Shown here piece by piece: positions 1 through 64,000 of a stretch of 64,000 nucleotides of DNA. The notes under the pieces were generated by a model. It worked only from the letters and a program-made list of their open reading frames with translations. It ran no database searches and was not told where the DNA came from. Positions within the stretch are counted from its first letter, which is position 1. Each line of letters starts with the position of its first letter. The stretch is taken from contig CALCJK010000020.1 of NCBI GenBank assembly GCA_937967455.1, positions 1 through 64,000 of the forward strand, read 5' to 3'. The translations under genes and the position numbers were made by a program. This DNA comes from an uncultured bacterium (GTDB lineage Bacteria; Bacteroidota; Ignavibacteria; UBA10030; BY39).

Positions 1-20
1 TTCGAATCCCACCCTTTCCG
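1..20 (+). tRNA. 3' end of a tRNA gene, probably tRNA-Ser (partial)
   Basis: The window opens inside a tRNA. Positions 1-7 are the T-loop (TTCGAAT), 8-12 the 3' half of the T-stem (CCCAC), 13-19 the 3' acceptor strand (CCTTTCC) and 20 a G discriminator. No CCA is encoded (CTTACG follows). The acceptor strand plus G discriminator resembles bacterial tRNA-Ser, but the anticodon lies outside the window, so the identity is inferred. The gene converges with miaA, whose stop begins at 22. Confidence 0.75.
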
Positions 21-21
21 C

Positions 22-975
22 TTACGAATTAACAAAATATTCTAATATCCTTTCAACTACTTTATCCAATTCCTTCTCATCCTTAACATCAAACCATCTA
101 ATCCTATTATCATGCCTGAACCAGGTTAGTTGACGCTTTGCATATCTTCGTGTATTACGCTTTATCAATTCAACCATATCATTAAAATCTATTTTACCTT
201 GCAAAAAATCAATTACCTCCTTATATCCAACTGTCTGAAGTGCTAAAACATCGGGTGAATAACCTTGAGCTAAAATATGCTTCACCTCTTCAATTAAACC
301 TGATTGTATCATCCAATCAACCCTTTGATTTATGCGATCATAAAGTTTTTCTCTATCCCAATTTAAACCAATCATTATTGGCTCAAAATCTGCTGACTTA
401 CGCTGCTTCTGTAGTAGTGAAATCGGTTTCCCGGTTAATTCATATACTTCAATTGCTCTAATTATTCTTCTTACTGTAGCCTGTTGCATTTTTTGATATG
501 ACTCAAAATCAATAGTTTTGAGATATTCAAGAAGATTTGCTCTTCCAGACTGTTCATACAATTCATAAAGTTTGTGTCGTATATTTTTATCGACTGGCGG
601 GCTATCAAAAATTCCATCAATTAATGCGGTAATATACAAACCTGACCCACCAACAACTATTGGTTGTTTATCTCTATGAAAAATTTCATCAATCCTTTGT
701 CTTGCTCTTTTCGAATACTCACCTGCGCTGAATTCTTCATCAATATTTAACTCACTGATAAAATGATGTTTGATTGTACTCAAATCATTTGAAGCTGGTT
801 TTGCCGTACCAATATCCAATAGTTTATAAATCTGGCGTGAATCAGCCGAGACAATTTCTGCATTTAGATTGATTGCTATAGGTATCGAGATCGTTGATTT
901 ACCTGAGCAGGTTGGACCAACAATAAATAAAACTTTTTTTAATTTTAGAAATTTACTAGATACATTGTTAACCAT
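22..975 (-). CDS. miaA: tRNA dimethylallyltransferase MiaA
   Basis: Transfers a dimethylallyl group from DMAPP to N6 of A37 in tRNAs that read UNN codons. The N-terminus has the P-loop GPTCSGKS followed by the family motif SADSRQIYK and GTAKP, then VVGGSGLYI and, further on, QTVGYKE and KRNTRRYAKRQ(L)TWF, all hallmarks of the family. The length of 317 residues is normal. The frame can be extended to 999, but that codon is TTG; the ATG at 975 is preferred. This start lies inside the last codons of pcm (8-nt overlap), so the genes are probably translationally coupled. The 3' end almost touches the tRNA gene on the opposite strand. Confidence 0.96.
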   Translation of the reverse strand: MVNNVSSKFLKLKKVLFIVGPTCSGKSTISIPIAINLNAEIVSADSRQIYKLLDIGTAKPASNDLSTIKHHFISELNIDEEFSAGEYSKRARQRIDEIFHRDKQPIVVGGSGLYITALIDGIFDSPPVDKNIRHKLYELYEQSGRANLLEYLKTIDFESYQKMQQATVRRIIRAIEVYELTGKPISLLQKQRKSADFEPIMIGLNWDREKLYDRINQRVDWMIQSGLIEEVKHILAQGYSPDVLALQTVGYKEVIDFLQGKIDFNDMVELIKRNTRRYAKRQLTWFRHDNRIRWFDVKDEKELDKVVERILEYFVNS

Positions 976-1630
976 TACCCTGCCAACCCATTTTACCAAT
1001 CAAGGGTACGAACCGAAATCCTGCTATAACACGAGTTTCAAATTTATCTTTTGCTCTTTTAATTACATGTAAATTTTGTGTATCAATATCACCAATTGGA
1101 ATAACAAGAATTCCACCATCAGCAAGTTGATCAAGTAAGGATTGAGGAACATCAGGTGCTGCTGCTGTAACTATAATGCCATCGTATGGTGAGAACTCGC
1201 TCCAGCCAATCGTACCATCTCCACATTTTGAAACTACCTGATAGCCAAGTTTTTCTAAATTTTTACGGGCAGCGTTAAGTAATTCCATATATCTTTCAAT
1301 TGTGTAAACTCTGGCTCCCATTTCAGCTAAAATCGCAGCTTGATAACCTGAGCCCGTACCAATTTCTAAAATTTTTGAACCTTTTTTAACTTCAAGAGCT
1401 TCTGTCATCACGGCAACTGTATAAGGTTGCGATATTGTTTGTGATAATCCAATTGGTAAAGCAGAGTCCTCATATGCTCTGCTTACAAAAACATCACTCA
1501 CAAATAAATGTCTGGGAACTATTAACATTGCCTTTAACAAATTTTCGTCCTTTACCCCACGATTTCTTATTAGCTCTACCATCTCCCTACGTTCGTTTTT
1601 AAATCTTCCGTTTTGTAATAACTCACTCAT
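968..1630 (-). CDS. pcm: protein-L-isoaspartate O-methyltransferase
   Basis: Methylates L-isoaspartyl residues in damaged proteins with SAM, starting their repair. The 220-residue protein has the PCMT pattern: an N-terminal helical part with VPRHLFV, the substrate-side SQPYTVA(V)MTE stretch, SAM motif I LEIGTGSGYQAA, then the acidic VYTIER and a GDGTIGW segment before YDGIIVTAAAP. It overlaps cdaA upstream by 8 nt and miaA downstream by 8 nt, so cdaA-pcm-miaA look like one transcription unit. The start is an ATG at 1630. Confidence 0.95.
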   Translation of the reverse strand: MSELLQNGRFKNERREMVELIRNRGVKDENLLKAMLIVPRHLFVSDVFVSRAYEDSALPIGLSQTISQPYTVAVMTEALEVKKGSKILEIGTGSGYQAAILAEMGARVYTIERYMELLNAARKNLEKLGYQVVSKCGDGTIGWSEFSPYDGIIVTAAAPDVPQSLLDQLADGGILVIPIGDIDTQNLHVIKRAKDKFETRVIAGFRFVPLIGKMGWQGNG

Positions 1631-2435
1631 TTACTTTCAAATTTCTCCATATATTTTTCCAGGATTTTTGAGGTACAGCCAACCTTGTTTTTAGTTCATC
1701 AACCAGTTCTTTTGCAGATAAGCCATACTTAATTACACCATTTTCAGCTATTGAAATTGTTCCACGTTCTTCAGATACTATAATTACAAGAGCATCTGTT
1801 TGTTCAGAAATACCAATACCCGCTCTATGTCTCATCCCAAGCGCGATTTCACCAATGCGAGTAACATGTGAAAATGGTAATGTACATCTCGCTGCTTCAA
1901 TCATCCGATCTTTAATAATAACAGCTCCATCGTGTAGCGGTGATTTGGGATTAAAAATTGACACAAGTAATGCTTTACTAACCAGTGCTTGCAATTGGAC
2001 ACCTGTCTCTACAAAACTCCTGATGCCAGCTGCTCGTGCGATTACAATTAATGCACCATGGCGTTTGCGAGCAAGTTCAGCTGCTGCACTTCCAATTTCT
2101 TCATAAGCTTCAATAATACCAACCTTGATAAATTTTTGTACGAAAGGATTTCTTCCAATAATCACAAGCAACCGCCGAAGCTCAGGTTGAAACAAAATAA
2201 TAAATGCAATTACCCATATATCCGTTAATGTTCTTAAGAACCATCCCATTACCTTCAAATTGATAGCTTGAGACAAAAAAGAAAGAAGTATAATAAGCAA
2301 CAATCCAATAAAAATTTGAGCTGCTATAGTACCACGCATTATAAGATATAACCTATAGAATATAAATGATACAACCGCAATATCTAATATATCTAGTAAG
2401 GTTACTGTTATAAATCCAATTTTAAATAATTCCAC
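1623..2435 (-). CDS. cdaA: diadenylate cyclase CdaA (membrane-bound)
   Basis: Makes the second messenger c-di-AMP from two ATP. About residues 9-85 contain three hydrophobic segments, as in CdaA/DacA enzymes. The C-terminal DAC domain carries the catalytic DGA (residues 169-171, in SPLHDGAVII) and RHRAG (202-206), followed by the strand pattern DALVIIVSEE. The length (270 aa) fits the family. The start codon is GTG at 2435 with an AGAGGT ribosome-binding site just upstream. The gene lies 9 nt after folP, an order I recall from other Bacteroidota/Chlorobi genomes. No CdaR-type regulator is adjacent. Confidence 0.95.
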   Translation of the reverse strand: MELFKIGFITVTLLDILDIAVVSFIFYRLYLIMRGTIAAQIFIGLLLIILLSFLSQAINLKVMGWFLRTLTDIWVIAFIILFQPELRRLLVIIGRNPFVQKFIKVGIIEAYEEIGSAAAELARKRHGALIVIARAAGIRSFVETGVQLQALVSKALLVSIFNPKSPLHDGAVIIKDRMIEAARCTLPFSHVTRIGEIALGMRHRAGIGISEQTDALVIIVSEERGTISIAENGVIKYGLSAKELVDELKTRLAVPQKSWKNIWRNLKVNE

Positions 2436-2444
2436 TATAAACCT

Positions 2445-3266
2445 CTATTTTAATGCATCAACAATTCTTACAACTCTTTTTATTTCTTTTACATCATGTA
2501 CACGCACTATATTCGCTCCTCTCAAAATTGAAACTGCAACAGCCGCTGCAGTTCCTTCCAATCGCTGGTCAACTGGTAAATTTAAAATCTGCCCAATAAA
2601 AGATTTCCTAGAAGGACCAACAAGGACAGGATAACCTAAAGTTTTAAAAGCAGAAAGTTGTTTAAATATTTCAATATTATGTTCAAGTTTTTTCCCAAAA
2701 CCAATTCCAGGATCAACAATTATCTGAGTGATATTTTTTGATTTTGCAATCTCACAAGATCTTTTTAAATACTCAAATATCTCACCAATTAAATCTTTAT
2801 ACTCAGGGTTTTGTTGCATATCTTTGGGAGTTCCTTTAATATGCATTAGTATAACGGAAGCATTGTATTTTGCCACAATATCAACCATTTTAGAGTCAAA
2901 ATTCATAGCACTAATGTCGTTGACAATCACAGCGCCTAATTGGAGTGCCTTTTCTGCAACTTCAGATTTTGTTGTGTCAATTGAAATTGGAACACTTGTA
3001 TTTTTTACTAACTCCTCAATGACTGGTAATACTCTTTCCATTTCTTCTTCTGCAGAAACTGGAAGTGAACCAGGTCGAGTAGATTCTCCACCAATATCTA
3101 TAAAATCCGCACCATGATTTATAATTTCAAGTGCTCTATCAATTGCAGATTGAGTTGAAAAATATAAACCTCCATCAGAAAAGGAGTCAGGTGTGACATT
3201 CAAAATTCCCATGATGAATGTTCTGCTTGCTAAGTCGTATTCAACTTTTCCAAATTTATATATCAT
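2445..3266 (-). CDS. folP: dihydropteroate synthase
   Basis: Condenses p-aminobenzoate with hydroxymethyl-dihydropterin diphosphate in folate synthesis. Both family signatures are visible: MGILNVTPDSFSDGG near the N-terminus and DIGGESTRPGS about 40 residues later. NDIS, the DPGIGFGK pterin-binding segment, GPSRKSFIG and the terminal RVHDVKE motif also match a TIM-barrel DHPS. The frame is open to 3326 with an earlier possible start. The ATG at 3266 (MIYKFGKV) gives the usual length of about 273 residues and leaves room after the upstream terminator hairpin, so it is preferred. cdaA follows 9 nt downstream. Confidence 0.94.
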   Translation of the reverse strand: MIYKFGKVEYDLASRTFIMGILNVTPDSFSDGGLYFSTQSAIDRALEIINHGADFIDIGGESTRPGSLPVSAEEEMERVLPVIEELVKNTSVPISIDTTKSEVAEKALQLGAVIVNDISAMNFDSKMVDIVAKYNASVILMHIKGTPKDMQQNPEYKDLIGEIFEYLKRSCEIAKSKNITQIIVDPGIGFGKKLEHNIEIFKQLSAFKTLGYPVLVGPSRKSFIGQILNLPVDQRLEGTAAAVAVSILRGANIVRVHDVKEIKRVVRIVDALK

Positions 3267-3335
3267 TTTGCTATCATTTACTTTTTGAATATACAAAAAT
3301 TTTGAAGGTATAACAAAAATTGTCAATAAATTAAA

Positions 3336-3360
3336 ATGGCTCCTATTGTTGAGGAGCCAT
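3336..3360 (-). terminator. hairpin terminator overlapping the end of the 40-aa basic gene
   Basis: A perfect 9-bp inverted repeat (ATGGCTCCT / AGGAGCCAT) with a 7-nt loop. Read on the minus strand it is followed by TTTAATTTATT, a moderate U-tract. The stem includes the stop codon of the small basic gene (3343-3345). On the plus strand the stem is also followed by a pyrimidine run (CTCTTTTTCTT), but no plus-strand gene ends here. Confidence 0.75.
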
Positions 3361-3465
3361 CTCTTTTTCTTCTTGCTTTTGAGCTAAAAGCATTTTTCGT
3401 TTAGCCTTTAACCTTTCTCTCCGTTTACGATGTTTAATTCTTACGAGTTTTGCTTTTTTATTCAT
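3343..3465 (-). CDS. small lysine/arginine-rich protein, 40 aa, unknown
   Basis: A short ORF translating to a 40-residue, extremely basic protein: MNKKAKLVRIKHRKRRERLK, then AKRKMLLAQKQEEKEMAPQQ. The N-terminal 25 residues are mostly K/R, and the tail is acidic and Gln-rich. It fills the gap between trxB and folP, starts with ATG and ends inside a strong hairpin terminator, which argues that it is a real, separately terminated gene. The composition recalls small ribosome-associated or nucleic-acid-binding proteins, but I do not recognise the family and assign no function. Confidence 0.65.
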   Translation of the reverse strand: MNKKAKLVRIKHRKRRERLKAKRKMLLAQKQEEKEMAPQQ

Positions 3466-3497
3466 ATAACCTTTTTGTTTTGTTATACATAAAAAAG

Positions 3498-4442
3498 TTA
3501 ATGTAACGACTCCAAATATCTTTCAACATCTATGGCAGCAGCACAACCACTACCTGCTGCTGTTATTGCCTGTCTATATACTGGATCAGCAACATCTCCT
3601 GCTGCAAAAACGCCAGGGACACTTGTTGCTGTTCCCTTACCAACAAGTTTTATATAACCGTTTTCATTCACATCAATTTGTCCTTTAAATATTTGTGTAT
3701 TCGGTTCGTGTCCAATAGCAATAAATAGACCTTCAGCTTTAATTTCAGATATTTCACCTGTTTTAAGGTTTTTAATTTTCAGACCTGTTACTGACTTTCT
3801 ACCATTTTCTTCCTTACCAAGAACTTCTTCCACAACAGAGTCCCAAATAAAGGAGATTTTGGGATTCTTAAATGCCCGCTCTTGCATTATCTTAGAAGCT
3901 CTCAGTTCATTTCTTCTATGAATTATAATCACTTTCTTAGCAAATTTGGAGAGAAAGCTTGCTTCCTCAATTGCAGTATCTCCACCACCAACAACTGCAA
4001 CATCCAGGTCTTTAAAGAAAAATCCATCGCAGGTAGCGCAAGCTGAAACACCATATCCAAAATATTTCTTTTCTGATTCAAGATTAAGTAATTTCGCTTT
4101 GGCTCCAGTAGCAATTATAACCGAATCAGCAGTGTATTGCTCATCATCAGTCCATAGTTTAAAAGGTTTTACCAAGAAATCAACCTTGGTAACATCTTTT
4201 GTGATACAAACAGCTCCAAATTTTTCCGCCTGTCGTCTGAACAGATCCATCAATTCAGGTCCCATTACTCCATCGGGAAAACCCGGATAATTTTCAACTT
4301 CGGTTGTAATCATCAACTGTCCACCCGGTTGACTTCCTTCAAAGATAAGTGGTTTCAGGTTTGCACGGGCTGTGTAAATGCCTGCAGTAAAACCTGCCGG
4401 ACCTGAACCGATAATTATGACTTTATAATGATTATCTTTCAT
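3498..4442 (-). CDS. trxB: thioredoxin reductase
   Basis: NADPH-dependent FAD enzyme that reduces thioredoxin. The N-terminal FAD-binding Rossmann motif is GSGPAGFTAGIYTARA. The redox-active pair is CATC (Cys135/Cys138, in SACATCDGFFF), and the NADPH-binding motif GGGDTAIEEASFL follows. The C-terminal FAD motif is PGVFAAGDVADPVYRQ. At 314 residues it has the length of low-molecular-weight bacterial TrxB. The ATG start overlaps the end of queG by 11 nt, so the two genes are probably co-transcribed. A ferredoxin-dependent or flavin-only variant is unlikely because CATC and the NADPH motif are both present. Confidence 0.95.
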   Translation of the reverse strand: MKDNHYKVIIIGSGPAGFTAGIYTARANLKPLIFEGSQPGGQLMITTEVENYPGFPDGVMGPELMDLFRRQAEKFGAVCITKDVTKVDFLVKPFKLWTDDEQYTADSVIIATGAKAKLLNLESEKKYFGYGVSACATCDGFFFKDLDVAVVGGGDTAIEEASFLSKFAKKVIIIHRRNELRASKIMQERAFKNPKISFIWDSVVEEVLGKEENGRKSVTGLKIKNLKTGEISEIKAEGLFIAIGHEPNTQIFKGQIDVNENGYIKLVGKGTATSVPGVFAAGDVADPVYRQAITAAGSGCAAAIDVERYLESLH

Positions 4443-5379
4443 CTACTTTTACCTTTCGTTTTAATATGTTTTCAACATTTTCCTGAAATTTTCTATACTT
4501 TATTCTTTTTATGGTAGAATTCTTATACATCTTGTTAAATTCTTCTAATTTGATGCTTCTTAGAGTAAAAAGATTCGGATTTAGATTAAAACTCCGTGGA
4601 TAAAATTCTGAAAATTTTGTGACTTGTGCAAATTTTTTGTTCCATGGACAAACATCCTGACAAATATCGCAGCCATATATCCAATTATCAAATTTATTGA
4701 TTAAAGACTCATCTACTTTTTCTTTGTACTCGATTGTCAGGTATGAAATGCATTTATTTGAATCTATCTGATATGGTGCAATTAATGCATTCGTTGGACA
4801 TGCCTCCAAACATTTTGTACAACTTCCACACATATCTATGGATGGTATATCGCTTTCAAATTCAATATTTGTTATAATTGCACCTAAAAAAATCCAGGAC
4901 CCATATTCTCTTGTTATCAAATTTGTATGTTTGCCTATCCAACCAATTCCGCTACGTTGTGCCCAAACTTTCTCCATTACAGGACCAGTATCTACATATA
5001 TTTTTCCCTTCGCATCCGATTTTATTGATTTCAAAAAATTAAAAACTTCTTTTAGCAACCTTTCAAGTACAGTATGATAATCATCCCCCCAGGCATAACG
5101 CGAAATTTTCCCAACATATTCGTTTGTTAAATGTTTATGTGGCGTATAATAGTTTAATGCACACATAATAATTGTTTTTGCATCCTCCAGAATTTTGAGT
5201 GGATTAACTCTTTTCTCAAAGCTTTTTTGCATCCATTCCATATTTCCATGAAAATTTTTAGATAACCACACCTCCAAATTTTTTTTATCTTCTTTTAATA
5301 ATCGAGGCTCTACAAATCCAATCTTACTAATACCTAATTCAAATGCTTTCGTTTTGATAAGTTCTTTTAGATTGGACAT
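4432..5379 (-). CDS. queG: epoxyqueuosine reductase QueG
   Basis: Cobalamin-dependent Fe-S enzyme that reduces epoxyqueuosine to queuosine at the wobble position of GUN-anticodon tRNAs. Two [4Fe-4S] motifs are present: CGSCTKCLEACP (Cys184, 187, 190, 194) and CDICQDVCPWN (Cys237, 240, 244), with the extra Cys210 between them. The catalytic region YVDTGPVMEK (Asp130) and the QRSGIGWIGKH segment typical of QueG are also present. Length 315 aa. It sits 3 nt downstream of the metallo-hydrolase gene and overlaps trxB. Confidence 0.95.
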   Translation of the reverse strand: MSNLKELIKTKAFELGISKIGFVEPRLLKEDKKNLEVWLSKNFHGNMEWMQKSFEKRVNPLKILEDAKTIIMCALNYYTPHKHLTNEYVGKISRYAWGDDYHTVLERLLKEVFNFLKSIKSDAKGKIYVDTGPVMEKVWAQRSGIGWIGKHTNLITREYGSWIFLGAIITNIEFESDIPSIDMCGSCTKCLEACPTNALIAPYQIDSNKCISYLTIEYKEKVDESLINKFDNWIYGCDICQDVCPWNKKFAQVTKFSEFYPRSFNLNPNLFTLRSIKLEEFNKMYKNSTIKRIKYRKFQENVENILKRKVKVDER

Positions 5380-5382
5380 ATG

Positions 5383-6225
5383 TTAGATATTTAAAATTGA
5401 ATCTGCTGCGTATCCCTTTTCAGTTTGTTTAATCGTGCAGGCAATAGTATAAGGATCGTGTTCGAAGAATAATATCCATTTTTCTTTTTGTGCCATCTCC
5501 AATATTTTTCGTTTTTCCTCAAGCGTTTCAAGAGGTCTTAAATCATAACCCATAATATAAGGCAAAGGAATATGTGAAAACATTGGGATTAAATCTGCAC
5601 AAAATAAAATTGTTTTCGTATCATCAGATATTTTTATAATTTGTTGAGCTGTGGTATGACCATTAACGACAATAGTAAATATATCAGGTAACAGTTCTAG
5701 ATTCCCATCAACTAAATTTAATTGATCATCTTCGTATAAAGGAATGAAGTCGTCTTTTATAAAACTTGCACGGTCACGTTCAGAAGGACTAGATGCATAC
5801 TCCCAATGTCTTTTTTGAACATAATAAGTAGCATTTGGAAATGTAATTTTTAAATCATCATTTTCCAGATAGGTTGAACCACCGGTATGATCAAAATGTA
5901 AATGAGTAAGAATTACATCTGTAATATCTTCCCTTTTAATATTCAAAGACCCGAGTGAACTTATCAAATTGTCTGGAAAAAATCGTAATTTATAAATGTC
6001 TCTTAATTTTTCATTCATTTTCTGACTGTTACCGGTATCTATAATTATCTTTTTATCATCACTTACCAGGAGCAAATTTCTTGTAACCATCTCAATTCGA
6101 TTTAATTCATCAGATGGATTTGTTTTACTCCATAATGTTTTTGGTACGACGCCGAACATCGCGCCACCGTCAAGTGCAAAACGACTGCTTAATATCGAAT
6201 ATATTTTATAATTACCAATCTGCAT
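5383..6225 (-). CDS. metallo-beta-lactamase fold hydrolase
   Basis: A 280-residue MBL-fold protein without a signal peptide. The metal-binding motif THLHFDH is at residues 107-113, preceded by the conserved IIDTG strand (62-66). Later ligands are seen in VVNGHTTAQQ (His), FCADLIPM (Asp) and the terminal FFEHDP (His), giving the usual dinuclear site. The overall pattern resembles the lactonase/quinone-hydrolase branch more than glyoxalase II, but the substrate cannot be read from the sequence. It is 3 nt upstream of queG and separated from the ferredoxin gene by 74 nt containing a long hairpin. Confidence 0.85.
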   Translation of the reverse strand: MQIGNYKIYSILSSRFALDGGAMFGVVPKTLWSKTNPSDELNRIEMVTRNLLLVSDDKKIIIDTGNSQKMNEKLRDIYKLRFFPDNLISSLGSLNIKREDITDVILTHLHFDHTGGSTYLENDDLKITFPNATYYVQKRHWEYASSPSERDRASFIKDDFIPLYEDDQLNLVDGNLELLPDIFTIVVNGHTTAQQIIKISDDTKTILFCADLIPMFSHIPLPYIMGYDLRPLETLEEKRKILEMAQKEKWILFFEHDPYTIACTIKQTEKGYAADSILNI

Positions 6226-6234
6226 AAATAATGA

Positions 6235-6275
6235 AGGTCGGTAAGTTATTTCTTGAGAGAAATAAGTTCCGACCT
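6235..6275 (-). terminator. long imperfect hairpin after the ferredoxin gene
   Basis: AGGTCGG (6235-6241) pairs with CCGACCT (6269-6275), and an inner 8-bp stem TTATTTCT / AGAAATAA closes on a TGAG loop. It lies 24 nt after the ferredoxin stop on the minus strand. The tract after it (TTCATTATTT) is only partly T-rich, so termination is plausible but not certain; it could also be a processing or mRNA-stability element. Confidence 0.45.
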
Positions 6276-6299
6276 ATAAAATTTTAAAATATAAATTTT

Positions 6300-6644
<345 letters not shown>

Positions 6645-6802
6645 TTATTCTCCTTTTAATTAATTTTAAGTGTTTTGCTTTAATTTCTGCAATAATTTAA
6701 AAAATCTTGGTTCATTATAATAAAAATATTTGAGAAATTCAATTAATAAAATTGAGAACTATAAATTTCTATACAGTGAATGTTCATTGCATAATTTGTG
6801 TT

Positions 6803-7747
6803 TCATTGTCTTTTAGGAAGTGACATATTGCCAAGCAGTTTAACGAGTTCCTTTATATGATCTTTCGTTGTACCACAACATCCCCCTACAATATTTACTC
6901 CAAAAGCTTTGACAATGTCTGTTAGATACCATGAAAACTCATTAGGAGAAAGCTTATAAACCATTGAACCATTAACATTTTCTGGTATCCCAGCATTAGG
7001 CATACAAAATATTGAGAATGGACTATGTTCAGATAAATACATTATATCGTTTAAAATGTCAACTGGTTCATCAATACAATTAATCCCAAAAGCATGTATT
7101 GGATAAGATTGCAATACAACCAATACAGCTTTAATATCAGAACCTAAACGCATTTTGGAGTATTCGTTAATTGATACTGAAACAATCACGGGTAATTCCT
7201 TCACAGCATCTCTTAAGCAATTGAATACACCACAAACAGCTGCTTTTATTTGAAGCAAGTCTCGACAGGTTTCGATAACTAACAAGTCGACACCTCCTTC
7301 CACCAGACCTTTTGTTTGAATATAATATGCATCTGATAATTCTTTAAATGTTATTTGTTCCAATGATGGTAGTTTATTTGTAGGACCAATTGAACCAGCA
7401 ACGAAACGAGGTTGTGACTCAGAAAAATAATCATTCGTTACCCTTTTAGCTATCATTGCAGCTTTATAGTTCAATTCATATGCTCTTTGCTGAAGATTGT
7501 ATTTTTGAAGCATGATCGAATTTGCACAAAATGTATTTGTCTCGACAACATCACATCCCACTGAAAGAAAATCTGAATGTATTTTTTCGATAATTGTAGG
7601 ACGTGTTGCAACCAGATATTCGTAAAAACCGAAATATTCTTGACCTTCGTAATCATCCACTGATAAGTTTAAGTTTTGAAGATTAGTACCCATTGCCCCA
7701 TCAAAAATAATTACTTTTTCTTTGCTGATCTCTGTAAAGCTTTTCAA
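6803..7747 (-). CDS. homocysteine S-methyltransferase family protein
   Basis: A stand-alone domain of the pfam S-methyl_trans type (BHMT/MmuM/MetH N-terminal barrel). It begins with FDGAMGTNLQ and contains VETNTFCAN. The three zinc-thiolate cysteines are in GINCIDEP (Cys224) and GGCCGTT (Cys290, Cys291). Length 314 aa. It could methylate homocysteine from S-methylmethionine or another donor, or be one half of a split methionine synthase; no B12- or folate-binding domain is adjacent. The start codon appears to be TTG at 7747, since the next ATG falls inside the conserved GAMG motif. It is 19 nt downstream of the nitronate monooxygenase-like gene. Confidence 0.88.
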   Translation of the reverse strand: MKSFTEISKEKVIIFDGAMGTNLQNLNLSVDDYEGQEYFGFYEYLVATRPTIIEKIHSDFLSVGCDVVETNTFCANSIMLQKYNLQQRAYELNYKAAMIAKRVTNDYFSESQPRFVAGSIGPTNKLPSLEQITFKELSDAYYIQTKGLVEGGVDLLVIETCRDLLQIKAAVCGVFNCLRDAVKELPVIVSVSINEYSKMRLGSDIKAVLVVLQSYPIHAFGINCIDEPVDILNDIMYLSEHSPFSIFCMPNAGIPENVNGSMVYKLSPNEFSWYLTDIVKAFGVNIVGGCCGTTKDHIKELVKLLGNMSLPKRQ

Positions 7748-7766
7748 ATGTTATATCCCGGTATTT

Positions 7767-8720
7767 TTAAGCTAATTTATTTTTTGCTATATAATACTCT
7801 TCCAAAATGTTATTTACAATTATTGATGCTGGCAAAATTTCTTTTATCAATCCAGAGCATTGACCAGCTTCAATCTCCCCATTATTAAGGTCCCCATCAA
7901 AAATTGCAGCTTTTTCTCTACCTTTGCCTAATAATTCTAACAACTCTTCCTTTGTTGCTCCAAGGTTTTCGGCTTCAAGAACTTTTAATGCAAATTCGTT
8001 TTTTATCATCCTTACAGGAGTGATTTTTTTTAAAATCAGAACAGTACTATTATCAGTCGCATTAATTATAGCATTTTTATAATTTGGGTGAGCAGAGGAT
8101 TCTTCCGAAGCTGCGAATCGTGTGCCTATTTGTACACCTTCTGCACCTAAAGCAAAGGCAGCTAACATACCTCTACCATCAGCTATACCACCTGCAGCAA
8201 TCACTGGAATTTTTACAGAGTCAACAACCTGCGGTATCAAACAAAATGTAGTTATTTCATCGATACCATTATGTCCACCCGCTTCAAAACCCTCAGCTAC
8301 AACTGCATCACAACCAACACTCTCAGCTTTAAGCGCATATTTTACAGATGGAACTACATGAGTTACAACACATCCAGCATTTTTTAATTGATCAATATAT
8401 TTTCCAGGATGACCTGCAGATGTAAATACAATATTTACACCTTCATCAATTACTGTTTGAATAAGCTTGTCAGCATCCCCACGTAATAAAGGAATGTTTA
8501 CACCAAAAGGATTAGAAGTATGCAACCTTGCTTTTTGGATATGCTCTTTAAGTAATTCTGGCTTCATCGAACCTGAACCGATTAATCCCAAGCCTCCAGC
8601 ATTCGCGACTGCAGCAGCAAGTTTGTAACCTGAGACCCACACCATTCCAGCCTGAATAATTGGATAGCGTATATTAAAAAGTTTGCTGATTCTTGTTTCT
8701 ATTCGATCAGGAATACTCAT
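7767..8720 (-). CDS. nitronate monooxygenase family FMN protein (FabK/NMO type)
   Basis: A TIM-barrel flavoprotein of the nitronate monooxygenase/2-nitropropane dioxygenase family. The N-terminus has RYPIIQAGMVWVSG, then AGGLGLIGSG. GFEAGGHNG is the conserved His-containing segment, followed by VIAAGGIADGRGMLAA and GAEGVQIGTRF, the phosphate-binding signature. Length 317 aa from the ATG at 8720. An upstream GTG at 8735 would overlap the next gene, so ATG is preferred. The same fold includes FabK-type enoyl-ACP reductases, and sequence alone does not separate the activities. Confidence 0.87.
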   Translation of the reverse strand: MSIPDRIETRISKLFNIRYPIIQAGMVWVSGYKLAAAVANAGGLGLIGSGSMKPELLKEHIQKARLHTSNPFGVNIPLLRGDADKLIQTVIDEGVNIVFTSAGHPGKYIDQLKNAGCVVTHVVPSVKYALKAESVGCDAVVAEGFEAGGHNGIDEITTFCLIPQVVDSVKIPVIAAGGIADGRGMLAAFALGAEGVQIGTRFAASEESSAHPNYKNAIINATDNSTVLILKKITPVRMIKNEFALKVLEAENLGATKEELLELLGKGREKAAIFDGDLNNGEIEAGQCSGLIKEILPASIIVNNILEEYYIAKNKLA

Positions 8721-8727
8721 ATTTATT

Positions 8728-9747
8728 TCAAACACCTGATATTAATTCATTAATTGGTGCAGATGTAAATGACATAGAATAAAAAGTGAAACTATCCGAT
8801 TCAGGCAATAATTTAATTAGGTGTTCACCAAATTCTTTATTCTTAACTAAATTAAATAAATTGTGATTGTTAACTTCTATATAACTTCTACCATTTTCAT
8901 CGATCGTTACATCAATTCCAGCAATCTCTTTAGTTAAATATCTACCATCTTGAATTATAAAAACTCTAAAATTAGTTTCCGAATCCGGACCTATAACAGC
9001 ATTTACCTCTTTCCCCTTGTAGCTCACAATTAAATAATTATTCGGATAATCAGAATTCTCTACTTTCACAAAATGTTTATTTACAAGCCAAAGCCCAGAA
9101 AGATAAACTCTTCCTTCAAGATACATCTGTGGATCAGAATATTTAAAAACTGATTGAGGGAAATAACCCTCTGTGTTACCAATGGGTCCCTTCTGAAAAC
9201 CCACAAGTATTTCCGGAGTACAACGATAAAGCTGAATATTTGCTCTATCTGCATCACAAATAGGTTCAGTCAATTCTGGAAGATCTCCATGGTATCCAGC
9301 ATCAACAAAGAGAATTTGTAAGGCGAGTTCTAATGAGTTATAAAAACCTTCCCCTTCGTGGAAGTATCGAATAAAACCACTCCTATCAATCAAAAGGATC
9401 GAAGGTACAATTTTGATCTGAAAAATTTTTCTTAAATAATGTTCATTATCTGTTACAACTGGGAAACTAATATTATGTTTAGTTATAGAACTTTGAACAA
9501 AATCCAATTTCTGACCAAACGGAAACTTTGGAGAATGTACCCCGATAGTTATTAAATCAAACCCTTCATACTTATTATACCAATCTTTAATATAATGAAG
9601 AGTGTGTAAAGAACTTTGGTCAGTTGCATCCCAGAAAAATATACAAATTACTCTTCCCCTGTTCGCAGATATTATAATTGGTTCAGAGTTAAACCATTGT
9701 TCTCCATAAATTTCAGGTACTCTATATTTTTGTTCTAATAATTTCAT
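8728..9747 (-). CDS. thioredoxin-like protein of the DipZ C-terminal type, lacking CxxC
   Basis: A 339-residue protein. Residues 30-170 follow a redoxin fold (ICIFFWDATDQSSLHTLHYI, then LITIGVHSPKFPF, FPVVTDN and VPSILLIDRSGFIRY, with the conserved cis-Pro VPS). Residues 195-335 resemble the beta-rich C-terminal domain found after the redoxin in DipZ-type proteins (TPEILVGF, YLEGRVYLSGLWL). The catalytic CxxC expected after the FxW strand is replaced by DATDQSSL. No signal peptide is evident, so it is probably cytoplasmic and may not be an oxidoreductase. It is immediately upstream of the NMO-like gene and downstream of msrA. Confidence 0.75.
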   Translation of the reverse strand: MKLLEQKYRVPEIYGEQWFNSEPIIISANRGRVICIFFWDATDQSSLHTLHYIKDWYNKYEGFDLITIGVHSPKFPFGQKLDFVQSSITKHNISFPVVTDNEHYLRKIFQIKIVPSILLIDRSGFIRYFHEGEGFYNSLELALQILFVDAGYHGDLPELTEPICDADRANIQLYRCTPEILVGFQKGPIGNTEGYFPQSVFKYSDPQMYLEGRVYLSGLWLVNKHFVKVENSDYPNNYLIVSYKGKEVNAVIGPDSETNFRVFIIQDGRYLTKEIAGIDVTIDENGRSYIEVNNHNLFNLVKNKEFGEHLIKLLPESDSFTFYSMSFTSAPINELISGV

Positions 9748-9793
9748 CTCGATTAAATATATTAATTGAAATTAGTTAAAGCAAAGATTTTTC

Positions 9794-10372
9794 TTATTTA
9801 CCACTTTTAAATTTTTGTATTTTAGGTGCTATAACAAATTTACAATAAGCAGCTTCAGGATTCTTTTTATAATAATCCTGATGATATTCTTCTGCCTTAT
9901 AAAATATTTTGAAAGGAACTATCTCAGTCACTATTTTATCCTTAAAATATTTAGCAATTTCATCTTTTGATTTTTCAGCAGCTATTCGTTGTTGCTCAGA
10001 ATGATAAAATATTGCTGAGCGATATTGAGTTCCGATATCGGCACCCTGTCTGTTCAATGTTGTTGGATCGTGAATTTTCCAGAATATATTAAGTAATTCT
10101 ATATAAGAAATTTTTTCAGGATCAAAAGTTATCTGTACGCATTCAGCATGGCCAGTATTTCCAGTACAAACCTCTTCATAGGTTGGATTTTTTTTAAATC
10201 CACCAGAATACCCAGATACAACATCAATAACTCCATCAACTTCTTCAAAAACAGCTTCAATGCACCAGAAACATCCACCAGCAAAAGTTGCTTTTTCATA
10301 TTTAAAATTAGATTTGCTTTCCATATCTGTTATGAAAATATTTAAAATTATTATAAACAATTGAAACATCAT
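9794..10372 (-). CDS. msrA: peptide-methionine (S)-S-oxide reductase
   Basis: Repairs methionine-S-sulfoxide in proteins. The catalytic motif is GGCFWCIEAVFEE (Cys34 nucleophile in the long reading), followed by GVIDVVSGYSGG, GNTGHAECVQI and DIGTQYRSAIFYH. A Cys near the C-terminus (AAYCKF) may act in resolving. The long start at 10372 adds a hydrophobic leader (FQLFIIILNIFIT) that could export or anchor the enzyme; the ATG at 10324 (MESKSNF) would give a plain cytoplasmic form. The gene is divergent from the M49 peptidase gene across an 83-bp AT-rich gap that must hold both promoters. Confidence 0.94.
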   Translation of the reverse strand: MMFQLFIIILNIFITDMESKSNFKYEKATFAGGCFWCIEAVFEEVDGVIDVVSGYSGGFKKNPTYEEVCTGNTGHAECVQITFDPEKISYIELLNIFWKIHDPTTLNRQGADIGTQYRSAIFYHSEQQRIAAEKSKDEIAKYFKDKIVTEIVPFKIFYKAEEYHQDYYKKNPEAAYCKFVIAPKIQKFKSGK

Positions 10373-10455
10373 TATTTTAAACCAATTTTTAAAATTTAAT
10401 TTTTGCTATTACAATATAATTTAATTATTATAAAAAAAAAACTTCAAATTTCATT

Positions 10456-12492
10456 ATGAAATATATAAATTTAATAATCATTTTAACCCTAATTTTTATA
10501 AATGGATGTAAAAAGAGTATTAATATGGAAGAACAAAGGATTTATATAATAGAAAGAGTTGGACCAGCACAAGTAGTACAACTATATGCTGATGGTTTTG
10601 AACAACTTACAATTAAAGAAAAAATTTTTGCTTATTACCTTTATTTGGCTGGACTGGCAGGTCGAGATATTGCTATCGATCAACATCATAGAAATGCACT
10701 TGAAATCAGAAATCTTTTTGAACAGGTATACCTTTATCAATCGGGAATTGAAAAAAATACAATAACAAAAATCACAGAATATTTAAAACTTTTCTGGATA
10801 AATAATGGCTTTTATGATAATCTGACATCAAGAAAATTTGTACCAAATATTACATTTGAGGAATTCAAAAATGCTTGCATAATAGCACAAAATAACGGCG
10901 CAAATTTAAGTTCTCCAGAAGAAAATCTTATAAAAAAGTTAAACAGATTAAGAAAAATAATCTTCGATCCAAATTTTGAACCACAAATGACAAATAAAAC
11001 TCCAGGGTTAGATTGGATTAAGTATAGTGCTGTCAATTTTTATGATAAAAACATTACATATGATGAAATAGAAAAATGGTCTAAATCGGGAAACGAAAAA
11101 AATCCATTAAATTCTAAGATAGTAAAAGAGAACGGAAAACTTATAGAAAAAATCTGGAGAGCCGGCGATAAAAATATTCCTGAAGGTATGTATTCAAATT
11201 ATCTTAAGAAAGTGATTTATTATCTCGAACAAGCCATCCCTTACGCAGCTAACGAGCATCAGGCAATGACAGTTCGATTGTTGATTAATTTCCTAAAAAC
11301 TGGCGATTTAGAAGATTTTAGAAAATTTAACATTAATTGGGTTAAAGATACAGCAAATGTAGATTTTATTTTAGGATTTATTGAAGTATATCTAGATCCA
11401 AGAGGCCAAAAAGCTGAATGGGAATCATCAGTATTTTTTACAAATCTAGAACAAACCAAACTGATGACGAATCTTGCAAAGTATGCACAATATTTTGAGG
11501 ATAAAGCACCATGGCAAGATATTTATAAAAAGAAAATTGATAAAACTCCAATTGCAAATGTAATAAATGTAATCGCTTCCACAGGTGGTTCTGGTCCTAT
11601 TAGTCCAATAGGAATAAACTTACCTAACGAACAATCTATCAGAGAGCAATACGGAAGCAAAAGCGTACTATTGCATAACATTATAGAAGCTTATGAGAAG
11701 TCGACAGGCTTGGAGCTTGTAAAGGAGTTTGCAGCTGATGAGGAAGAAATTCAGATGCAAGAAAAATTTGGATTGATTGCAGACAATCTTCATACAGCAA
11801 TGCACGAAGTGATTGGTCATGGTTCCGGAAAAGTGAGTGATAAATTAGGTGATAAAGACCCATCAGAATTTCTACCTGGATACTATAATACACTCGAAGA
11901 AACTCGCGCAGATTTAGTAGCATTGTGGAACGCATTTGACGATAAAATTATCGATATTGGTTATGCGAAAGACAAAGATGAAGTGAGAAAGATAGGAGAA
12001 ACAATCTACCAACAAACAATAAGGGCTGGTTTCACACAACTTAGAAAAATTGCAAATTCAAACCAGCTTGAAGAAGACCATATGAAAAATCGACAATTAA
12101 TATTCAACTATATACTCAAAAACTCAAATGCAATAAAGATCGAAAATAGAAACGGTAAAACTTATTTTAAAATCATAAATTACGAATCAATGAGAGAAAC
12201 AATTGGTAAATTATTAGGCGAAGTAATGAGAATTAAAGCTGAGGGTGATCTTAAAGCAGCTAAGGAATTGATCGATACTTATGGCTTAAGAGTGGATACA
12301 AAACTAAGGGATGAAGTACAAGAAAGAGCGAGTAAATTGAATTTACCTCTTTATACCGGATTTGTTATGCCTGAACTGGAACCTGTTCTCGATCCTGTAT
12401 CCAAAATTATTGATGTAAAAATAATATATCCATTAGATTTGACAAAACAAATGTTAAAATACTCAAGATTTACACACCAGATTCAAGGATAG
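10456..12492 (+). CDS. dipeptidyl-peptidase III-like zinc peptidase (M49), lipoprotein
   Basis: A 678-residue protein with a lipoprotein signal peptide (hydrophobic stretch ending FINGC, with Cys18 as the likely lipidated residue), so it is probably anchored to a membrane facing the periplasm. The zinc motif of family M49 is intact: HEVIGH at 450-455 and EETRAD at 481-486. The surrounding MHEVIGHGSGK is highly characteristic. M49 enzymes release dipeptides from the N-terminus of short peptides. Sequences of this type are often mis-annotated as dihydrofolate reductase; nothing here supports that. It is followed closely by a membrane-protein gene. Confidence 0.88.
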   Translation: MKYINLIIILTLIFINGCKKSINMEEQRIYIIERVGPAQVVQLYADGFEQLTIKEKIFAYYLYLAGLAGRDIAIDQHHRNALEIRNLFEQVYLYQSGIEKNTITKITEYLKLFWINNGFYDNLTSRKFVPNITFEEFKNACIIAQNNGANLSSPEENLIKKLNRLRKIIFDPNFEPQMTNKTPGLDWIKYSAVNFYDKNITYDEIEKWSKSGNEKNPLNSKIVKENGKLIEKIWRAGDKNIPEGMYSNYLKKVIYYLEQAIPYAANEHQAMTVRLLINFLKTGDLEDFRKFNINWVKDTANVDFILGFIEVYLDPRGQKAEWESSVFFTNLEQTKLMTNLAKYAQYFEDKAPWQDIYKKKIDKTPIANVINVIASTGGSGPISPIGINLPNEQSIREQYGSKSVLLHNIIEAYEKSTGLELVKEFAADEEEIQMQEKFGLIADNLHTAMHEVIGHGSGKVSDKLGDKDPSEFLPGYYNTLEETRADLVALWNAFDDKIIDIGYAKDKDEVRKIGETIYQQTIRAGFTQLRKIANSNQLEEDHMKNRQLIFNYILKNSNAIKIENRNGKTYFKIINYESMRETIGKLLGEVMRIKAEGDLKAAKELIDTYGLRVDTKLRDEVQERASKLNLPLYTGFVMPELEPVLDPVSKIIDVKIIYPLDLTKQMLKYSRFTHQIQG

Positions 12493-12501
12493 ATATTAGA
12501 T

Positions 12502-13050
12502 TTGAATTACCACCAATTTAAATTTTCAAAAGTAATAAAACTCTCATTTGGTATTATTTTGTGGATTTATTTAGTATATCTTATACATTTTTTAATCTTC
12601 AAATATATACCAACTAGCAGTAAATATAATCCACCATTTGTAATCTGGATGATAGATTTAATCAATTTATTCATTCATGAAGCTGGGCACTTTTTCTTTA
12701 AAATTTTCGGTAGAACATTATACTTTTTAGGGGGTTCAATAATGCAAATAATATTGCCACTCATGTTATTTATTGTTTCATATAGAAAAAATCTTCTCTC
12801 CTCTTTCCTACCAGCTTTTTGGACAGGTGAAAGCATGATAAATGTTAGTATATATATTAAAGATGCCCCTTTTAGAGAATTAAAATTGATTTCAAAAAAT
12901 TTAATTCACGACTGGAATTGGATCCTCAAGAACAATCTCGAACTTGCAGAACCTATTTCAATTAGTGTTTTCATTACTGGATTGATTTTTTGTTTTATTT
13001 CCATTGGTATATTAGGCTATCTCATTATAATGGAAATTATAAAAAAATAA
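12502..13050 (+). CDS. membrane protein with HEAGH motif, unknown
   Basis: A 182-residue polytopic membrane protein with hydrophobic segments at about 13-35, 45-62, 72-95 and 150-178. The second carries HEAGHFFFKIFG, an HExxH pattern reminiscent of M50-like membrane metalloproteases, but the family's second metal-binding motif is not apparent. The frame appears to start at a TTG (12502); the next in-frame Met lies just before HEAGH. It begins 9 nt after the M49 peptidase gene, suggesting co-expression. I cannot name the family, and proteolytic activity is only a possibility. Confidence 0.7.
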   Translation: MNYHQFKFSKVIKLSFGIILWIYLVYLIHFLIFKYIPTSSKYNPPFVIWMIDLINLFIHEAGHFFFKIFGRTLYFLGGSIMQIILPLMLFIVSYRKNLLSSFLPAFWTGESMINVSIYIKDAPFRELKLISKNLIHDWNWILKNNLELAEPISISVFITGLIFCFISIGILGYLIIMEIIKK

Positions 13051-13114
13051 TTGCAATAAGCTAATTTTTTTTGTAAATTTTAGAAAATTGTAGAACAAAA
13101 TAGAACAAAGAAAG

Positions 13115-14272
13115 ATGAAAATCGGTATATTAACAGGTGGGGGTGATGTCCCCGGATTAAATCCTGCAATTAAAGCGGCCGTTTATCGCTCTATCGATGC
13201 AGGTCATGAAATCATTGGAATTAGAAGAGGTTGGGCTGGATTGTTGCATTATAATAATAACGACCCACAGTCATTTAATAAAAATTTTATGCCACTCAAT
13301 AAAACAAACACAAGGACAATTGATAGAACAGGAGGAACTGTATTACATACTTCTAGAACAAACCCTGGTAAGGTTCGACTTAAGGATATACCTGAATTTC
13401 TGGCTAAAGAATACGAAAATATAGAAATCGATAAACAAATCGATTTTACTCCATACATTTTAAAAGTTTTAGAACAACTTAATATAGATGTTCTGATAAC
13501 TATCGGTGGTGACGATACATTAAGTTACGCTGTGCATCTACACAAACAGGGATTTCCTATTGTAGCAATTCCCAAAACAATGGACAACGATGTATTTGGA
13601 ACAGATTATTGCATTGGTTTTTCGACAGCGATAACTCGGAGTGTTGATTTTATTGATGCTCTCAGAACTCCAGCAGGTTCACACGAAAGAATTGCTGTAG
13701 TTGAACTTTTTGGAAGATATTCAGGGGAAACTTCCTTATTAAGTGCGTTTTTAGCTGCAGTCGACCGTGCAATTATATCAGAAGTTGATTTTGATATAGA
13801 TAAACTCTGCAAGTTTCTGGATGAAGATAAAAAATCAAATCCAAGTAATTACGCAATTATGACCATTTCCGAAGGTGCTAAAATGGTTGGAGGCGATATG
13901 ATAATAACAGGTGAACCCGATGCATATGGTCATAAAAAACTTGGAGGAATCGGATATATAGTTTCTCAAGAAATTCAAAAACGAACGCGTCATCTAACTA
14001 TATATCAACCCCTTGCTTATCTGATGCGTAGTGGTGCACCAGATGCTTTAGACAGAATGGTTGCAACAAGTTATGGATTTCTGGCAGCAGATTTAGTAAA
14101 TGCTAGACACTTTGGTAAAATGGTCGCTCTACAAGATGGGAAATACACAACTGTTTCCGTGGACATTATCACTCAAGGCAAAAAGCGCGTCGATGTACGG
14201 GAACTCTATGATGCAGAAAATTACAGACCCCGTATAAGACACTTTTTAAACAAACCAATGTTCATGTATTAA
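13115..14272 (+). CDS. pfp: 6-phosphofructokinase, predicted PPi-dependent
   Basis: Phosphorylates fructose 6-phosphate in glycolysis. The 385-residue protein starts with the donor-site motif [12 protein letters not shown]. The two donor-specificity positions are GGDDT (131-135) and PKTMDND (163-169). In the PFK superfamily Asp at the second site of GGDxT and Lys in PKTxDND mark pyrophosphate users, whereas ATP users have GGDGS/GGDGT and PGTIDND. PPi is therefore the predicted phosphoryl donor, which would make the step reversible. Substrate-side features include [10 protein letters not shown] and ELFGRYSG. It is flanked by its own gaps and followed by hairpins, so it is probably monocistronic. 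Confidence 0.9.
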
Positions 14273-14283
14273 TTATTCAATAA

Positions 14284-14305
14284 TGAACAATTTTATAATT
14301 GTTCA
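14284..14305 (+). terminator. hairpin after the phosphofructokinase gene
   Basis: TGAACAATT (14284-14292) pairs perfectly with AATTGTTCA (14297-14305) around a TTAT loop, 11 nt after the stop. It is AT-rich and followed by TAAAAATAAT instead of a U-tract, so it is a weak terminator candidate. A second imperfect hairpin (AGGTGTGAAG / CTTCACTCCT, 14317-14350) follows and may act with it. Confidence 0.4.
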
Positions 14306-14367
14306 TAAAAATAATAAGGTGTGAAGTGATTTTCTAATAGCTTCACTCCTATTTCAAGGACATCAAA

Positions 14368-15828
14368 ATGAAAAAGATAGTATTGATTGAGCCCTCAGCT
14401 CCTGGCTTTCACATTTTTTCCCGCTACCATCTACCACGACTTGGTTTACCACTATTCTCCTCATTATTAAAACAAAAAGGTAAAGATGTTACAATCTATA
14501 ATCAGGATATAAAAGCTCTGGATTGGAAAGAAATATTGGAAGCTGATTTAATAGGACTCTCTACAATTACCAGCACAGCAATGGAAGCATATAGGATAAT
14601 AGCGAAAATTAAAGCATACCGACAAGATTTGCCGGTGGTAATTGGTGGTCCGCATGTAACATTTCTACCTGAAGAAGCACTACTAAAAGGTGCCGATTTT
14701 GTGATTAGAGGAGAAGGTGAAGTCAGTTTTTTAAATCTAATCGATTGGTACGAAAACGATCATGTCAAGATTGAAAACATAAATGGATTGTCCTACAAAA
14801 TTGGGAATAAATATTTTCACAACCTTAAAGCCGACTTATTTTCAAATTTAGACGACTTACCTTTCCCTGATTTTACATCCATTAAAAATTATGATCGGAT
14901 TTCAAACGTAATAATTCAAACATCAAGAGGGTGTCCTTTTGATTGTAAGTTTTGTTCAGTTATAAAAATGTTTGGACAGAACTGCAGGTTTCATTCAATA
15001 GATTACGTTATAGAAAATCTAAAATATCAAATAAAAATTTTGCCCAAGAAACCTGTATTCTTCTATGATGATAACTTCCTAATAAATAAAGAACGGACAA
15101 AACTGCTACTGGAAAGAATTATCAGGGAAAAAATAAATATAAAATGGAGTGCTCAAGTCAGAATTGAAACGGGTTACGACCTGGAGCTCCTTAAACTTAT
15201 GAGGAAAAGCGGATGTAATGTTCTTTATATCGGATTTGAATCAGTAAATCAAGATACTTTAAAAGAATTTCATAAAAAACAAAATATTGAAAGATATTCT
15301 GAAGCTATAAATAACATTCACAAATGCCACATCCGCATTCATGGAATGTTCGTACTTGGTTCTGATTCGGATACAATTAATACTGCCCGGCAAACTGTAG
15401 AATTTTCTTTAAAAAACAAGCTTGATACCGTTCAGTTTATGATTCTTACGCCTCTACCAGGTACAGATACATTTTATGAGTTACAGCAACAAAACCGCCT
15501 TTTCACATACGACTGGAGTTTATATGATGCACATCATGTTGTGTTTTTACCCAAAAATCTGACACCGCTTGAACTCCAAATAGGTTCAATGCTTGATGCA
15601 ACTCCAAAATTCTATTCTAAGTTACAGACTCTCAAGAGAGGAACAATAAGCTTATTAAGTATTTTACTATTTTTACCATCATGGAAAATTAAATTTCAAA
15701 ACTTCATACTCACTGGATATGCCCGAAAACTTATACGAAAATGGAAAAAAGCAAACCTGGAATGGATTAATATATTAGCAACACTTGAAAAACATGTCAT
15801 GAAAAAATTGAACATAAAAAATTTGTAA
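14368..15828 (+). CDS. B12-binding-domain radical SAM protein
   Basis: A 486-residue protein with an N-terminal cobalamin-binding-type Rossmann domain (about 1-150; LPLFSSLLKQKG, VVIGGPHVTFLPEEAL, RGEGE) and a central radical SAM domain. Its [4Fe-4S] motif is RGCPFDCKFCS (Cys189, 193, 196), followed by FYDDNF and IGFESVNQD, as in the BchE/hopanoid-modification/methyltransferase-like branch. The B12 domain lacks an obvious DxHxxG motif, so base-off binding is uncertain. The C-terminal about 120 residues are basic and partly hydrophobic. No pathway genes adjoin it, so the substrate is unknown. It lies between the PFK and mutS genes on the same strand. Confidence 0.85.
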   Translation: MKKIVLIEPSAPGFHIFSRYHLPRLGLPLFSSLLKQKGKDVTIYNQDIKALDWKEILEADLIGLSTITSTAMEAYRIIAKIKAYRQDLPVVIGGPHVTFLPEEALLKGADFVIRGEGEVSFLNLIDWYENDHVKIENINGLSYKIGNKYFHNLKADLFSNLDDLPFPDFTSIKNYDRISNVIIQTSRGCPFDCKFCSVIKMFGQNCRFHSIDYVIENLKYQIKILPKKPVFFYDDNFLINKERTKLLLERIIREKINIKWSAQVRIETGYDLELLKLMRKSGCNVLYIGFESVNQDTLKEFHKKQNIERYSEAINNIHKCHIRIHGMFVLGSDSDTINTARQTVEFSLKNKLDTVQFMILTPLPGTDTFYELQQQNRLFTYDWSLYDAHHVVFLPKNLTPLELQIGSMLDATPKFYSKLQTLKRGTISLLSILLFLPSWKIKFQNFILTGYARKLIRKWKKANLEWINILATLEKHVMKKLNIKNL

Positions 15829-15895
15829 AATAGACATAACAAAATTTTTATGAATTGATTTTAATTCGAATTTATTTTTACTTTATATATAAAAA

Positions 15896-18520
15896 ATGGC
15901 TAATTTGAAACATCAAAAAATAACCCCTTTGATGAAGCAATATCATCAGGTTAAAGCAAGGTATCCAGATACTATTTTACTTTTCAGAATGGGGGATTTT
16001 TACGAAACTTTTGATGAAGATGCAAAAATTACATCAAAAATACTAGGAATAACACTCACAAAAAGAGGTAATGGGGCTGCAGGAGAAACACCATTAGCTG
16101 GTTTCCCGTATCATGCACTTGAAAATTATCTACCAAAATTAATCAAAGCTGGTAAAAGAGTTGCTATATGCGAACAACTTGAAGATCCAAAACTTGCAAA
16201 AGGTATTGTAAAAAGGGATGTGATTGAAGTTGTTACTCCAGGTGTAGCTTTTTCCGATAAAGTTTTAGAATCAAAACAAAATAATTACTTATTATCAATA
16301 TACTTACCAACTCCAATTGCAACTGGTAACGAAAAAATTGGAGTAGCATTCATTGATGTATCAACTGCTGAATTTTTTACAACTGAGGTCTATCTTTCAA
16401 ATTTAAAAGATATAGTTCAGAATATAAAACCATCTGAGATATTGGTACAAAACAGAGATTTCGATTCGATACAAAATATTTTGAGGACAATTCATACTGG
16501 TATATTTTCAAAACTCGAGGATTGGATTTTTAACTTCGATTACTGCTACGAACTATTAATCAACCAATTTCATACACAATCGCTCAAAGGGTATGGAATC
16601 GAAGAATTTCAATATGGTATCATTGCTGCTGGTTCAATATTAAGTTACCTTCAATCAGCACAAAAAGAAAACCTTTCACACATAAAGAAAATAATGCCTT
16701 ACAATTTCAGTGATTACATTCTACTTGATCCATCTACTAAAAGAAATCTGGAAATAATAAAATCAATTGAAGGTAAGGAAGAAGGAACACTTTTCTGGGT
16801 TATTGATAAAACCAAAACACCAATGGGTGGTAGATTGTTAAAAAAATGGATAAACCAACCATTAATAAAATCGGATGCAATCCAAAAAAGGCTGGAGGCT
16901 ATAAAGGAGTTAGTTGAAAATTCAAAATTGAGAAAAAATATTTCAGAGCTTTTAAATCAATTTGGAGATATCGAAAGACTAATAGCAAAAATCTGTACAG
17001 CAAGAGCTAATCCAAGGGATATTATCGCCTTAAAAAATAATTTATTTTATATAAACACACTCAAAGAGATTATTTCTGTTGTTAACTCTGAAACACTTAG
17101 AGCAATAAAAAACAACTTAAAACCATTAACGGATTTAGTAAACCGAATAGATAATACAATTGTTGATGATCCCCCAGCAAATTTAACTGAAGGTGGAATA
17201 ATTCGCTCTGGTTGTAACAGTGAACTGGACGAACTTCGTAATATAAGTCGGAATGGGAAAAGCTGGATAGCTAATTTACAACAGAAGGAACGAGAACGCA
17301 CAGGAATCAACTCACTTAAAGTAGGCTATAATAATGTTTTTGGTTACTATATTGAAGTCACAAACACACATAAAAACAAAATTCCAAACGACTACATACG
17401 TAAGCAAACACTTTCGAACGCAGAAAGATTTGTTACTCCAGAATTAAAAGAATATGAGGAAAAGATTCTAACTGCTGAAGAAAAAATTATTGAACTAGAA
17501 AATAAAATATTCAACGAATTGAGGTTGGATATAGCATCTTACACTGAAATAATACAAAACAATGCACAATTAATTGCCGAGTTAGACACATACACAGGAC
17601 TTGCAGAAACAGCAGTAAATTATGATTATACCTACCCTGAAATTGCAGAAGATGATAAAATTGAAATTATAAATGGCCGTCATCCCGTAATCGAACGGTT
17701 ATTACCACCAGGTGAGGAATACACACCCAACGATACACTTTTGGATACAACTGAAAATCAAATATTAATCATAACAGGTCCAAATATGAGCGGGAAATCC
17801 AGCTATTTACGGCAGGTTGGGCTCATTGTACTTCTTGCTCAAATTGGAAGTTATGTACCCGCAAAAAAAGCTCACATCGGTCTGGTGGATAAAATATTTA
17901 CTCGTGTTGGAGCAAGTGATAACATAGCATCTGGTGAAAGTACTTTTTTGGTTGAAATGCACGAAGCTGCACACATCGTTAATACTGCTACAAAAAAAAG
18001 CTTAATATTGCTTGATGAGGTGGGTAGAGGAACCAGTACATTTGATGGAATAAGCATAGCATGGGCATTAACTGAATATATACATAACCATATAGGTGCA
18101 AAAACTCTTTTTGCGACTCACTATCACGAGCTAAATGAACTTGCTGATCTTCACACAAGAGTAAAGAATTTCAAAGTAGAAGTTAAAGAATATAACGATA
18201 AAGTAATTTTCCTGCATAAACTCACACCCGGTTTTGCAGATCATTCATATGGTATTCAAGTTGCACAGATGGCAGGGCTTCCAGACGAAGTTACTGAAAG
18301 AGCCAAAAAAATTCTTCACAATCTTGAAGGTTCAGAATTAAAATTACACGATAAAAGCACTAAAGGTAGAATTGCACCAAGCGAAATTCAGCTCACACTA
18401 TTTGAAATTAAAGATGATAAACTAAGAGAAGAAATTAAAAAAATAGATATAGATAAACTTACTCCTTTAGAAGCACTTCAAAAACTTGCCGAGCTTAAAA
18501 AAAGTATTGAAGAAAAATGA
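15896..18520 (+). CDS. mutS: DNA mismatch repair protein MutS
   Basis: Recognises mismatches and starts mismatch repair. The 874-residue protein is full-length MutS1. The N-terminal mismatch-binding motif is MGDFYETF (Phe-x-Glu), followed by connector, lever and clamp regions, then the ATPase domain with Walker A GPNMSGKSS (starting at about 628), the FTRVGASDN segment, Walker B LLDEVGRGTSTFDG and the ATHYHEL His motif. The C-terminal tail (HNLEG onward) is short. The stop overlaps the next gene's ATG by 4 nt (ATGA). No mutL is present in the window. Confidence 0.98.
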   Translation: MANLKHQKITPLMKQYHQVKARYPDTILLFRMGDFYETFDEDAKITSKILGITLTKRGNGAAGETPLAGFPYHALENYLPKLIKAGKRVAICEQLEDPKLAKGIVKRDVIEVVTPGVAFSDKVLESKQNNYLLSIYLPTPIATGNEKIGVAFIDVSTAEFFTTEVYLSNLKDIVQNIKPSEILVQNRDFDSIQNILRTIHTGIFSKLEDWIFNFDYCYELLINQFHTQSLKGYGIEEFQYGIIAAGSILSYLQSAQKENLSHIKKIMPYNFSDYILLDPSTKRNLEIIKSIEGKEEGTLFWVIDKTKTPMGGRLLKKWINQPLIKSDAIQKRLEAIKELVENSKLRKNISELLNQFGDIERLIAKICTARANPRDIIALKNNLFYINTLKEIISVVNSETLRAIKNNLKPLTDLVNRIDNTIVDDPPANLTEGGIIRSGCNSELDELRNISRNGKSWIANLQQKERERTGINSLKVGYNNVFGYYIEVTNTHKNKIPNDYIRKQTLSNAERFVTPELKEYEEKILTAEEKIIELENKIFNELRLDIASYTEIIQNNAQLIAELDTYTGLAETAVNYDYTYPEIAEDDKIEIINGRHPVIERLLPPGEEYTPNDTLLDTTENQILIITGPNMSGKSSYLRQVGLIVLLAQIGSYVPAKKAHIGLVDKIFTRVGASDNIASGESTFLVEMHEAAHIVNTATKKSLILLDEVGRGTSTFDGISIAWALTEYIHNHIGAKTLFATHYHELNELADLHTRVKNFKVEVKEYNDKVIFLHKLTPGFADHSYGIQVAQMAGLPDEVTERAKKILHNLEGSELKLHDKSTKGRIAPSEIQLTLFEIKDDKLREEIKKIDIDKLTPLEALQKLAELKKSIEEK

Positions 18521-20193
18521 AATGTACAAAAAAAATATACATGTCGATATCCCTTTTCACCTTATTTAACTTTAATAACTCATATTCACAATTTATTGAA
18601 CAACACTTAATATTGGTAATTATTGATGGAGCTCGATATTCTGAAACATTAGGCGATACAATGAAACAATATGCACCTCGTATGCATGAGCTTGCTTTAC
18701 AGGGTGCTGTCATAGATACTTTTATAAATGATAGTCTGACCTACACGAGCCGAGCAATTCCTGCAATCTGGTGTGGATCCTGGAAAGCACCAAGGGATAC
18801 AGTAATAAATGGCAATTCAACACAATATGCAACCGTTCCAACTTTTTGGGAATATTTTAGGAAGGATAGAAACAAAGATTCTACAGATGCACTATATATT
18901 ACAAAATATTTTTCGGCTCCTTGGCTACCAAGCTTCCATCAAAATTATGGTCCTTCTTACTGGCCAATGTTTGTGATGCAGGATTTAGTATGGAGTGATT
19001 TATATGTCTGGAATCTGGCAAAAAACACACTCAATAATTTTCATCCAAAATTCTCTGTATTATACCTAGCTGATGTTGATGCAGCAGGACACTCAGGTAA
19101 CTGGGATAACTATACTCGAAAAATTAAAATTGCCGATAGCATTGTGGGAATGTTATGGAATTTCATTCAAGCAGATTCAATCTTTAAAGATCGTACTACA
19201 ATGATTGTAACAAACGATCACGGTAGACATCTTGATACGGTTTCCAATGGTTTCGTCAGCCATGGTGATGGCTGCTGGGGATGCAGAAGGATTCAATTCC
19301 TTGCAATTGGACCAAATGTTAAAAAAGGAGTTTCAATAATTAAAAGAAAAATCCCTGATCTGGCACCAACAATTGGAGCAATACTAAATTTTAATCCTTT
19401 GTATTCAACTGGTACGGCAATTAATGAAATTCTTAAACCTATTCTTTCTTTCGATAAGGAAATTATTAATTTTGGAAATATTCATCTTAATTTAACCAAA
19501 ACTGATAGTTTTAAAATTTACAATTCTGGAGCTGCTAACCTAAACATAAATATCAATTCACTAGATCATATTATTATTAATCCTTCTACAGCACAGATAC
19601 AACCGCATACATTTAGAAATTTTACAGTTCAATTTACACCAACAGATACTGGTAGTGTCGACACATTTATCCTCATCAACCACAACGATGAAAAACAAAT
19701 TGATACAATTTATATTAAAGCCAAAGTTTTACCTGGGTTAGATACCTTGTTATTTAAAGTAAATAAGGGATGGAACTTAATTTCACTACCCCTAAAAACT
19801 GAAAAATCACATATTGATTCAATTTTTACCAATCATTCCTCAAAAGCATTCAAATATTCAAATGGATATCAATCGTCCGACACATTGGAGTATGGTATAG
19901 GCTACTGGTTAAAGTTTAATGATTCAACGGTTGTGCAAGCAATAGGTGAATCTGTCTCTTGCGATACAATTAACTTATTATCAGGTTGGAATTTAATCGG
20001 AACGATTTCACATCCTGTACTCAGGTCACAAATATCTACCATACCTGAAAATCTTGTTTCATCAAAAATTTATTCTTATAATCAATTATACTTTCCAATT
20101 GATACACTTTACCCTGGTAAAGCTTACTGGATAAAAGCAAACACAGATGGAAAAATTATTTTAAGAAAAAATGAACTATATAGAAAGAATTAG
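18517..20193 (+). CDS. secreted alkaline-phosphatase-superfamily protein with choice-of-anchor-like domains
   Basis: A 558-residue protein with a signal peptide (cleavage likely after NNSYSQ). Residues 28-300 resemble the alkaline phosphatase/phosphodiesterase/arylsulfatase superfamily: LVIIDGARYSETLG near the start, TYTSRA as the probable nucleophile region, YLADVDAAGHSG, TNDHGRHLD and SHGDG as metal ligands. Residues about 300-410 look like an ASPM/Hydin or choice-of-anchor-D beta domain (INFGNIHLN, NSGAANLNI). The C-terminus holds two GWNLI-type repeats (GWNLISLPL, GWNLIGTIS), common in surface proteins of this phylum. No T9SS sorting domain ends the protein. The ATG overlaps the mutS stop, and its end overlaps the following gene by 23 nt. 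Confidence 0.75.
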   Translation: MKCTKKIYMSISLFTLFNFNNSYSQFIEQHLILVIIDGARYSETLGDTMKQYAPRMHELALQGAVIDTFINDSLTYTSRAIPAIWCGSWKAPRDTVINGNSTQYATVPTFWEYFRKDRNKDSTDALYITKYFSAPWLPSFHQNYGPSYWPMFVMQDLVWSDLYVWNLAKNTLNNFHPKFSVLYLADVDAAGHSGNWDNYTRKIKIADSIVGMLWNFIQADSIFKDRTTMIVTNDHGRHLDTVSNGFVSHGDGCWGCRRIQFLAIGPNVKKGVSIIKRKIPDLAPTIGAILNFNPLYSTGTAINEILKPILSFDKEIINFGNIHLNLTKTDSFKIYNSGAANLNININSLDHIIINPSTAQIQPHTFRNFTVQFTPTDTGSVDTFILINHNDEKQIDTIYIKAKVLPGLDTLLFKVNKGWNLISLPLKTEKSHIDSIFTNHSSKAFKYSNGYQSSDTLEYGIGYWLKFNDSTVVQAIGESVSCDTINLLSGWNLIGTISHPVLRSQISTIPENLVSSKIYSYNQLYFPIDTLYPGKAYWIKANTDGKIILRKNELYRKN

Positions 20194-21484
20194 AGAAGCA
20201 GGTTTAGTTGGATGCGGTGGTGCTGGTTTCCCAACTTATATAAAAGCAAAATCCAAAGTAGAAATTGTGATTGCCAATGGAGCTGAGTGTGAACCACTTT
20301 TACACAAAGACCTGGAATTAATGATTCACGAACCAGAAACAGTTATAGGTGGACTTCTCCAGTTACAAATATCTACGGGTGCAAAAAAGGCAATTATTGG
20401 TGTAAAACAAAAATACGAAGATAGACTTACCGGTTTAAAAAAAGCAATTAAAAACACAAAAATTGAAATTAACTGGCTGGGAGATTTTTATCCCTCAGGC
20501 GATGAATATGTTTTAGTATATGAAACAACAGGCCGTTTAATTCCACCTCAGGGTATTCCACTCGATGTTGGTATTGTAGTTAACAATGTTGAAACACTCA
20601 GAAATGCATTTTATGCATCTGAGCTAAAACCTGTAACACACAAATATATATCCGTTGTTGGCGCTGTTAAAAATCCATCAACTTTTCTTGTTCCTGTAGG
20701 CAGTAGTTTTGCTGATGTAATAAAATTAGCGGGCGGTACCACAGCTACTGAATATGCAATTTTTGTAAGCGGGATAATGATGGGAACTTTAACTTTCGAT
20801 ACTTCCCTTCCAATAACCAAAACCTGTGCAGGACTTGTAGTTTTACCAGTTGATCACCGCCTTGTGAAAAGAAAAATCATAAATGAAAAATCAATGAATA
20901 GAATTGGTAAATCAGCATGCGATCAATGTAGTTATTGCACGGAATTTTGTCCTCGCTATTTATTAGGATACGATGTTCAACCACATAAAGTAATGAGAAG
21001 TTTATCTTTTACAGCAACAGGTGAAGCTTTATGGAATCAGTATGCTCAGCTTTGTTGTGCATGTGGTTTGTGTACTTTATATGCGTGCCCTGAAGATTTA
21101 TATCCTAAAGAAGCATGTGATCGAGCGAAAGCAGATTTAAAGGCAAAGGGGATTAAATGGAATGGTAAGCGTGAAGTAAAAGTTCATCCACTTGGTAATG
21201 GTAGACGTGTACCTTTAAAAAAATTGATGAGTAAGCTTGGAATACTTCAATATGATGTGCCTGCACATTTTTCTGATGTTAAACTTTCACCGACAATAAT
21301 TCGCTTGCCACTCTCTCAACATATTGGTGTTCCAGCTACCCCCATAATAAAAATCGGAGAAAAAGTTAGAGCTGGTCAAAAAGTTGCTGATATACCACCT
21401 GATAAATTAGGTGCACCAATACATTCAAGTATAAATGGGATTGTAACAAAAGTAGATGGAGAAATTGAAATAAAAGCCATTTAA
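20171..21484 (+). CDS. PduS-like SLBB/4Fe-4S flavoprotein (RnfC-related)
   Basis: A 437-residue electron-transfer protein related to PduS (the corrin reductase of propanediol microcompartments) and RnfC. The N-terminal nucleotide/FMN region has GLVGCGGAGFPTYIK and IIANGAECEPLL-like IVIANGAECEPLL. A central SLBB-like domain follows (SVVGAVKNPSTF). Two Cys-rich cluster motifs come next, CDQCSYCTEFCP (from Cys250) and CCACGLCTLYACP (from Cys295), and a C-terminal barrel-sandwich part ends in GAPIHSSINGIVTKVDGEI. The start overlaps the upstream phosphatase-like gene by 23 nt. The next gene is a PduT-like shell protein, so both together suggest an electron conduit, but no other Pdu/Eut genes are nearby. 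Confidence 0.85.
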   Translation: MNYIERIREAGLVGCGGAGFPTYIKAKSKVEIVIANGAECEPLLHKDLELMIHEPETVIGGLLQLQISTGAKKAIIGVKQKYEDRLTGLKKAIKNTKIEINWLGDFYPSGDEYVLVYETTGRLIPPQGIPLDVGIVVNNVETLRNAFYASELKPVTHKYISVVGAVKNPSTFLVPVGSSFADVIKLAGGTTATEYAIFVSGIMMGTLTFDTSLPITKTCAGLVVLPVDHRLVKRKIINEKSMNRIGKSACDQCSYCTEFCPRYLLGYDVQPHKVMRSLSFTATGEALWNQYAQLCCACGLCTLYACPEDLYPKEACDRAKADLKAKGIKWNGKREVKVHPLGNGRRVPLKKLMSKLGILQYDVPAHFSDVKLSPTIIRLPLSQHIGVPATPIIKIGEKVRAGQKVADIPPDKLGAPIHSSINGIVTKVDGEIEIKAI

Positions 21485-21515
21485 ACAAGTAAGTAAAAAC
21501 AAAACGGTATATAAA

Positions 21516-22070
21516 ATGATTGAAATGAATGCAATTGGACTTGTGGAATTATCGAGCATTGCTGCTGGATATGAGGTTGGAGATATAATGTTAAAAACAT
21601 CAGAAGTAGAATTGTTACTTATGCGAAGTATATGCTCAGGAAAATTTATTGTTTTAGTGGGTGGTGATGTCGCAGCAGTTCGTGCAAGTGTTGAGGCTGG
21701 TGAACGCACAGGAAATGGTTGTGTTGTAGATGCAATGGTAATTCCTAATGTCCATAAATCAGTTTTTCCTGCAATCGCTGGCACAAATCAGATCGAAATG
21801 CTTGAAGCACTAGGAATTGTTGAATCATTTAGTGTTGCTTCCTTAATCGAGGCAGCCGACGCAGCTGTAAAAGCTGCAAGAGTACAGCTTATCGAAGTTC
21901 GACTCGCAATGGCACTTGGAGGAAAAGCATTTGTTACAATGACGGGAGAAGTTGCAGCTGTAAGATCGGCGGTTGAAGCCGCAGCTGCAGTATGCAGTCA
22001 GAGAGGACTTCTTGTCAATAAAGTAGTAATTCCAAATCCCAAAAAAGAACTATTAAAGGAAATGATATAA
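21516..22070 (+). CDS. tandem BMC-domain shell protein, PduT-like
   Basis: A 184-residue protein made of two BMC domains (about 5-90 and 97-182). The first opens with AIGLVELSSIAAGYEVGD and contains MRSICSGKFIVLVGGDVAAV; the second contains VRLAMALGGKAFVTMTGEVA. Cys40 in SICSGK matches the pore Cys that binds a [4Fe-4S] cluster in the trimeric shell protein PduT. In known systems PduT sits in a microcompartment shell and pairs with PduS, whose homologue is 31 nt upstream. No other BMC-H or BMC-P gene or encapsulated enzyme is in this window, so a shell would need parts encoded elsewhere. Confidence 0.88.
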   Translation: MIEMNAIGLVELSSIAAGYEVGDIMLKTSEVELLLMRSICSGKFIVLVGGDVAAVRASVEAGERTGNGCVVDAMVIPNVHKSVFPAIAGTNQIEMLEALGIVESFSVASLIEAADAAVKAARVQLIEVRLAMALGGKAFVTMTGEVAAVRSAVEAAAAVCSQRGLLVNKVVIPNPKKELLKEMI

Positions 22071-22109
22071 TTTGAATAAATTCTATACTCCGGTGTATCA
22101 TTAATAAAA

Positions 22110-22670
22110 ATGATGAACGCTACTGATAAAGAAAACGAACTATTAATAAAAGCCAAAAATGGTGATAAAAATGCATACGGCGAAATCGTTAAAAATTATA
22201 TGCGTCGTGCATATTTTGCTGCATTATCAATTGTAGGTTCATCTGAAGATGCTGTTGATTTATCTCAGGAAGCTTTTATTAAAGCTTATAGAGCATTAAA
22301 AAAATTTGATCAAGAAAAAAAATTTTATACCTGGTACTATTCAATTTTAAGAAACTTATGCTTAAATTTTTTAAGAAACAAAAAAAGACATGCCACAAAT
22401 TTCTCAGAAATTTATGATCTATTGGAAAGTTCTAAAGATGAAAATCAGGACACAGAAAATATGATCGAAAGAAATGAAACAAGAAAAATTGTTTGGGAAG
22501 CTATCTGGAAACTATCTCCAGAAGATCGTGAAATAATAACTGCAAAAGATATCGTAAACGCATCATATGAAGAGATTGCAGAATTACTTCAAATACCTAC
22601 TGGTACTGTGATGTCGCGACTATACTATGCTCGCAAACGACTGAAAAAAATTATTGAGCAATCAATATGA
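22110..22670 (+). CDS. ECF-type RNA polymerase sigma factor
   Basis: A 186-residue sigma-70 family protein with only regions 2 and 4. Region 2 shows AKNGDKNAYGEIVKNYMRRA, EDAVDLSQEAFIKAYRALKKF and FYTWYYSILRNLCLNFLR. Region 4 shows LSPEDREIITAKDIVNASYEEIAELLQIPTG (read as two segments) and TVMSRLYYARKRLKK, the helix-turn-helix. The stop overlaps the next gene (ATGA), a membrane protein likely to be its anti-sigma factor. The closest type is RpoE/SigW-like ECF. Its target promoters cannot be read from the window. Confidence 0.93.
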   Translation: MMNATDKENELLIKAKNGDKNAYGEIVKNYMRRAYFAALSIVGSSEDAVDLSQEAFIKAYRALKKFDQEKKFYTWYYSILRNLCLNFLRNKKRHATNFSEIYDLLESSKDENQDTENMIERNETRKIVWEAIWKLSPEDREIITAKDIVNASYEEIAELLQIPTGTVMSRLYYARKRLKKIIEQSI

Positions 22671-23119
22671 ATGAAAACTTAGAAAGATTTCAATATCTGC
22701 TAAATAAAGCATTAGATGAGGCATTAACAAATTCTGAAAGAATTGAATTTGAACAACTAATTTCAACCTCAAAGGAATTTCAAGATGAATGGAATAGTCT
22801 GAAAAAAATAAAGGAGATAAGTTCAACTATGAAATTTAAAAATCCACCTGAAGAATTATGGGACAAATACTGGCTTGGTATTTATGCTCGACTTGAAAGA
22901 GGTGTAGCTTGGATTCTGATTTCAATTGGTACAAGCATTTTATTAATTTACGGAGGATTCAAACTTATTGAATCCATTATTGAAGACCCCACACTCACTT
23001 GGTTCCTGAAAATTGCTATTCTCGCCATCATAATTGGATTTGTTCTACTTGTTGTTTCAGTAATAAGAGAAAGATTTTTCTTGAGAAAATCAGATAAATA
23101 TAAGGATATAAAAAGATGA
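22667..23119 (+). CDS. probable anti-sigma factor, two transmembrane helices
   Basis: A 150-residue protein overlapping the ECF sigma gene by 4 nt. The N-terminal 75 residues are charged and helical (LERFQYLLNKALDEALTNSE, typical of the start of anti-sigma cytoplasmic domains), followed by LWDKYWLGIYARLERG and two hydrophobic segments at about 83-103 and 112-135. There is no zinc-binding HxxxCxxC motif. Position and topology support an anti-sigma role; similarity to a named family is not proven by eye. It also overlaps the next gene by 4 nt. Confidence 0.65.
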   Translation: MNENLERFQYLLNKALDEALTNSERIEFEQLISTSKEFQDEWNSLKKIKEISSTMKFKNPPEELWDKYWLGIYARLERGVAWILISIGTSILLIYGGFKLIESIIEDPTLTWFLKIAILAIIIGFVLLVVSVIRERFFLRKSDKYKDIKR

Positions 23120-23436
23120 TCGTTACAACATCAAGCCATATTGCAGGTAAAAATATTATAAAAACTATTGGTATAGTAAAAGGTAATACCGTGAGAGTAC
23201 GCCACATTGGAAAAGATCTATTGGCATTTTTAAAAAATATCGTGGGCGGTGAAGTCCAAGAATACACAAAACTTTTAGCAGAATCAAGAGAACAAGCTAT
23301 TGATAGAATGATAAGACAAGCTGAAAAATTGGGAGCAAATGCAATTATTGATGTAAGATTCACAACAAGTTATATAATGCAAGGCGCCGCCGAACTTTTA
23401 GTGTATGGTACAGCAGTTATAATTAAAGATGAATAA
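23116..23436 (+). CDS. YbjQ/DUF74 family protein
   Basis: A 106-residue protein with the family pattern: an N-terminal ITTS-like VTTSSHIAGKNIIKTIGIVKGNTVRV, LAESREQAIDRM, the GANAIIDVRF core and a YGTAV C-terminal strand. Family members form small pentameric beta-alpha domains; they are often labelled heavy-metal-binding, but the function is not established. It overlaps the anti-sigma-like gene by 4 nt and the hydrolase gene by 8 nt, so sigma, anti-sigma, YbjQ and hydrolase genes form one tight plus-strand run. Confidence 0.88.
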   Translation: MIVTTSSHIAGKNIIKTIGIVKGNTVRVRHIGKDLLAFLKNIVGGEVQEYTKLLAESREQAIDRMIRQAEKLGANAIIDVRFTTSYIMQGAAELLVYGTAVIIKDE

Positions 23437-24745
23437 AATACAAAAAATATTTCTTTCAGTTTGTTTAATCTTTGTAATCAGCAATTTTTCAACTTCACAA
23501 GGTATTGAATCAGCTGGAAATTTTTTGAATTTATTCATTAATAACAAATTCAAAGAAGCTTATTCATTGTTCGATTCTACAGTTAAATCAAAAATTAACT
23601 TTGAACAATTTTCTACTATCCTACCCAGTATAGAATCAAATTACGGAAAACTTTCATCAGTTATTGATACATCTTCAAACGTTGATTCGAATTTTCATGT
23701 TTATAATTTTGGGTGCAAGTTTGAAAAAGGTTCAATAAATTTTCGAATTGTTATAAACAAAAGCAACCAAGTTTCTGGATTCTGGATTACCCCATATACC
23801 GAAAAATCTGAATATAAAATACCCGAATATGTTAATATTGCAAAATTCCGTGAAATAGAGGTTGAGTTCGGTAAAAACGAATGGAAAATTAAAGGAACAC
23901 TAACAATACCTGCTCGTGTACAAAAATCACCTATTGCAATACTAATCCATGGTTCAGGCCCAAATGATAGAGATGAAACAATTGGACCTAACAAACCATT
24001 TAAGGATATTGCATGGGGATTGGCATCAAATAAAATTGCAGTCCTGCGTTACGATAAGCGCACAAAATTATATGGTCACAAAATGGATCCAAAAAATATT
24101 ACAGTACGAGATGAGGTCATTGAAGATGCACTTGAAGCAATACAATTTGTCAAAACTCGTGAAGATGTTGATACAAATAACATTTACTTAATTGGTCATA
24201 GCCTTGGAGCAATGCTCGCACCAGCAATTGCATATGAAGCTCAAAATATCAAAGGGATAATACTCCTTGCAGTTCCAGCAAGAAGATTGGAAGATTTGAT
24301 TTTAAACCAACTTAATTACATTTTTTCAATCGACAATAAAATCACTGACGAAGAAAAAACACAACTGGAAGCTTTAAAAAATCAAATCGATAGCTTAAAT
24401 AATAAAACTCTTTCAGAAAATACTCAAATACTTGGAATGTATCCCAATTACTTTTATAAATTAGCAGAGCTTAATCCAGTCGAGACAGTAAAAAAACTAA
24501 AAATACATATATTAATTTTACAAGGCGAAAGAGATTATCAGGTAACAATGGAGGATTTCGAAATCTGGAAAAAAGAAGTGGAAAATTACAATAACATTAA
24601 ATTTAAATCTTTACCTGATTTAAATCATCTTTTTATGTATGGGATTGAAAAATCTACTCCAGAAGAAACATTAAAACCAAATAATGTCCACAAAACCCTG
24701 ATAGAGGAAATTAATAATTGGATTAATGCTATAAGTGAAAGATAA
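23429..24745 (+). CDS. secreted alpha/beta hydrolase with DUF3887-like N-terminal domain
   Basis: A 438-residue protein with a signal peptide (IFVISNFSTSQ-like stretch, cleavage near residue 24). Residues 25-125 resemble DUF3887 (LFINNKFKEAYSLFD, IESNYGKL). The alpha/beta-hydrolase domain has the oxyanion-hole HGSGPNDRDE, the nucleophile elbow GHSLGA (Ser), LQGERDYQV carrying the acid and DLNHLF with the catalytic His. This combination is common among periplasmic esterase/acyltransferase-like proteins; the substrate is unknown. It closes the run that begins with the ECF sigma gene. Confidence 0.85.
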   Translation: MNKIQKIFLSVCLIFVISNFSTSQGIESAGNFLNLFINNKFKEAYSLFDSTVKSKINFEQFSTILPSIESNYGKLSSVIDTSSNVDSNFHVYNFGCKFEKGSINFRIVINKSNQVSGFWITPYTEKSEYKIPEYVNIAKFREIEVEFGKNEWKIKGTLTIPARVQKSPIAILIHGSGPNDRDETIGPNKPFKDIAWGLASNKIAVLRYDKRTKLYGHKMDPKNITVRDEVIEDALEAIQFVKTREDVDTNNIYLIGHSLGAMLAPAIAYEAQNIKGIILLAVPARRLEDLILNQLNYIFSIDNKITDEEKTQLEALKNQIDSLNNKTLSENTQILGMYPNYFYKLAELNPVETVKKLKIHILILQGERDYQVTMEDFEIWKKEVENYNNIKFKSLPDLNHLFMYGIEKSTPEETLKPNNVHKTLIEEINNWINAISER

Positions 24746-24869
24746 ATCTTTATTTTAAACTTTCACTTCGAATGAGGAAACAACCACTTAAGCATCTCTT
24801 GCAAAAATCTGAAAATTAAATTACATTATAACAAACAATAAATAACATTTAACAACCTTAACAATTTTC

Positions 24870-24875
24870 AGGAGG
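24870..24875 (+). promoter_or_regulatory. Shine-Dalgarno site deciding the EF-P start
   Basis: AGGAGG lies 6 nt before the ATG at 24882. The alternative start at 24876 is TTG and touches the Shine-Dalgarno sequence, so the ATG is used. Confidence 0.8.
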
Positions 24876-24881
24876 TTGAAA

Positions 24882-25454
24882 ATGATATTAGTAAGCGAAT
24901 TAAAAGCCGGTTCAACTATTCGGCTTGATAACAAACTCTGGCGCGTTCTTGAAATTATTAGGCATGCTGGAAGCGGACAAATGCAAGGTTTTATTGAATT
25001 AAAACTCAAGGACCTTGAATTTGGGCATTTCACTGATAGGCGATTTAAAACAACCGACAAAGTTGAAGAAGTTGAACTAAAAAAGAAGCAGATGGAATAT
25101 ATCTATTCAACAGATGAAGAATGTGTTTTCATGGATCCTGAAACATACGAACAAGCCGGTTTATCAAAAAATGCAATCGGAAAGCTGGAAAAATTTCTAT
25201 CCGAAGGATTTAGGGTGACAGTAGAACTTCTAAACGAAACACCAGTTGCTGTACAATTCCCAAAAATTATTGAAGTCAAGGTGGCTTCAACAGGTCCAGG
25301 TATTAAAGAAGCACAGGATAATACAATGAAACCCGCTATACTAGAAAATGGACTTGAAATTTTAGTTCCACAATTTATAGAAACTGGCGACAAAATCCGA
25401 GTCGACACAGAAAAATTCAAGTACATCGATCGAGTAACAATTAAAAGAATATGA
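24882..25454 (+). CDS. efp: elongation factor P, non-canonical loop
   Basis: EF-P relieves ribosome stalling at proline runs. The 190-residue protein has the three beta-barrel layout, with N-terminal KOW-like domain, the central domain (KKKQMEYIYSTDEECVFMD) and the C-terminal domain with the signature VKVASTGPGIKEAQDNTMKPA. The loop between beta strands 3 and 4 normally reads KPGKG with a modified Lys or an Arg at its tip. Here residues 28-37 are HAGSGQMQGF, two residues longer and without Lys or Arg. Tip modification by EpmA/B or EarP is therefore unlikely. The ATG with a strong ribosome-binding site is chosen over TTG at 24876. The next gene overlaps its stop by 4 nt. Confidence 0.9.
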   Translation: MILVSELKAGSTIRLDNKLWRVLEIIRHAGSGQMQGFIELKLKDLEFGHFTDRRFKTTDKVEEVELKKKQMEYIYSTDEECVFMDPETYEQAGLSKNAIGKLEKFLSEGFRVTVELLNETPVAVQFPKIIEVKVASTGPGIKEAQDNTMKPAILENGLEILVPQFIETGDKIRVDTEKFKYIDRVTIKRI

Positions 25455-26104
25455 AACAATCAGTTCAACTACTATTACTTATCGCCCTCATTTTAAATTT
25501 CAATTGTCAACAAAAACATCAAAGTTTATCATTTACAACACAAGATAGCCTGGCAATAATAAACAACATATTACAGTATCGTGTTGAACAGGATTCATTC
25601 TTCAGATATTCAGAAATCTCTCCATTTAACAGAGATACCACAATTCAATATGAAGGTTTAAAATATTTTCCACCAGATATAAAATACTACTTTAAATCAA
25701 AACTATATAGATACGATAATCCTGAAACAGTTGTAGTACTTGGAACAAAAGGTGAAGAGCGAAAACAATTAAAATATGGTTATTTTGTTTTAAATTACGA
25801 AGGTAAGGAACATAAAATTAATGTCTATAAATTTACAATTTACGATAGTATCAGGTATAAATTATACAAAGATAATTTAAGTTTCTGGTTTAGAGACAGA
25901 ACCACAGGAAAAGAGACTTATGAAATTGGTAGATATGTAGAAATTGGAGATGAAAGTCCAGACCCTGAATATGTTTATACAATCGACTTAAATAAAGCAT
26001 ATAATCCTTACTGTGCTTACTCTGTACTGTATTCCTGTGCTATACCTAGAGAAGAAGATTATTTAGATTTTGAAGTTAAAGCTGGAGAAAAAAAATATCA
26101 TTAA
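25451..26104 (+). CDS. DUF1684 family lipoprotein
   Basis: A 217-residue protein with a lipoprotein leader ending NFNCQQ (Cys19). It matches the DUF1684 layout: an N-terminal helix, SPFN, a central YGYFVLNYEGKEHKINVYK strand set, the WFRDRTTGKETYEIGRYVEI core, DLNKAYNPYCAYS and the terminal CAIPREEDYLDFEVKAGEK. Family members are small envelope proteins of unknown function. It overlaps efp by 4 nt and is followed after 3 nt by the phosphatase gene, so the genes are co-transcribed. Confidence 0.85.
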   Translation: MKQSVQLLLLIALILNFNCQQKHQSLSFTTQDSLAIINNILQYRVEQDSFFRYSEISPFNRDTTIQYEGLKYFPPDIKYYFKSKLYRYDNPETVVVLGTKGEERKQLKYGYFVLNYEGKEHKINVYKFTIYDSIRYKLYKDNLSFWFRDRTTGKETYEIGRYVEIGDESPDPEYVYTIDLNKAYNPYCAYSVLYSCAIPREEDYLDFEVKAGEKKYH

Positions 26105-26107
26105 ATT

Positions 26108-27337
26108 ATGCATATAAGAAAATTATATAGAACAATAGAAAATTTTGCTACACAACCAATTGAAGATGTAGAAGAACTCTTAAAGTCAGTAATTCACAAC
26201 ATCATACTATCTGAAGATATTGAAATTAAGGGCGGAAGACTATGGAAATATAATCCAAAGGAACATACATATATGCTAATTCATCAAGAAGGTGAAGTAG
26301 AGAAAATTAGAAAGAACTACCAGATTAAAATAAAAGAATATCCACTATTTTTGGAATTAACCAAATCTAGAACAGTAATTGCAGATGAGATCAATCGATA
26401 TTTAAGAAAAAAAGGTATAAAAAAATTTACTGCCACTGGAATTGGCGAAAAAGTAAATGTCCTTGGGAAAAAAATTTACAAGTATGTCCTAACATTTAAT
26501 TCTGATGACCTTAGCCAGAATCTGATCGATACTTTAAATATTATAAGCATCGCTTTATCCAATGTATTGAAGAGTAAAAAGATCGAACAAAAAGCCAAAC
26601 AACTCCAAAAAGATCTGGATAAAGCAAGTGAAATTCAAAAAAGTATTTTACCAGATCAAAAATTAATTTTTCATAATTATGAAATTTTCGGAATTTCTGA
26701 ACCAGATCAGGTAGTAGGTGGTGACTTTTTTGATTACTTACAATCAAACGATGGAGACGAAAGATTAGGTATAGTGATTGGAGATGCAGCAAGCAAAGGT
26801 CTATCAGCAGCTGCACAAGCTCTTTATGTATCGGGTGCTATTCGAATGGGATTCGAATTCCAAATAAAGATGAATCTGCTGATTAGCAGAATCAACAATC
26901 TGTTAAATCGTGTTTTCCATGAATCAAATTTTGTCACACTCTTTTATTGTGAACTATCAAATGACAAAAACGGCCTGATTATATATACTAATGCTGGTCA
27001 TAACAATCCAATTTTATATAGAAACAAAATCGATGATTTTGAATCACTCGAAACAACAGGACAGATTTTAGGTCCTTTCCCTAACGAACGATATTCGACT
27101 GAAAGCACTTTTTTAAATAAAGGCGACATACTGCTTCTATACACTGATGGCTTAGTCGAAGCAAGAAATGAAGAAAATACAATGTTTGGTGAAAACAGGT
27201 TAAAAGACATAATCCGAGATAATAAGAACAAAAGTTCTGAAGAAATTGCAAAGATTATAATGGAAAATATCCATAACTTTGAAAAACCAAATAAATTATC
27301 AGACGATAAAACATTAGTACTAATTAAAAGAAACTGA
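26108..27337 (+). CDS. PP2C-type serine phosphatase, RsbU/SpoIIE family
   Basis: A 409-residue soluble protein. Residues 1-165 form an unassigned sensor-like domain. A short coiled linker leads into the SpoIIE domain (about 180-405). Motifs are EIQKSILPDQ, the metal-binding GGDFFDY, LGIVIGDAASKGLSAA, TNAGHNNPILY and LLLYTDGLVEARNEE. Such phosphatases dephosphorylate STAS-domain anti-sigma antagonists in partner-switching systems. A STAS protein (42423-42761) lies 15 kb away, but no RsbW-type kinase is in the window. It is followed after 16 nt by the HerA-like gene. Confidence 0.9.
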   Translation: MHIRKLYRTIENFATQPIEDVEELLKSVIHNIILSEDIEIKGGRLWKYNPKEHTYMLIHQEGEVEKIRKNYQIKIKEYPLFLELTKSRTVIADEINRYLRKKGIKKFTATGIGEKVNVLGKKIYKYVLTFNSDDLSQNLIDTLNIISIALSNVLKSKKIEQKAKQLQKDLDKASEIQKSILPDQKLIFHNYEIFGISEPDQVVGGDFFDYLQSNDGDERLGIVIGDAASKGLSAAAQALYVSGAIRMGFEFQIKMNLLISRINNLLNRVFHESNFVTLFYCELSNDKNGLIIYTNAGHNNPILYRNKIDDFESLETTGQILGPFPNERYSTESTFLNKGDILLLYTDGLVEARNEENTMFGENRLKDIIRDNKNKSSEEIAKIIMENIHNFEKPNKLSDDKTLVLIKRN

Positions 27338-27353
27338 AAGAGGTAAAAAATTA

Positions 27354-28925
27354 ATGGAAAGCAAAAAAAACATCGGAATTATTAAATCTGTAACAAGCAA
27401 TCATGTTACAGGAATTCTATTACAAGACAGATTAAGCGAAATACTGCAACCTACATTTACGAATACTGGCATTATTGGTTCTTATGTCTTAATGCCAGCT
27501 GGTAATGCACATACTATCGGAATAGTTGTAGAAGCACATCGGGTTAATGAAAAAGATAAGGAAATAATTATTCAACTTGTTGGAACTCTTATTAATAACA
27601 AATTTGAAAAAGGTATTTCAAAATTTCCAGATGTTGATGATAAAATATTTACAGCTGATAAGGAAGATCTAAAAAATATATTCTCTTCATTTAGAGAATA
27701 TAATTTCTCAATTGGAGAAATATCATTACTTGAAGGTGAAAGACAATATCTTGACCCAAACAAATTTTTTGCGAAACATATAGCTGTTTTAGGCTCAACT
27801 GGTTCAGGAAAATCTTTTACTGTTTCATCTATACTTCAAAAAGTACAACATCTTGAAAATACACACATTATCATCCTGGATCTACATGGTGAATATGGTG
27901 CAGCATTTAGAAACATTGGAAATATAATAAAACTAGAAGAACTCGAACTTCCCTACTGGCTAATGAACTTTGAAGAAATTCAGGAAACATTCATAGACGA
28001 AAATGAGCAGTATGTCAACAACCAAATGATGATTTTAAAAGAAGCAATTATGGATTCAAAAAAAGCTAAGAATCCTTCGTTAAAAGATATCCTTACAATC
28101 GATACTCCTGTCTATTTCGATTTTTTAGATGTAAGGGTAAGAATGCAGTCCCTTGATACTGAAAGAACACTTGGTGGTAAAGAAGGTCCTTTCTACGGAC
28201 AATTTACAAGATTTTTAGTACGGCTTGATAGCAAACTTAATGATAAGAGATATGAATTTTTATTCAAACCAAAATCATACCGTGCATCTGATGCATTACC
28301 TGCATTAATGTCGAAATTGCTTGGTTTTGAAAATAACAAAACAGTTACAGTAATCGATATGAGTGCTGTACCATTTGATGTTGCAAATGTACTTGTATCA
28401 CTTTTAGGCAGAATAATCTTTGACTTCAATGTCTGGAATAATAACAGGAAGGACTTTCCAATACTAATTGTTTTTGAGGAAGCACATGCATATCTTTCCC
28501 CAACCCTGGGCTCAAAAGGTAGGTCAGCAAGAAAGACTGTTGAGAGAATAGCAAAAGAAGGGAGAAAGTATGGTGTAAGCTGTATGATAGTTAGTCAGCG
28601 TCCAGCAGAAATCTCGGAAACTGTTCTGGCACAGTGCAATAATTTTGTGACATTAAGATTAATTAATCCACACGACCAGAATTACATTCGCAAATTAGTA
28701 CCAGAAGCTATGGAAAACTTTATAGACATATTACCAACACTGAGACAGGGCGAAGCATTCATACTTGGAGATGCAGTTGCGTTACCTGTAAGAGTATTGA
28801 TTGATAAACCAAATCCAGAACCTTCTGGAACCGATATCAAATTTTATCAAAAATGGAGCAAACGAGAAAGTTCTATTGATACTAAGAACGTAATTGAGAG
28901 GTGGTGGAAACAAATTAGGTCTTAA
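27354..28925 (+). CDS. HerA-like ATPase (DUF87/HAS-barrel)
   Basis: A 523-residue P-loop NTPase of the HerA/FtsK class. The N-terminal 120 residues look like the HAS-barrel. Then come Walker A GSTGSGKSFT, LDLHGEYG, Walker B VFEEAHAYLSP and the sensor/arginine segment RIAKEGRKYGVSCMIVSQRP. HerA helicases load on DNA ends and usually pair with the nuclease NurA; no nurA is adjacent, so its partner is unknown. In some bacteria HerA-like proteins act in phage defence with Sir2 or DUF4297 partners, neither of which is here. A strong terminator follows. Confidence 0.9.
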   Translation: MESKKNIGIIKSVTSNHVTGILLQDRLSEILQPTFTNTGIIGSYVLMPAGNAHTIGIVVEAHRVNEKDKEIIIQLVGTLINNKFEKGISKFPDVDDKIFTADKEDLKNIFSSFREYNFSIGEISLLEGERQYLDPNKFFAKHIAVLGSTGSGKSFTVSSILQKVQHLENTHIIILDLHGEYGAAFRNIGNIIKLEELELPYWLMNFEEIQETFIDENEQYVNNQMMILKEAIMDSKKAKNPSLKDILTIDTPVYFDFLDVRVRMQSLDTERTLGGKEGPFYGQFTRFLVRLDSKLNDKRYEFLFKPKSYRASDALPALMSKLLGFENNKTVTVIDMSAVPFDVANVLVSLLGRIIFDFNVWNNNRKDFPILIVFEEAHAYLSPTLGSKGRSARKTVERIAKEGRKYGVSCMIVSQRPAEISETVLAQCNNFVTLRLINPHDQNYIRKLVPEAMENFIDILPTLRQGEAFILGDAVALPVRVLIDKPNPEPSGTDIKFYQKWSKRESSIDTKNVIERWWKQIRS

Positions 28926-28960
28926 ATTCTCAAATTTAAGCCCAAAATTTCACATTTTAT

Positions 28961-28995
28961 AAGTCGAATCAGTCACTTGATTCGACTTTTTTTAT
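28961..28995 (+). terminator. Rho-independent terminator after the HerA-like gene
   Basis: An 11-bp perfect stem AAGTCGAATCA / TGATTCGACTT with a 6-nt loop (GTCACT), followed directly by a T-run (TTTTTATCTTTT). It ends the long plus-strand block 10456-28925. Confidence 0.92.
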
Positions 28996-29234
28996 CTTTT
29001 AAACCACTTGATTTTTACTAAAATAATAGTTAATTTATTTTGTGAAAATATTGAGTTACATATTAAATCAATATTTCATTAAAGTCTCGCCCAATTTATA
29101 CCTACAAAGAAAAGGCAATAATATATCATCATATAAACGATTAAAAAATATTATATCACCTAAAAAGAATTTATTATTTATTGTATCTAAATCATAAGAA
29201 TTAATTTATATAAATAATAAAATCGGAGGATATT
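28996..29234 (+). other. AT-rich intergenic region
   Basis: From the HerA-like stop (28925) to the next ATG (29235) there are 309 bases without a recognisable gene. After the terminator the sequence is very AT-rich, with no tRNA and no convincing conserved RNA. It should hold the promoter of the T9SS cargo gene; an AATCGGAGGA ribosome-binding site is at its end. Confidence 0.6.
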
Positions 29235-29676
29235 ATGAAAACTTTGATCAAAAGTATTTTCCTGGGGTTAATTTTTTTTAGAAGCAAACACTCAAAATCC
29301 AATCCGCATCGTTAGCAATGCACCAAAAATCCAATATCATGCAGATGTTGATGGTGATTATGTAGTTTATTGGAGTAATCAAGATTCTGACCACCATATT
29401 TATCTCTACAAAATTTCAGATAGTTCAACAACAAAGATCACAACATATAACAACAGTGGAAAGGAGCACCCAAGAATATCAGGAAATTATATTTTCTGGT
29501 CTGATGATCGAAATGGAGATCATGACATTTATTTTTATGATATAAATAACCCACAGTTAGGTGATAGACTGCTCCTTGTATCTCCTCCTTATGGTCAGCT
29601 TGTTCTGGATGCCGAGGGAACAAAAGTATTAATTATGGATTACCAAGAGATTTTCCAAATTATAACAACAGGCTAA
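29235..29676 (+). pseudogene. frameshifted 5' part of a T9SS cargo gene
   Basis: An ATG at 29235 with a GGAGGA site starts a signal peptide (MKTLIKSIFLGLIF). The frame then reaches a stop at 29313-29315. Removing one T from the 8-T run at 29272-29279 continues the reading as EANTQNPIRIVSNAPKIQYH and onward, which gives a natural cleavage region and beta-propeller repeats (DVDGDYVVYW, GNYIFWSDDRNGDHDIYFYD) to a stop at 29674-29676. A second one-base change, probably a missing C near 29643, returns to the original frame (PRDFPNYNNR), which then stays open to 32642. Both indels are single-base and compensate each other, so sequencing error, slippage or recent decay are all possible. Confidence 0.75.
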
Positions 29677-29918
29677 TATGTTATGATTTTCTTACTCAAG
29701 AACAAGTCTTAATAAAAGAGGATCCATATCCTGATAATTTTAATTCGGCATCTATCTCAGGTAATCTTGTTGTTTATGATTACAAAAATGATATATACCT
29801 GTATAATTTATTCACAAATGAAACAGAAATAATATGCAATAATCCTTATGAACAACGAAACCCTGTAATATCTGGCAATGTCATTGTTTGGGAGGATAAT
29901 CGTAATGGCGATTGGGAC

Positions 29919-32642
29919 TTGTATCAATGTAATCTCCGGTACTGGCAAAGTGGTGCACATCTAAATGACTGGCCATTATCACAATTAGCAATAGAAAGAT
30001 ATAAATCTACAAGATCAAATCAACAGAACCCCAATATAAAAAACAAAATGTTGGTGTTTACAGATGATGCGGAAGAAGGTCAAGAAATTTATCTGTTAAA
30101 TTATAAAAATGATTATCGTTTAATTGGTCCAGTAACAAGAATATCGAATTCAGAATATAAAAACTGTGAACCAGTAACAGATGGAAAAAGCATAGTTTGG
30201 TGGGACGATAAAGATTTTAATCCATATATAATTAGTAATTCCGATGTATATCTCTGGCAGAGACCACTCGGCGCTGATTTATCACTATCATTAACAGCAA
30301 ATAGTACAAAATTACAGATTGAGGAATCCGTAACTCTTAATTTTACCATCAGCAATTTCGGACCATTACATGCTTCTAATATCACGATGATAGATACAAT
30401 TCCAGATAAGATACAAATCATTTCTGCATCATCCACTGCAGGAGAGGTAACCGTCAGCAACAACATTATTACATTTAATGCAAGTAATCTACCAATTGAT
30501 AGCTCAATAGAAATCACTGTTATCGGAAAAGCCATTACAACTGGGATAGCTGAAATATTTGGATCGGTTTCAGCACAAGAACCAGATTATATACCGCAAA
30601 ACAATGATACAAAATTAACTATTAAAATCAATGATGTCCGAACTATTCAACTCGTTTTTCATAATTACGGTAATCACCAAAGAATTAGAGTTGATAAGAA
30701 TAATTTTGTTCATATAATTTCCTATCAAGAATTCCCAATATTACTGACATACATAACTAATAAGACAGGAACATGGACAGAAGAAATATTAGACAATACA
30801 CAAGGCGACTTATTTATCACTGGCGCTGATTTAGATCTTGATGAGCAAGGAAATGCCCATGCGGTTTATGTAATTTCACCATATGGGATGGGTTACCCAT
30901 CGATGACACTATACTATACAAACAACACGTCAGGTCAATGGACTTCAACTTTACCGATTGGACCATTCGGTGGAGAAATGTATAAACCTTGTATAAAAAT
31001 CGATAAAAACAATTTTGTCCATATATGTTACCTGACGAACATATGGGGTGGAGATTTACATTACCTGAATAATAAAACTGGAAATTGGAGCCCTCCTGAC
31101 ACATTGATAAAGACATATCCATATAATTCATTAAGTATGGATGTAGATACAAATGGATATGCACACATCGTTACTTACTTTGCTGGCGTAGGACCGATTT
31201 ATCTTACAAATTCCCCGAATGGACTCTGGCATTTAGAACAAGTTGAATTAGGATGGATCGGCGGACAAAAAGAAATGATGTCGCTGGATATTAAGCTTGA
31301 TAATTCAAACAATCCACATGTAAGTTATGTCGGAAATGTTTATAATAACGAAGATTACAAATATGCAGTGAAATTAAACGGTACTTGGCATCACTATTTT
31401 GTAGATCTAGGTGGGTTTATGGGTGGACATAATAGAATTACATTAGATAATAATAACACACCATATATTATTTACGCTTCACCAAATAAAAATGAATTAA
31501 AATATGCAAAAAAAGAAGGAAATAGCTTCATAATATATCTGATTGAATCACACTTTTATAATTATGTGGGTGATTATTACGATATCGACGTCGATAAATA
31601 TAATAATATCCACTATGTTTATTATACAGACGAAAATTTGTATTACGGTACAAGTGCTATATACACCATCCGCCATGGTGGTGGAGATGAAAATTCAGGC
31701 GGATACTTTTTCGCAAACTCAATAACTGGCGGAAATGGCGCTCCAAGTCAACCAACATATAACTGGATTGATCCAATCACGCAAGGGCATAATTATATAT
31801 CAACTTGGTCAGAAGGAAATGCCGATAACGGATACTTTGGACCGGTTGATTTGCCATTTGGTTTCAGCTTCTTCGGTATCACTTATGATAAGTTTTATAT
31901 AAATTCAAATGGTTTTTTATCCTTCATAAAAGGATACTTAGAAACCGCAGAAAACGCCTCAATCCCTTTAATTGACGAACCCAATTGCATACTTGCAGCC
32001 TGTGCTATGAATTTGAATCTTGATACAATTTTACGTCCAGAATCGAAAATTTACTTTGGTGGAGATAACCAAAAATTTATAGTAACATATTATCATGCAT
32101 ATTCAAAAAAATCTCCAACAGATTATATAACATTTCAGATTATAATATATTCAAACGGCAGTATATTGTATCAATACAATAATCAGGAATCCACCATACC
32201 ACTTCCATCATCAATTGCTGACTATGCTCTAATTGGTATCGAAAATGAAGTAGGAACTAAAGGTATATGTTACAGAAATAACGGTGTCGGAGGACCGATA
32301 TTTTCGTCACCACTTGCTATTATGTTTGGCCCAAATGCACTCACATTGCCAGTAATTGATAATAACAAGCAAATTGTTGAGAATTATATTTTATACCAGA
32401 ACTACCCTAATCCATTTAATCCCACAACAACAATCCGGTTCGATATTCCAAAAACTTCATTTATAACACTGAAGGTTTATAATATACTAGGACAAGAAAT
32501 TACCACATTAGTAAATGGATACAAAAATCCCGGAAGATATGAAATCAATTTTGATGCCTCTTCACTTCCAAGTGGTGTATATTTCTACAGACTTATCTCA
32601 AATGATTTTACTTTTACAAAAAGATTAATTATAATGAGATAA
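29919..32642 (+). CDS. T9SS-sorted beta-propeller/DUF11 protein (5' end disrupted)
   Basis: The intact 3' part (about 907 residues) of the gene that begins at 29235; the open frame really extends back to about 29643. After TolB-like repeats comes a DUF11-like domain (ADLSLSLTAN, NFTISNFGP, IEITVIGKA). Then follow about seven repeats with the pattern (I/L)xxDxxxxxHxxY, such as IRVDKNNFVHI, LDLDEQGNAHAV and MDVDTNGYAHIV, probably a beta-propeller. A beta domain with GPVDLPFGFSFFGI follows. The C-terminus is a T9SS type-A sorting domain: NYPNPFNPTTTIRFDIP, LKVYNILGQE, SGVYFYRLI and KRLIIMR. Without the signal peptide this part would not be exported unless the frameshifts are bypassed. Confidence 0.8.
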   Translation: MYQCNLRYWQSGAHLNDWPLSQLAIERYKSTRSNQQNPNIKNKMLVFTDDAEEGQEIYLLNYKNDYRLIGPVTRISNSEYKNCEPVTDGKSIVWWDDKDFNPYIISNSDVYLWQRPLGADLSLSLTANSTKLQIEESVTLNFTISNFGPLHASNITMIDTIPDKIQIISASSTAGEVTVSNNIITFNASNLPIDSSIEITVIGKAITTGIAEIFGSVSAQEPDYIPQNNDTKLTIKINDVRTIQLVFHNYGNHQRIRVDKNNFVHIISYQEFPILLTYITNKTGTWTEEILDNTQGDLFITGADLDLDEQGNAHAVYVISPYGMGYPSMTLYYTNNTSGQWTSTLPIGPFGGEMYKPCIKIDKNNFVHICYLTNIWGGDLHYLNNKTGNWSPPDTLIKTYPYNSLSMDVDTNGYAHIVTYFAGVGPIYLTNSPNGLWHLEQVELGWIGGQKEMMSLDIKLDNSNNPHVSYVGNVYNNEDYKYAVKLNGTWHHYFVDLGGFMGGHNRITLDNNNTPYIIYASPNKNELKYAKKEGNSFIIYLIESHFYNYVGDYYDIDVDKYNNIHYVYYTDENLYYGTSAIYTIRHGGGDENSGGYFFANSITGGNGAPSQPTYNWIDPITQGHNYISTWSEGNADNGYFGPVDLPFGFSFFGITYDKFYINSNGFLSFIKGYLETAENASIPLIDEPNCILAACAMNLNLDTILRPESKIYFGGDNQKFIVTYYHAYSKKSPTDYITFQIIIYSNGSILYQYNNQESTIPLPSSIADYALIGIENEVGTKGICYRNNGVGGPIFSSPLAIMFGPNALTLPVIDNNKQIVENYILYQNYPNPFNPTTTIRFDIPKTSFITLKVYNILGQEITTLVNGYKNPGRYEINFDASSLPSGVYFYRLISNDFTFTKRLIIMR

Positions 32643-32675
32643 AAAAATTATCTAAAACAATACATAAAAAATATT

Positions 32676-34193
32676 ATGACGAAAAAATTTTTTCTCAATT
32701 TTATCATAGTAATATTTTTAGGGGGATATAGTATTTACAATACCACACGAGCTCAATGGGTTGAGTCAAAATATGGAGGTGAAGTTTATACTATTGCCAT
32801 CTCTGGTGAAAATATTTTCGTAGGTACCAGGTACGATGGCATATTCTTAAGCACCAATGGCGGAAGTAGCTGGAATGCAGTAAACAACGGTTTAACAAAT
32901 TATTGGGTTCGCTCCATAGCTATCTCAGGCGAGAATATTTTTGCAGGTACAGCGGACGGCATTTTCTTAAGCACTAATAATGGTGGCAATTGGAAAGCTA
33001 TTAATTCGGGCTTGATCCGAAAAAGTATAAATTGCTTGGCTGTATCGGGTGGTAATATATTTGCTGGAGCTGACGGCGGTCTATACTTATCCACTAATAA
33101 CGGACTGATATGGAACGCAATAGAAAATGGATTAACAAACAAAGTTGTAAATGTCATTACTTTTATTGGTTCTAATATTTTTGCTGGAACTTATAGCGGC
33201 GTTTTTCTATCAACAAATAATGGTGCATCCTGGACAGCTGTCAATAACGAATGGATGGTTTACGCTTTTGCTACCTCCGGTAATAAGCTATTTGCTGGAA
33301 CTTTTACTAAGGGTGTATTTTTAACCACTAACAATGGCAATACCTGGACAGAAGCAAACACGGGCTTAATAGATAAAAACATTTATTCCTTAGCGGTTTC
33401 AGGTGCAAATATTTTTGCTGGAACCAGTACAAGCATTTATTTATCTACAAATAATGGAAATACATGGAATAATGTTAAATATACAAATGAAATTGTAAAT
33501 TCTATAGCTATATCAGGTACAAATATTTATGCTGGAACTTGGAACGGTATTTTACTTAGCACAAACAACGGTGTTAACTGGATAGAAACTAACAATGGCT
33601 TAATTTATAAGTGGGTATACTCCTTTTGTGTCTTAGGAACAAACATCTTCGCTGGAAAATTTAATGGCGGCATTATGAAATCCACAGACGAAGGTAAAAA
33701 TTGGATTCCAGTAAATAACGGACTTACTAACAAGAGTATATTATCATTAGCCGTATCTGGAACAAATATCTATGCAGGAACATACGGTAATGGTATATTC
33801 TGCTCTACAGATAATGGTGATAGCTGGTCCGTAACGGGATTAGCCTATGGTGATATTCGGTCAATTGCAGTTATTGGTACAAATATTTTTGCAGGAACTG
33901 CTGGGGAGGGAATATACAAATCTACTAATTATGGCGCAAACTGGACAAATATCAATTCAGGCCTCACAAACAATAATGTATATGCTCTAGCATTTATTGG
34001 AACTAAAATTTTTGCAGGAACTTATGGTGGTGGTGTATTATTATCTACAAATAACGGTAATAATTGGAATCCCGTAAATTCAGGTTTAACAAATAGCAAT
34101 ATTTACGCTCTTGCAGTTATTGGTACAAACATTTTTGCAGGGACTGAGGGTGGAGTTTTTTTATCAACTAACAACGGTACAAATTGGCAATAA
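32676..34193 (+). CDS. secreted Asp-box (BNR) repeat protein, truncated by a stop codon
   Basis: A 505-residue protein with a signal peptide (cleavage near TTRAQ). It is built of about 42-residue repeats of the form SGTNIFAGT-GGIFLSTNNGxxW-VNNGL. Twelve Asp-boxes (STNNGxxW type) can be counted, which would fold as a sialidase-like or photosystem-stability-factor-like beta-propeller. The frame ends at TAA (34191-34193) in the middle of a repeat (NWQ-stop-VNSGLT). The same frame then continues with another repeat and a T9SS sorting domain. CAA to TAA is the simplest explanation. As written, the product lacks its sorting domain and should not reach the cell surface by T9SS. Confidence 0.8.
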   Translation: MTKKFFLNFIIVIFLGGYSIYNTTRAQWVESKYGGEVYTIAISGENIFVGTRYDGIFLSTNGGSSWNAVNNGLTNYWVRSIAISGENIFAGTADGIFLSTNNGGNWKAINSGLIRKSINCLAVSGGNIFAGADGGLYLSTNNGLIWNAIENGLTNKVVNVITFIGSNIFAGTYSGVFLSTNNGASWTAVNNEWMVYAFATSGNKLFAGTFTKGVFLTTNNGNTWTEANTGLIDKNIYSLAVSGANIFAGTSTSIYLSTNNGNTWNNVKYTNEIVNSIAISGTNIYAGTWNGILLSTNNGVNWIETNNGLIYKWVYSFCVLGTNIFAGKFNGGIMKSTDEGKNWIPVNNGLTNKSILSLAVSGTNIYAGTYGNGIFCSTDNGDSWSVTGLAYGDIRSIAVIGTNIFAGTAGEGIYKSTNYGANWTNINSGLTNNNVYALAFIGTKIFAGTYGGGVLLSTNNGNNWNPVNSGLTNSNIYALAVIGTNIFAGTEGGVFLSTNNGTNWQ

Positions 34194-34330
34194 GTTAATT
34201 CTGGATTAACAAACAATAAAGTCTACGCATTTGCTACCTATGGCACAAATCTATTCGCTGGAACCTGGGGAGGAGGAATATTCACAAGCAATAATAATGG
34301 AAACAGTTGGCAAGCAGTTAACTCTGGCTT
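32770..34330 (+). repeat. tandem ~125-bp repeats encoding Asp-box propeller blades
   Basis: About thirteen diverged copies of a unit encoding SGTNIFAGT, STNNGxxW and NNGL. They are protein-coding repeats, not CRISPR: the units have no unique spacers, and the similarity follows codon structure. Confidence 0.8.
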
Positions 34331-34727
34331 AGGATATAATTATATTTTGTCATTAATCATATATAACAATATCTTATATACAGGAACTGGTGGTGGTGGG
34401 ATTAGGAAAAGACCAGTATCAGAAATGATAACTTCAGTACCCTACTTGTTAAACAAAATACCTGATAAGTTTACCTTATATCAAAATTATCCCAATCCTT
34501 TCAACACAACCACAACAATAAAATTTGATTTACCAATTCCTTCTTTTGTTACATTGAAGGTATACGATTTACTTGGAGAAGAGATTATAAGTTTAATTAA
34601 TGAACAAAAGATTGCAGGTAAATATGAAGTCAATTTTAATGCTTCTTCCTTATCCAGCGGAATATATATATATCATTTAAATGCCAATAATCAAATTGCT
34701 ACTAAAAAATTAGTTTTAATTAAATAA
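34194..34727 (+). pseudogene. cut-off C-terminal part with T9SS sorting domain
   Basis: In frame with the gene at 32676 after its TAA. It encodes VNSGLTNNKVYAFATYGT and one more Asp-box (NNNGNSW), then a linker and a T9SS type-A sorting domain (NYPNPFNTTTTIKFDLP, LKVYDLLGEE, SGIYIYHL, KKLVLIK). It has no ribosome-binding site of its own, so it is translated only if the stop is read through or absent in the real genome. Confidence 0.75.
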
Positions 34728-34728
34728 A

Positions 34729-35628
34729 TCACAAAAAATAATTTATCATTTTCGAAACTATCTTTGCAGCTGTCAAATCTGGATGATGTAAATTATCGAT
34801 TGGAGCCAATTCAACTAAATCAGCTCCAACTACCGTTTTGTGCTTACCAATCGATTTTAATAATTGCATTACTTCGTTCCAGTACAGACCATTTGGCTCA
34901 GGTGTACCTGTCGAAGGCATAATTGATGGATCAAGTCCGTCAATATCAAATGTAACATAAACATTATTTGATAATTTTTTAACCACATAATCCTGCCAGG
35001 TTCTACCCAATTTATCATACTTACCTTCTCTGATCTCATGGGCATAAAGTGTAGTAATATTTTTTTCTCTAATAATATCAGCTTCTTCCTTAGCCTGAGC
35101 CCTAATCCCTACCTGAACAATTTTTTCAGGAGATAAATATTCACAAACACGAGCCATCACACAGGCGTGGCTGTACTTGTTATTATTGTATTCCTGTCTT
35201 AAATCTGAATGCGCATCAATCTGCAAAACAGACAAATCCTTAAACTTATTTGCAAACTGGGCAATTAATGCCTGAGTAATTGTGTGTTCGCCACCTAAAG
35301 AGATAACAAATTTTCCATTTTCTATTAATTTGCCACATGTATTGTAGATCAATCCCAACGCATCTTCATCTTTCAAATTTGATATCTCAATAGGTTCTAA
35401 AGTTGCAATACCAAATTCACTAAAAACTTCCCTGCCGGTTTCCTCATCATAAAACTCCACATAGTGTGATGCTTTAAGTATTGCTTCAGGACCTCTGGCA
35501 GTCCCACCACCATAACTTACTGTTGCTTCATATGGAATTGGTAAGATTACAACTTTTGATTTTTCAAACGTTGAATACTTTTCCTCAATTCCTAAAAAAT
35601 TCCTGGATAAATCTAATGTTTTAAGCAT
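34729..35628 (-). CDS. speB: agmatinase / arginase family ureohydrolase
   Basis: Hydrolyses agmatine to putrescine and urea. The manganese-binding motifs are GGEHTIT (His), DAHSDLRQEY and DIDGLDPS, and GTPEPNG marks the agmatinase branch. Length 299 aa from the ATG at 35628; the frame can be extended to 35646 only with a TTG. It converges with the broken T9SS gene (1 bp apart) and is divergent from the DUF2085 gene. An arginase or formiminoglutamase role is less likely from the motif context. Confidence 0.88.
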   Translation of the reverse strand: MLKTLDLSRNFLGIEEKYSTFEKSKVVILPIPYEATVSYGGGTARGPEAILKASHYVEFYDEETGREVFSEFGIATLEPIEISNLKDEDALGLIYNTCGKLIENGKFVISLGGEHTITQALIAQFANKFKDLSVLQIDAHSDLRQEYNNNKYSHACVMARVCEYLSPEKIVQVGIRAQAKEEADIIREKNITTLYAHEIREGKYDKLGRTWQDYVVKKLSNNVYVTFDIDGLDPSIMPSTGTPEPNGLYWNEVMQLLKSIGKHKTVVGADLVELAPIDNLHHPDLTAAKIVSKMINYFL

Positions 35629-35720
35629 AATAAAAAATTTTTTCAAAATATATTCAATTCTGATAAAATATCAAAAGAATTTTGCATATAATATTTTTTT
35701 CTGTTATTTTCAAATCAGAA

Positions 35721-36242
35721 ATGCTACGAAAATTTAAAATATATCACTTCATCTTAATTTCTATCTTATTTTGGAACATCCTTATTTTATCGCCTGTATT
35801 TATTCATCCCCACCTTCCTTATGTATCCCACTTCATATATTCTGGATTTCATCATATCTGTCATCAATACGATTCCAGATCAATATTCTTATTTGACATT
35901 AAACTTGCTGTGTGTTCGAGGTGCTGGGGAATATATTTTGGGTTCCTAATAGGGACAATTGCATTCCCACTCTTGAACAAAATTATAAATAAAACTAAAA
36001 AACATATATTTATTATTGCACTAATACCAATATTAATAGATATTATACTGGATTTTCTTAACATTCATAAAAGTAACTTATTAACAAAATCATTAAGCGG
36101 ACTATTTTTTGGTACGCTTTCAGCTATTTTTTTAGTTGGAACATTAGAAGATGCATTAAGCCAAATAATTAATAATATTAGAAGGAGAAATTTATGTTCG
36201 AAAAACCAGAAAAATTCACCCCAGCCCTATACGGTGGAATAA
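35721..36242 (+). CDS. DUF2085 membrane protein
   Basis: A 173-residue protein with four to five hydrophobic segments. It has the DUF2085 features: CHQYDSRSI followed about 20 residues later by CSRCWGIYFGF, both near the membrane, which suggests a metal or disulfide site. The function of the family is unknown. The ATG at 35721 is preferred over a TTG at 35682. Its 3' end overlaps the next gene by 49 nt, an unusually long overlap that implies translational coupling. Confidence 0.8.
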   Translation: MLRKFKIYHFILISILFWNILILSPVFIHPHLPYVSHFIYSGFHHICHQYDSRSIFLFDIKLAVCSRCWGIYFGFLIGTIAFPLLNKIINKTKKHIFIIALIPILIDIILDFLNIHKSNLLTKSLSGLFFGTLSAIFLVGTLEDALSQIINNIRRRNLCSKNQKNSPQPYTVE

Positions 36243-36706
36243 TTATTGGCATAATATCCTCTGTACCCTTTTTAAATTTTCTTAATTGCTTATGTTGTGC
36301 AGGTGTAATCATTGGAGGAATATTAAGCGTTTATTTTTATAAGCAAAACTTTACTTCTGAAATGCCTCCTTTTACATCAGGTGATTGCTTAAATGTAGGA
36401 TTATATGCCGGTATAATCGGAGCAATTATCGCTACAGCATTAAGCGCAGTTTTTTTAATTTTATTTGGGAATGTTGTAGGAGAATTTATTCTCGAATACC
36501 TAAGATCAGCTGATATTGAGCTCCCTGAAGAAACATTTGAAGCTATCGAGAAAGCATTTTCTCAACAATTAACTTTTATAAGCATCCTTACTGATCTGGT
36601 TGTGAGTTTGATACTATATTCTCTTTTTGGATTGTTAGGTGGTATAATAGGATATAATATCTTTAAACCAAAACAAATTGATTATCTCCCAAAAATCAAT
36701 GTTTAG
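36194..36706 (+). CDS. polytopic membrane protein, unknown
   Basis: A 170-residue protein with about four hydrophobic segments (14-50, 68-95, 125-160) separated by short loops, and a soluble acidic helix at about 105-122 (DIELPEETFEAIEKAF). It is Gly-rich in the membrane parts, with a Cys pair (CLCC) in the first loop. An AGAAGGAG ribosome-binding site precedes the ATG even though it lies inside the DUF2085 gene. Its stop overlaps the start of the next gene by 8 nt. I do not recognise the family. Confidence 0.72.
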   Translation: MFEKPEKFTPALYGGIIIGIISSVPFLNFLNCLCCAGVIIGGILSVYFYKQNFTSEMPPFTSGDCLNVGLYAGIIGAIIATALSAVFLILFGNVVGEFILEYLRSADIELPEETFEAIEKAFSQQLTFISILTDLVVSLILYSLFGLLGGIIGYNIFKPKQIDYLPKINV

Positions 36707-38762
36707 AAAAGCTATTTTAATTTTAACATTTTTAAATCTGTTAGCAAATATTTATGCACAGGAATTATTAGATTATAAATTAATCTCGCACCGTGCTTTT
36801 ATAAAAATCAATCCAGATTCAAAAATAATCAACATAACCGATACAATCAAACTCAATTTATTCTCGAAGAAGACAAGTTATAAAATAATTTTAAATCCAA
36901 TATTTGATTCATTATCGATTACTCATAAAAATCAAATAATAAGATATGAGCGAGATAATGAAAAAATTATAATAAAAGGGAAATTTGATAATTCAGCAGA
37001 AATTATATTAAATTACAGCGGATTCTTTAGAAATAAATCAGAATTTTCTGTATTAGATACCAATAAAGCGATTTTAAAAGAACAGGAAATTCTGCCATTG
37101 GGTACAAAATCTTATGAATTTACAAGATTTACAATTCAAATACCTCGCGACTGGAGTGCAATTGCAGTTGGAACAAAAATTTTTGAAACATATAATCAGG
37201 ATTCAAAAATCTGTATTTTTGAAAACAATAATCTGATTGAAACAATCGGGTGGATATGTGCTGGAAAATACAAAGTTGTACATGATTCTTTACCTAATAT
37301 AAAACTATCAATCTTTACAATTGATGATCGCTTTGAATTTTATAACTCACTATTTCACATTTTAAAAAAATCTTTAGAATTCTATTCTAATTCATTCATC
37401 AATTATAGATTCCCTGCTCTTACAATTGTTGAAGTTGATGATTGGTTGGCTGGCAACGCTGTACTTGCAGCGTCGTTTCCATCTGTTATACTTGCGAAAA
37501 AAAAAACCTTTACCACTCCAGATAGTTTTAATTTTATTACTTCAATTTTACCTCACGAGATCGCTCATCAATGGTGGCCCTTAACAAACTTCCTCGATGA
37601 CGAAAGCATAACATTTCTATCAGAAGGACTTTGTGAATACTCAGCTTATTTATTTAAAGAAACAATTGGAGAAAAAATTAATCTCAGTAATCACCCACTT
37701 TTGCGTTCATTACTTATAAAATCTGAAAAGGGTAGAGAAATCCCAATTAATATAAAAATTGATTTACGAAATATGCCAACTCACTATCTCAAATCAGCCT
37801 ATGTGCATCATATGCTAAGATTTATTATTGGCGATTTAAATTATAAGAAACTATTAAACGAATACGCAAATAAATATTCACTAAAAGTTTCCAACACAAA
37901 AAATTTCTTTGAATTAGCTGAAACAATAAGCGGAACAAATTTAGAGTGGTTTAATAAACAGTGGATAGAAAACACTGGAGTCCCACGCTTTAAAGTTTAC
38001 GGCGTACAAACAAAATTCGTTGATACAGCCTGGTTCACAACAGGAAGAGTAAGGATGATCGGTTATTCCAAAAACTTTACAACACCTGTAGAAATCTCTG
38101 CCATACAAAATAACGAAATTTCAAAACAGGTCCTCTGGCTTGGTTATGATGAAAGTGTCAAATATAAAAACGAAGCGGTATTTAGATTCATAACCAAGAA
38201 CAAACCCGAGAAAATTGTTCTTGATCCCGATGGATATATACTTAAATGGCAAAAGTTACCTCCAAAACTTAGTGATCTAAGAGATCCTTCTGATGGTTTT
38301 ATGATAATTGGAACAGTTTGTTCTGCTGAACGATACGAACAACTATTAAATCTGGCAAAGAATGATTCAGCAGAAATGGTTAGAGCCGGCTGGATACTCA
38401 AAATATTAGACGACACAACAACAACACTTTCCCACTTACAATCTGAACACATATTCATTTATGGAAATTTTTATGAAAACACAATTGCTGAAAAATGTTT
38501 TAATCATTTTCCAATTAAGCCCCAAATGAATTCCGTGGAAATAAATGGTAATATTTATTCAGACAGTCTATCATTGATTCAATTCATAGAAAATCCATTT
38601 TTTCCACAAGGTACAATGTGCTGGACTATTCCATTTACAAAAGAATCCTATCCTGTTTTATTACCCTATGATGCTTCATACCTGATCCTATATAAATCAA
38701 ATATTATTCTTAAGGGAGAATGGGAATCAGAAAATAATGATTTAATCATAAAGATAAAATAA
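36699..38762 (+). CDS. secreted M1-like zinc aminopeptidase
   Basis: A 687-residue protein with a signal peptide (LNLLANIYAQ). The gluzincin site is HEIAHQWW (His286, His290) with the third ligand Glu309 in SEGLCEYSAY, the spacing usual for M1. The GAMEN exopeptidase motif of M1 is not recognisable before it; that position reads ASFPSVILAKK. The N-terminal beta domain and the C-terminal domain (KQWIENTGVPRFKV) match M1-like proteins. It may therefore be a peptidase with altered N-terminal recognition. The ATG at 36699 overlaps the previous stop; a TTG start at 36678 is not favoured. Confidence 0.8.
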   Translation: MFRKAILILTFLNLLANIYAQELLDYKLISHRAFIKINPDSKIINITDTIKLNLFSKKTSYKIILNPIFDSLSITHKNQIIRYERDNEKIIIKGKFDNSAEIILNYSGFFRNKSEFSVLDTNKAILKEQEILPLGTKSYEFTRFTIQIPRDWSAIAVGTKIFETYNQDSKICIFENNNLIETIGWICAGKYKVVHDSLPNIKLSIFTIDDRFEFYNSLFHILKKSLEFYSNSFINYRFPALTIVEVDDWLAGNAVLAASFPSVILAKKKTFTTPDSFNFITSILPHEIAHQWWPLTNFLDDESITFLSEGLCEYSAYLFKETIGEKINLSNHPLLRSLLIKSEKGREIPINIKIDLRNMPTHYLKSAYVHHMLRFIIGDLNYKKLLNEYANKYSLKVSNTKNFFELAETISGTNLEWFNKQWIENTGVPRFKVYGVQTKFVDTAWFTTGRVRMIGYSKNFTTPVEISAIQNNEISKQVLWLGYDESVKYKNEAVFRFITKNKPEKIVLDPDGYILKWQKLPPKLSDLRDPSDGFMIIGTVCSAERYEQLLNLAKNDSAEMVRAGWILKILDDTTTTLSHLQSEHIFIYGNFYENTIAEKCFNHFPIKPQMNSVEINGNIYSDSLSLIQFIENPFFPQGTMCWTIPFTKESYPVLLPYDASYLILYKSNIILKGEWESENNDLIIKIK

Positions 38763-38765
38763 ATT

Positions 38766-39878
38766 ATGAAAATTTATGATTTAAAAACACCTGCGTTAAT
38801 TCTTGACTATGATATCCTTGAGAACAATATTAGAAAAATGCAGCAAAAAGCAGATTATTATGGTGTTAGATTGAGACCCCATATTAAAACTCATAAATGC
38901 GTTGAAATCGCAAAAATGCAGACTGAGGCTGGAGCAGTTGGTTTAACAGTTTCTACAATACAGGAATTAAATTCATTTGCAAACGCTGGATTTTCTAATA
39001 TAACCTGGGCATTTCCTTTTAATTACTGTTATCTTAATGAATCTTTTGATTTAATGAAAAAAATAAATTTAGGCTTGCTTATTGATTCAATTGATGCTTT
39101 AGAAATAATTGAAAATTATAGCAAAAATACCGGTATAGCACCATCAATCTGGTTAGAAATTGACTCAGGTCAACACAGAAGCGGGATAAACCCTGAAGCA
39201 AAAATTTCAAAAAACTTAGCAACTCGAATACTAAAATCAAAGAATATTTGTTTCTATGGTTTATTAACCCATGCTGGACATGCATATAAAACCAAATCTA
39301 TTGAAGAAATCAAAAAAATTGCGAAAGAGGAACAAACAATAATTTTAAAAGCAAAAAAATTATTATTCAACGAACAAAATATACTTACAAGCATTGGCTC
39401 GACTCCAACAATTTGTTTAGCTGATCAAATCAAAAATATAGATGAAATAAGACCTGGCAATTATGTTTTCTTCGATTATACACAAGTATTATTGGGAAGT
39501 TGCAAAATTGAAGATTGCGCACTTTCTGTGCTCTCTACAATTGTCTCTCTTAACATAGATAGAAATGAATTTATCATTGATGCGGGAGCACTTTCACTTT
39601 CACAAGATCTAGGTCCAGTCCAATTCACTGATTATAAAAGTTTTGGAATGATTTATTCGGATTTAACTTCAAAAAATATAGATATCAATTTAAGTATAAC
39701 AAATTTAACACAGGAACACGGAATTGTTAAAAGCAAATTAAAAGAAAATTATAAATACGGTGAAAAGATAAGAATTCTAATGAATCATTCATGTCTGACA
39801 AGTGCGTTATTTGATTACTACTATGTAGTAAGAGGTGAGGAAGTAATAGATAAATGGAAAATTTTGAGAGGAAGATAA
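38766..39878 (+). CDS. PLP-dependent D-threonine aldolase / D-serine dehydratase-like protein
   Basis: A 370-residue alanine-racemase-fold protein. The N-terminus reads LKTPALILDYDILENNI, and RPHIKTHKC carries the PLP-binding Lys. VGLTVSTIQE, LEIDSGQHRSG and GSTPTIC follow as in the DSD1/D-threonine aldolase family. The C-terminal metal site is seen as QEHGIV and NHSCLT (His-x-Cys). D-threonine aldolase and D-serine dehydratase share this layout, so the exact reaction is open. It is 3 nt after the M1-like gene and ends 1 nt before the kinase gene on the other strand. Confidence 0.85.
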   Translation: MKIYDLKTPALILDYDILENNIRKMQQKADYYGVRLRPHIKTHKCVEIAKMQTEAGAVGLTVSTIQELNSFANAGFSNITWAFPFNYCYLNESFDLMKKINLGLLIDSIDALEIIENYSKNTGIAPSIWLEIDSGQHRSGINPEAKISKNLATRILKSKNICFYGLLTHAGHAYKTKSIEEIKKIAKEEQTIILKAKKLLFNEQNILTSIGSTPTICLADQIKNIDEIRPGNYVFFDYTQVLLGSCKIEDCALSVLSTIVSLNIDRNEFIIDAGALSLSQDLGPVQFTDYKSFGMIYSDLTSKNIDINLSITNLTQEHGIVKSKLKENYKYGEKIRILMNHSCLTSALFDYYYVVRGEEVIDKWKILRGR

Positions 39879-39879
39879 T

Positions 39880-41076
39880 TCAACGTAGTAATTTAATACG
39901 GAAAGTACTTCCCTTTCCAATTTTGGTTTCTGCAAGATATAGCTTACCTTTATGATAAGTTTCCACAATTCGTTTCGATAAACTTAAACCCAAACCCCAT
40001 CCTCTTTCTTTTGTACTAAATCCAGGTCTAAAAATATCCCTTTTTATATTAGGTTCAATACCTTTTCCTGTGTCTTTGATATCTATAATAATATTTTTGT
40101 TTGTTTGACTTAGTGAAAGTATTATTTTCCCCTCCGAATGTTCTATTGCATCGATAGCATTTTTAATTAAATTCTCAAGCACCCATTCAAATAATCCTTT
40201 ATTTACTTTTGCTGTAATATTTTGATTGGCTTGAACAATCAATTCTATATTTTTTCTATATTGAGGTAATCTTTTTTTGAAATACTCAATAACATTATCG
40301 ATAATTTCATTTAATGATTCATCCTTCAAACTGGGTTTTGAACCAATCTTGGAAAATCTTTCTGTAACTTTTTGTAATCTTAGCAAGTCATTTTCCATCT
40401 CTCCAATGGTTTCCAATATTTTTGGATTGTCCTGTACATTCATTTTTATAATTTCTATCCATCCCATAACATTTGATAGTGGTGTTCCAAGTTGGTGTGC
40501 TGTTTCCTTAGCCATACCCACCCAGATATTACTTTGTTCAGTTCGTTTAATATAACTGAACCCAATATATCCCAGCAATATAAAAAGTCCAGCCAGAGCA
40601 ATTTCAATGAACGGAAGCCATCTCAACTCTTTAACAATTTCTGATTCGCCATAATGTAAATATTGTAGAATAATTGTATCATTGATAGCAATCTTAATAG
40701 GTTCTCTTTCCATATCGTACCGTCGAATCAAATCATGTAAATATTCTTTTTGCTTTTGTTCGGAAAGAGTCGTATCAAGTTTTATGTTTTTGATATTCAA
40801 ATTATAAGGATACAACGGATTTTTCTCAGCGTCTGTGAGTATTATTGGAAAATCAATAGTTTTAAGGACTTCATTGAAAACGAAACTATAATCGGATTGA
40901 ATTTCTGGACTGGCAACAAGATATTCAAGCGACTTTGCATAGAGATCAGCAATTTCTTTTTCTTTATGCAATAACTTTTTTACAATAATTTGTGTATAAA
41001 TAATTGTTGTAAGCACAAGTAATACAGCGCCAAGCAAAAGAGCTAATTTTATTCTGGTTGATTTTGGTGTAAGCAT
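39880..41076 (-). CDS. membrane sensor histidine kinase
   Basis: A 398-residue kinase with two transmembrane helices (about 9-31 and 155-175) enclosing a roughly 120-residue extracytoplasmic domain. The phosphoacceptor is His194 in KETAHQLGTPL. The catalytic domain shows the N box LENLIKNAIDAIEH, the G1 box DIKDTGKGIE, the F box FRPGFSTKERGWGLGLSL and the ending GKGSTFRIKL. No response regulator is adjacent, so it is an orphan here. It starts 1 nt after purA and is likely co-transcribed with it. Confidence 0.92.
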   Translation of the reverse strand: MLTPKSTRIKLALLLGAVLLVLTTIIYTQIIVKKLLHKEKEIADLYAKSLEYLVASPEIQSDYSFVFNEVLKTIDFPIILTDAEKNPLYPYNLNIKNIKLDTTLSEQKQKEYLHDLIRRYDMEREPIKIAINDTIILQYLHYGESEIVKELRWLPFIEIALAGLFILLGYIGFSYIKRTEQSNIWVGMAKETAHQLGTPLSNVMGWIEIIKMNVQDNPKILETIGEMENDLLRLQKVTERFSKIGSKPSLKDESLNEIIDNVIEYFKKRLPQYRKNIELIVQANQNITAKVNKGLFEWVLENLIKNAIDAIEHSEGKIILSLSQTNKNIIIDIKDTGKGIEPNIKRDIFRPGFSTKERGWGLGLSLSKRIVETYHKGKLYLAETKIGKGSTFRIKLLR

Positions 41077-41077
41077 A

Positions 41078-42352
41078 TCAATTTTCTATGATGATTGTCT
41101 GCTCTCTTTTTGAACCCACAGAAATTATGCTAATACCGACGCCACAATATTTTTCAATAGCTGATAAATACTTAATTGCATTTTCGGGTAATTCTTCAAA
41201 TTTTCGTATTTCAGATAAATCGGTTTTCCAGCCTTCGAATTTTTCATATACGGGAGTTATAGCACTCAGTGAAAGTAAGTCGGTTGGAAAAGTTTTCACG
41301 GTTTTACCTTCATATTCGTAAGAAGTGCAAATAAATATTTCGTCAAAATCATTTAATACATCTAATTTTGTAACTGCAAGTTTTTGGATTCCGTTAATCA
41401 TTATAGAATACTTTAATGCAAACGCATCAAACCAACCGCACCGGCGTGGCCTACCTGTAGTCGCTCCATATTCCACCCCAATTTTTCTTAGCTTATCACC
41501 CAACTCGTTATTTAATTCAGTTGGGAAAGGACCTTTGCCAACCCTTGTACAGTAAGCTTTTACAACACCGATTATCGAACTAATAGCAGTTGGAGGAATA
41601 CCTAATCCAGTACAAACTCCACCAACAGTTGGATTCGATGAAGTCACATAAGGATAAGTGCCGTGATCAACATCTAAAAGTGCCCCCTGCGCACCTTCAG
41701 CAATGATTTTTTTGCCACTTTTAATTGCATTATTTAGATATAAAGTAGTATCTGTAATAAAATCATCAAGCTGTGATGAATAGCTCTCATATTGTAAAAT
41801 TATTTTAATTTCATCAAGAGGATTAGAATTATATACTGAAGTAAGAACCTGGTTATAATATTTTAAATTTTTTTTTATTTTTTCTTTGAGAGTTTTTTTA
41901 TCAAGTAAATCTATAGTTTTGATTCCAATTCGATTTGCTTTATCTACATAAGCTGGCCCAATACCCATTCCTGTGGTTCCGATTTTTTCTGTTTGATTTT
42001 CTTTAATCTTGTCGAGAACTTTATGATATGGCATAATTAAATGGGCATTGTGACTTATTAAAATTCTATTTTTTAAATCCAACCCCAAGCCTTTCAGCAT
42101 ATCAAGTTCTTTTAGAAAACTTTCAGGGTCAAAAACCACACCATTTCCTATAACACAGGTTACATTATCATTAAAAATGCCAGAAGGTATTAAATGAAGT
42201 ACATATTGATTTCCATTATAAATAATAGTATGACCAGCATTTGCACCACCCTGATATCGAGCTGTTATATCGATATTATCACTGAGCAGGTCAACTATTT
42301 TCCCTTTTCCTTCATCACCCCATTGGGCACCTAGTATTACTTTTACACTCAT
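41078..42352 (-). CDS. purA: adenylosuccinate synthetase
   Basis: Joins IMP and aspartate with GTP in AMP synthesis. The start motif is GAQWGDEGKGKIVDLL, with the catalytic His in GGANAGHTI. GTTGMGIGPAYVDK, EGAQGALLDVDHGTYP and TGRPRRCGWFDA are all family signatures. Length is 424 residues from the ATG at 42352, which lies after a terminator; the longer start at 42379 overlaps that terminator and is rejected. The kinase gene follows 1 nt downstream. Confidence 0.97.
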   Translation of the reverse strand: MSVKVILGAQWGDEGKGKIVDLLSDNIDITARYQGGANAGHTIIYNGNQYVLHLIPSGIFNDNVTCVIGNGVVFDPESFLKELDMLKGLGLDLKNRILISHNAHLIMPYHKVLDKIKENQTEKIGTTGMGIGPAYVDKANRIGIKTIDLLDKKTLKEKIKKNLKYYNQVLTSVYNSNPLDEIKIILQYESYSSQLDDFITDTTLYLNNAIKSGKKIIAEGAQGALLDVDHGTYPYVTSSNPTVGGVCTGLGIPPTAISSIIGVVKAYCTRVGKGPFPTELNNELGDKLRKIGVEYGATTGRPRRCGWFDAFALKYSIMINGIQKLAVTKLDVLNDFDEIFICTSYEYEGKTVKTFPTDLLSLSAITPVYEKFEGWKTDLSEIRKFEELPENAIKYLSAIEKYCGVGISIISVGSKREQTIIIEN

Positions 42353-42361
42353 AATATTTAA

Positions 42362-42403
42362 ATAAAATAAAAACTCCAATAGGAAGCAAATTCCTGTTGG
42401 AGA
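42362..42403 (-). terminator. Rho-independent terminator of the secD-secF-STAS unit
   Basis: On the minus strand CTCCAACAGGAA and TTCCTATTGGAG form a 12-bp stem with one wobble pair around TTTGC, followed by TTTTTATTTTATT. It separates the STAS gene from purA. Confidence 0.85.
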
Positions 42404-42422
42404 AAAAAATTTAAAGTAATTA

Positions 42423-42761
42423 TTATTTGTAACTATCTACGGCTTCTTTAACCGTCTTGTATATCTCAAAGATATTCACAAGTTTTGTAATAATCAGAAG
42501 ATTTTCAATTTTCTTTGGAGCTGATGCGAGTTTCAAATTTCCGGAGGCATTTTTCATTGTTGTTAAAGCAGCGATTAACATTCCAAGCCCAGAACTGTTC
42601 ATAATTTTCACACCTTTTAAATCCAGAACAATTTTTTTCTTTCCCTGAGCTACAAGCTTATGCAAAAATTCATTGAGGAGAGTTGCATCAGTACCACCCA
42701 TAATGTTACCTTCGAGACTTATAACTGTAACATTGTTTTTTTCGTTGGTTTTAAATTTCAT
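42423..42761 (-). CDS. STAS-domain anti-sigma factor antagonist
   Basis: A 112-residue single STAS domain. The core is VTVISLEGNIMGGTDATLL, then KIVLDLKGVKIMNSSGLGML with the phosphorylatable Ser56/Ser57, and SAPKKIENLLIITKLV. It would act in a partner-switching system: the unphosphorylated form releases a sigma factor from its RsbW-type kinase. The RsbU-type phosphatase at 26108 is a candidate partner, although distant. Its start overlaps the secF stop by 4 nt, and a terminator follows. Confidence 0.9.
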   Translation of the reverse strand: MKFKTNEKNNVTVISLEGNIMGGTDATLLNEFLHKLVAQGKKKIVLDLKGVKIMNSSGLGMLIAALTTMKNASGNLKLASAPKKIENLLIITKLVNIFEIYKTVKEAVDSYK

Positions 42762-43675
42762 GTCTTGTTTTTATTTTTTTTCAAACTCCATTCATAAACA
42801 ATAGCACTAGCTATAAAAATTGAAGAGTACGTACCTGTAATTATACCAAATGTTAACGCGAAAGCAAAACCTCTTGTAATCTCTCCACCGAAAAGCATAA
42901 TTATTAACAATACGACAAAAATTGTACCCGATGTTATAACTGTTCTACTCAATGTATCATTAATACTTTTATTAATTATATCTTTAAATTGCATTGCTTT
43001 ATATATTTTCAAATTTTCTCTTATTCTATCAAAAATAACCACCGAATCATTAACTGATAAACCGACAAGCGTTAAAAAAGCGGCAATCATATTTTGATCT
43101 ATTTCAAAATCAAAAAATGGGCTAATACCATCGAGTAACGAAATCACTCCAAGTGTCACAATAACGTCATGGAATAGAGCTACAACCGCACCAACACCAT
43201 AAATAAACTTAAATCTGAAACCAATGTAAATCAACATAGCTATCAAAGAAAATATAACAGCATAAAATGCATCTCTTCTAAGCTCAGCACCAATTTTGGG
43301 ACCAATCTTCTGTTCCTCAAGAACTGAAATCTTGTTTTCTTTAAAATGTTCTGATAATGCACTTTTAATCCTATCTCCCACTTCTGTTCCAGTTTCCAAT
43401 TCTGTTGTACGTATTAGCACATTCCTTGGATCACCATAAACTTTAATTTCAGCTTTTGCAAAACCTTTTGCAGAAAGTGCATTTCTAATTTCTCCAATAC
43501 TTGGTGGATTATCAAATTGAATTATTAATTCGGTCCCACCTAAAAAATCGATTCCATATCCAATACCTTTAAATATCAAAGATATCAAACCAGTAGAAAT
43601 CACTATTAAGGATACAAAATAGAAAAACCTTCTTTTATCTAGGAAATTAATGTTTGTTTTTTTGAAAAATCTCAT
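42758..43675 (-). CDS. secF: protein translocase subunit SecF
   Basis: A 305-residue inner-membrane protein with six hydrophobic segments. The N-terminal motif GIDFLGGTELIIQF, the transmembrane motifs FRFKFIYGVGAVVALFHDV, and GLSVNDSVVIFDRIREN are diagnostic. It works with SecD to complete protein export using the proton gradient. The gene lies 23 nt after secD and overlaps the STAS gene by 4 nt. Confidence 0.97.
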   Translation of the reverse strand: MRFFKKTNINFLDKRRFFYFVSLIVISTGLISLIFKGIGYGIDFLGGTELIIQFDNPPSIGEIRNALSAKGFAKAEIKVYGDPRNVLIRTTELETGTEVGDRIKSALSEHFKENKISVLEEQKIGPKIGAELRRDAFYAVIFSLIAMLIYIGFRFKFIYGVGAVVALFHDVIVTLGVISLLDGISPFFDFEIDQNMIAAFLTLVGLSVNDSVVIFDRIRENLKIYKAMQFKDIINKSINDTLSRTVITSGTIFVVLLIIMLFGGEITRGFAFALTFGIITGTYSSIFIASAIVYEWSLKKNKNKT

Positions 43676-43698
43676 AATCTAAAAAGTCTCCGTTTTAA

Positions 43699-45567
43699 TT
43701 ATCCGAAACTAATTTTCATATTTCGATCTGCCATAATATTGAAAATAACATGTGTAATTACAATTGCACTGAACATACTAGCAACTATACCAATCATCAA
43801 TGTTAAGGCAAAACCCTGTATTGGACCACTACCAAAATTATATAAAATAACACCGGTAATAAATGTTGTTAAGTTAGAGTCAAAAATAGCAGTCCAGGCT
43901 TTACTATAACCTGCATCTATAGCAGCTCTTAAAGTTTTACCAGTTACAGCTTCTTCTCTAATGCGTTCAAAAATCAGTACATTAGCATCCACGGCAATTG
44001 CCATGGTTAAAATCATACCTGCAATACCGGGAAGTGTAAGCGTTCCATGGAAACCAGCTAGTACAGCAAGGATAAATAATAAGTTAAACAATAATGCAAA
44101 ATCTGCAACAAATCCACCTTTATTATAGTAAATAATCATAAATATTACTGTTAAAATAAATGCAATAAGTGATGAGTTGATCCCCCTACTAATAGAGTCC
44201 TGTCCAAGAGATGGTCCAACAATTTGTTGTTGGATTATATCTACCGGGGCAGGCAAAGCACCTGCTTTTAAAACGATTTCTAACAATTTTGCTTCATCTA
44301 TATTGTCTAACCCTTCAATCTGGGAATTTCCACCAATAATTTTGCTTCTGACAACAGGGGCAGAAAAAACTGCATTATCTAATACTATAGCAATTCGTTT
44401 ATTTATATTAGCACCAGTTATTCTCGCCCAATCTCGAGCTCCTTCTGCATTCATTTCCATTGTAACTATTGGCTGATTATAGTTAGGATCGATCGTAGCT
44501 CGAGCATTGACTATAACACCGCCTGTCAATTCAGCTTCACTTTTAACAGCATATAGTGTGTACCATTTTTTACCTTCAGCAATGAACGCATGTTTGGCTG
44601 ACCATAAAAATTCCATATCAGATGGAATAAGCTTTTGAATTTCTGGTCTGCGTAATATTCTATTAACTTTTTCACGGTTATCCTCTGAAACAAAAAATTC
44701 ACCTTGTGCTCTTTGATCTGGTCGTGCAAGATAATAAAAAGGATGTTCTTTTGCCGCTTCAAGTTCAGTCTTTTGTCCCTCAGGTATTGTCAATTCTGAA
44801 GTATCATTTGATGCAACATTCTTAGTCGTATCTGATATCTTACTTGTATCTGCACTTAGCGAATCTACTATCGGTTTACCAGCAAGAAATTTATCAATAG
44901 CATCTGTTACTTTGATAACAACCTCAGGGTCTTTTAATAGCTTAAATTCTAATAAAGCTGTACCTTGTAGAAGTTGTCTAACTTCTGCTTCTTTACTAAC
45001 TCCCGGAAGTTCAACTATAATTCTTCTTGCACCTTGTTTTTGTATCGTTGGCTCAGAAACACCATACTGATCTACACGATTACGAACAACCTCAATTGCT
45101 CTATCGACTGCATTTGTGGCTTCTGATTCAAGTTTTGATATAATTTCTTCGTTAGTTTCCCTAATACTTCCATAGTATCTGCTTAATCTTATTCCCCTAT
45201 CATTAAATTTTCTTAATAAGATCGAGGTTATAGGTTCATCTGAAGTTCTGGCATCAATCATCACCTCATTCATTATGGTATTGAAAGTTTCATCTTTATT
45301 CTTAGCAAGATCAATGAGTAATTTTGGAGTGTTAACTTCCAAAACGACTCTCATACCTCCCTGTAGATCCAATCCAAGCTTTATTCTTTTAAACTTAACA
45401 TCTCGGATGGCTTGCTCGTTTTCTTCTAAAAACTTAACGCTGTCTTCACCACGAAGGCTTTCTAATTTTTTCGAATAATTGTAATCCTGATAAGTTGGAT
45501 ACAATAAATATAAAGAAATAAGAACGACAGCGATAATAATAATAATTTTACCGCGTTCTTTCTTCAC
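43699..45567 (-). CDS. secD: protein translocase subunit SecD
   Basis: A 622-residue inner-membrane protein. The first transmembrane helix (10-25) is followed by LGLDLQGGMRVVLEV, the periplasmic P1 domain with RVDQYGVSEPTIQKQGARRIIVELPGV, and a C-terminal membrane part with AGMILTMAIAVDANVLIFERIREE. Residues about 235-340 form an insert rich in Ser/Thr/Asp (DTSKISDTTKNVASNDTSEL), longer than in E. coli at this position and common in Bacteroidota-type SecD. The start is a GTG at 45567 supported by GGAGG upstream. Confidence 0.97.
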   Translation of the reverse strand: MKKERGKIIIIIAVVLISLYLLYPTYQDYNYSKKLESLRGEDSVKFLEENEQAIRDVKFKRIKLGLDLQGGMRVVLEVNTPKLLIDLAKNKDETFNTIMNEVMIDARTSDEPITSILLRKFNDRGIRLSRYYGSIRETNEEIISKLESEATNAVDRAIEVVRNRVDQYGVSEPTIQKQGARRIIVELPGVSKEAEVRQLLQGTALLEFKLLKDPEVVIKVTDAIDKFLAGKPIVDSLSADTSKISDTTKNVASNDTSELTIPEGQKTELEAAKEHPFYYLARPDQRAQGEFFVSEDNREKVNRILRRPEIQKLIPSDMEFLWSAKHAFIAEGKKWYTLYAVKSEAELTGGVIVNARATIDPNYNQPIVTMEMNAEGARDWARITGANINKRIAIVLDNAVFSAPVVRSKIIGGNSQIEGLDNIDEAKLLEIVLKAGALPAPVDIIQQQIVGPSLGQDSISRGINSSLIAFILTVIFMIIYYNKGGFVADFALLFNLLFILAVLAGFHGTLTLPGIAGMILTMAIAVDANVLIFERIREEAVTGKTLRAAIDAGYSKAWTAIFDSNLTTFITGVILYNFGSGPIQGFALTLMIGIVASMFSAIVITHVIFNIMADRNMKISFG

Positions 45568-45695
45568 AGAAACAATTCCTCCATAAGTATTTTATTTTTT
45601 AAGCGATTTAACATAATTTTTTTATTTTAGGATAAAAATATACATTAATCTTGAATAAAAGTCAATTATTTCAATTCTGAAATATCTCATAAGTA

Positions 45696-45727
45696 TTTGT
45701 TTAAAATGAATGTTTTATGTATCTTTT
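45696..45727 (+). promoter_or_regulatory. candidate Bacteroidota-type promoter for the HELGH peptidase gene
   Basis: TTTG (45696-45699), a 20-nt spacer and TATCTTTT (45720-45727) approximate the TTTG / TAnnTTTG promoter of Bacteroidota, 35 nt before the ATG. The last base of the -7 element deviates, so this is a suggestion only. Confidence 0.35.
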
Positions 45728-45761
45728 TAGCCAGAAATTTATTAACAAAAGGAGATTTTAA

Positions 45762-47816
45762 ATGAAAAATTCAATTGCATTAATATTATTTGCTATATTT
45801 TTTGTCATAGGTTGTCAAAAAGAAACTAAAAAGGAAGACATCGTAATGGTTAATGAGAACACAACCCAAGAAGTAATCAACCAAATATCAACTAAATATC
45901 CAGAAATTGATAAAGCTAAAATTGAAAAAGGGGTAAAACAAGTAGCTCAATTCTGGAGATCAGAGGATGGAAGCATTGATGATTTTAAAAACTTCTGCAT
46001 AGATAATTTTATTGCTGATGAAAAAATTTTAAATGAAACATTTTTAAAATTACAAAAGAATTTTGAACTAATAAACGGATATATGATTGAGTTAAACAGA
46101 GACTTATCTATACCTCTACATTTAGACACCGGTCCGTTGCTTCCAATTGACTATATGTTCGGGGAATTTTCACCATCAGTTCATTTACTAGATGACTTAT
46201 TTAAAACAAAGATAGCTTTTGTAGTTTTACTCAACTTCCCTTTGACTACATTAGAAGAGAGAATGGAGAAAGGAAAGTTGTGGAGTAGAGAAGAGTGGGC
46301 AAAAGTTCGGCTTGCTCAAACATTTTCAAAGCGCGTTCCAGCAGAAGCAAATCAAAAAGTTACAGAAGCTTATAATCGTGCAGAAAATTATATTTCATCA
46401 TATAACATCTTTATGCATAATGTCTTGGATGAGAATGGAAATAAGTTATTCCCTGATGGGAAAATATTATTGAGCCATTGGAATTTACGCGATGAATTAA
46501 AAGCCCAATATGCAAATCCAGAGGGTTTACCACGACAGGAGCTAATTCAGCTTGTTATGGAGAAGATAATAACACAGGAAATACCAAAATTAGCAATAAA
46601 TAATCCAGATATTTTATGGACTCCATCAAAAAATACGATTACACCAAAATCTCCTGATAAGAGCAATGAAAATTTAGATAACTCCCCAGAACCAAACACA
46701 CGATATGAAATGTGGATGAACGTCTTTAAGGCACAACAAGAAATTGATAAATACTACCCACATTTACCGACACATATGGATAGGAAGTTTAAAGAAGAAA
46801 GAGAAATTCCAGAAGAGCAATTTGAAGAATTATTAAAATCAATACTCACATCTAATGAAGTTAAGGAAATTGGGAAATTAATAGAGAAAAGACTTGGACG
46901 TAAATTAAAACCATTTGATATATGGTATAATGGCTTTAAACCCACAAGCAAATATCCTGAAGAGGAACTGGATAAAATCGTACAAAAAAAATATCCTAAT
47001 GTAGAGGCATTTAAAAATGATTTACCCAATATTTTGAAAAAGTTGGGCTTCTCAAAGGAAAATAGCGAATTTATTGCAAGCAAAATTGAAGTTGACCCCG
47101 CGAGAGGTTCCGGACATGCTATGGCTGCAGGTAGATTGGTAGATAAAGCACACCTTCGTACCCGCGTACCAAAGGGTGGAATGAATTATAAAGGTTATAA
47201 CATTGCAATGCATGAATTAGGACATAACGTTGAACAGGTGCTTTCATTTAACAAAATTGATTACACATTGCTACGGGGTGTACCAAACACAGCTTTCACC
47301 GAAGGGTTTGCTTTTGTATTTCAATCAAGGGATTTAGAAATCTTGGGAATAAAAGATGATAGCAAAGAAAAAGAACATCTCGAAGCATTAAACTCACTCT
47401 GGCAAACATACGAAATTGCAGGTGTTGCCTTAGTAGATATGTATGCCTGGAGATGGCTCTATAAAAACCCGAACGCAACTCCTCAACAATTTAAAGAAGC
47501 AGTTATAGCTATCGCTAAAGATGTTTGGAATAAATACTACGCACCTGTTTTTGGAATCAATGATGTGATTTTACTCGCCATTTATTCACACATGATTAAT
47601 TCAGGTCTTTACACTCCCGATTATCCATTAGGACATATAATTGCTTTTCAGATTGAACAATATTTAAAGAAAGCAAATTTAGCGGCAGAAATGGAAAGAA
47701 TGTGTAAACTTGGCTCAATTACACCTAATCTTTGGATGGAATTAGCCGTTGGTGAACCAATTTCAACCAAACCAATGCTTGAAGCCGCAAGTAAAGCTTT
47801 AGAAATAGTCAGATAA
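45762..47816 (+). CDS. HELGH zinc metallopeptidase, lipoprotein
   Basis: A 684-residue protein with a lipoprotein leader (FFVIGCQKE, lipid Cys18). The metal site is HELGH (His484, His488) and a likely third ligand Glu514 in TEGFAF, 26 residues on, a gluzincin-like arrangement related in spacing to M3/M2 peptidases. The long N-terminal half is helical and charged. I cannot assign a MEROPS family with certainty. The ATG has a clear AAAGGAG site and a candidate promoter. The gene is divergent from secD and ends at a strong bidirectional terminator. Confidence 0.8.
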   Translation: MKNSIALILFAIFFVIGCQKETKKEDIVMVNENTTQEVINQISTKYPEIDKAKIEKGVKQVAQFWRSEDGSIDDFKNFCIDNFIADEKILNETFLKLQKNFELINGYMIELNRDLSIPLHLDTGPLLPIDYMFGEFSPSVHLLDDLFKTKIAFVVLLNFPLTTLEERMEKGKLWSREEWAKVRLAQTFSKRVPAEANQKVTEAYNRAENYISSYNIFMHNVLDENGNKLFPDGKILLSHWNLRDELKAQYANPEGLPRQELIQLVMEKIITQEIPKLAINNPDILWTPSKNTITPKSPDKSNENLDNSPEPNTRYEMWMNVFKAQQEIDKYYPHLPTHMDRKFKEEREIPEEQFEELLKSILTSNEVKEIGKLIEKRLGRKLKPFDIWYNGFKPTSKYPEEELDKIVQKKYPNVEAFKNDLPNILKKLGFSKENSEFIASKIEVDPARGSGHAMAAGRLVDKAHLRTRVPKGGMNYKGYNIAMHELGHNVEQVLSFNKIDYTLLRGVPNTAFTEGFAFVFQSRDLEILGIKDDSKEKEHLEALNSLWQTYEIAGVALVDMYAWRWLYKNPNATPQQFKEAVIAIAKDVWNKYYAPVFGINDVILLAIYSHMINSGLYTPDYPLGHIIAFQIEQYLKKANLAAEMERMCKLGSITPNLWMELAVGEPISTKPMLEAASKALEIVR

Positions 47817-47823
47817 AAACAAT

Positions 47824-47875
47824 AATACTCCGTTATAATAAAACTATAACGGAGTATTCATTTTCATTTTTTCAG
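47824..47875. terminator. bidirectional terminator
   Basis: A 14-bp perfect stem, AATACTCCGTTATA / TATAACGGAGTATT, with a 7-nt loop. On the plus strand it is followed by CATTTTCATTTTTTC, on the minus strand by ATTGTTTTTATC. It lies between the convergent HELGH peptidase and winged-helix genes. Confidence 0.88.
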
Positions 47876-48085
47876 TATTTTCAACCCTTCGTCTGTAAGC
47901 TTATATTTATCGTTAACTTGATTAACAAAACCTGCATTAATTAAATCACGCAAAGCACTACGAATTTTAAAAAGTGGAACATCAGTAAAATTCGCAATTT
48001 CCTCTGGTGATTTAGGAACACTTAAAGATTCTAAAATCTTTATTGCAGATTCTGTTAATGTACCATCTGGATTTACACAAGCCAT
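47864..48085 (-). CDS. small winged-helix DNA-binding-like protein
   Basis: A 73-residue protein consisting of a single predicted winged helix: LTESAIKILESL, PEEIANFTDVPLFKIRSALR as the helix-turn-helix, and the wing GFVNQVNDKYKLTDEG. It has no other domain. It is 9 nt downstream of the peroxiredoxin gene and may regulate it, or act as an accessory; this is inference from position. The start is an ATG at 48085. Confidence 0.78.
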   Translation of the reverse strand: MACVNPDGTLTESAIKILESLSVPKSPEEIANFTDVPLFKIRSALRDLINAGFVNQVNDKYKLTDEGLKILKK

Positions 48086-48094
48086 ATCAAACCA

Positions 48095-48733
48095 TTATAT
48101 TTTCTTTTTTGAAAAATACCAATCTTTAATATCGTATTTTTCTTTCATCCTCTGTTCAGCCATCTCCTGAGTATTAGGTGGAGGAACTATTACCTCATCA
48201 CCGGGACGCCAGTTTGCAGGAGTTGCGACTTTATACTTTTCGTGTGTTTGAAGAGCATCTATAAGTCTTAAAATTTCATCAATATTCCTACCTGTTGTAA
48301 GTGGATAATAAATTATTGCTCTAATTTTCTGTTCTGGATCAATCACAAAAACAGCACGTGATGTTTCTGTTTTACTTTCACCGGGCATTATCATTCCATA
48401 AAGCGACGCAACTTCCTTATTTAAATCAGCAATAACAGGAAACTTTATTTTAACACCCATTTTTTCCTCGATATTACGAACCCAGGCAATATGTGAATAC
48501 ACACTGTCGATACTTAAACCTAACAATTCTACATTTCTTTTCTTTAATTCATCATAAATACCCTGAAATGCAATAAATTCAGTGGTGCAAACTGGTGTAA
48601 AGTCAGCTGGATGCGAAAAAAGTATTAACCATGAACCTTTATAATCTTCAAGCCGAAGTGTACCATGAGTTGTCACGGCTTCAAATTGCGGTGCTGGTTC
48701 TCCAATTCTTGGCATTATTCTTTGTTGTTCCAT
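48095..48733 (-). CDS. 1-Cys peroxiredoxin (Prx6 type)
   Basis: Reduces peroxides with a peroxidatic Cys49 in [13 protein letters not shown]. No other Cys occurs in the 212 residues, so it is truly 1-Cys. The Prx6-type C-terminal dimerisation domain is present ([20 protein letters not shown] and [16 protein letters not shown]). An AAAGGAG site precedes the ATG. The winged-helix gene follows 9 nt downstream. Confidence 0.95.
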
Positions 48734-48794
48734 TTTATTCTCCTTTCATAATTTCATATTTTACTTATGTGATGCTAGAATTTTTAAAAAGATT

Positions 48795-50474
48795 CTAAAA
48801 ACGATATGAATAACCTAAACTGGCAGTACTTTCAGTAAACTTTTTTGATGATATGCCTTTAATAGTATAAAATGAAGATTTTATTGCAAAAATAACAGAT
48901 TGTGCTGGAGCAATTGAATATGATGATTGCAAACTTGCGTTTAAAAGATTAACACTGCTTGAATTATTTAAACCCAAACCCAACGTGTTCGAAAACTTCC
49001 CTTTCATCATTCTATTCATAACTCTAAAATTAATACTTGTTGTAATTGTTTTTTCTCGATTCTGAGGTTCTACGGTATTCATCGTGAAAGATGGAGATAT
49101 TGTCCACTCTGGATTTATTACTGTTGTTATCATTAAACTTATATTTTGTGAACTCACATCAAATCCTTTTCTAATCACATTTTTGTCTTTTGAGCTCTGT
49201 GTCGAATAACCAATGTTTATGTTTTGATTCATCCCAAACAAAGTGAAAATTAAGTTTGTGCCAAGCATAATACTATTATTCTGATTTTCAATTTTTAGAG
49301 AATCTTTTTTAGCATCATTACGCATTACGAATTGAGAAATATTAATATTAAATGTTAGGAATTGTACTGGTTTAACAATAGCCATCGAACTATAATTGTT
49401 TCTAGTAGTTGTATAGATTTTCTGAGATGCAACGTTATCCTTTTGATTTTGATACATACCCTGAATAATAAAAGCATTTTTAAATAGACGGAAACCAAGC
49501 CCACCCTCAATAACTTTTCTATCATTAATCAAAGTACTCAAACCATGTGATGTAAAACCAGGACCAATTAAAAGATAATTAAATTTTGCATTCATTACAT
49601 TATAGTTGAAGTTCATATCTAAATTATAAGCATAATCAGCATTTGTAGATATTCTGGGTTTATATAAATTTTTTAAAAAGTCTGGTATGTCCTCGATTTT
49701 AATTTCACTGCTATAAATATCCCGACTAAAAACACTACCAACACCTTCTCCTTTGAGAATAAACACACCATTAAACAAATGTAGTTTAGTTCCAATTCCT
49801 AAAACAAGATTTTCCTGGGGAGCAATTCCATGATTACGAAGTGTATCTCTAAATTCAAGTGGTAATGATCTTACATTATCCTTTGAGCGGACAATATTTA
49901 AATCAATAAACGACTTTTCAGTAGTTCCATAGCCTATTTTAAGTCCAGCCAGATATCTTGAATACATTGAACTATAAATATCTGTTTTTATTGCTCTCCG
50001 AACCTGACCTCCAACTGTTTGAAATCTGAATTTACCAGGATTCAATTCAACTCCACCACCTCTAATTGTTACGCCACTCAATGAATATCTTGAAAATTCA
50101 TGGTTGAAATCACCAATGTGTGCTTTTCCCCATCCCCAATCAGGGTGTAGTGCAAACTGGTTGATTTGTTGTCGAGCGGCACTCCCTTCAGTAGATAGCA
50201 GAAAATCAAACGATATACTAAAATTCTGCAGTAATGTTAGCGTTGGTCTAAAAAATAACCTACCAGTAGAGGCTGGTCTTCTTCTTTCTCTTCCACTAAT
50301 TCGGTATATCTCACCATAAGCACCTGCTTCACCAGTAAATTTCACATAATTTGTGGCTTTACTGATGATCGATTTTTCTTGCTCAATATATTTTACCGTA
50401 TCTTCCGACTGAGCATAATTTAAATTATAGTTCACAAAAACAAAAATCAAAAGCATGAATATTTTTATTTTCAT
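48795..50474 (-). CDS. probable outer-membrane beta-barrel protein
   Basis: A 559-residue protein with a signal peptide (NYNLNYAQ at the cleavage region). The rest is a succession of amphipathic strands such as RLFFRPTLTLLQNFSISFDF, YLAGLKIGYG and FNINISQFVM, ending in aromatic YSYRF, the C-terminal signature of BAM-inserted barrels. Region 100-150 (HIGDFNHEFSRYSLSGVTIRG) suggests a plug or loop. No named family is recognised. It is the last gene of the cluster 48795-64000 and lies 14 nt after the TPR gene. Confidence 0.75.
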   Translation of the reverse strand: MKIKIFMLLIFVFVNYNLNYAQSEDTVKYIEQEKSIISKATNYVKFTGEAGAYGEIYRISGRERRRPASTGRLFFRPTLTLLQNFSISFDFLLSTEGSAARQQINQFALHPDWGWGKAHIGDFNHEFSRYSLSGVTIRGGGVELNPGKFRFQTVGGQVRRAIKTDIYSSMYSRYLAGLKIGYGTTEKSFIDLNIVRSKDNVRSLPLEFRDTLRNHGIAPQENLVLGIGTKLHLFNGVFILKGEGVGSVFSRDIYSSEIKIEDIPDFLKNLYKPRISTNADYAYNLDMNFNYNVMNAKFNYLLIGPGFTSHGLSTLINDRKVIEGGLGFRLFKNAFIIQGMYQNQKDNVASQKIYTTTRNNYSSMAIVKPVQFLTFNINISQFVMRNDAKKDSLKIENQNNSIMLGTNLIFTLFGMNQNINIGYSTQSSKDKNVIRKGFDVSSQNISLMITTVINPEWTISPSFTMNTVEPQNREKTITTSINFRVMNRMMKGKFSNTLGLGLNNSSSVNLLNASLQSSYSIAPAQSVIFAIKSSFYTIKGISSKKFTESTASLGYSYRF

Positions 50475-50488
50475 AAATCACCTTACAA

Positions 50489-52501
50489 TTATTTACTTTC
50501 TATTATTTTCCTTGCTTCACTTACTCGATTTGCCTTGTGTAAAATTTCAATCAATCTTTCACGAAGCATCACATTCCCCTTATTATAATTGTACAATTCC
50601 AGCATTTGATCACATAACTCATTTAATTTATTTTGTTGTTGATAAATCTTAATCAATCCATCAAATGCTGTTGTAAAATACTTATTACTCTTCAATAATC
50701 TTAAGTACGCCATTACTGCATTTTCATAGTTACCCAATTTTTCGTATATATTTGCCATTTTTAAATGGGCTTCTTCTTGATTTGGATTCACAGTTAATAT
50801 ATTTTTCAAAACTACTAATGCAGAATCATATTTACCTTCTTGTGCATAATTATCCGATCTGTGAAGCAGTAGCATAATACTCACTGGGTATTTATAAGAA
50901 TAATTATCAATCAAATTTTTAAAATCTGAAAATTTATAATTTTCTTTAAAATATTTTATAGATTCATCTATTATAAAATTTGCTTCTTCTACTTCAGCGT
51001 TTATAGGCGACATTTTTTCTAAATCATCCAATACAAGCTTTTCTTTAGCAAATGTTTTCTCTATATTTTTTTGTATTATATCAAACTGCTTAATGCTAAA
51101 ATCCAGAGACTTTCTAAAATACTTATCAGCATTAATATTGTCGTTTCGGAATTCGTATATCTTTGCAATCTTAAAATAAAGTGTTGAATTTTTTTGATCT
51201 AACTTCAAAGCATTGTTGTAGTAATAATATGCAGAATCATATTCACCTTCCTCATAATAGATATCCCCAATTTGAATATAAGGATATGGTAAATCCTCAT
51301 AATACTTTGCTAAAATTCTAAAAATATCAAGTGTCTCGTTGGTTTTTTTCTGCTTTTTTAAAATCTCTCCTTTCAACTTTAAAGCATCAAAATCTCTATT
51401 ATCAATCGACAAAGTTCTATTTAAATAAAAAATTGCACTATCAGATTTTTCCTCAGATTCAAATGATTTAGCAACTTCAAGATATGCTTTTAGATTTATC
51501 GAATCCAGTTTTAAGATATTGAAGTATATTGCCCTAGCTTCTTCATATTTTTTCTCTTTTAAATATGTTTCAGCAATTTGGAATTTTAAATCCATTTCGT
51601 CAGGGAAAACAGTTTCCATTCTTTGATAAACTTCTCTAATTTTATCCTGACGATTGAATAATTTCCAATAATCAACAACAGCTTCATATATTCTTCTTTT
51701 CTTTGGAAATCTTGAAATCAATGTATCATACAAACGCATAGCAGCATCAATCTTATTTGCATATCTATATATAAGAGCTAAATTTAAACCTATATCGAGA
51801 TCATCAGGTTTACTTTTATACAGCTTCTCATATATTTCAGCCGCCTTAGTAAATTCCGATTCTTGGAAATACACTTCAGAAAGGATCTTCAACATATCTT
51901 CATTTTCAGGAAATTTTTTCAATCCCTCTTTTATAATCTGCTCTGCTTCTTTATATTTCTTTTGCTCTAACAAGATTCCAGCTGCATTTATATATGAATT
52001 TTCATATAACGAATCATATTGCAATGATTTGAGGAAATAATTCTTAGCATTTTCTAAGTTTTTACTGACATATTGTTCTGAACCTAAATTAAAATATACG
52101 ATAGCTAAAATTTTCTTAGTTTCAATATTTTCAGGTCTGATTTTCAACGCCTTCAAGAGTGATTGTTCTGACTTGTGATAGTCTCTTTGTTCTGTGTATA
52201 GTTTACCTAAGAGCAAGTAAAAATCATTATTGTTCGGAAAATATTTAACTGCATTCTGGAGTACTTCAGCCGCTTTTTCATTTTTTTTAAGAGCTATATA
52301 TGTTTGTGCGAGATATTGATAAGCAATTTCACTTTTAGGGTTTTGCTTTAAAAAATTTTCAAAAATAAAGGCTGCTCGTTGATAATCACCGTTATTATAA
52401 GCGACAACTCCATCATTGAATTGAACTTGACAAAATAAAGAAACAGTAATTGCAAACAAAAAATTAATTAGGATGTACAGCTTCATTTTTTGAACTTTCA
52501 T
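50489..52501 (-). CDS. secreted or periplasmic TPR-repeat protein
   Basis: About 670 residues with a signal peptide (LINFLFAITVSLFCQ) followed by roughly sixteen TPR units, e.g. AYQYLAQTYIALKKNEKAAE, FYLLLGKLYTEQRDYHKSEQ, ENSYINAAGILLEQKKYKEAEQ (partly shown) and AHLKMANIYEKLGNYENAVM. TPR arrays act as scaffolds for protein complexes. Starts at 52501 (with an AGGA site) and 52486 are both possible. Either start overlaps the end of the Fn3 gene, so the two are coupled. It likely lies in the periplasm between the outer-membrane barrel and the other cluster products. Confidence 0.82.
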   Translation of the reverse strand: MKVQKMKLYILINFLFAITVSLFCQVQFNDGVVAYNNGDYQRAAFIFENFLKQNPKSEIAYQYLAQTYIALKKNEKAAEVLQNAVKYFPNNNDFYLLLGKLYTEQRDYHKSEQSLLKALKIRPENIETKKILAIVYFNLGSEQYVSKNLENAKNYFLKSLQYDSLYENSYINAAGILLEQKKYKEAEQIIKEGLKKFPENEDMLKILSEVYFQESEFTKAAEIYEKLYKSKPDDLDIGLNLALIYRYANKIDAAMRLYDTLISRFPKKRRIYEAVVDYWKLFNRQDKIREVYQRMETVFPDEMDLKFQIAETYLKEKKYEEARAIYFNILKLDSINLKAYLEVAKSFESEEKSDSAIFYLNRTLSIDNRDFDALKLKGEILKKQKKTNETLDIFRILAKYYEDLPYPYIQIGDIYYEEGEYDSAYYYYNNALKLDQKNSTLYFKIAKIYEFRNDNINADKYFRKSLDFSIKQFDIIQKNIEKTFAKEKLVLDDLEKMSPINAEVEEANFIIDESIKYFKENYKFSDFKNLIDNYSYKYPVSIMLLLHRSDNYAQEGKYDSALVVLKNILTVNPNQEEAHLKMANIYEKLGNYENAVMAYLRLLKSNKYFTTAFDGLIKIYQQQNKLNELCDQMLELYNYNKGNVMLRERLIEILHKANRVSEARKIIESK

Positions 52502-54461
52502 TTCCTGATGTATCAATTGATCTAATAATATAATAATGATGCTTGAGACCAGTTTTATCCAGATATTTTAGATCTTTTACCGGTTCACTATTTAATTTTG
52601 TAAAAACACCGGTTGGGAGATTAGAGCGATAAACATTATAACCTAATAAGTCAAAATCGACAACTCTTTCCCATTCAATTTGAACCCCTTGATCAGTCAT
52701 TTTTGCTTTCACATTTCTAGGAGAAGGTGGTGGACTAAAATCTTTAAACCATACTGTATCTTTTCGATTTTCCAAACTTCGATTTTTTGCAGAATCAAAT
52801 GCAACTGCAAAATAAATATATCGATTTCCTTTTTCAACTGTAGTATCCCGAAATTTTATAGGAGTTCTTGTAAAAGTTCCAAGTTCAATTTCTTTAAATC
52901 CATCTGAAATACGATATAGTTTATAAAACTCAACATCCAGAGATGGACTCATACCACAACTTATCTCCACATATCTACCGTCTACATTCTTTGCTATAAA
53001 ACCCCCTGGTGGCAGAGGAGGTTCATCATCAGGAATCTTTATCTTCATAGTAACTTTTGGACTTTCATTTCTTGAGCGATCAACAGCTGTAACACTCACA
53101 ATAAAACTTTTACCAGGTGTTAATCCAGCTTTTTGATATCCACTATCAGAAAAACTTGTTGATTTGATTGGTTCAAAAACAATTTTAGGTTGAACCTCCT
53201 CACTTTCACCACGATATACAAAATAGCCCATTACATCCTTAGCTTCAGAAGGTTTCCAATTAAGATGCAATATTCTATTATCGATGCGATAGCTTAAATC
53301 TTTTGGCGGGTCTGGAGGAGTTTTGTCAAGAGCAATTACAGACATTGCATTACTCATTCTGCTCTCATTCTTTGCCTTATCAACTGCACTAACTGAATAA
53401 AAATACTGGAGACCACCCAATACTGTTGTATCTAAAAAATATGGTTTTGTTAATGGAACAAGTTCACTATTAATTTTAGTAAATTTTTGATCTAAACCTG
53501 TTGAACGATAAACATTATAACCAACAGCATCCAGATCCATGCTCATATCCCATGCTAAACTTATTATTCCATCTCCTGATTCTACAATCAGGTTTAAAGG
53601 GATAGCAGGAGGAACATTATCTTTTGGTATTACTTTAACAATCTCAGATGGCTTGCTCATTCTTCCTATTGGATCAACAGCGACTATATAATAAGAATAC
53701 TCTCGATCATTTTCGAGCCAAAGATCAACATATTCCCTTGGAGCAGCATCGTCGCGTATGATGTATTCCTGATTAATTCTTTCAAAATCACTGTTTTCTT
53801 TTTTTCTGTAAATATCAAAGTATAATGCCAGATCATCAAAGTTTTGTTTCCAGGTTGGATAGTCCCAATTTAGTGTAACTCTGGAATCGCCTATCTGTAC
53901 CTTTATTTTAGAAGGAGATGTTGGGAATACTTCAACAGTTTTAATTTTTTTCTCGTATGTTTTAATTTCTTTACCAGATGAATTTAACACCACAATCCTA
54001 TAAACATACTCTTTATCTCTTTGCGCTGTAGTATCAAGAAATAATCTGCCGGTAACACGTGCAACATTTACACTCAATAAAGAAAGTAATCCACTTGAAA
54101 ATTGACTTCCACGTAGCTTTCTTAATACTTCAAAAGAATCATCGGTATCAAGTGCTTTAGTAACCATATCCCATTCGTCCCCAATCAATGACTTAGCTTC
54201 ATCTGGATCAAGTACCGGAGTAACAGGATTATTCTCATTCAACAAGATAAACTCGTTTACATCAGGTATTGGTCCTTTCCGATATATTAAAAACATCTCA
54301 TTACTTTTTGGTGCTTCTATAAGATATATAAATACTGAATCACCTCTCACCATTGTAAAAAAATCCATCTTTAATTGTGCAGATGATTGATAGCTTAAAA
54401 ATAGCAAATTTAGCAAAAAAAATAATATATTTATTTTTCCACACGACAACTTTTTTTTCAT
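52464..54461 (-). CDS. secreted protein with five fibronectin type III-like domains
   Basis: A 665-residue protein with a signal peptide (FFLLNLLFLSYQSSAQ). The first 180 residues form an unassigned domain. Five Fn3 domains of about 95 residues then follow, with linkers such as PPAIPLNLIV, PPDPPKDLSY, PPLPPGGFIA and PPPSPRNVKA, and repeated motifs GYNVYRS, YYIVAVD and SRNES. The first Fn3 begins near PTSPSKIKV. The ATG has a good AAGGAAGG site and lies 26 nt after the giant gene. There is no T9SS sorting domain at the end. Confidence 0.82.
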   Translation of the reverse strand: MKKKLSCGKINILFFLLNLLFLSYQSSAQLKMDFFTMVRGDSVFIYLIEAPKSNEMFLIYRKGPIPDVNEFILLNENNPVTPVLDPDEAKSLIGDEWDMVTKALDTDDSFEVLRKLRGSQFSSGLLSLLSVNVARVTGRLFLDTTAQRDKEYVYRIVVLNSSGKEIKTYEKKIKTVEVFPTSPSKIKVQIGDSRVTLNWDYPTWKQNFDDLALYFDIYRKKENSDFERINQEYIIRDDAAPREYVDLWLENDREYSYYIVAVDPIGRMSKPSEIVKVIPKDNVPPAIPLNLIVESGDGIISLAWDMSMDLDAVGYNVYRSTGLDQKFTKINSELVPLTKPYFLDTTVLGGLQYFYSVSAVDKAKNESRMSNAMSVIALDKTPPDPPKDLSYRIDNRILHLNWKPSEAKDVMGYFVYRGESEEVQPKIVFEPIKSTSFSDSGYQKAGLTPGKSFIVSVTAVDRSRNESPKVTMKIKIPDDEPPLPPGGFIAKNVDGRYVEISCGMSPSLDVEFYKLYRISDGFKEIELGTFTRTPIKFRDTTVEKGNRYIYFAVAFDSAKNRSLENRKDTVWFKDFSPPPSPRNVKAKMTDQGVQIEWERVVDFDLLGYNVYRSNLPTGVFTKLNSEPVKDLKYLDKTGLKHHYYIIRSIDTSGNESSKNEAVHPN

Positions 54462-54486
54462 TTTATCACCTTCCTTTCTATTAATA

Positions 54487-57400
54487 TTATGGGACTCTTA
54501 TTGAAGTCCAGAATTCAGCTGATACCAAACCAACAGTATTTGTGGTTCTTGCACCTATGTAAATATTATCACCTGTAGTTGCACCAAGATTACTGATTAA
54601 AAATGATAGTGGAGTTGCAGTCGTTAAAGTCATTGTATATGTTGACCATGAAACAGGAGTTGTTCTATTTCTTACCTGTACTGCATATTCAATTTTTGCA
54701 ACACCAGATTGTGGATCAGAAATATTAGAAAAGCTTATTGAAAGCATTTTAAATACACCTGTACCAGATATTGTTGGAGTTGCGATAGGAGTCACAGGTG
54801 GAGAGGAGTCAACATAATAAGGACCAGTGACACATGCTGAACTTAATTGATTATCAAAATTACGAGCCCGCACGCTGATATAATATGTACCATCAGACAA
54901 ACGATAATTAGGTAACAAAATGTAATACTTTGAGCCTGCTCTATTTACGCTTCTAAAGTCAATTGAATCATTCCAAGCTTTTATATTTGTTGAACCAGGG
55001 CTTGTACCAATCGCAATTTGATAACCCTTTATGTTTGTTTCATCATCTTTACTTAATTCAGAGAAAATAAGGTACACTGAACCTGCTGTTGGACCATACG
55101 AGATATTCAAATTTGGTTTAGTTGGTGGTGTCGGATCTACCGGTCTAAAAGGACCTAATCTCAATGGAGAACTAATAAGCCCAGCGTAGTTTACAGCCAC
55201 AATATCTACATAAAATGTATCAAGATAGGTAAGAATTCCACCTGAGATAGTTGCAGATAAGTTATTTCCAACTGAAGTCCAGTTTTCCGATCTCCTATTG
55301 GTATCTCTTTTCGATATAATTAAATATTGATATTCGTAAATACCAGATTGAAAATCACTTGCACTATCCCACATAGTTGAAATCGATGGAGATATACCTC
55401 CAGTAGTTAGAGTAAAAGTTGGTCCAGTTACAAATCCAGCACCTGTTCCAACACCACCTATAACCCCACCACCTATTGAAACGGTCGATGAACTTGAACT
55501 ACTACTTGTAATCTCGGATGGAAAAGGTATTGGTGGATTAACAGTGACACTTGTTGTAAGCATTGTCGAAACAACACTGCCCAATGGTAAAGTTAAAAAT
55601 TTTGCTCTTGGTGATGATGGTTGAGTGGTGTCAATCAAAAGTGGATATGAGCTACCTATTGCACTCCATAAGTTATCTCCATTTTTAGCTCTCACATTAA
55701 CATAATATCTTTGATTGTGTCGCAGATTTAATCCTATAATTGCAACTTCTGTTCTGCCACCTGCTGAAGTCCATCTAACAATTGAGCTATCCCCGGGATT
55801 GATACCAACTGAGTATTTATATTCAATTATTCCTGATTGAGGGTCGCTTGCCTGCCAGGAAACAAGAATTTGACTGACATCATAACTATAATAAACACTC
55901 AAACCAGAAATTGGCGTACCATGGGCACTTGGTTTGAATTTATATTGATTAAATCGTACAACTGGTGTATTAGGTGGCGTAGCATCAGCTGTAATATTAA
56001 ATGTTGATACTGGATTAGTTCCCGAAGGTGCAGTCGCAAAATTTAGAGTAAAATTGGCAAAACGAGTGTGCGTATATCCTGCACCTGCTCGTGCTCGAAC
56101 AAGTATTGAATTATATCTTTGTCGTTCTGTTGCTAATCTTTGCAAATAATACCTGTTTAAACTCCAAATATTGCCCACACTGTAATATTGAGCAAATGGT
56201 ATTACTGTTGTACTCCGGTCAAGAAAACTAATTGCATACTCAAATATTCCTAGTGGATGCGTCCCTGCCCAAGAAAATGTTGAATTATTCCAGAAATTCA
56301 TATCTTGAGTCATTATATTAATTGAAGATACTCTCGGTATTGTTAATTCACGAGTTAATTGGTTTTTCTTGTTTAATAAATCAGAATATGAAATTGGTCT
56401 TCTCTTGATACTATCGGGTTGATCTCTCTTCCAGTATATATATCGATCATAAATACCGTATAATTTTTCAGTCAGCTGGATTTTGTTGTTATACAATTCG
56501 TCCACTGCATTTGTGTAAGTTGCTTGCACCTGGTTTAAATTTTGTAATTCCTGATCCAGTTGAGTTGGGTTTTGAGCCATCATATATCTTGCTGTCGAAT
56601 CTAATGCTCTTAAACCCTTTTGAGAAGTATAAAACCACAGTTCCATTCCTTTATCTATGCATGCCTGTGTTTTCTGACTGGAATTTAATGAGTTCCAATT
56701 AGTTGTAAAATTTTCAAGTTGCTGTATTCTATCGGTAGCTTCAGCTAATGATAGTATCATATCCAATCTCCATAAGGCTACTCTATATTTTTGATCATCG
56801 CTTAAGCGGTTTGTCATTGAAGTCAAGGCACTTCGTATCTGCGATTCCCTTCCATTTATTTGATAAAGAGCTCGAGATGCCCATTCCGATTCTCTGTAAA
56901 AATAATATGAATTTTCTTTGTAAAATTCTTCAATTCTCCTCATTAGGTTAACATACTCTGCACAAACATCATTATGAGTCACAGAAGTGAGCGCTGAGAT
57001 CGCACTCAATGCATAACTTAAATTCAAACTCACAGCACCCGACACTGAGGACGATGCGGTGGTAGGTGATACACTACGATAGAATGCCTGATCAATACTT
57101 AAAATACCATTTTCGAGGTTTGTTATCCTCTCAATTATACTGGGTTCGATTGAGGCATATTCTTCAGAAGCACGATTCATAGTATTGGCATTTTGTTCTG
57201 CTAGCGAATTACTTATTGAAAAATCAGGTTGTGATGTAACATTTTTTACAGTATCACCAGATGTTGTTACTGAAGTTGAAGTTGTTGGAGAATTAAAGTT
57301 AGCAGAAGCAACAGGATTTCCTGCCACAGAATGTTCATTTACGCTTAAGGATTGAATATTAGCTTGAACTTCACTTAATCGAGTTGCTACTCTATTTCGA

Positions 57401-60400
57401 TGCTGATTTGCTAATTCTATAAGATTATCAATCCGATTTCTATATACTCTTAAAGAATCCTGAATTGATAGTGGAGGTACATCTGGTGCATTCCATATAT
57501 TTGTGGCTACCCATTGTAATTGGGAATATTCCGCATCAGTTGGATTGTTTGAAGTCATCTCACTCGATAAAATTCCAGCAATAAGAAATGCACAAAGAAA
57601 ATTATTTCTGGCACAACGACCAACGTAGTAAAGTTTGTTAAATGCGGCGATGAGTTGAGCATCTGAAACTCTTAGCGCATCGAGTTGGGTATTATTCATT
57701 TCTTCCATTGCAGCAACTCTAGCTTCCTGCATATCCTCAGCTGCCTGTCTAGCTTCTTCTATAAGTTGTTCCATCTCAGGATCTCTTCCAAATCCACCAT
57801 CCACACCACGATTATAAAATTTTGCCCACACACTTCCACTCCAGCTTATAAAAAGTACTCTAATTTTTAATCCTGCCACACCATATAAGAAGAATCTTGG
57901 CTCTCCTATCAGTGCACCTTCCAACCAACCTTTAGCGGAGACAACCCCAGCTAAAACAGATGCTTCAATCCATGTTTTAAAATATGCACCCCATGAAACA
58001 TCTCTGATGTACCATATAGTTGTTTCAAAACCTGCACTAATCTTAACGATCCAGAAATTCATTGACCAGCTGCTACTCATAGAGAGTAAAAACCCGGGGT
58101 TACCAATAAACAGATCACTCCTTGCATTAATAAGTGATAAAATATTGATATTCAAATTACCATTTATTCCCCAAGCACTTGAACTATAAACATAAAATCC
58201 CAAACCTGCACTTCCTTCTACAAAGACTGATACTTTAAGTTTGATATTAATATTTCCTTCAGCGAAATGATTCTGGAAACCAACTGCAAGGAAGATGTTA
58301 CCATTCAAATATGTATCTTGCCTGAGCAATGTTACCTTACCATATAAAGCAAAGTATCTATTTGTAATTGTAAGTAAAATTCTACCTTGTACAAGTGCAT
58401 CAGTTACTATAGCAGCACGAGCATATAATAATACTGCAAAGGAACTGGGTTCGGCAGTAATTCTAGACCTTGTAGTATCATCAAGTCCAGCCATAGTCCG
58501 AACAAGCTCTAAATCACTAGCTTCTGGATTGTAAAAGAAACCACCTCCCACACTCATTAAATTAATAGCTGGTGGAATAAATATCGAAACATCAGCAGCA
58601 ACAAAAACTCCAAAACTTGTTCTTCCAGATATTTTAGAAACTTTACCTATAACAACTACCTCATAAGCATCAACTATTCGACCTCTACCAGCCATTCTTA
58701 GATAATAACCACTTGCAATTTGCTCATATGATAAATCTGTCCTAAATTGAATCACACCAGGAACATTAACATTAGCATTCCTTATTATTAAACTTTTAGA
58801 CGTTCTGGTTCTATAAGTTAAAAATTCTTCAATACCACCACCTCCAACACCGTCTATATCTATTTGTGCACCAAAACTGAAGTAACTCTCAACTGATATT
58901 TGCTGAGTTGAAGTATCAGCCCTTGATGTGGTTGAAGGCAGAGAACCACTCCTTACACTAATAGTCGTAGGAGTACTACTAAAACCAATATCTCTTAATT
59001 CAATATTTACGACATCTACAATTCTTAAGCTTCCGCCGCGTATTGAAATATTACTGATATTCCCATTTGAAGACAATTTCCAACTTTCAAATTGTATTGA
59101 ACCACTTACACCACTTACATCCAGCGCTAAATTACCTGAGAGTATCAATTCAAAATTACTCGCTGAACTAAGTACAACATTTGGAAGATTTAGCTTAAGA
59201 GCTTCCCAGTTAATATTTAATAAATTAGGAGATACCTGTAAATTTCCCCATCTAACGGTTCGATCAAATAGAACTTCCAATCCAGGATTTACACTTCCAC
59301 CTGAACGGTTTCCTAACTTGATCCATTTGTTAGGATCATTATTTAAATAAATGTCGGCAATAAACTTTAAACTACTCTGTCTAATGTTAGAAACATTAAG
59401 ATTCAATGATACATATATTGGATCGAACTTAGCAATCCATAAATCAAATTCTGTTCTATCCCCCGATCCTAAACCTGATGCTTCATCAATAATTCTAATA
59501 TCTGCACTTCCTGATATCGTCCCATTGGGATTTACACTGAAGAAATACCTTTGGTGTGTGGTATCACATGGTTCAGGTAATTTAACAAATCCTGCAACTC
59601 TAAATGTATTTGATACTATCTGCATAGTATCCACAGCGATGTAATTTGGTACGATGTAAAATGCCCGACTTATAAGATTCAATCCAGATATCGATATAGA
59701 ACCATTCGTTCCAATCCTTAAACCCCTGAACTCACTAACATTATCCAGAAATGTTATTTCACCACTTAAATTAACATAAAAGATTCGGCTCTCGTAAGCA
59801 AATGATATTGCTCGGTCTGAACCCAGGTCCTTAAGTTCTATTTGAGCACCAAATAAATTGAAACGCTGGTAATCTGCTGGTAAAGTTACACTTACTGTTG
59901 GTACTGTAACCCCGCTTTTAGATATTTTTAAACCGGAAAATGAAACCGCAAAATTATCTCCAAAACTTGGCACTCGAAGTGTACCACTTAGTGTAAGTTG
60001 AATATCATCGCGTGTAAAACTCAAATCAAACGCTGGATTAGTTCCAATAGGTTGAGGTTGGAAATTGGCTAATAAAAGAGGCAATTTCGCATCTGGTAAG
60101 TGCGAGATATCAAATGAAAAATTAAATCCTCCTGAACCATACTGTGCAGTAAAATGTATTGCAGCAGTATCTCTATCTGTCCTGAAAAATTCAGTAACTA
60201 TATCCCCGCTCATTCTAACTGTTGGACTTCCAGATCCAAACGAGGCTTCGACTCCCTGAATTCGAAACATTGCCATAGTTCCAAGATTTAATCTTGCGAT
60301 ATGGGTTTCAGTAGTACTGTGTGTTGTTGAATAACTACCTAATCTAACGTTTCCACTAACGCCATCTCTTGAAATAGATAGAGTATCTATATTTACAATT

Positions 60401-63400
60401 AATCCACCTAAAGCATCAGGAAGTGTAAGTTTTGCACTCGCTTTTAAACCATAACTCAGACCAAATTTTGCATATTGAAGTTGTGTAATATTTAATGGGA
60501 TACCAAATCTTGAAAGTGAAATAAGTGAATCAACACCTGATGGTGGAGTAACATTTATTGATCCTTCGACAAATTCAAAAGTCGATGTATTAACTACCAC
60601 ACTAAAACTGATACCAATTTCAGGAGGTGATGAATCACTATATTTTAAGGCAGGGATTACAAGCTGGATATTTCTTCCAGGTCGGGTGGATATTCTCATG
60701 CCTCCACTCACTGGTTCAGTTTGTACCAGGACTGAGTCACCCATTTTCAATCTTAAATATGCGATTGATGTATCAGGGAGTGGCAGTTTTTCTGGAATAG
60801 GAATAATTCCAAAAATATCACCCGGAACGAATCCTGTTGAATCCAATCTTGCTATGAATCTATCTCCGAGATAAAAATCTGCAGTACCAGATCTTACTCT
60901 GAATGGATTATAAGATATTGTAAAGTTAGAAGAGAATACACATCTTACTGCATCATAATTTGTGTTATTCCATCTGACAAGTACATTTGTTTCGCCTGAT
61001 GCAGAAATTCCATCTCGCGAGAGTGATAATCCAGTTGGCAATGTAAGTCGCACAGCACTTTCTTCAGTTAAGCTTACATCAATTGGCGCTGCACTCCAGC
61101 TTAAGCCACCAGTACCAATTACAAACTTTAATGCAAACTGACTGCTAAATGTTGCTCGACCAGATTTAATATCAAGATTTCTTATATCAAACAGAAGATT
61201 TTCAAAATTAACACCAATACTTGCCCCACCGGACAATACAAGATTGCTCATACCATTTATTCTCAACCCTTCACGATTCAGTGATGCATTATTGATTGTA
61301 AAATTCAGTACAGGATTGTCAGTTGGTAAACCAAGTCGGAATGGCCTTGTAATTGCAATTTCACCTGATAAAATTTCAGCATGTAACAAATCAATTACTA
61401 AATTACCACTTGCTTCAATCGTATCAGTAGCTGCGGTACCAGGAATTCTTAGCGATCCAGTGAGATCAATTATTGCATTCTGTTGATCTGCACCTACAGA
61501 AAAACTTACGGAAGAGTTTACAATTCTTAGCTGACCAATTCCAAAACTAATAGGACAAGTTGGGATAAAGTTTGAAATTGTACCACTTAATCTACCACGG
61601 CTATCTATATTTAACAATGCAGCCATTGTGTTGTTAACTCCAGAATCAGTACCACACCTCATAAATTCTGGCAATTGCAGGTCGCCTCTCAAATTTATAT
61701 TGAAATTTTGTTGTCCAGCGACTTCATTCAAATTTCCAGAAATCTGACGAACAAAATAATTCAACCCGCTGCCAAGTGGAAGGCGTAAACCAGTATCAAA
61801 ATTCTTAGTTTCGATAGTACCGGTAATTTTACCTGCTCTGTAACCTGCATTCAGTATACTTATTCTTGGATTTCTTAAAGCGGATGCAGCATCAGTCGGA
61901 AGTTGAGGTAAACTAAGTTCCAGATCAAATGCAAACCCCAAATCTCCCAAATCACCACTAAATGTAAACCAGTTAAAAGTAAATGGCCTCATCCTGAATG
62001 CAAGTGGTTTGATTCCGAAACCAGCGATAATTCTGGCAGAATCAGATAATTCTGGTATTGAAATAGCAGGAATATGAATTCCAGTTCTTCTAATTTCTAC
62101 ACCGCTAATATCTGGTAATTCAAAATTCAAATCCGGGAATTTAAATTTTAATCCAAGATCGAAGACGAAATCCCAACCAGATATTTTATTCCAAGAGAGT
62201 TCAGGTACTGTAAAGCTAGAAAGGCCTAAAACTATCCAACCTAAATTCAATGTTGGAGGTGTAGATGGCATATCAACATTAAAATTGTTTATATTTAGTC
62301 CATGTTGACTTAGAACAAATGTAGCGGATGCACCGTATTGATTACCAGTTCCAAGATTTAATCTAATTCCTCCTGTAAGATTTAAATTAAAATTCAAATT
62401 GAATGGAATTAATTGTGTTTCTATCGAACCATTCACACGGTTAATATTTAAATTCACTTTATCGCTACCAGAAACTAATGGAATATTTTGATTAAGTGTT
62501 AAATCAACATCTGCTAAAAATCTTCCATCTGGCATTAATGTCAATTGTAAATTTTCAGTGCCGATATTTTCACCAAACAACTTTAATTGTGAATTAAAGC
62601 GGAAACCGTTAACACCACCGATATCACCGTAGAACAAATCTTTCAAGGCAAATGGAATTCCAAATTCACTCAAATCCCATTCGCTAAGTTGGTCTGTAGG
62701 AATATTTACATTTAAATTACCACTAACTAGATCTCTTGAAATCGCATCTATGGTTATGTCAAAATTTACCAACAATTCAGGTGGTGTTGGTTTTGAGAAT
62801 TGAAGCGCAGGAATAACTAATCTTATTGGTTGCCCAGTGCGGGTCTTTAATCTCACACCAGCAGAAACAGTTGAATAATCTATTAAAAATTCTCCACCAC
62901 TTTTTATTTGTAGATACGCAATGTTCTCAACAGGTAATGGTAACCTTTCTGGTAAAAGCGCAACGCCAAAATAACTCAAGTCAGGTAAAAATCCAGAAGA
63001 ATTAATTATCGCTATTCGACTTGAACCAGAGAATATCTCAATCTGACCTCTTGAAACTTTAAAAGGACTGAATGAAAAAGCTAAATCATTAGAAAATATG
63101 CCATCGAGTTCAGGAAGATCTCTGCCTTCGTATTTCAAGTGAATATTGGCTCTTCCCCGGGTATAAAATCCTGAATTATTTATTCCTAACGTATCTGGAA
63201 GATTCAACATTATTCCAACCGCCTCTGTAATTGAGCTATTTCTTGGAACTGCCTGGAATCGAAGATCAGCACCATCAAGCGATACCTTAAATGCAAATGG
63301 CAAATCAAATATTACGCTTCCAGAAATTATTGAAAAATCACGCCAATCAATGTTTAAATTGCTAAATGTAACACCTATATTTGTACCTCCACTTAGAGCC

Positions 63401-64000
63401 AATTGATGTCTTCCATCAATAATTATAGCTCTTTCTGTTATATTAGCACGTGCTATGTTAAATGTTAAAGCTGGTAATGTCGGCGGCAAATCGAAATTAA
63501 AGGGTGTACGAATTTCTCCATTCAATGTAATTAATTGATTTTGAATCAGTTCATAACTCAAATTAACATCAGCTGTTGCTGGAGTTGTACCTGAAATGCT
63601 AAACGATATATTTCCCGTTGCATCAAATCGGATACGCTGTTCACCACCTTCAAGATAAAAATTAATATTGGTGTTTCTGAACGAGAAGTTGAACAATCCG
63701 ATTTGCAAGGAACAAGTAGGAACTATGTTCTCTATCACCCCAGATAATTTTCCATTACCCGACAGTTGAATTGATGTTCTCATTAAATCGAGTGCGGATG
63801 TTCCTGTACCACAGGAAAAGACAGAAGGAAGCTCAAGTTTTCCATTCAATCTTAAGTTAGGTTGAAAATTAAAACCAGAGCTATTATCATACGAAGCAGA
63901 AATTGAACCTGAAAACTGTAATATTCTAAAATTAATTCCACTAAATAATGGCAAAGCGAATCCTGGTTCAGAAAAGAATCTGGATGGTATCTCAGCATTA
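54487..64000 (-). CDS. giant modular surface/envelope protein (N-terminus beyond window)
   Basis: The frame is open to the window edge (46 nt beyond the TTG at 63954), so the gene is partial; at least 3,170 residues are visible. Numbering here starts at 63954. Residues about 1-719, 720-1415 and 1416-2040 are three beta-rich modules; copies 1 and 2 align along their length (LPLPVENIAYLQIK with LPLPDTSIAYLRLK). Cys48-x32-Cys81 recurs exactly as Cys767-x32-Cys800, while copy 3 keeps only Cys1463. Residues 1,800-2,040 are hydrophobic beta/Gly-rich. About 2,055-2,600 is helical and Gln/Ala-rich. A Ser/Gly-rich linker (about 2,815-2,850) lies within Fn3-like domains that end the protein. No T9SS domain. 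TamB/AsmA-like lipid-bridge resemblance is only a guess. Confidence 0.85.
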   Translation of the reverse strand, partial: NAEIPSRFFSEPGFALPLFSGINFRILQFSGSISASYDNSSGFNFQPNLRLNGKLELPSVFSCGTGTSALDLMRTSIQLSGNGKLSGVIENIVPTCSLQIGLFNFSFRNTNINFYLEGGEQRIRFDATGNISFSISGTTPATADVNLSYELIQNQLITLNGEIRTPFNFDLPPTLPALTFNIARANITERAIIIDGRHQLALSGGTNIGVTFSNLNIDWRDFSIISGSVIFDLPFAFKVSLDGADLRFQAVPRNSSITEAVGIMLNLPDTLGINNSGFYTRGRANIHLKYEGRDLPELDGIFSNDLAFSFSPFKVSRGQIEIFSGSSRIAIINSSGFLPDLSYFGVALLPERLPLPVENIAYLQIKSGGEFLIDYSTVSAGVRLKTRTGQPIRLVIPALQFSKPTPPELLVNFDITIDAISRDLVSGNLNVNIPTDQLSEWDLSEFGIPFALKDLFYGDIGGVNGFRFNSQLKLFGENIGTENLQLTLMPDGRFLADVDLTLNQNIPLVSGSDKVNLNINRVNGSIETQLIPFNLNFNLNLTGGIRLNLGTGNQYGASATFVLSQHGLNINNFNVDMPSTPPTLNLGWIVLGLSSFTVPELSWNKISGWDFVFDLGLKFKFPDLNFELPDISGVEIRRTGIHIPAISIPELSDSARIIAGFGIKPLAFRMRPFTFNWFTFSGDLGDLGFAFDLELSLPQLPTDAASALRNPRISILNAGYRAGKITGTIETKNFDTGLRLPLGSGLNYFVRQISGNLNEVAGQQNFNINLRGDLQLPEFMRCGTDSGVNNTMAALLNIDSRGRLSGTISNFIPTCPISFGIGQLRIVNSSVSFSVGADQQNAIIDLTGSLRIPGTAATDTIEASGNLVIDLLHAEILSGEIAITRPFRLGLPTDNPVLNFTINNASLNREGLRINGMSNLVLSGGASIGVNFENLLFDIRNLDIKSGRATFSSQFALKFVIGTGGLSWSAAPIDVSLTEESAVRLTLPTGLSLSRDGISASGETNVLVRWNNTNYDAVRCVFSSNFTISYNPFRVRSGTADFYLGDRFIARLDSTGFVPGDIFGIIPIPEKLPLPDTSIAYLRLKMGDSVLVQTEPVSGGMRISTRPGRNIQLVIPALKYSDSSPPEIGISFSVVVNTSTFEFVEGSINVTPPSGVDSLISLSRFGIPLNITQLQYAKFGLSYGLKASAKLTLPDALGGLIVNIDTLSISRDGVSGNVRLGSYSTTHSTTETHIARLNLGTMAMFRIQGVEASFGSGSPTVRMSGDIVTEFFRTDRDTAAIHFTAQYGSGGFNFSFDISHLPDAKLPLLLANFQPQPIGTNPAFDLSFTRDDIQLTLSGTLRVPSFGDNFAVSFSGLKISKSGVTVPTVSVTLPADYQRFNLFGAQIELKDLGSDRAISFAYESRIFYVNLSGEITFLDNVSEFRGLRIGTNGSISISGLNLISRAFYIVPNYIAVDTMQIVSNTFRVAGFVKLPEPCDTTHQRYFFSVNPNGTISGSADIRIIDEASGLGSGDRTEFDLWIAKFDPIYVSLNLNVSNIRQSSLKFIADIYLNNDPNKWIKLGNRSGGSVNPGLEVLFDRTVRWGNLQVSPNLLNINWEALKLNLPNVVLSSASNFELILSGNLALDVSGVSGSIQFESWKLSSNGNISNISIRGGSLRIVDVVNIELRDIGFSSTPTTISVRSGSLPSTTSRADTSTQQISVESYFSFGAQIDIDGVGGGGIEEFLTYRTRTSKSLIIRNANVNVPGVIQFRTDLSYEQIASGYYLRMAGRGRIVDAYEVVVIGKVSKISGRTSFGVFVAADVSIFIPPAINLMSVGGGFFYNPEASDLELVRTMAGLDDTTRSRITAEPSSFAVLLYARAAIVTDALVQGRILLTITNRYFALYGKVTLLRQDTYLNGNIFLAVGFQNHFAEGNINIKLKVSVFVEGSAGLGFYVYSSSAWGINGNLNINILSLINARSDLFIGNPGFLLSMSSSWSMNFWIVKISAGFETTIWYIRDVSWGAYFKTWIEASVLAGVVSAKGWLEGALIGEPRFFLYGVAGLKIRVLFISWSGSVWAKFYNRGVDGGFGRDPEMEQLIEEARQAAEDMQEARVAAMEEMNNTQLDALRVSDAQLIAAFNKLYYVGRCARNNFLCAFLIAGILSSEMTSNNPTDAEYSQLQWVATNIWNAPDVPPLSIQDSLRVYRNRIDNLIELANQHRNRVATRLSEVQANIQSLSVNEHSVAGNPVASANFNSPTTSTSVTTSGDTVKNVTSQPDFSISNSLAEQNANTMNRASEEYASIEPSIIERITNLENGILSIDQAFYRSVSPTTASSSVSGAVSLNLSYALSAISALTSVTHNDVCAEYVNLMRRIEEFYKENSYYFYRESEWASRALYQINGRESQIRSALTSMTNRLSDDQKYRVALWRLDMILSLAEATDRIQQLENFTTNWNSLNSSQKTQACIDKGMELWFYTSQKGLRALDSTARYMMAQNPTQLDQELQNLNQVQATYTNAVDELYNNKIQLTEKLYGIYDRYIYWKRDQPDSIKRRPISYSDLLNKKNQLTRELTIPRVSSINIMTQDMNFWNNSTFSWAGTHPLGIFEYAISFLDRSTTVIPFAQYYSVGNIWSLNRYYLQRLATERQRYNSILVRARAGAGYTHTRFANFTLNFATAPSGTNPVSTFNITADATPPNTPVVRFNQYKFKPSAHGTPISGLSVYYSYDVSQILVSWQASDPQSGIIEYKYSVGINPGDSSIVRWTSAGGRTEVAIIGLNLRHNQRYYVNVRAKNGDNLWSAIGSSYPLLIDTTQPSSPRAKFLTLPLGSVVSTMLTTSVTVNPPIPFPSEITSSSSSSSTVSIGGGVIGGVGTGAGFVTGPTFTLTTGGISPSISTMWDSASDFQSGIYEYQYLIISKRDTNRRSENWTSVGNNLSATISGGILTYLDTFYVDIVAVNYAGLISSPLRLGPFRPVDPTPPTKPNLNISYGPTAGSVYLIFSELSKDDETNIKGYQIAIGTSPGSTNIKAWNDSIDFRSVNRAGSKYYILLPNYRLSDGTYYISVRARNFDNQLSSACVTGPYYVDSSPPVTPIATPTISGTGVFKMLSISFSNISDPQSGVAKIEYAVQVRNRTTPVSWSTYTMTLTTATPLSFLISNLGATTGDNIYIGARTTNTVGLVSAEFWTSIRVP
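59500..63954 (-). repeat. coding repeats: three ~2.1-kb modules of the giant gene
   Basis: Corresponding motifs recur about 2,157-2,170 bases apart (for example IPALQFSKPTPPE near 62810 and IPALKYSDSSPPE near 60645; the CGT...PTC pair near 63812 and 61655). A third, weaker copy begins with the Cys codon at 59566-59568. The copies are diverged at DNA level, so this is ancient duplication. Confidence 0.75.

What the first reader, a model, noticed from the sequence alone, without database searches (positions are those of the whole stretch)
48795..64000. Four-gene envelope cluster built round a giant three-module protein
Seen: adjacent, same-strand genes encode a >3,150-residue secreted-type repeat protein, a five-Fn3 protein, a TPR protein and a beta-barrel-like protein. 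Gaps are 25 nt or less or the genes overlap, so one operon is likely. Known: TPR scaffolds and barrels often serve secretion or assembly of large surface proteins. Inference: the barrel, TPR and Fn3 proteins may export, anchor or assemble the giant protein at the cell surface, possibly a new secretion/assembly or adhesion/bridge system. None of the four matches a system I can name, and none carries the T9SS sorting domain used elsewhere in the window.
Basis: partly seen in the sequence, partly recalled or inferred. Interest (0 to 1): 0.78.

Follow-up and report, generated by a model that had tools for sequence, protein, structure and literature searches.

The report
Giant protein with dedicated membrane barrel
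Four neighbouring genes, kept together across many bacterial phyla, encode a giant exported protein and the outer-membrane barrel and helper proteins that probably put it on the cell surface; the same barrel turns out to be the near-constant partner of a known class of bacterial toxins whose way out of the cell is unknown.

Summary
The four genes are real, and the giant is longer than the window shows: 3,870 aa with a signal peptide (54487 to 66099 on the contig). Giant, Fn3, TPR and barrel genes recur together in Ignavibacteria, Balneolales, Calditrichota, Zixibacteria, Latescibacterota, WOR-3 and others; Fn3 directly follows 56 of 62 giants, and no exception is a convincing absence. The barrel is predicted as a 26-strand outer-membrane barrel (best fold match MtrB, Z 21.9). 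The giant has a two-domain head, about 2,500 residues of amphipathic beta-strand, a helical part and Fn3-like domains. The head is homologous to that of TANFOR proteins, a published class of Bacteroidetes polymorphic toxins with unproven export route. The barrel is their near-constant companion: 80 of 89 barrels examined are fused to such a head or lie within three genes of one, and across 395 genomes strong head and barrel matches co-occur (89 both, 4 and 9 alone, 293 neither). All 168 barrel genomes also encode the T9SS translocon protein SprA. I read this as dedicated surface export or anchoring of the giant by its barrel, possibly with T9SS. The route is inferred, not shown. The giants' own C-termini are conserved and not toxin-like.

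The parts
48795..50474 (-). Outer-membrane barrel, 559 aa, signal peptide, C-terminal Phe; predicted 26 strands
   Evidence: ORF; AlphaFold2 pLDDT 88.7; MtrB Z 21.9, rmsd 5.0 over 443 residues; family in 168 of 395 phylum genomes
50489..52501 (-). TPR protein with signal peptide (ORF opens at TTG 52516; ATG at 52501 or 52486)
   Evidence: Pfam TPR_19 E 1e-48; homologue beside giants in many loci
52464..54461 (-). Fn3 protein, five linked Fn3 units plus a divergent Fn3-like N-terminal domain; signal peptide
   Evidence: Pfam fn3 E 3.9e-12; family alignment A8; next gene after 56 of 62 giants
54487..64000 (-). Giant protein, in-window part (residues about 701-3870); full gene runs to 66099 on the contig (3,870 aa)
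   Evidence: homologues of 3.5 to 6.4 kaa. The TANFOR-like head (residues about 20-275, contig 65275-66042) lies outside the window
57775..64000 (-). Amphipathic beta region of the giant (in-window part; whole region residues about 280-2775)
   Evidence: AlphaFold2 of residues 1700-2800, pLDDT 82, pTM 0.45; strand alternation; internal duplication of about 720 residues
58525..58548 (-). Family hallmark motif GGGFFYNP of the giant (residues 2518-2525)
   Evidence: most conserved stretch of 20 homologues
55990..57777 (-). Helical region of the giant (residues about 2775-3370)
   Evidence: alpha-type hydrophobic periodicity at 2751-3250; helix at the end of the model
54490..55989 (-). C-terminal Fn3-like domains of the giant (residues about 3371-3870)
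   Evidence: Pfam fn3 E 1.4e-4; self-similarity; conserved through the family

Best explanation
The four genes form one conserved module that brings a giant Sec-exported protein to the outer membrane and holds it there. The 26-strand barrel is its dedicated outer-membrane partner and recognises the giant's N-terminal TANFOR-like head. The Fn3 protein is a constant companion and the TPR protein an assembly or scaffold factor of the giant form only. Shown: gene order, homology of the heads, head-barrel pairing and fusion. Predicted: barrel fold and the giant's all-beta amphipathic body. Inferred: that the barrel binds the head, that the giant reaches the cell surface, and that the T9SS translocon (SprA) helps. 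The barrel could act like the SprF shuttle or anchor of SprB, or be the exit itself; I rate T9SS-assisted somewhat more likely than barrel alone.
For: Conserved four-gene order with short gaps across phyla. Giant head homologous to TANFOR-type heads, hhalign prob 100, E 8e-43 over 275 columns. 80 of 89 barrels have the head fused (8) or within three genes (72); five of nine exceptions have the giant's 5' end off the contig. In the 20 loci, chosen by barrel match only and not used to build the head model, 18 show it. Strong head and strong barrel matches: 89 genomes with both, 4 head only, 9 barrel only, 293 neither. Barrel fold prediction. SprA in all 168 barrel genomes and in 24 of 25 giant-bearing genomes from several phyla, 21 over the cut-off.
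Against: No T9SS C-terminal signal on any of the four proteins. Barrel is not recognised as PorP/SprF. SprA is common in the phylum (304 of 395), and the SprA-negative genomes listed are nearly all one family, so that co-occurrence is weak evidence. No experiment shows secretion. A 2,500-residue amphipathic beta body is unusual for an adhesin.
Confidence: 0.55

Rival explanations
1. Hydrophobic conduit: the giant stays in the periplasm, its amphipathic beta body forms a groove or belt that carries lipid or another hydrophobic cargo, and the barrel is the outer-membrane outlet, as in the Lpt or AsmA-type bridges.
For: Strong strand amphipathicity over about 2,500 residues, hydrophobic face 4% charged against 24% on the other in the last 470 modelled residues. 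Best Foldseek hits are ApoB100 and LptD. One triad relative has a weak AsmA hit, E 0.003.
Against: No AsmA, TamB or chorein family match. No membrane anchor beyond the signal peptide. Fold matches have rmsd of about 12-15 A and are shared with any large antiparallel sheet. TANFOR relatives with toxin C-termini (PMC7073777) speak for export.
Confidence: 0.2
2. The giant is a polymorphic toxin of the TANFOR class, and the cluster delivers its C-terminal tip.
For: Homologous head; TANFOR proteins carry toxin tips (PMC7073777).
Against: The C-terminal 1,030-1,240 residues are of even length in 19 of 20 giants and conserved to the end, with no toxin family in Pfam. No immunity-like gene follows; the next gene is the conserved Fn3 protein.
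Confidence: 0.08
3. MtrB-like electron conduit: the barrel sheaths a redox protein.
For: MtrB is clearly the best fold match.
Against: The giant's 13 cysteines show no CXXCH spacing, and no multihaem partner was seen in the neighbour clusters. Fold alone shows no function.
Confidence: 0.02

Closest known systems
TANFOR-domain polymorphic toxins of Bacteroidetes (TIGR02542; Jana, Salomon and Bosis 2020, PMC7073777)
   Same: Large Sec-exported proteins with a homologous N-terminal head; Fn3 and T9SS-substrate genes nearby; genomes with T9SS
   Different: Giant of 3.5-6.4 kaa with a conserved, non-toxin C-terminus; TPR gene; a partner barrel that the paper's text does not mention (the term 'barrel' does not occur in it); also found outside Bacteroidota
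SprB-SprF / type B CTD substrates with PorP-like shuttles of T9SS (PMC9143113, PMC12618676)
   Same: Giant surface protein with an adjacent cognate outer-membrane barrel; T9SS background; TPR proteins in the apparatus
   Different: No type A or B CTD on the giant, barrel not PorP/SprF by sequence and predicted with 26 strands, recognition apparently through an N-terminal head
MtrB / PioB barrel of the Mtr complex
   Same: Predicted fold: 26-strand barrel, Z 21.9 over 443 residues
   Different: No sequence match, no haem partner
Chaperone-usher barrels (PapC, FimD)
   Same: Large monomeric barrel that handles Ig-like proteins; Z about 16
   Different: No usher family match, no plug or pilin-type subunits seen

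Membership tests
TANFOR polymorphic toxins | N-terminal TANFOR domain (TIGR02542) | tested here: inconclusive
   TIGR02542 E 1.7e-4, 21.5 bits, below the cut-off of 67; but the 275-residue head aligns with heads of TANFOR-type proteins at prob 100, E 8e-43
TANFOR polymorphic toxins | Variable C-terminal toxin domain | tested here: not met
   C-terminus conserved across giants, only Fn3/Ig-like Pfam hits of note
TANFOR polymorphic toxins | Sec signal peptide | tested here: met
   Typical N-terminus read from the sequence; no signal-peptide predictor was available
T9SS substrates | Type A (TIGR04183/Por_Secre_tail) or type B (TIGR04131) C-terminal signal | tested here: not met
   No such hit in Pfam or NCBIfam scans at E up to 1 for giant, Fn3 and barrel; type A tail motif absent in all four families
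T9SS substrates | T9SS present in the genome | tested here: met
   SprA over cut-off in the window's genome
PorP/SprF shuttle | PF11751 homology | tested here: not met
   One of 33 members at E 0.087 only
Two-partner secretion TpsB | POTRA plus FhaC-type barrel | tested here: not met
   No such Pfam match in the barrel family; predicted barrel starts at residue 44
Chaperone-usher | Usher family sequence | tested here: not met
   No usher model among Pfam hits of 33 members; fold similar, Z about 16
MtrB/PioB | 26-strand barrel fold | tested here: met
   Predicted model only: 26 strands, Z 21.9, rmsd 5.0
MtrB/PioB | Sequence family and multihaem partner | tested here: not met
   No Pfam match; no CXXCH spacing in the giant
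AsmA/TamB/VPS13 bridge proteins | Repeating beta-groove fold | tested here: inconclusive
   Not among the listed fold matches; only part of the giant was modelled, pTM 0.45

The most novel reading that the evidence does not exclude
The barrel is itself a new outer-membrane protein-translocation pore: a T9SS-independent two- or three-gene secretion system for proteins with a TANFOR-like head, covering both the published polymorphic toxins and the giants.
Probability: 0.25. Interest if true: 0.9.

Novelty: new variant of a known kind. Interest (0 to 1): 0.74.

Why it matters
How TANFOR-headed proteins leave the cell has been an open question; T9SS was proposed in 2020 from gene neighbourhoods, without a signal or a partner. 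A barrel family that is fused to, or encoded beside, nearly every such head gives a concrete candidate and a simple test. It also shows that one of the largest protein families in these genomes (about 3.5 to 6.4 kaa, no Pfam family for its body) belongs to a conserved multi-gene module shared by several phyla, not to a lineage-specific adhesin.

Tried and rejected
Pfam, NCBIfam and PDB sequence searches with giant and barrel alignments gave no family for the giant's body or the barrel. Promoter and terminator scan found no more than shuffled sequence. The first named-genome scan failed for lack of a conserved stretch; a subset alignment on the GGGFFY[NR]P motif worked. Chance adjacency is rejected by synteny. 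Haem conduit rejected (no CXXCH spacing). A closed beta-barrel inside the giant (residues 2400-2770) was considered: its matches to porins have rmsd of about 12-15 A, whereas the true barrel reaches about 5 A, so an open or irregular sheet is likelier, but pTM is low. The giant as a plain T9SS CTD substrate is rejected for lack of a CTD. Repeating beta-groove proteins were absent from the fold lists, which does not exclude them. One apparent loss of the Fn3 gene (G230) was an ORF-calling artefact. The six non-'next' cases are: a small ORF in between (L101), barrel in between (L113, L114, L133), a split ORF (L151) and G230. Literature searches for the giant or its genera found nothing. No paper other than PMC7073777 in the library uses the phrase 'TANFOR domain'.

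Full report
Observation. The giant is not truncated in the genome. The contig extends to 68,130 bases and the gene starts at 66099 with a clear signal peptide; the protein has 3,870 residues. A hemN-like gene lies 150 nt upstream and a peroxiredoxin-like gene downstream on the same strand. Pfam finds TPR and Fn3 repeats only.

Architecture of the giant. A BLAST of 300-residue pieces against one another shows an internal duplication of about 720 residues (roughly 420-1174 against 1137-1893, up to 38% identity). Hydrophobic periodicity on an alignment of 23 giants is of beta type from residue 251 to 2750, of alpha type from 2751 to 3250, and weakly beta after that. AlphaFold2 on residues 1700-2800 with 40 sequences gives an all-beta model (mean pLDDT 82, pTM 0.45), ending in 23 or so strands of about 11 residues with short turns, then a helix. 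Strands are markedly two-faced: the hydrophobic face carries 4% charged residues and the other 24% in the last 470 residues. Foldseek's best hits are ApoB100, LptD and ushers; rmsd values of about 12-15 A against porins suggest a curved open sheet and not a closed barrel. With pTM 0.45 this is a lead only. No Pfam or PDB sequence family matches this body.

Conservation. A profile of the central giant found relatives in 24 of 395 genomes of the phylum, with open frames mostly of 3,463 to 6,423 aa. In 23 loci, and in 70 named loci from GTDB genomes, the same neighbours recur. Of 62 giants whose 3' end is visible, 56 are directly followed by the Fn3 gene, usually within 65 nt. The other six are insertions, reorderings, a split ORF, a contig end and one ORF-calling artefact. 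About 40 loci show all four genes, in two main orders (giant-Fn3-TPR-barrel as here, and barrel-giant-Fn3-TPR); a few loci were seen in both collections. Phyla named in the records are Ignavibacteriota, Bacteroidota including Kapaibacterium, Balneolota, Rhodothermota, Calditrichota, Zixibacteria, Latescibacterota, WOR-3, KSB1, Neomarinimicrobiota and others; some are metagenome bins and may be misassigned. In the tree the window groups with Ignavibacteriales sequences, next to Zixibacteria and Calditrichota, so the distribution crosses phyla.

The barrel. AlphaFold2 predicts 26 strands with pLDDT 88.7. MtrB of the Mtr complex is the clear best match (Z 21.9, 443 residues, rmsd 5.0; next 17.7). 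It has no sequence family in Pfam and no relative in the PDB. The barrel family is far wider than the giant: 168 of 395 genomes. Reading the surroundings of 40 further barrel loci showed why: the barrel nearly always sits beside a large protein (often 700-2,700 aa) with the same N-terminal head as the giant, often with an Fn3 gene as well, or is fused to such a head.

The head. hhalign aligns the first 275 residues of the giants with those of the large proteins in these barrel loci at probability 100, E 8e-43. NCBIfam's TANFOR domain TIGR02542 matches several of them (E 7e-7, 5e-6) and, weakly, the window's giant (E 1.7e-4, below the curated cut-off). TANFOR proteins were described by Jana, Salomon and Bosis (PMC7073777) as a class of Bacteroidetes polymorphic toxins, suspected to be T9SS substrates because T9SS-substrate genes lie nearby. 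That paper reports Fn3 enrichment in the neighbourhood; the word 'barrel' does not occur in it.

Head and barrel go together. Among 89 barrels examined, 8 are fused to a head and 72 have one within three genes; five of the nine others have the giant's 5' end off the contig. Heads of the first 15 barrel loci and of the giants helped build the head model, so the 20 loci, chosen by barrel match only and not used for the model, are the fair test: 18 of 20 show it, 7 of them by fusion (the eighth fusion is G285). At genome level, strong head and strong barrel matches coincide in 89 genomes, against 4 and 9 with one only and 293 with neither; the association holds inside SprA-positive genomes. Relatedness of the genomes makes the p-values too small, but the near one-to-one pattern spans dozens of families.

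T9SS. SprA is present in the window's genome, in all 168 barrel genomes and all 24 giant genomes of the phylum sample, and in 24 of 25 giant-bearing genomes from several phyla, 21 over the cut-off. SprA is common (304 of 395), and the SprA-negative genomes listed are nearly all of one family, so this is suggestive only. None of the four proteins carries a T9SS C-terminal signal. Large proteins with T9SS tails are frequent neighbours in relatives.

Is the giant a toxin? Probably not. In 19 of 20 giants the part after the conserved beta domain is 1,027-1,235 residues long; it is alignable across the family and holds helices and Fn3-like domains, and Pfam shows no toxin domain. The giants look like a constant structural member of the TANFOR-headed class.

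Mechanism. I commit to surface export or anchoring: the head directs the giant to its barrel in the outer membrane, the barrel holds it there or lets it through, the Fn3 protein is a constant partner, and the TPR protein serves only the giant form. Shown: synteny, homology, pairing, fusions. Predicted: folds. Inferred: binding, direction of transport, role of T9SS. The parallel in function is SprB with its barrel SprF (PMC9143113, PMC12618676), but membership is not met by CTD or by barrel family. The main rival is a hydrophobic conduit, because of the amphipathic beta body.

Novelty. The head class is published. The barrel partner, the three-gene core, and the giant four-gene form were not found described in the library searched, which holds open-licence papers only.

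Noticed in passing
G000 contig C11 about 32007-33491 (L174): The window's genome has a second, divergent barrel (786 aa) next to a 358-aa protein with a weak TANFOR-like head; the same pair occurs in the same-genus genome G001.
   Followed up: partly
L167 (G001 contig C1): The only other genome of the genus in the sample lacks the giant but has a 2,307-aa TANFOR-headed protein with barrel and Fn3 genes, so three-gene and four-gene forms differ within a genus.
   Followed up: partly
L176, L179-L184, L190: Eight barrels are fused behind a TANFOR-like head in one protein of 863-1,016 aa.
   Followed up: yes
L071-L073 and L077-L079 (G183, G091, G071): One genus carries two giants, one of about 6,390 aa and one of about 4,060 aa, each followed by its own Fn3 gene.
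   Followed up: no
L097/L103 (Chlorobiota M_MetaBat.63): Two giants in tandem, separated by an Fn3 gene and a response-regulator-like gene.
   Followed up: no
L055, L056, L060, L062, L153: In Balneolaceae-type loci an ECF-sigma-like gene and very large surface-type proteins, some with T9SS tails, follow the cluster; in others a sigma factor and a Ser/Thr kinase lie upstream.
   Followed up: partly
L058 downstream of the Fn3 gene: Genes that look like a T6SS spike and adaptor set (my reading of N-termini, not tested) follow one giant cluster.
   Followed up: no
window 42758-45567: SecD- and SecF-like genes lie a few genes from the cluster in the window (by eye, not searched).
   Followed up: no
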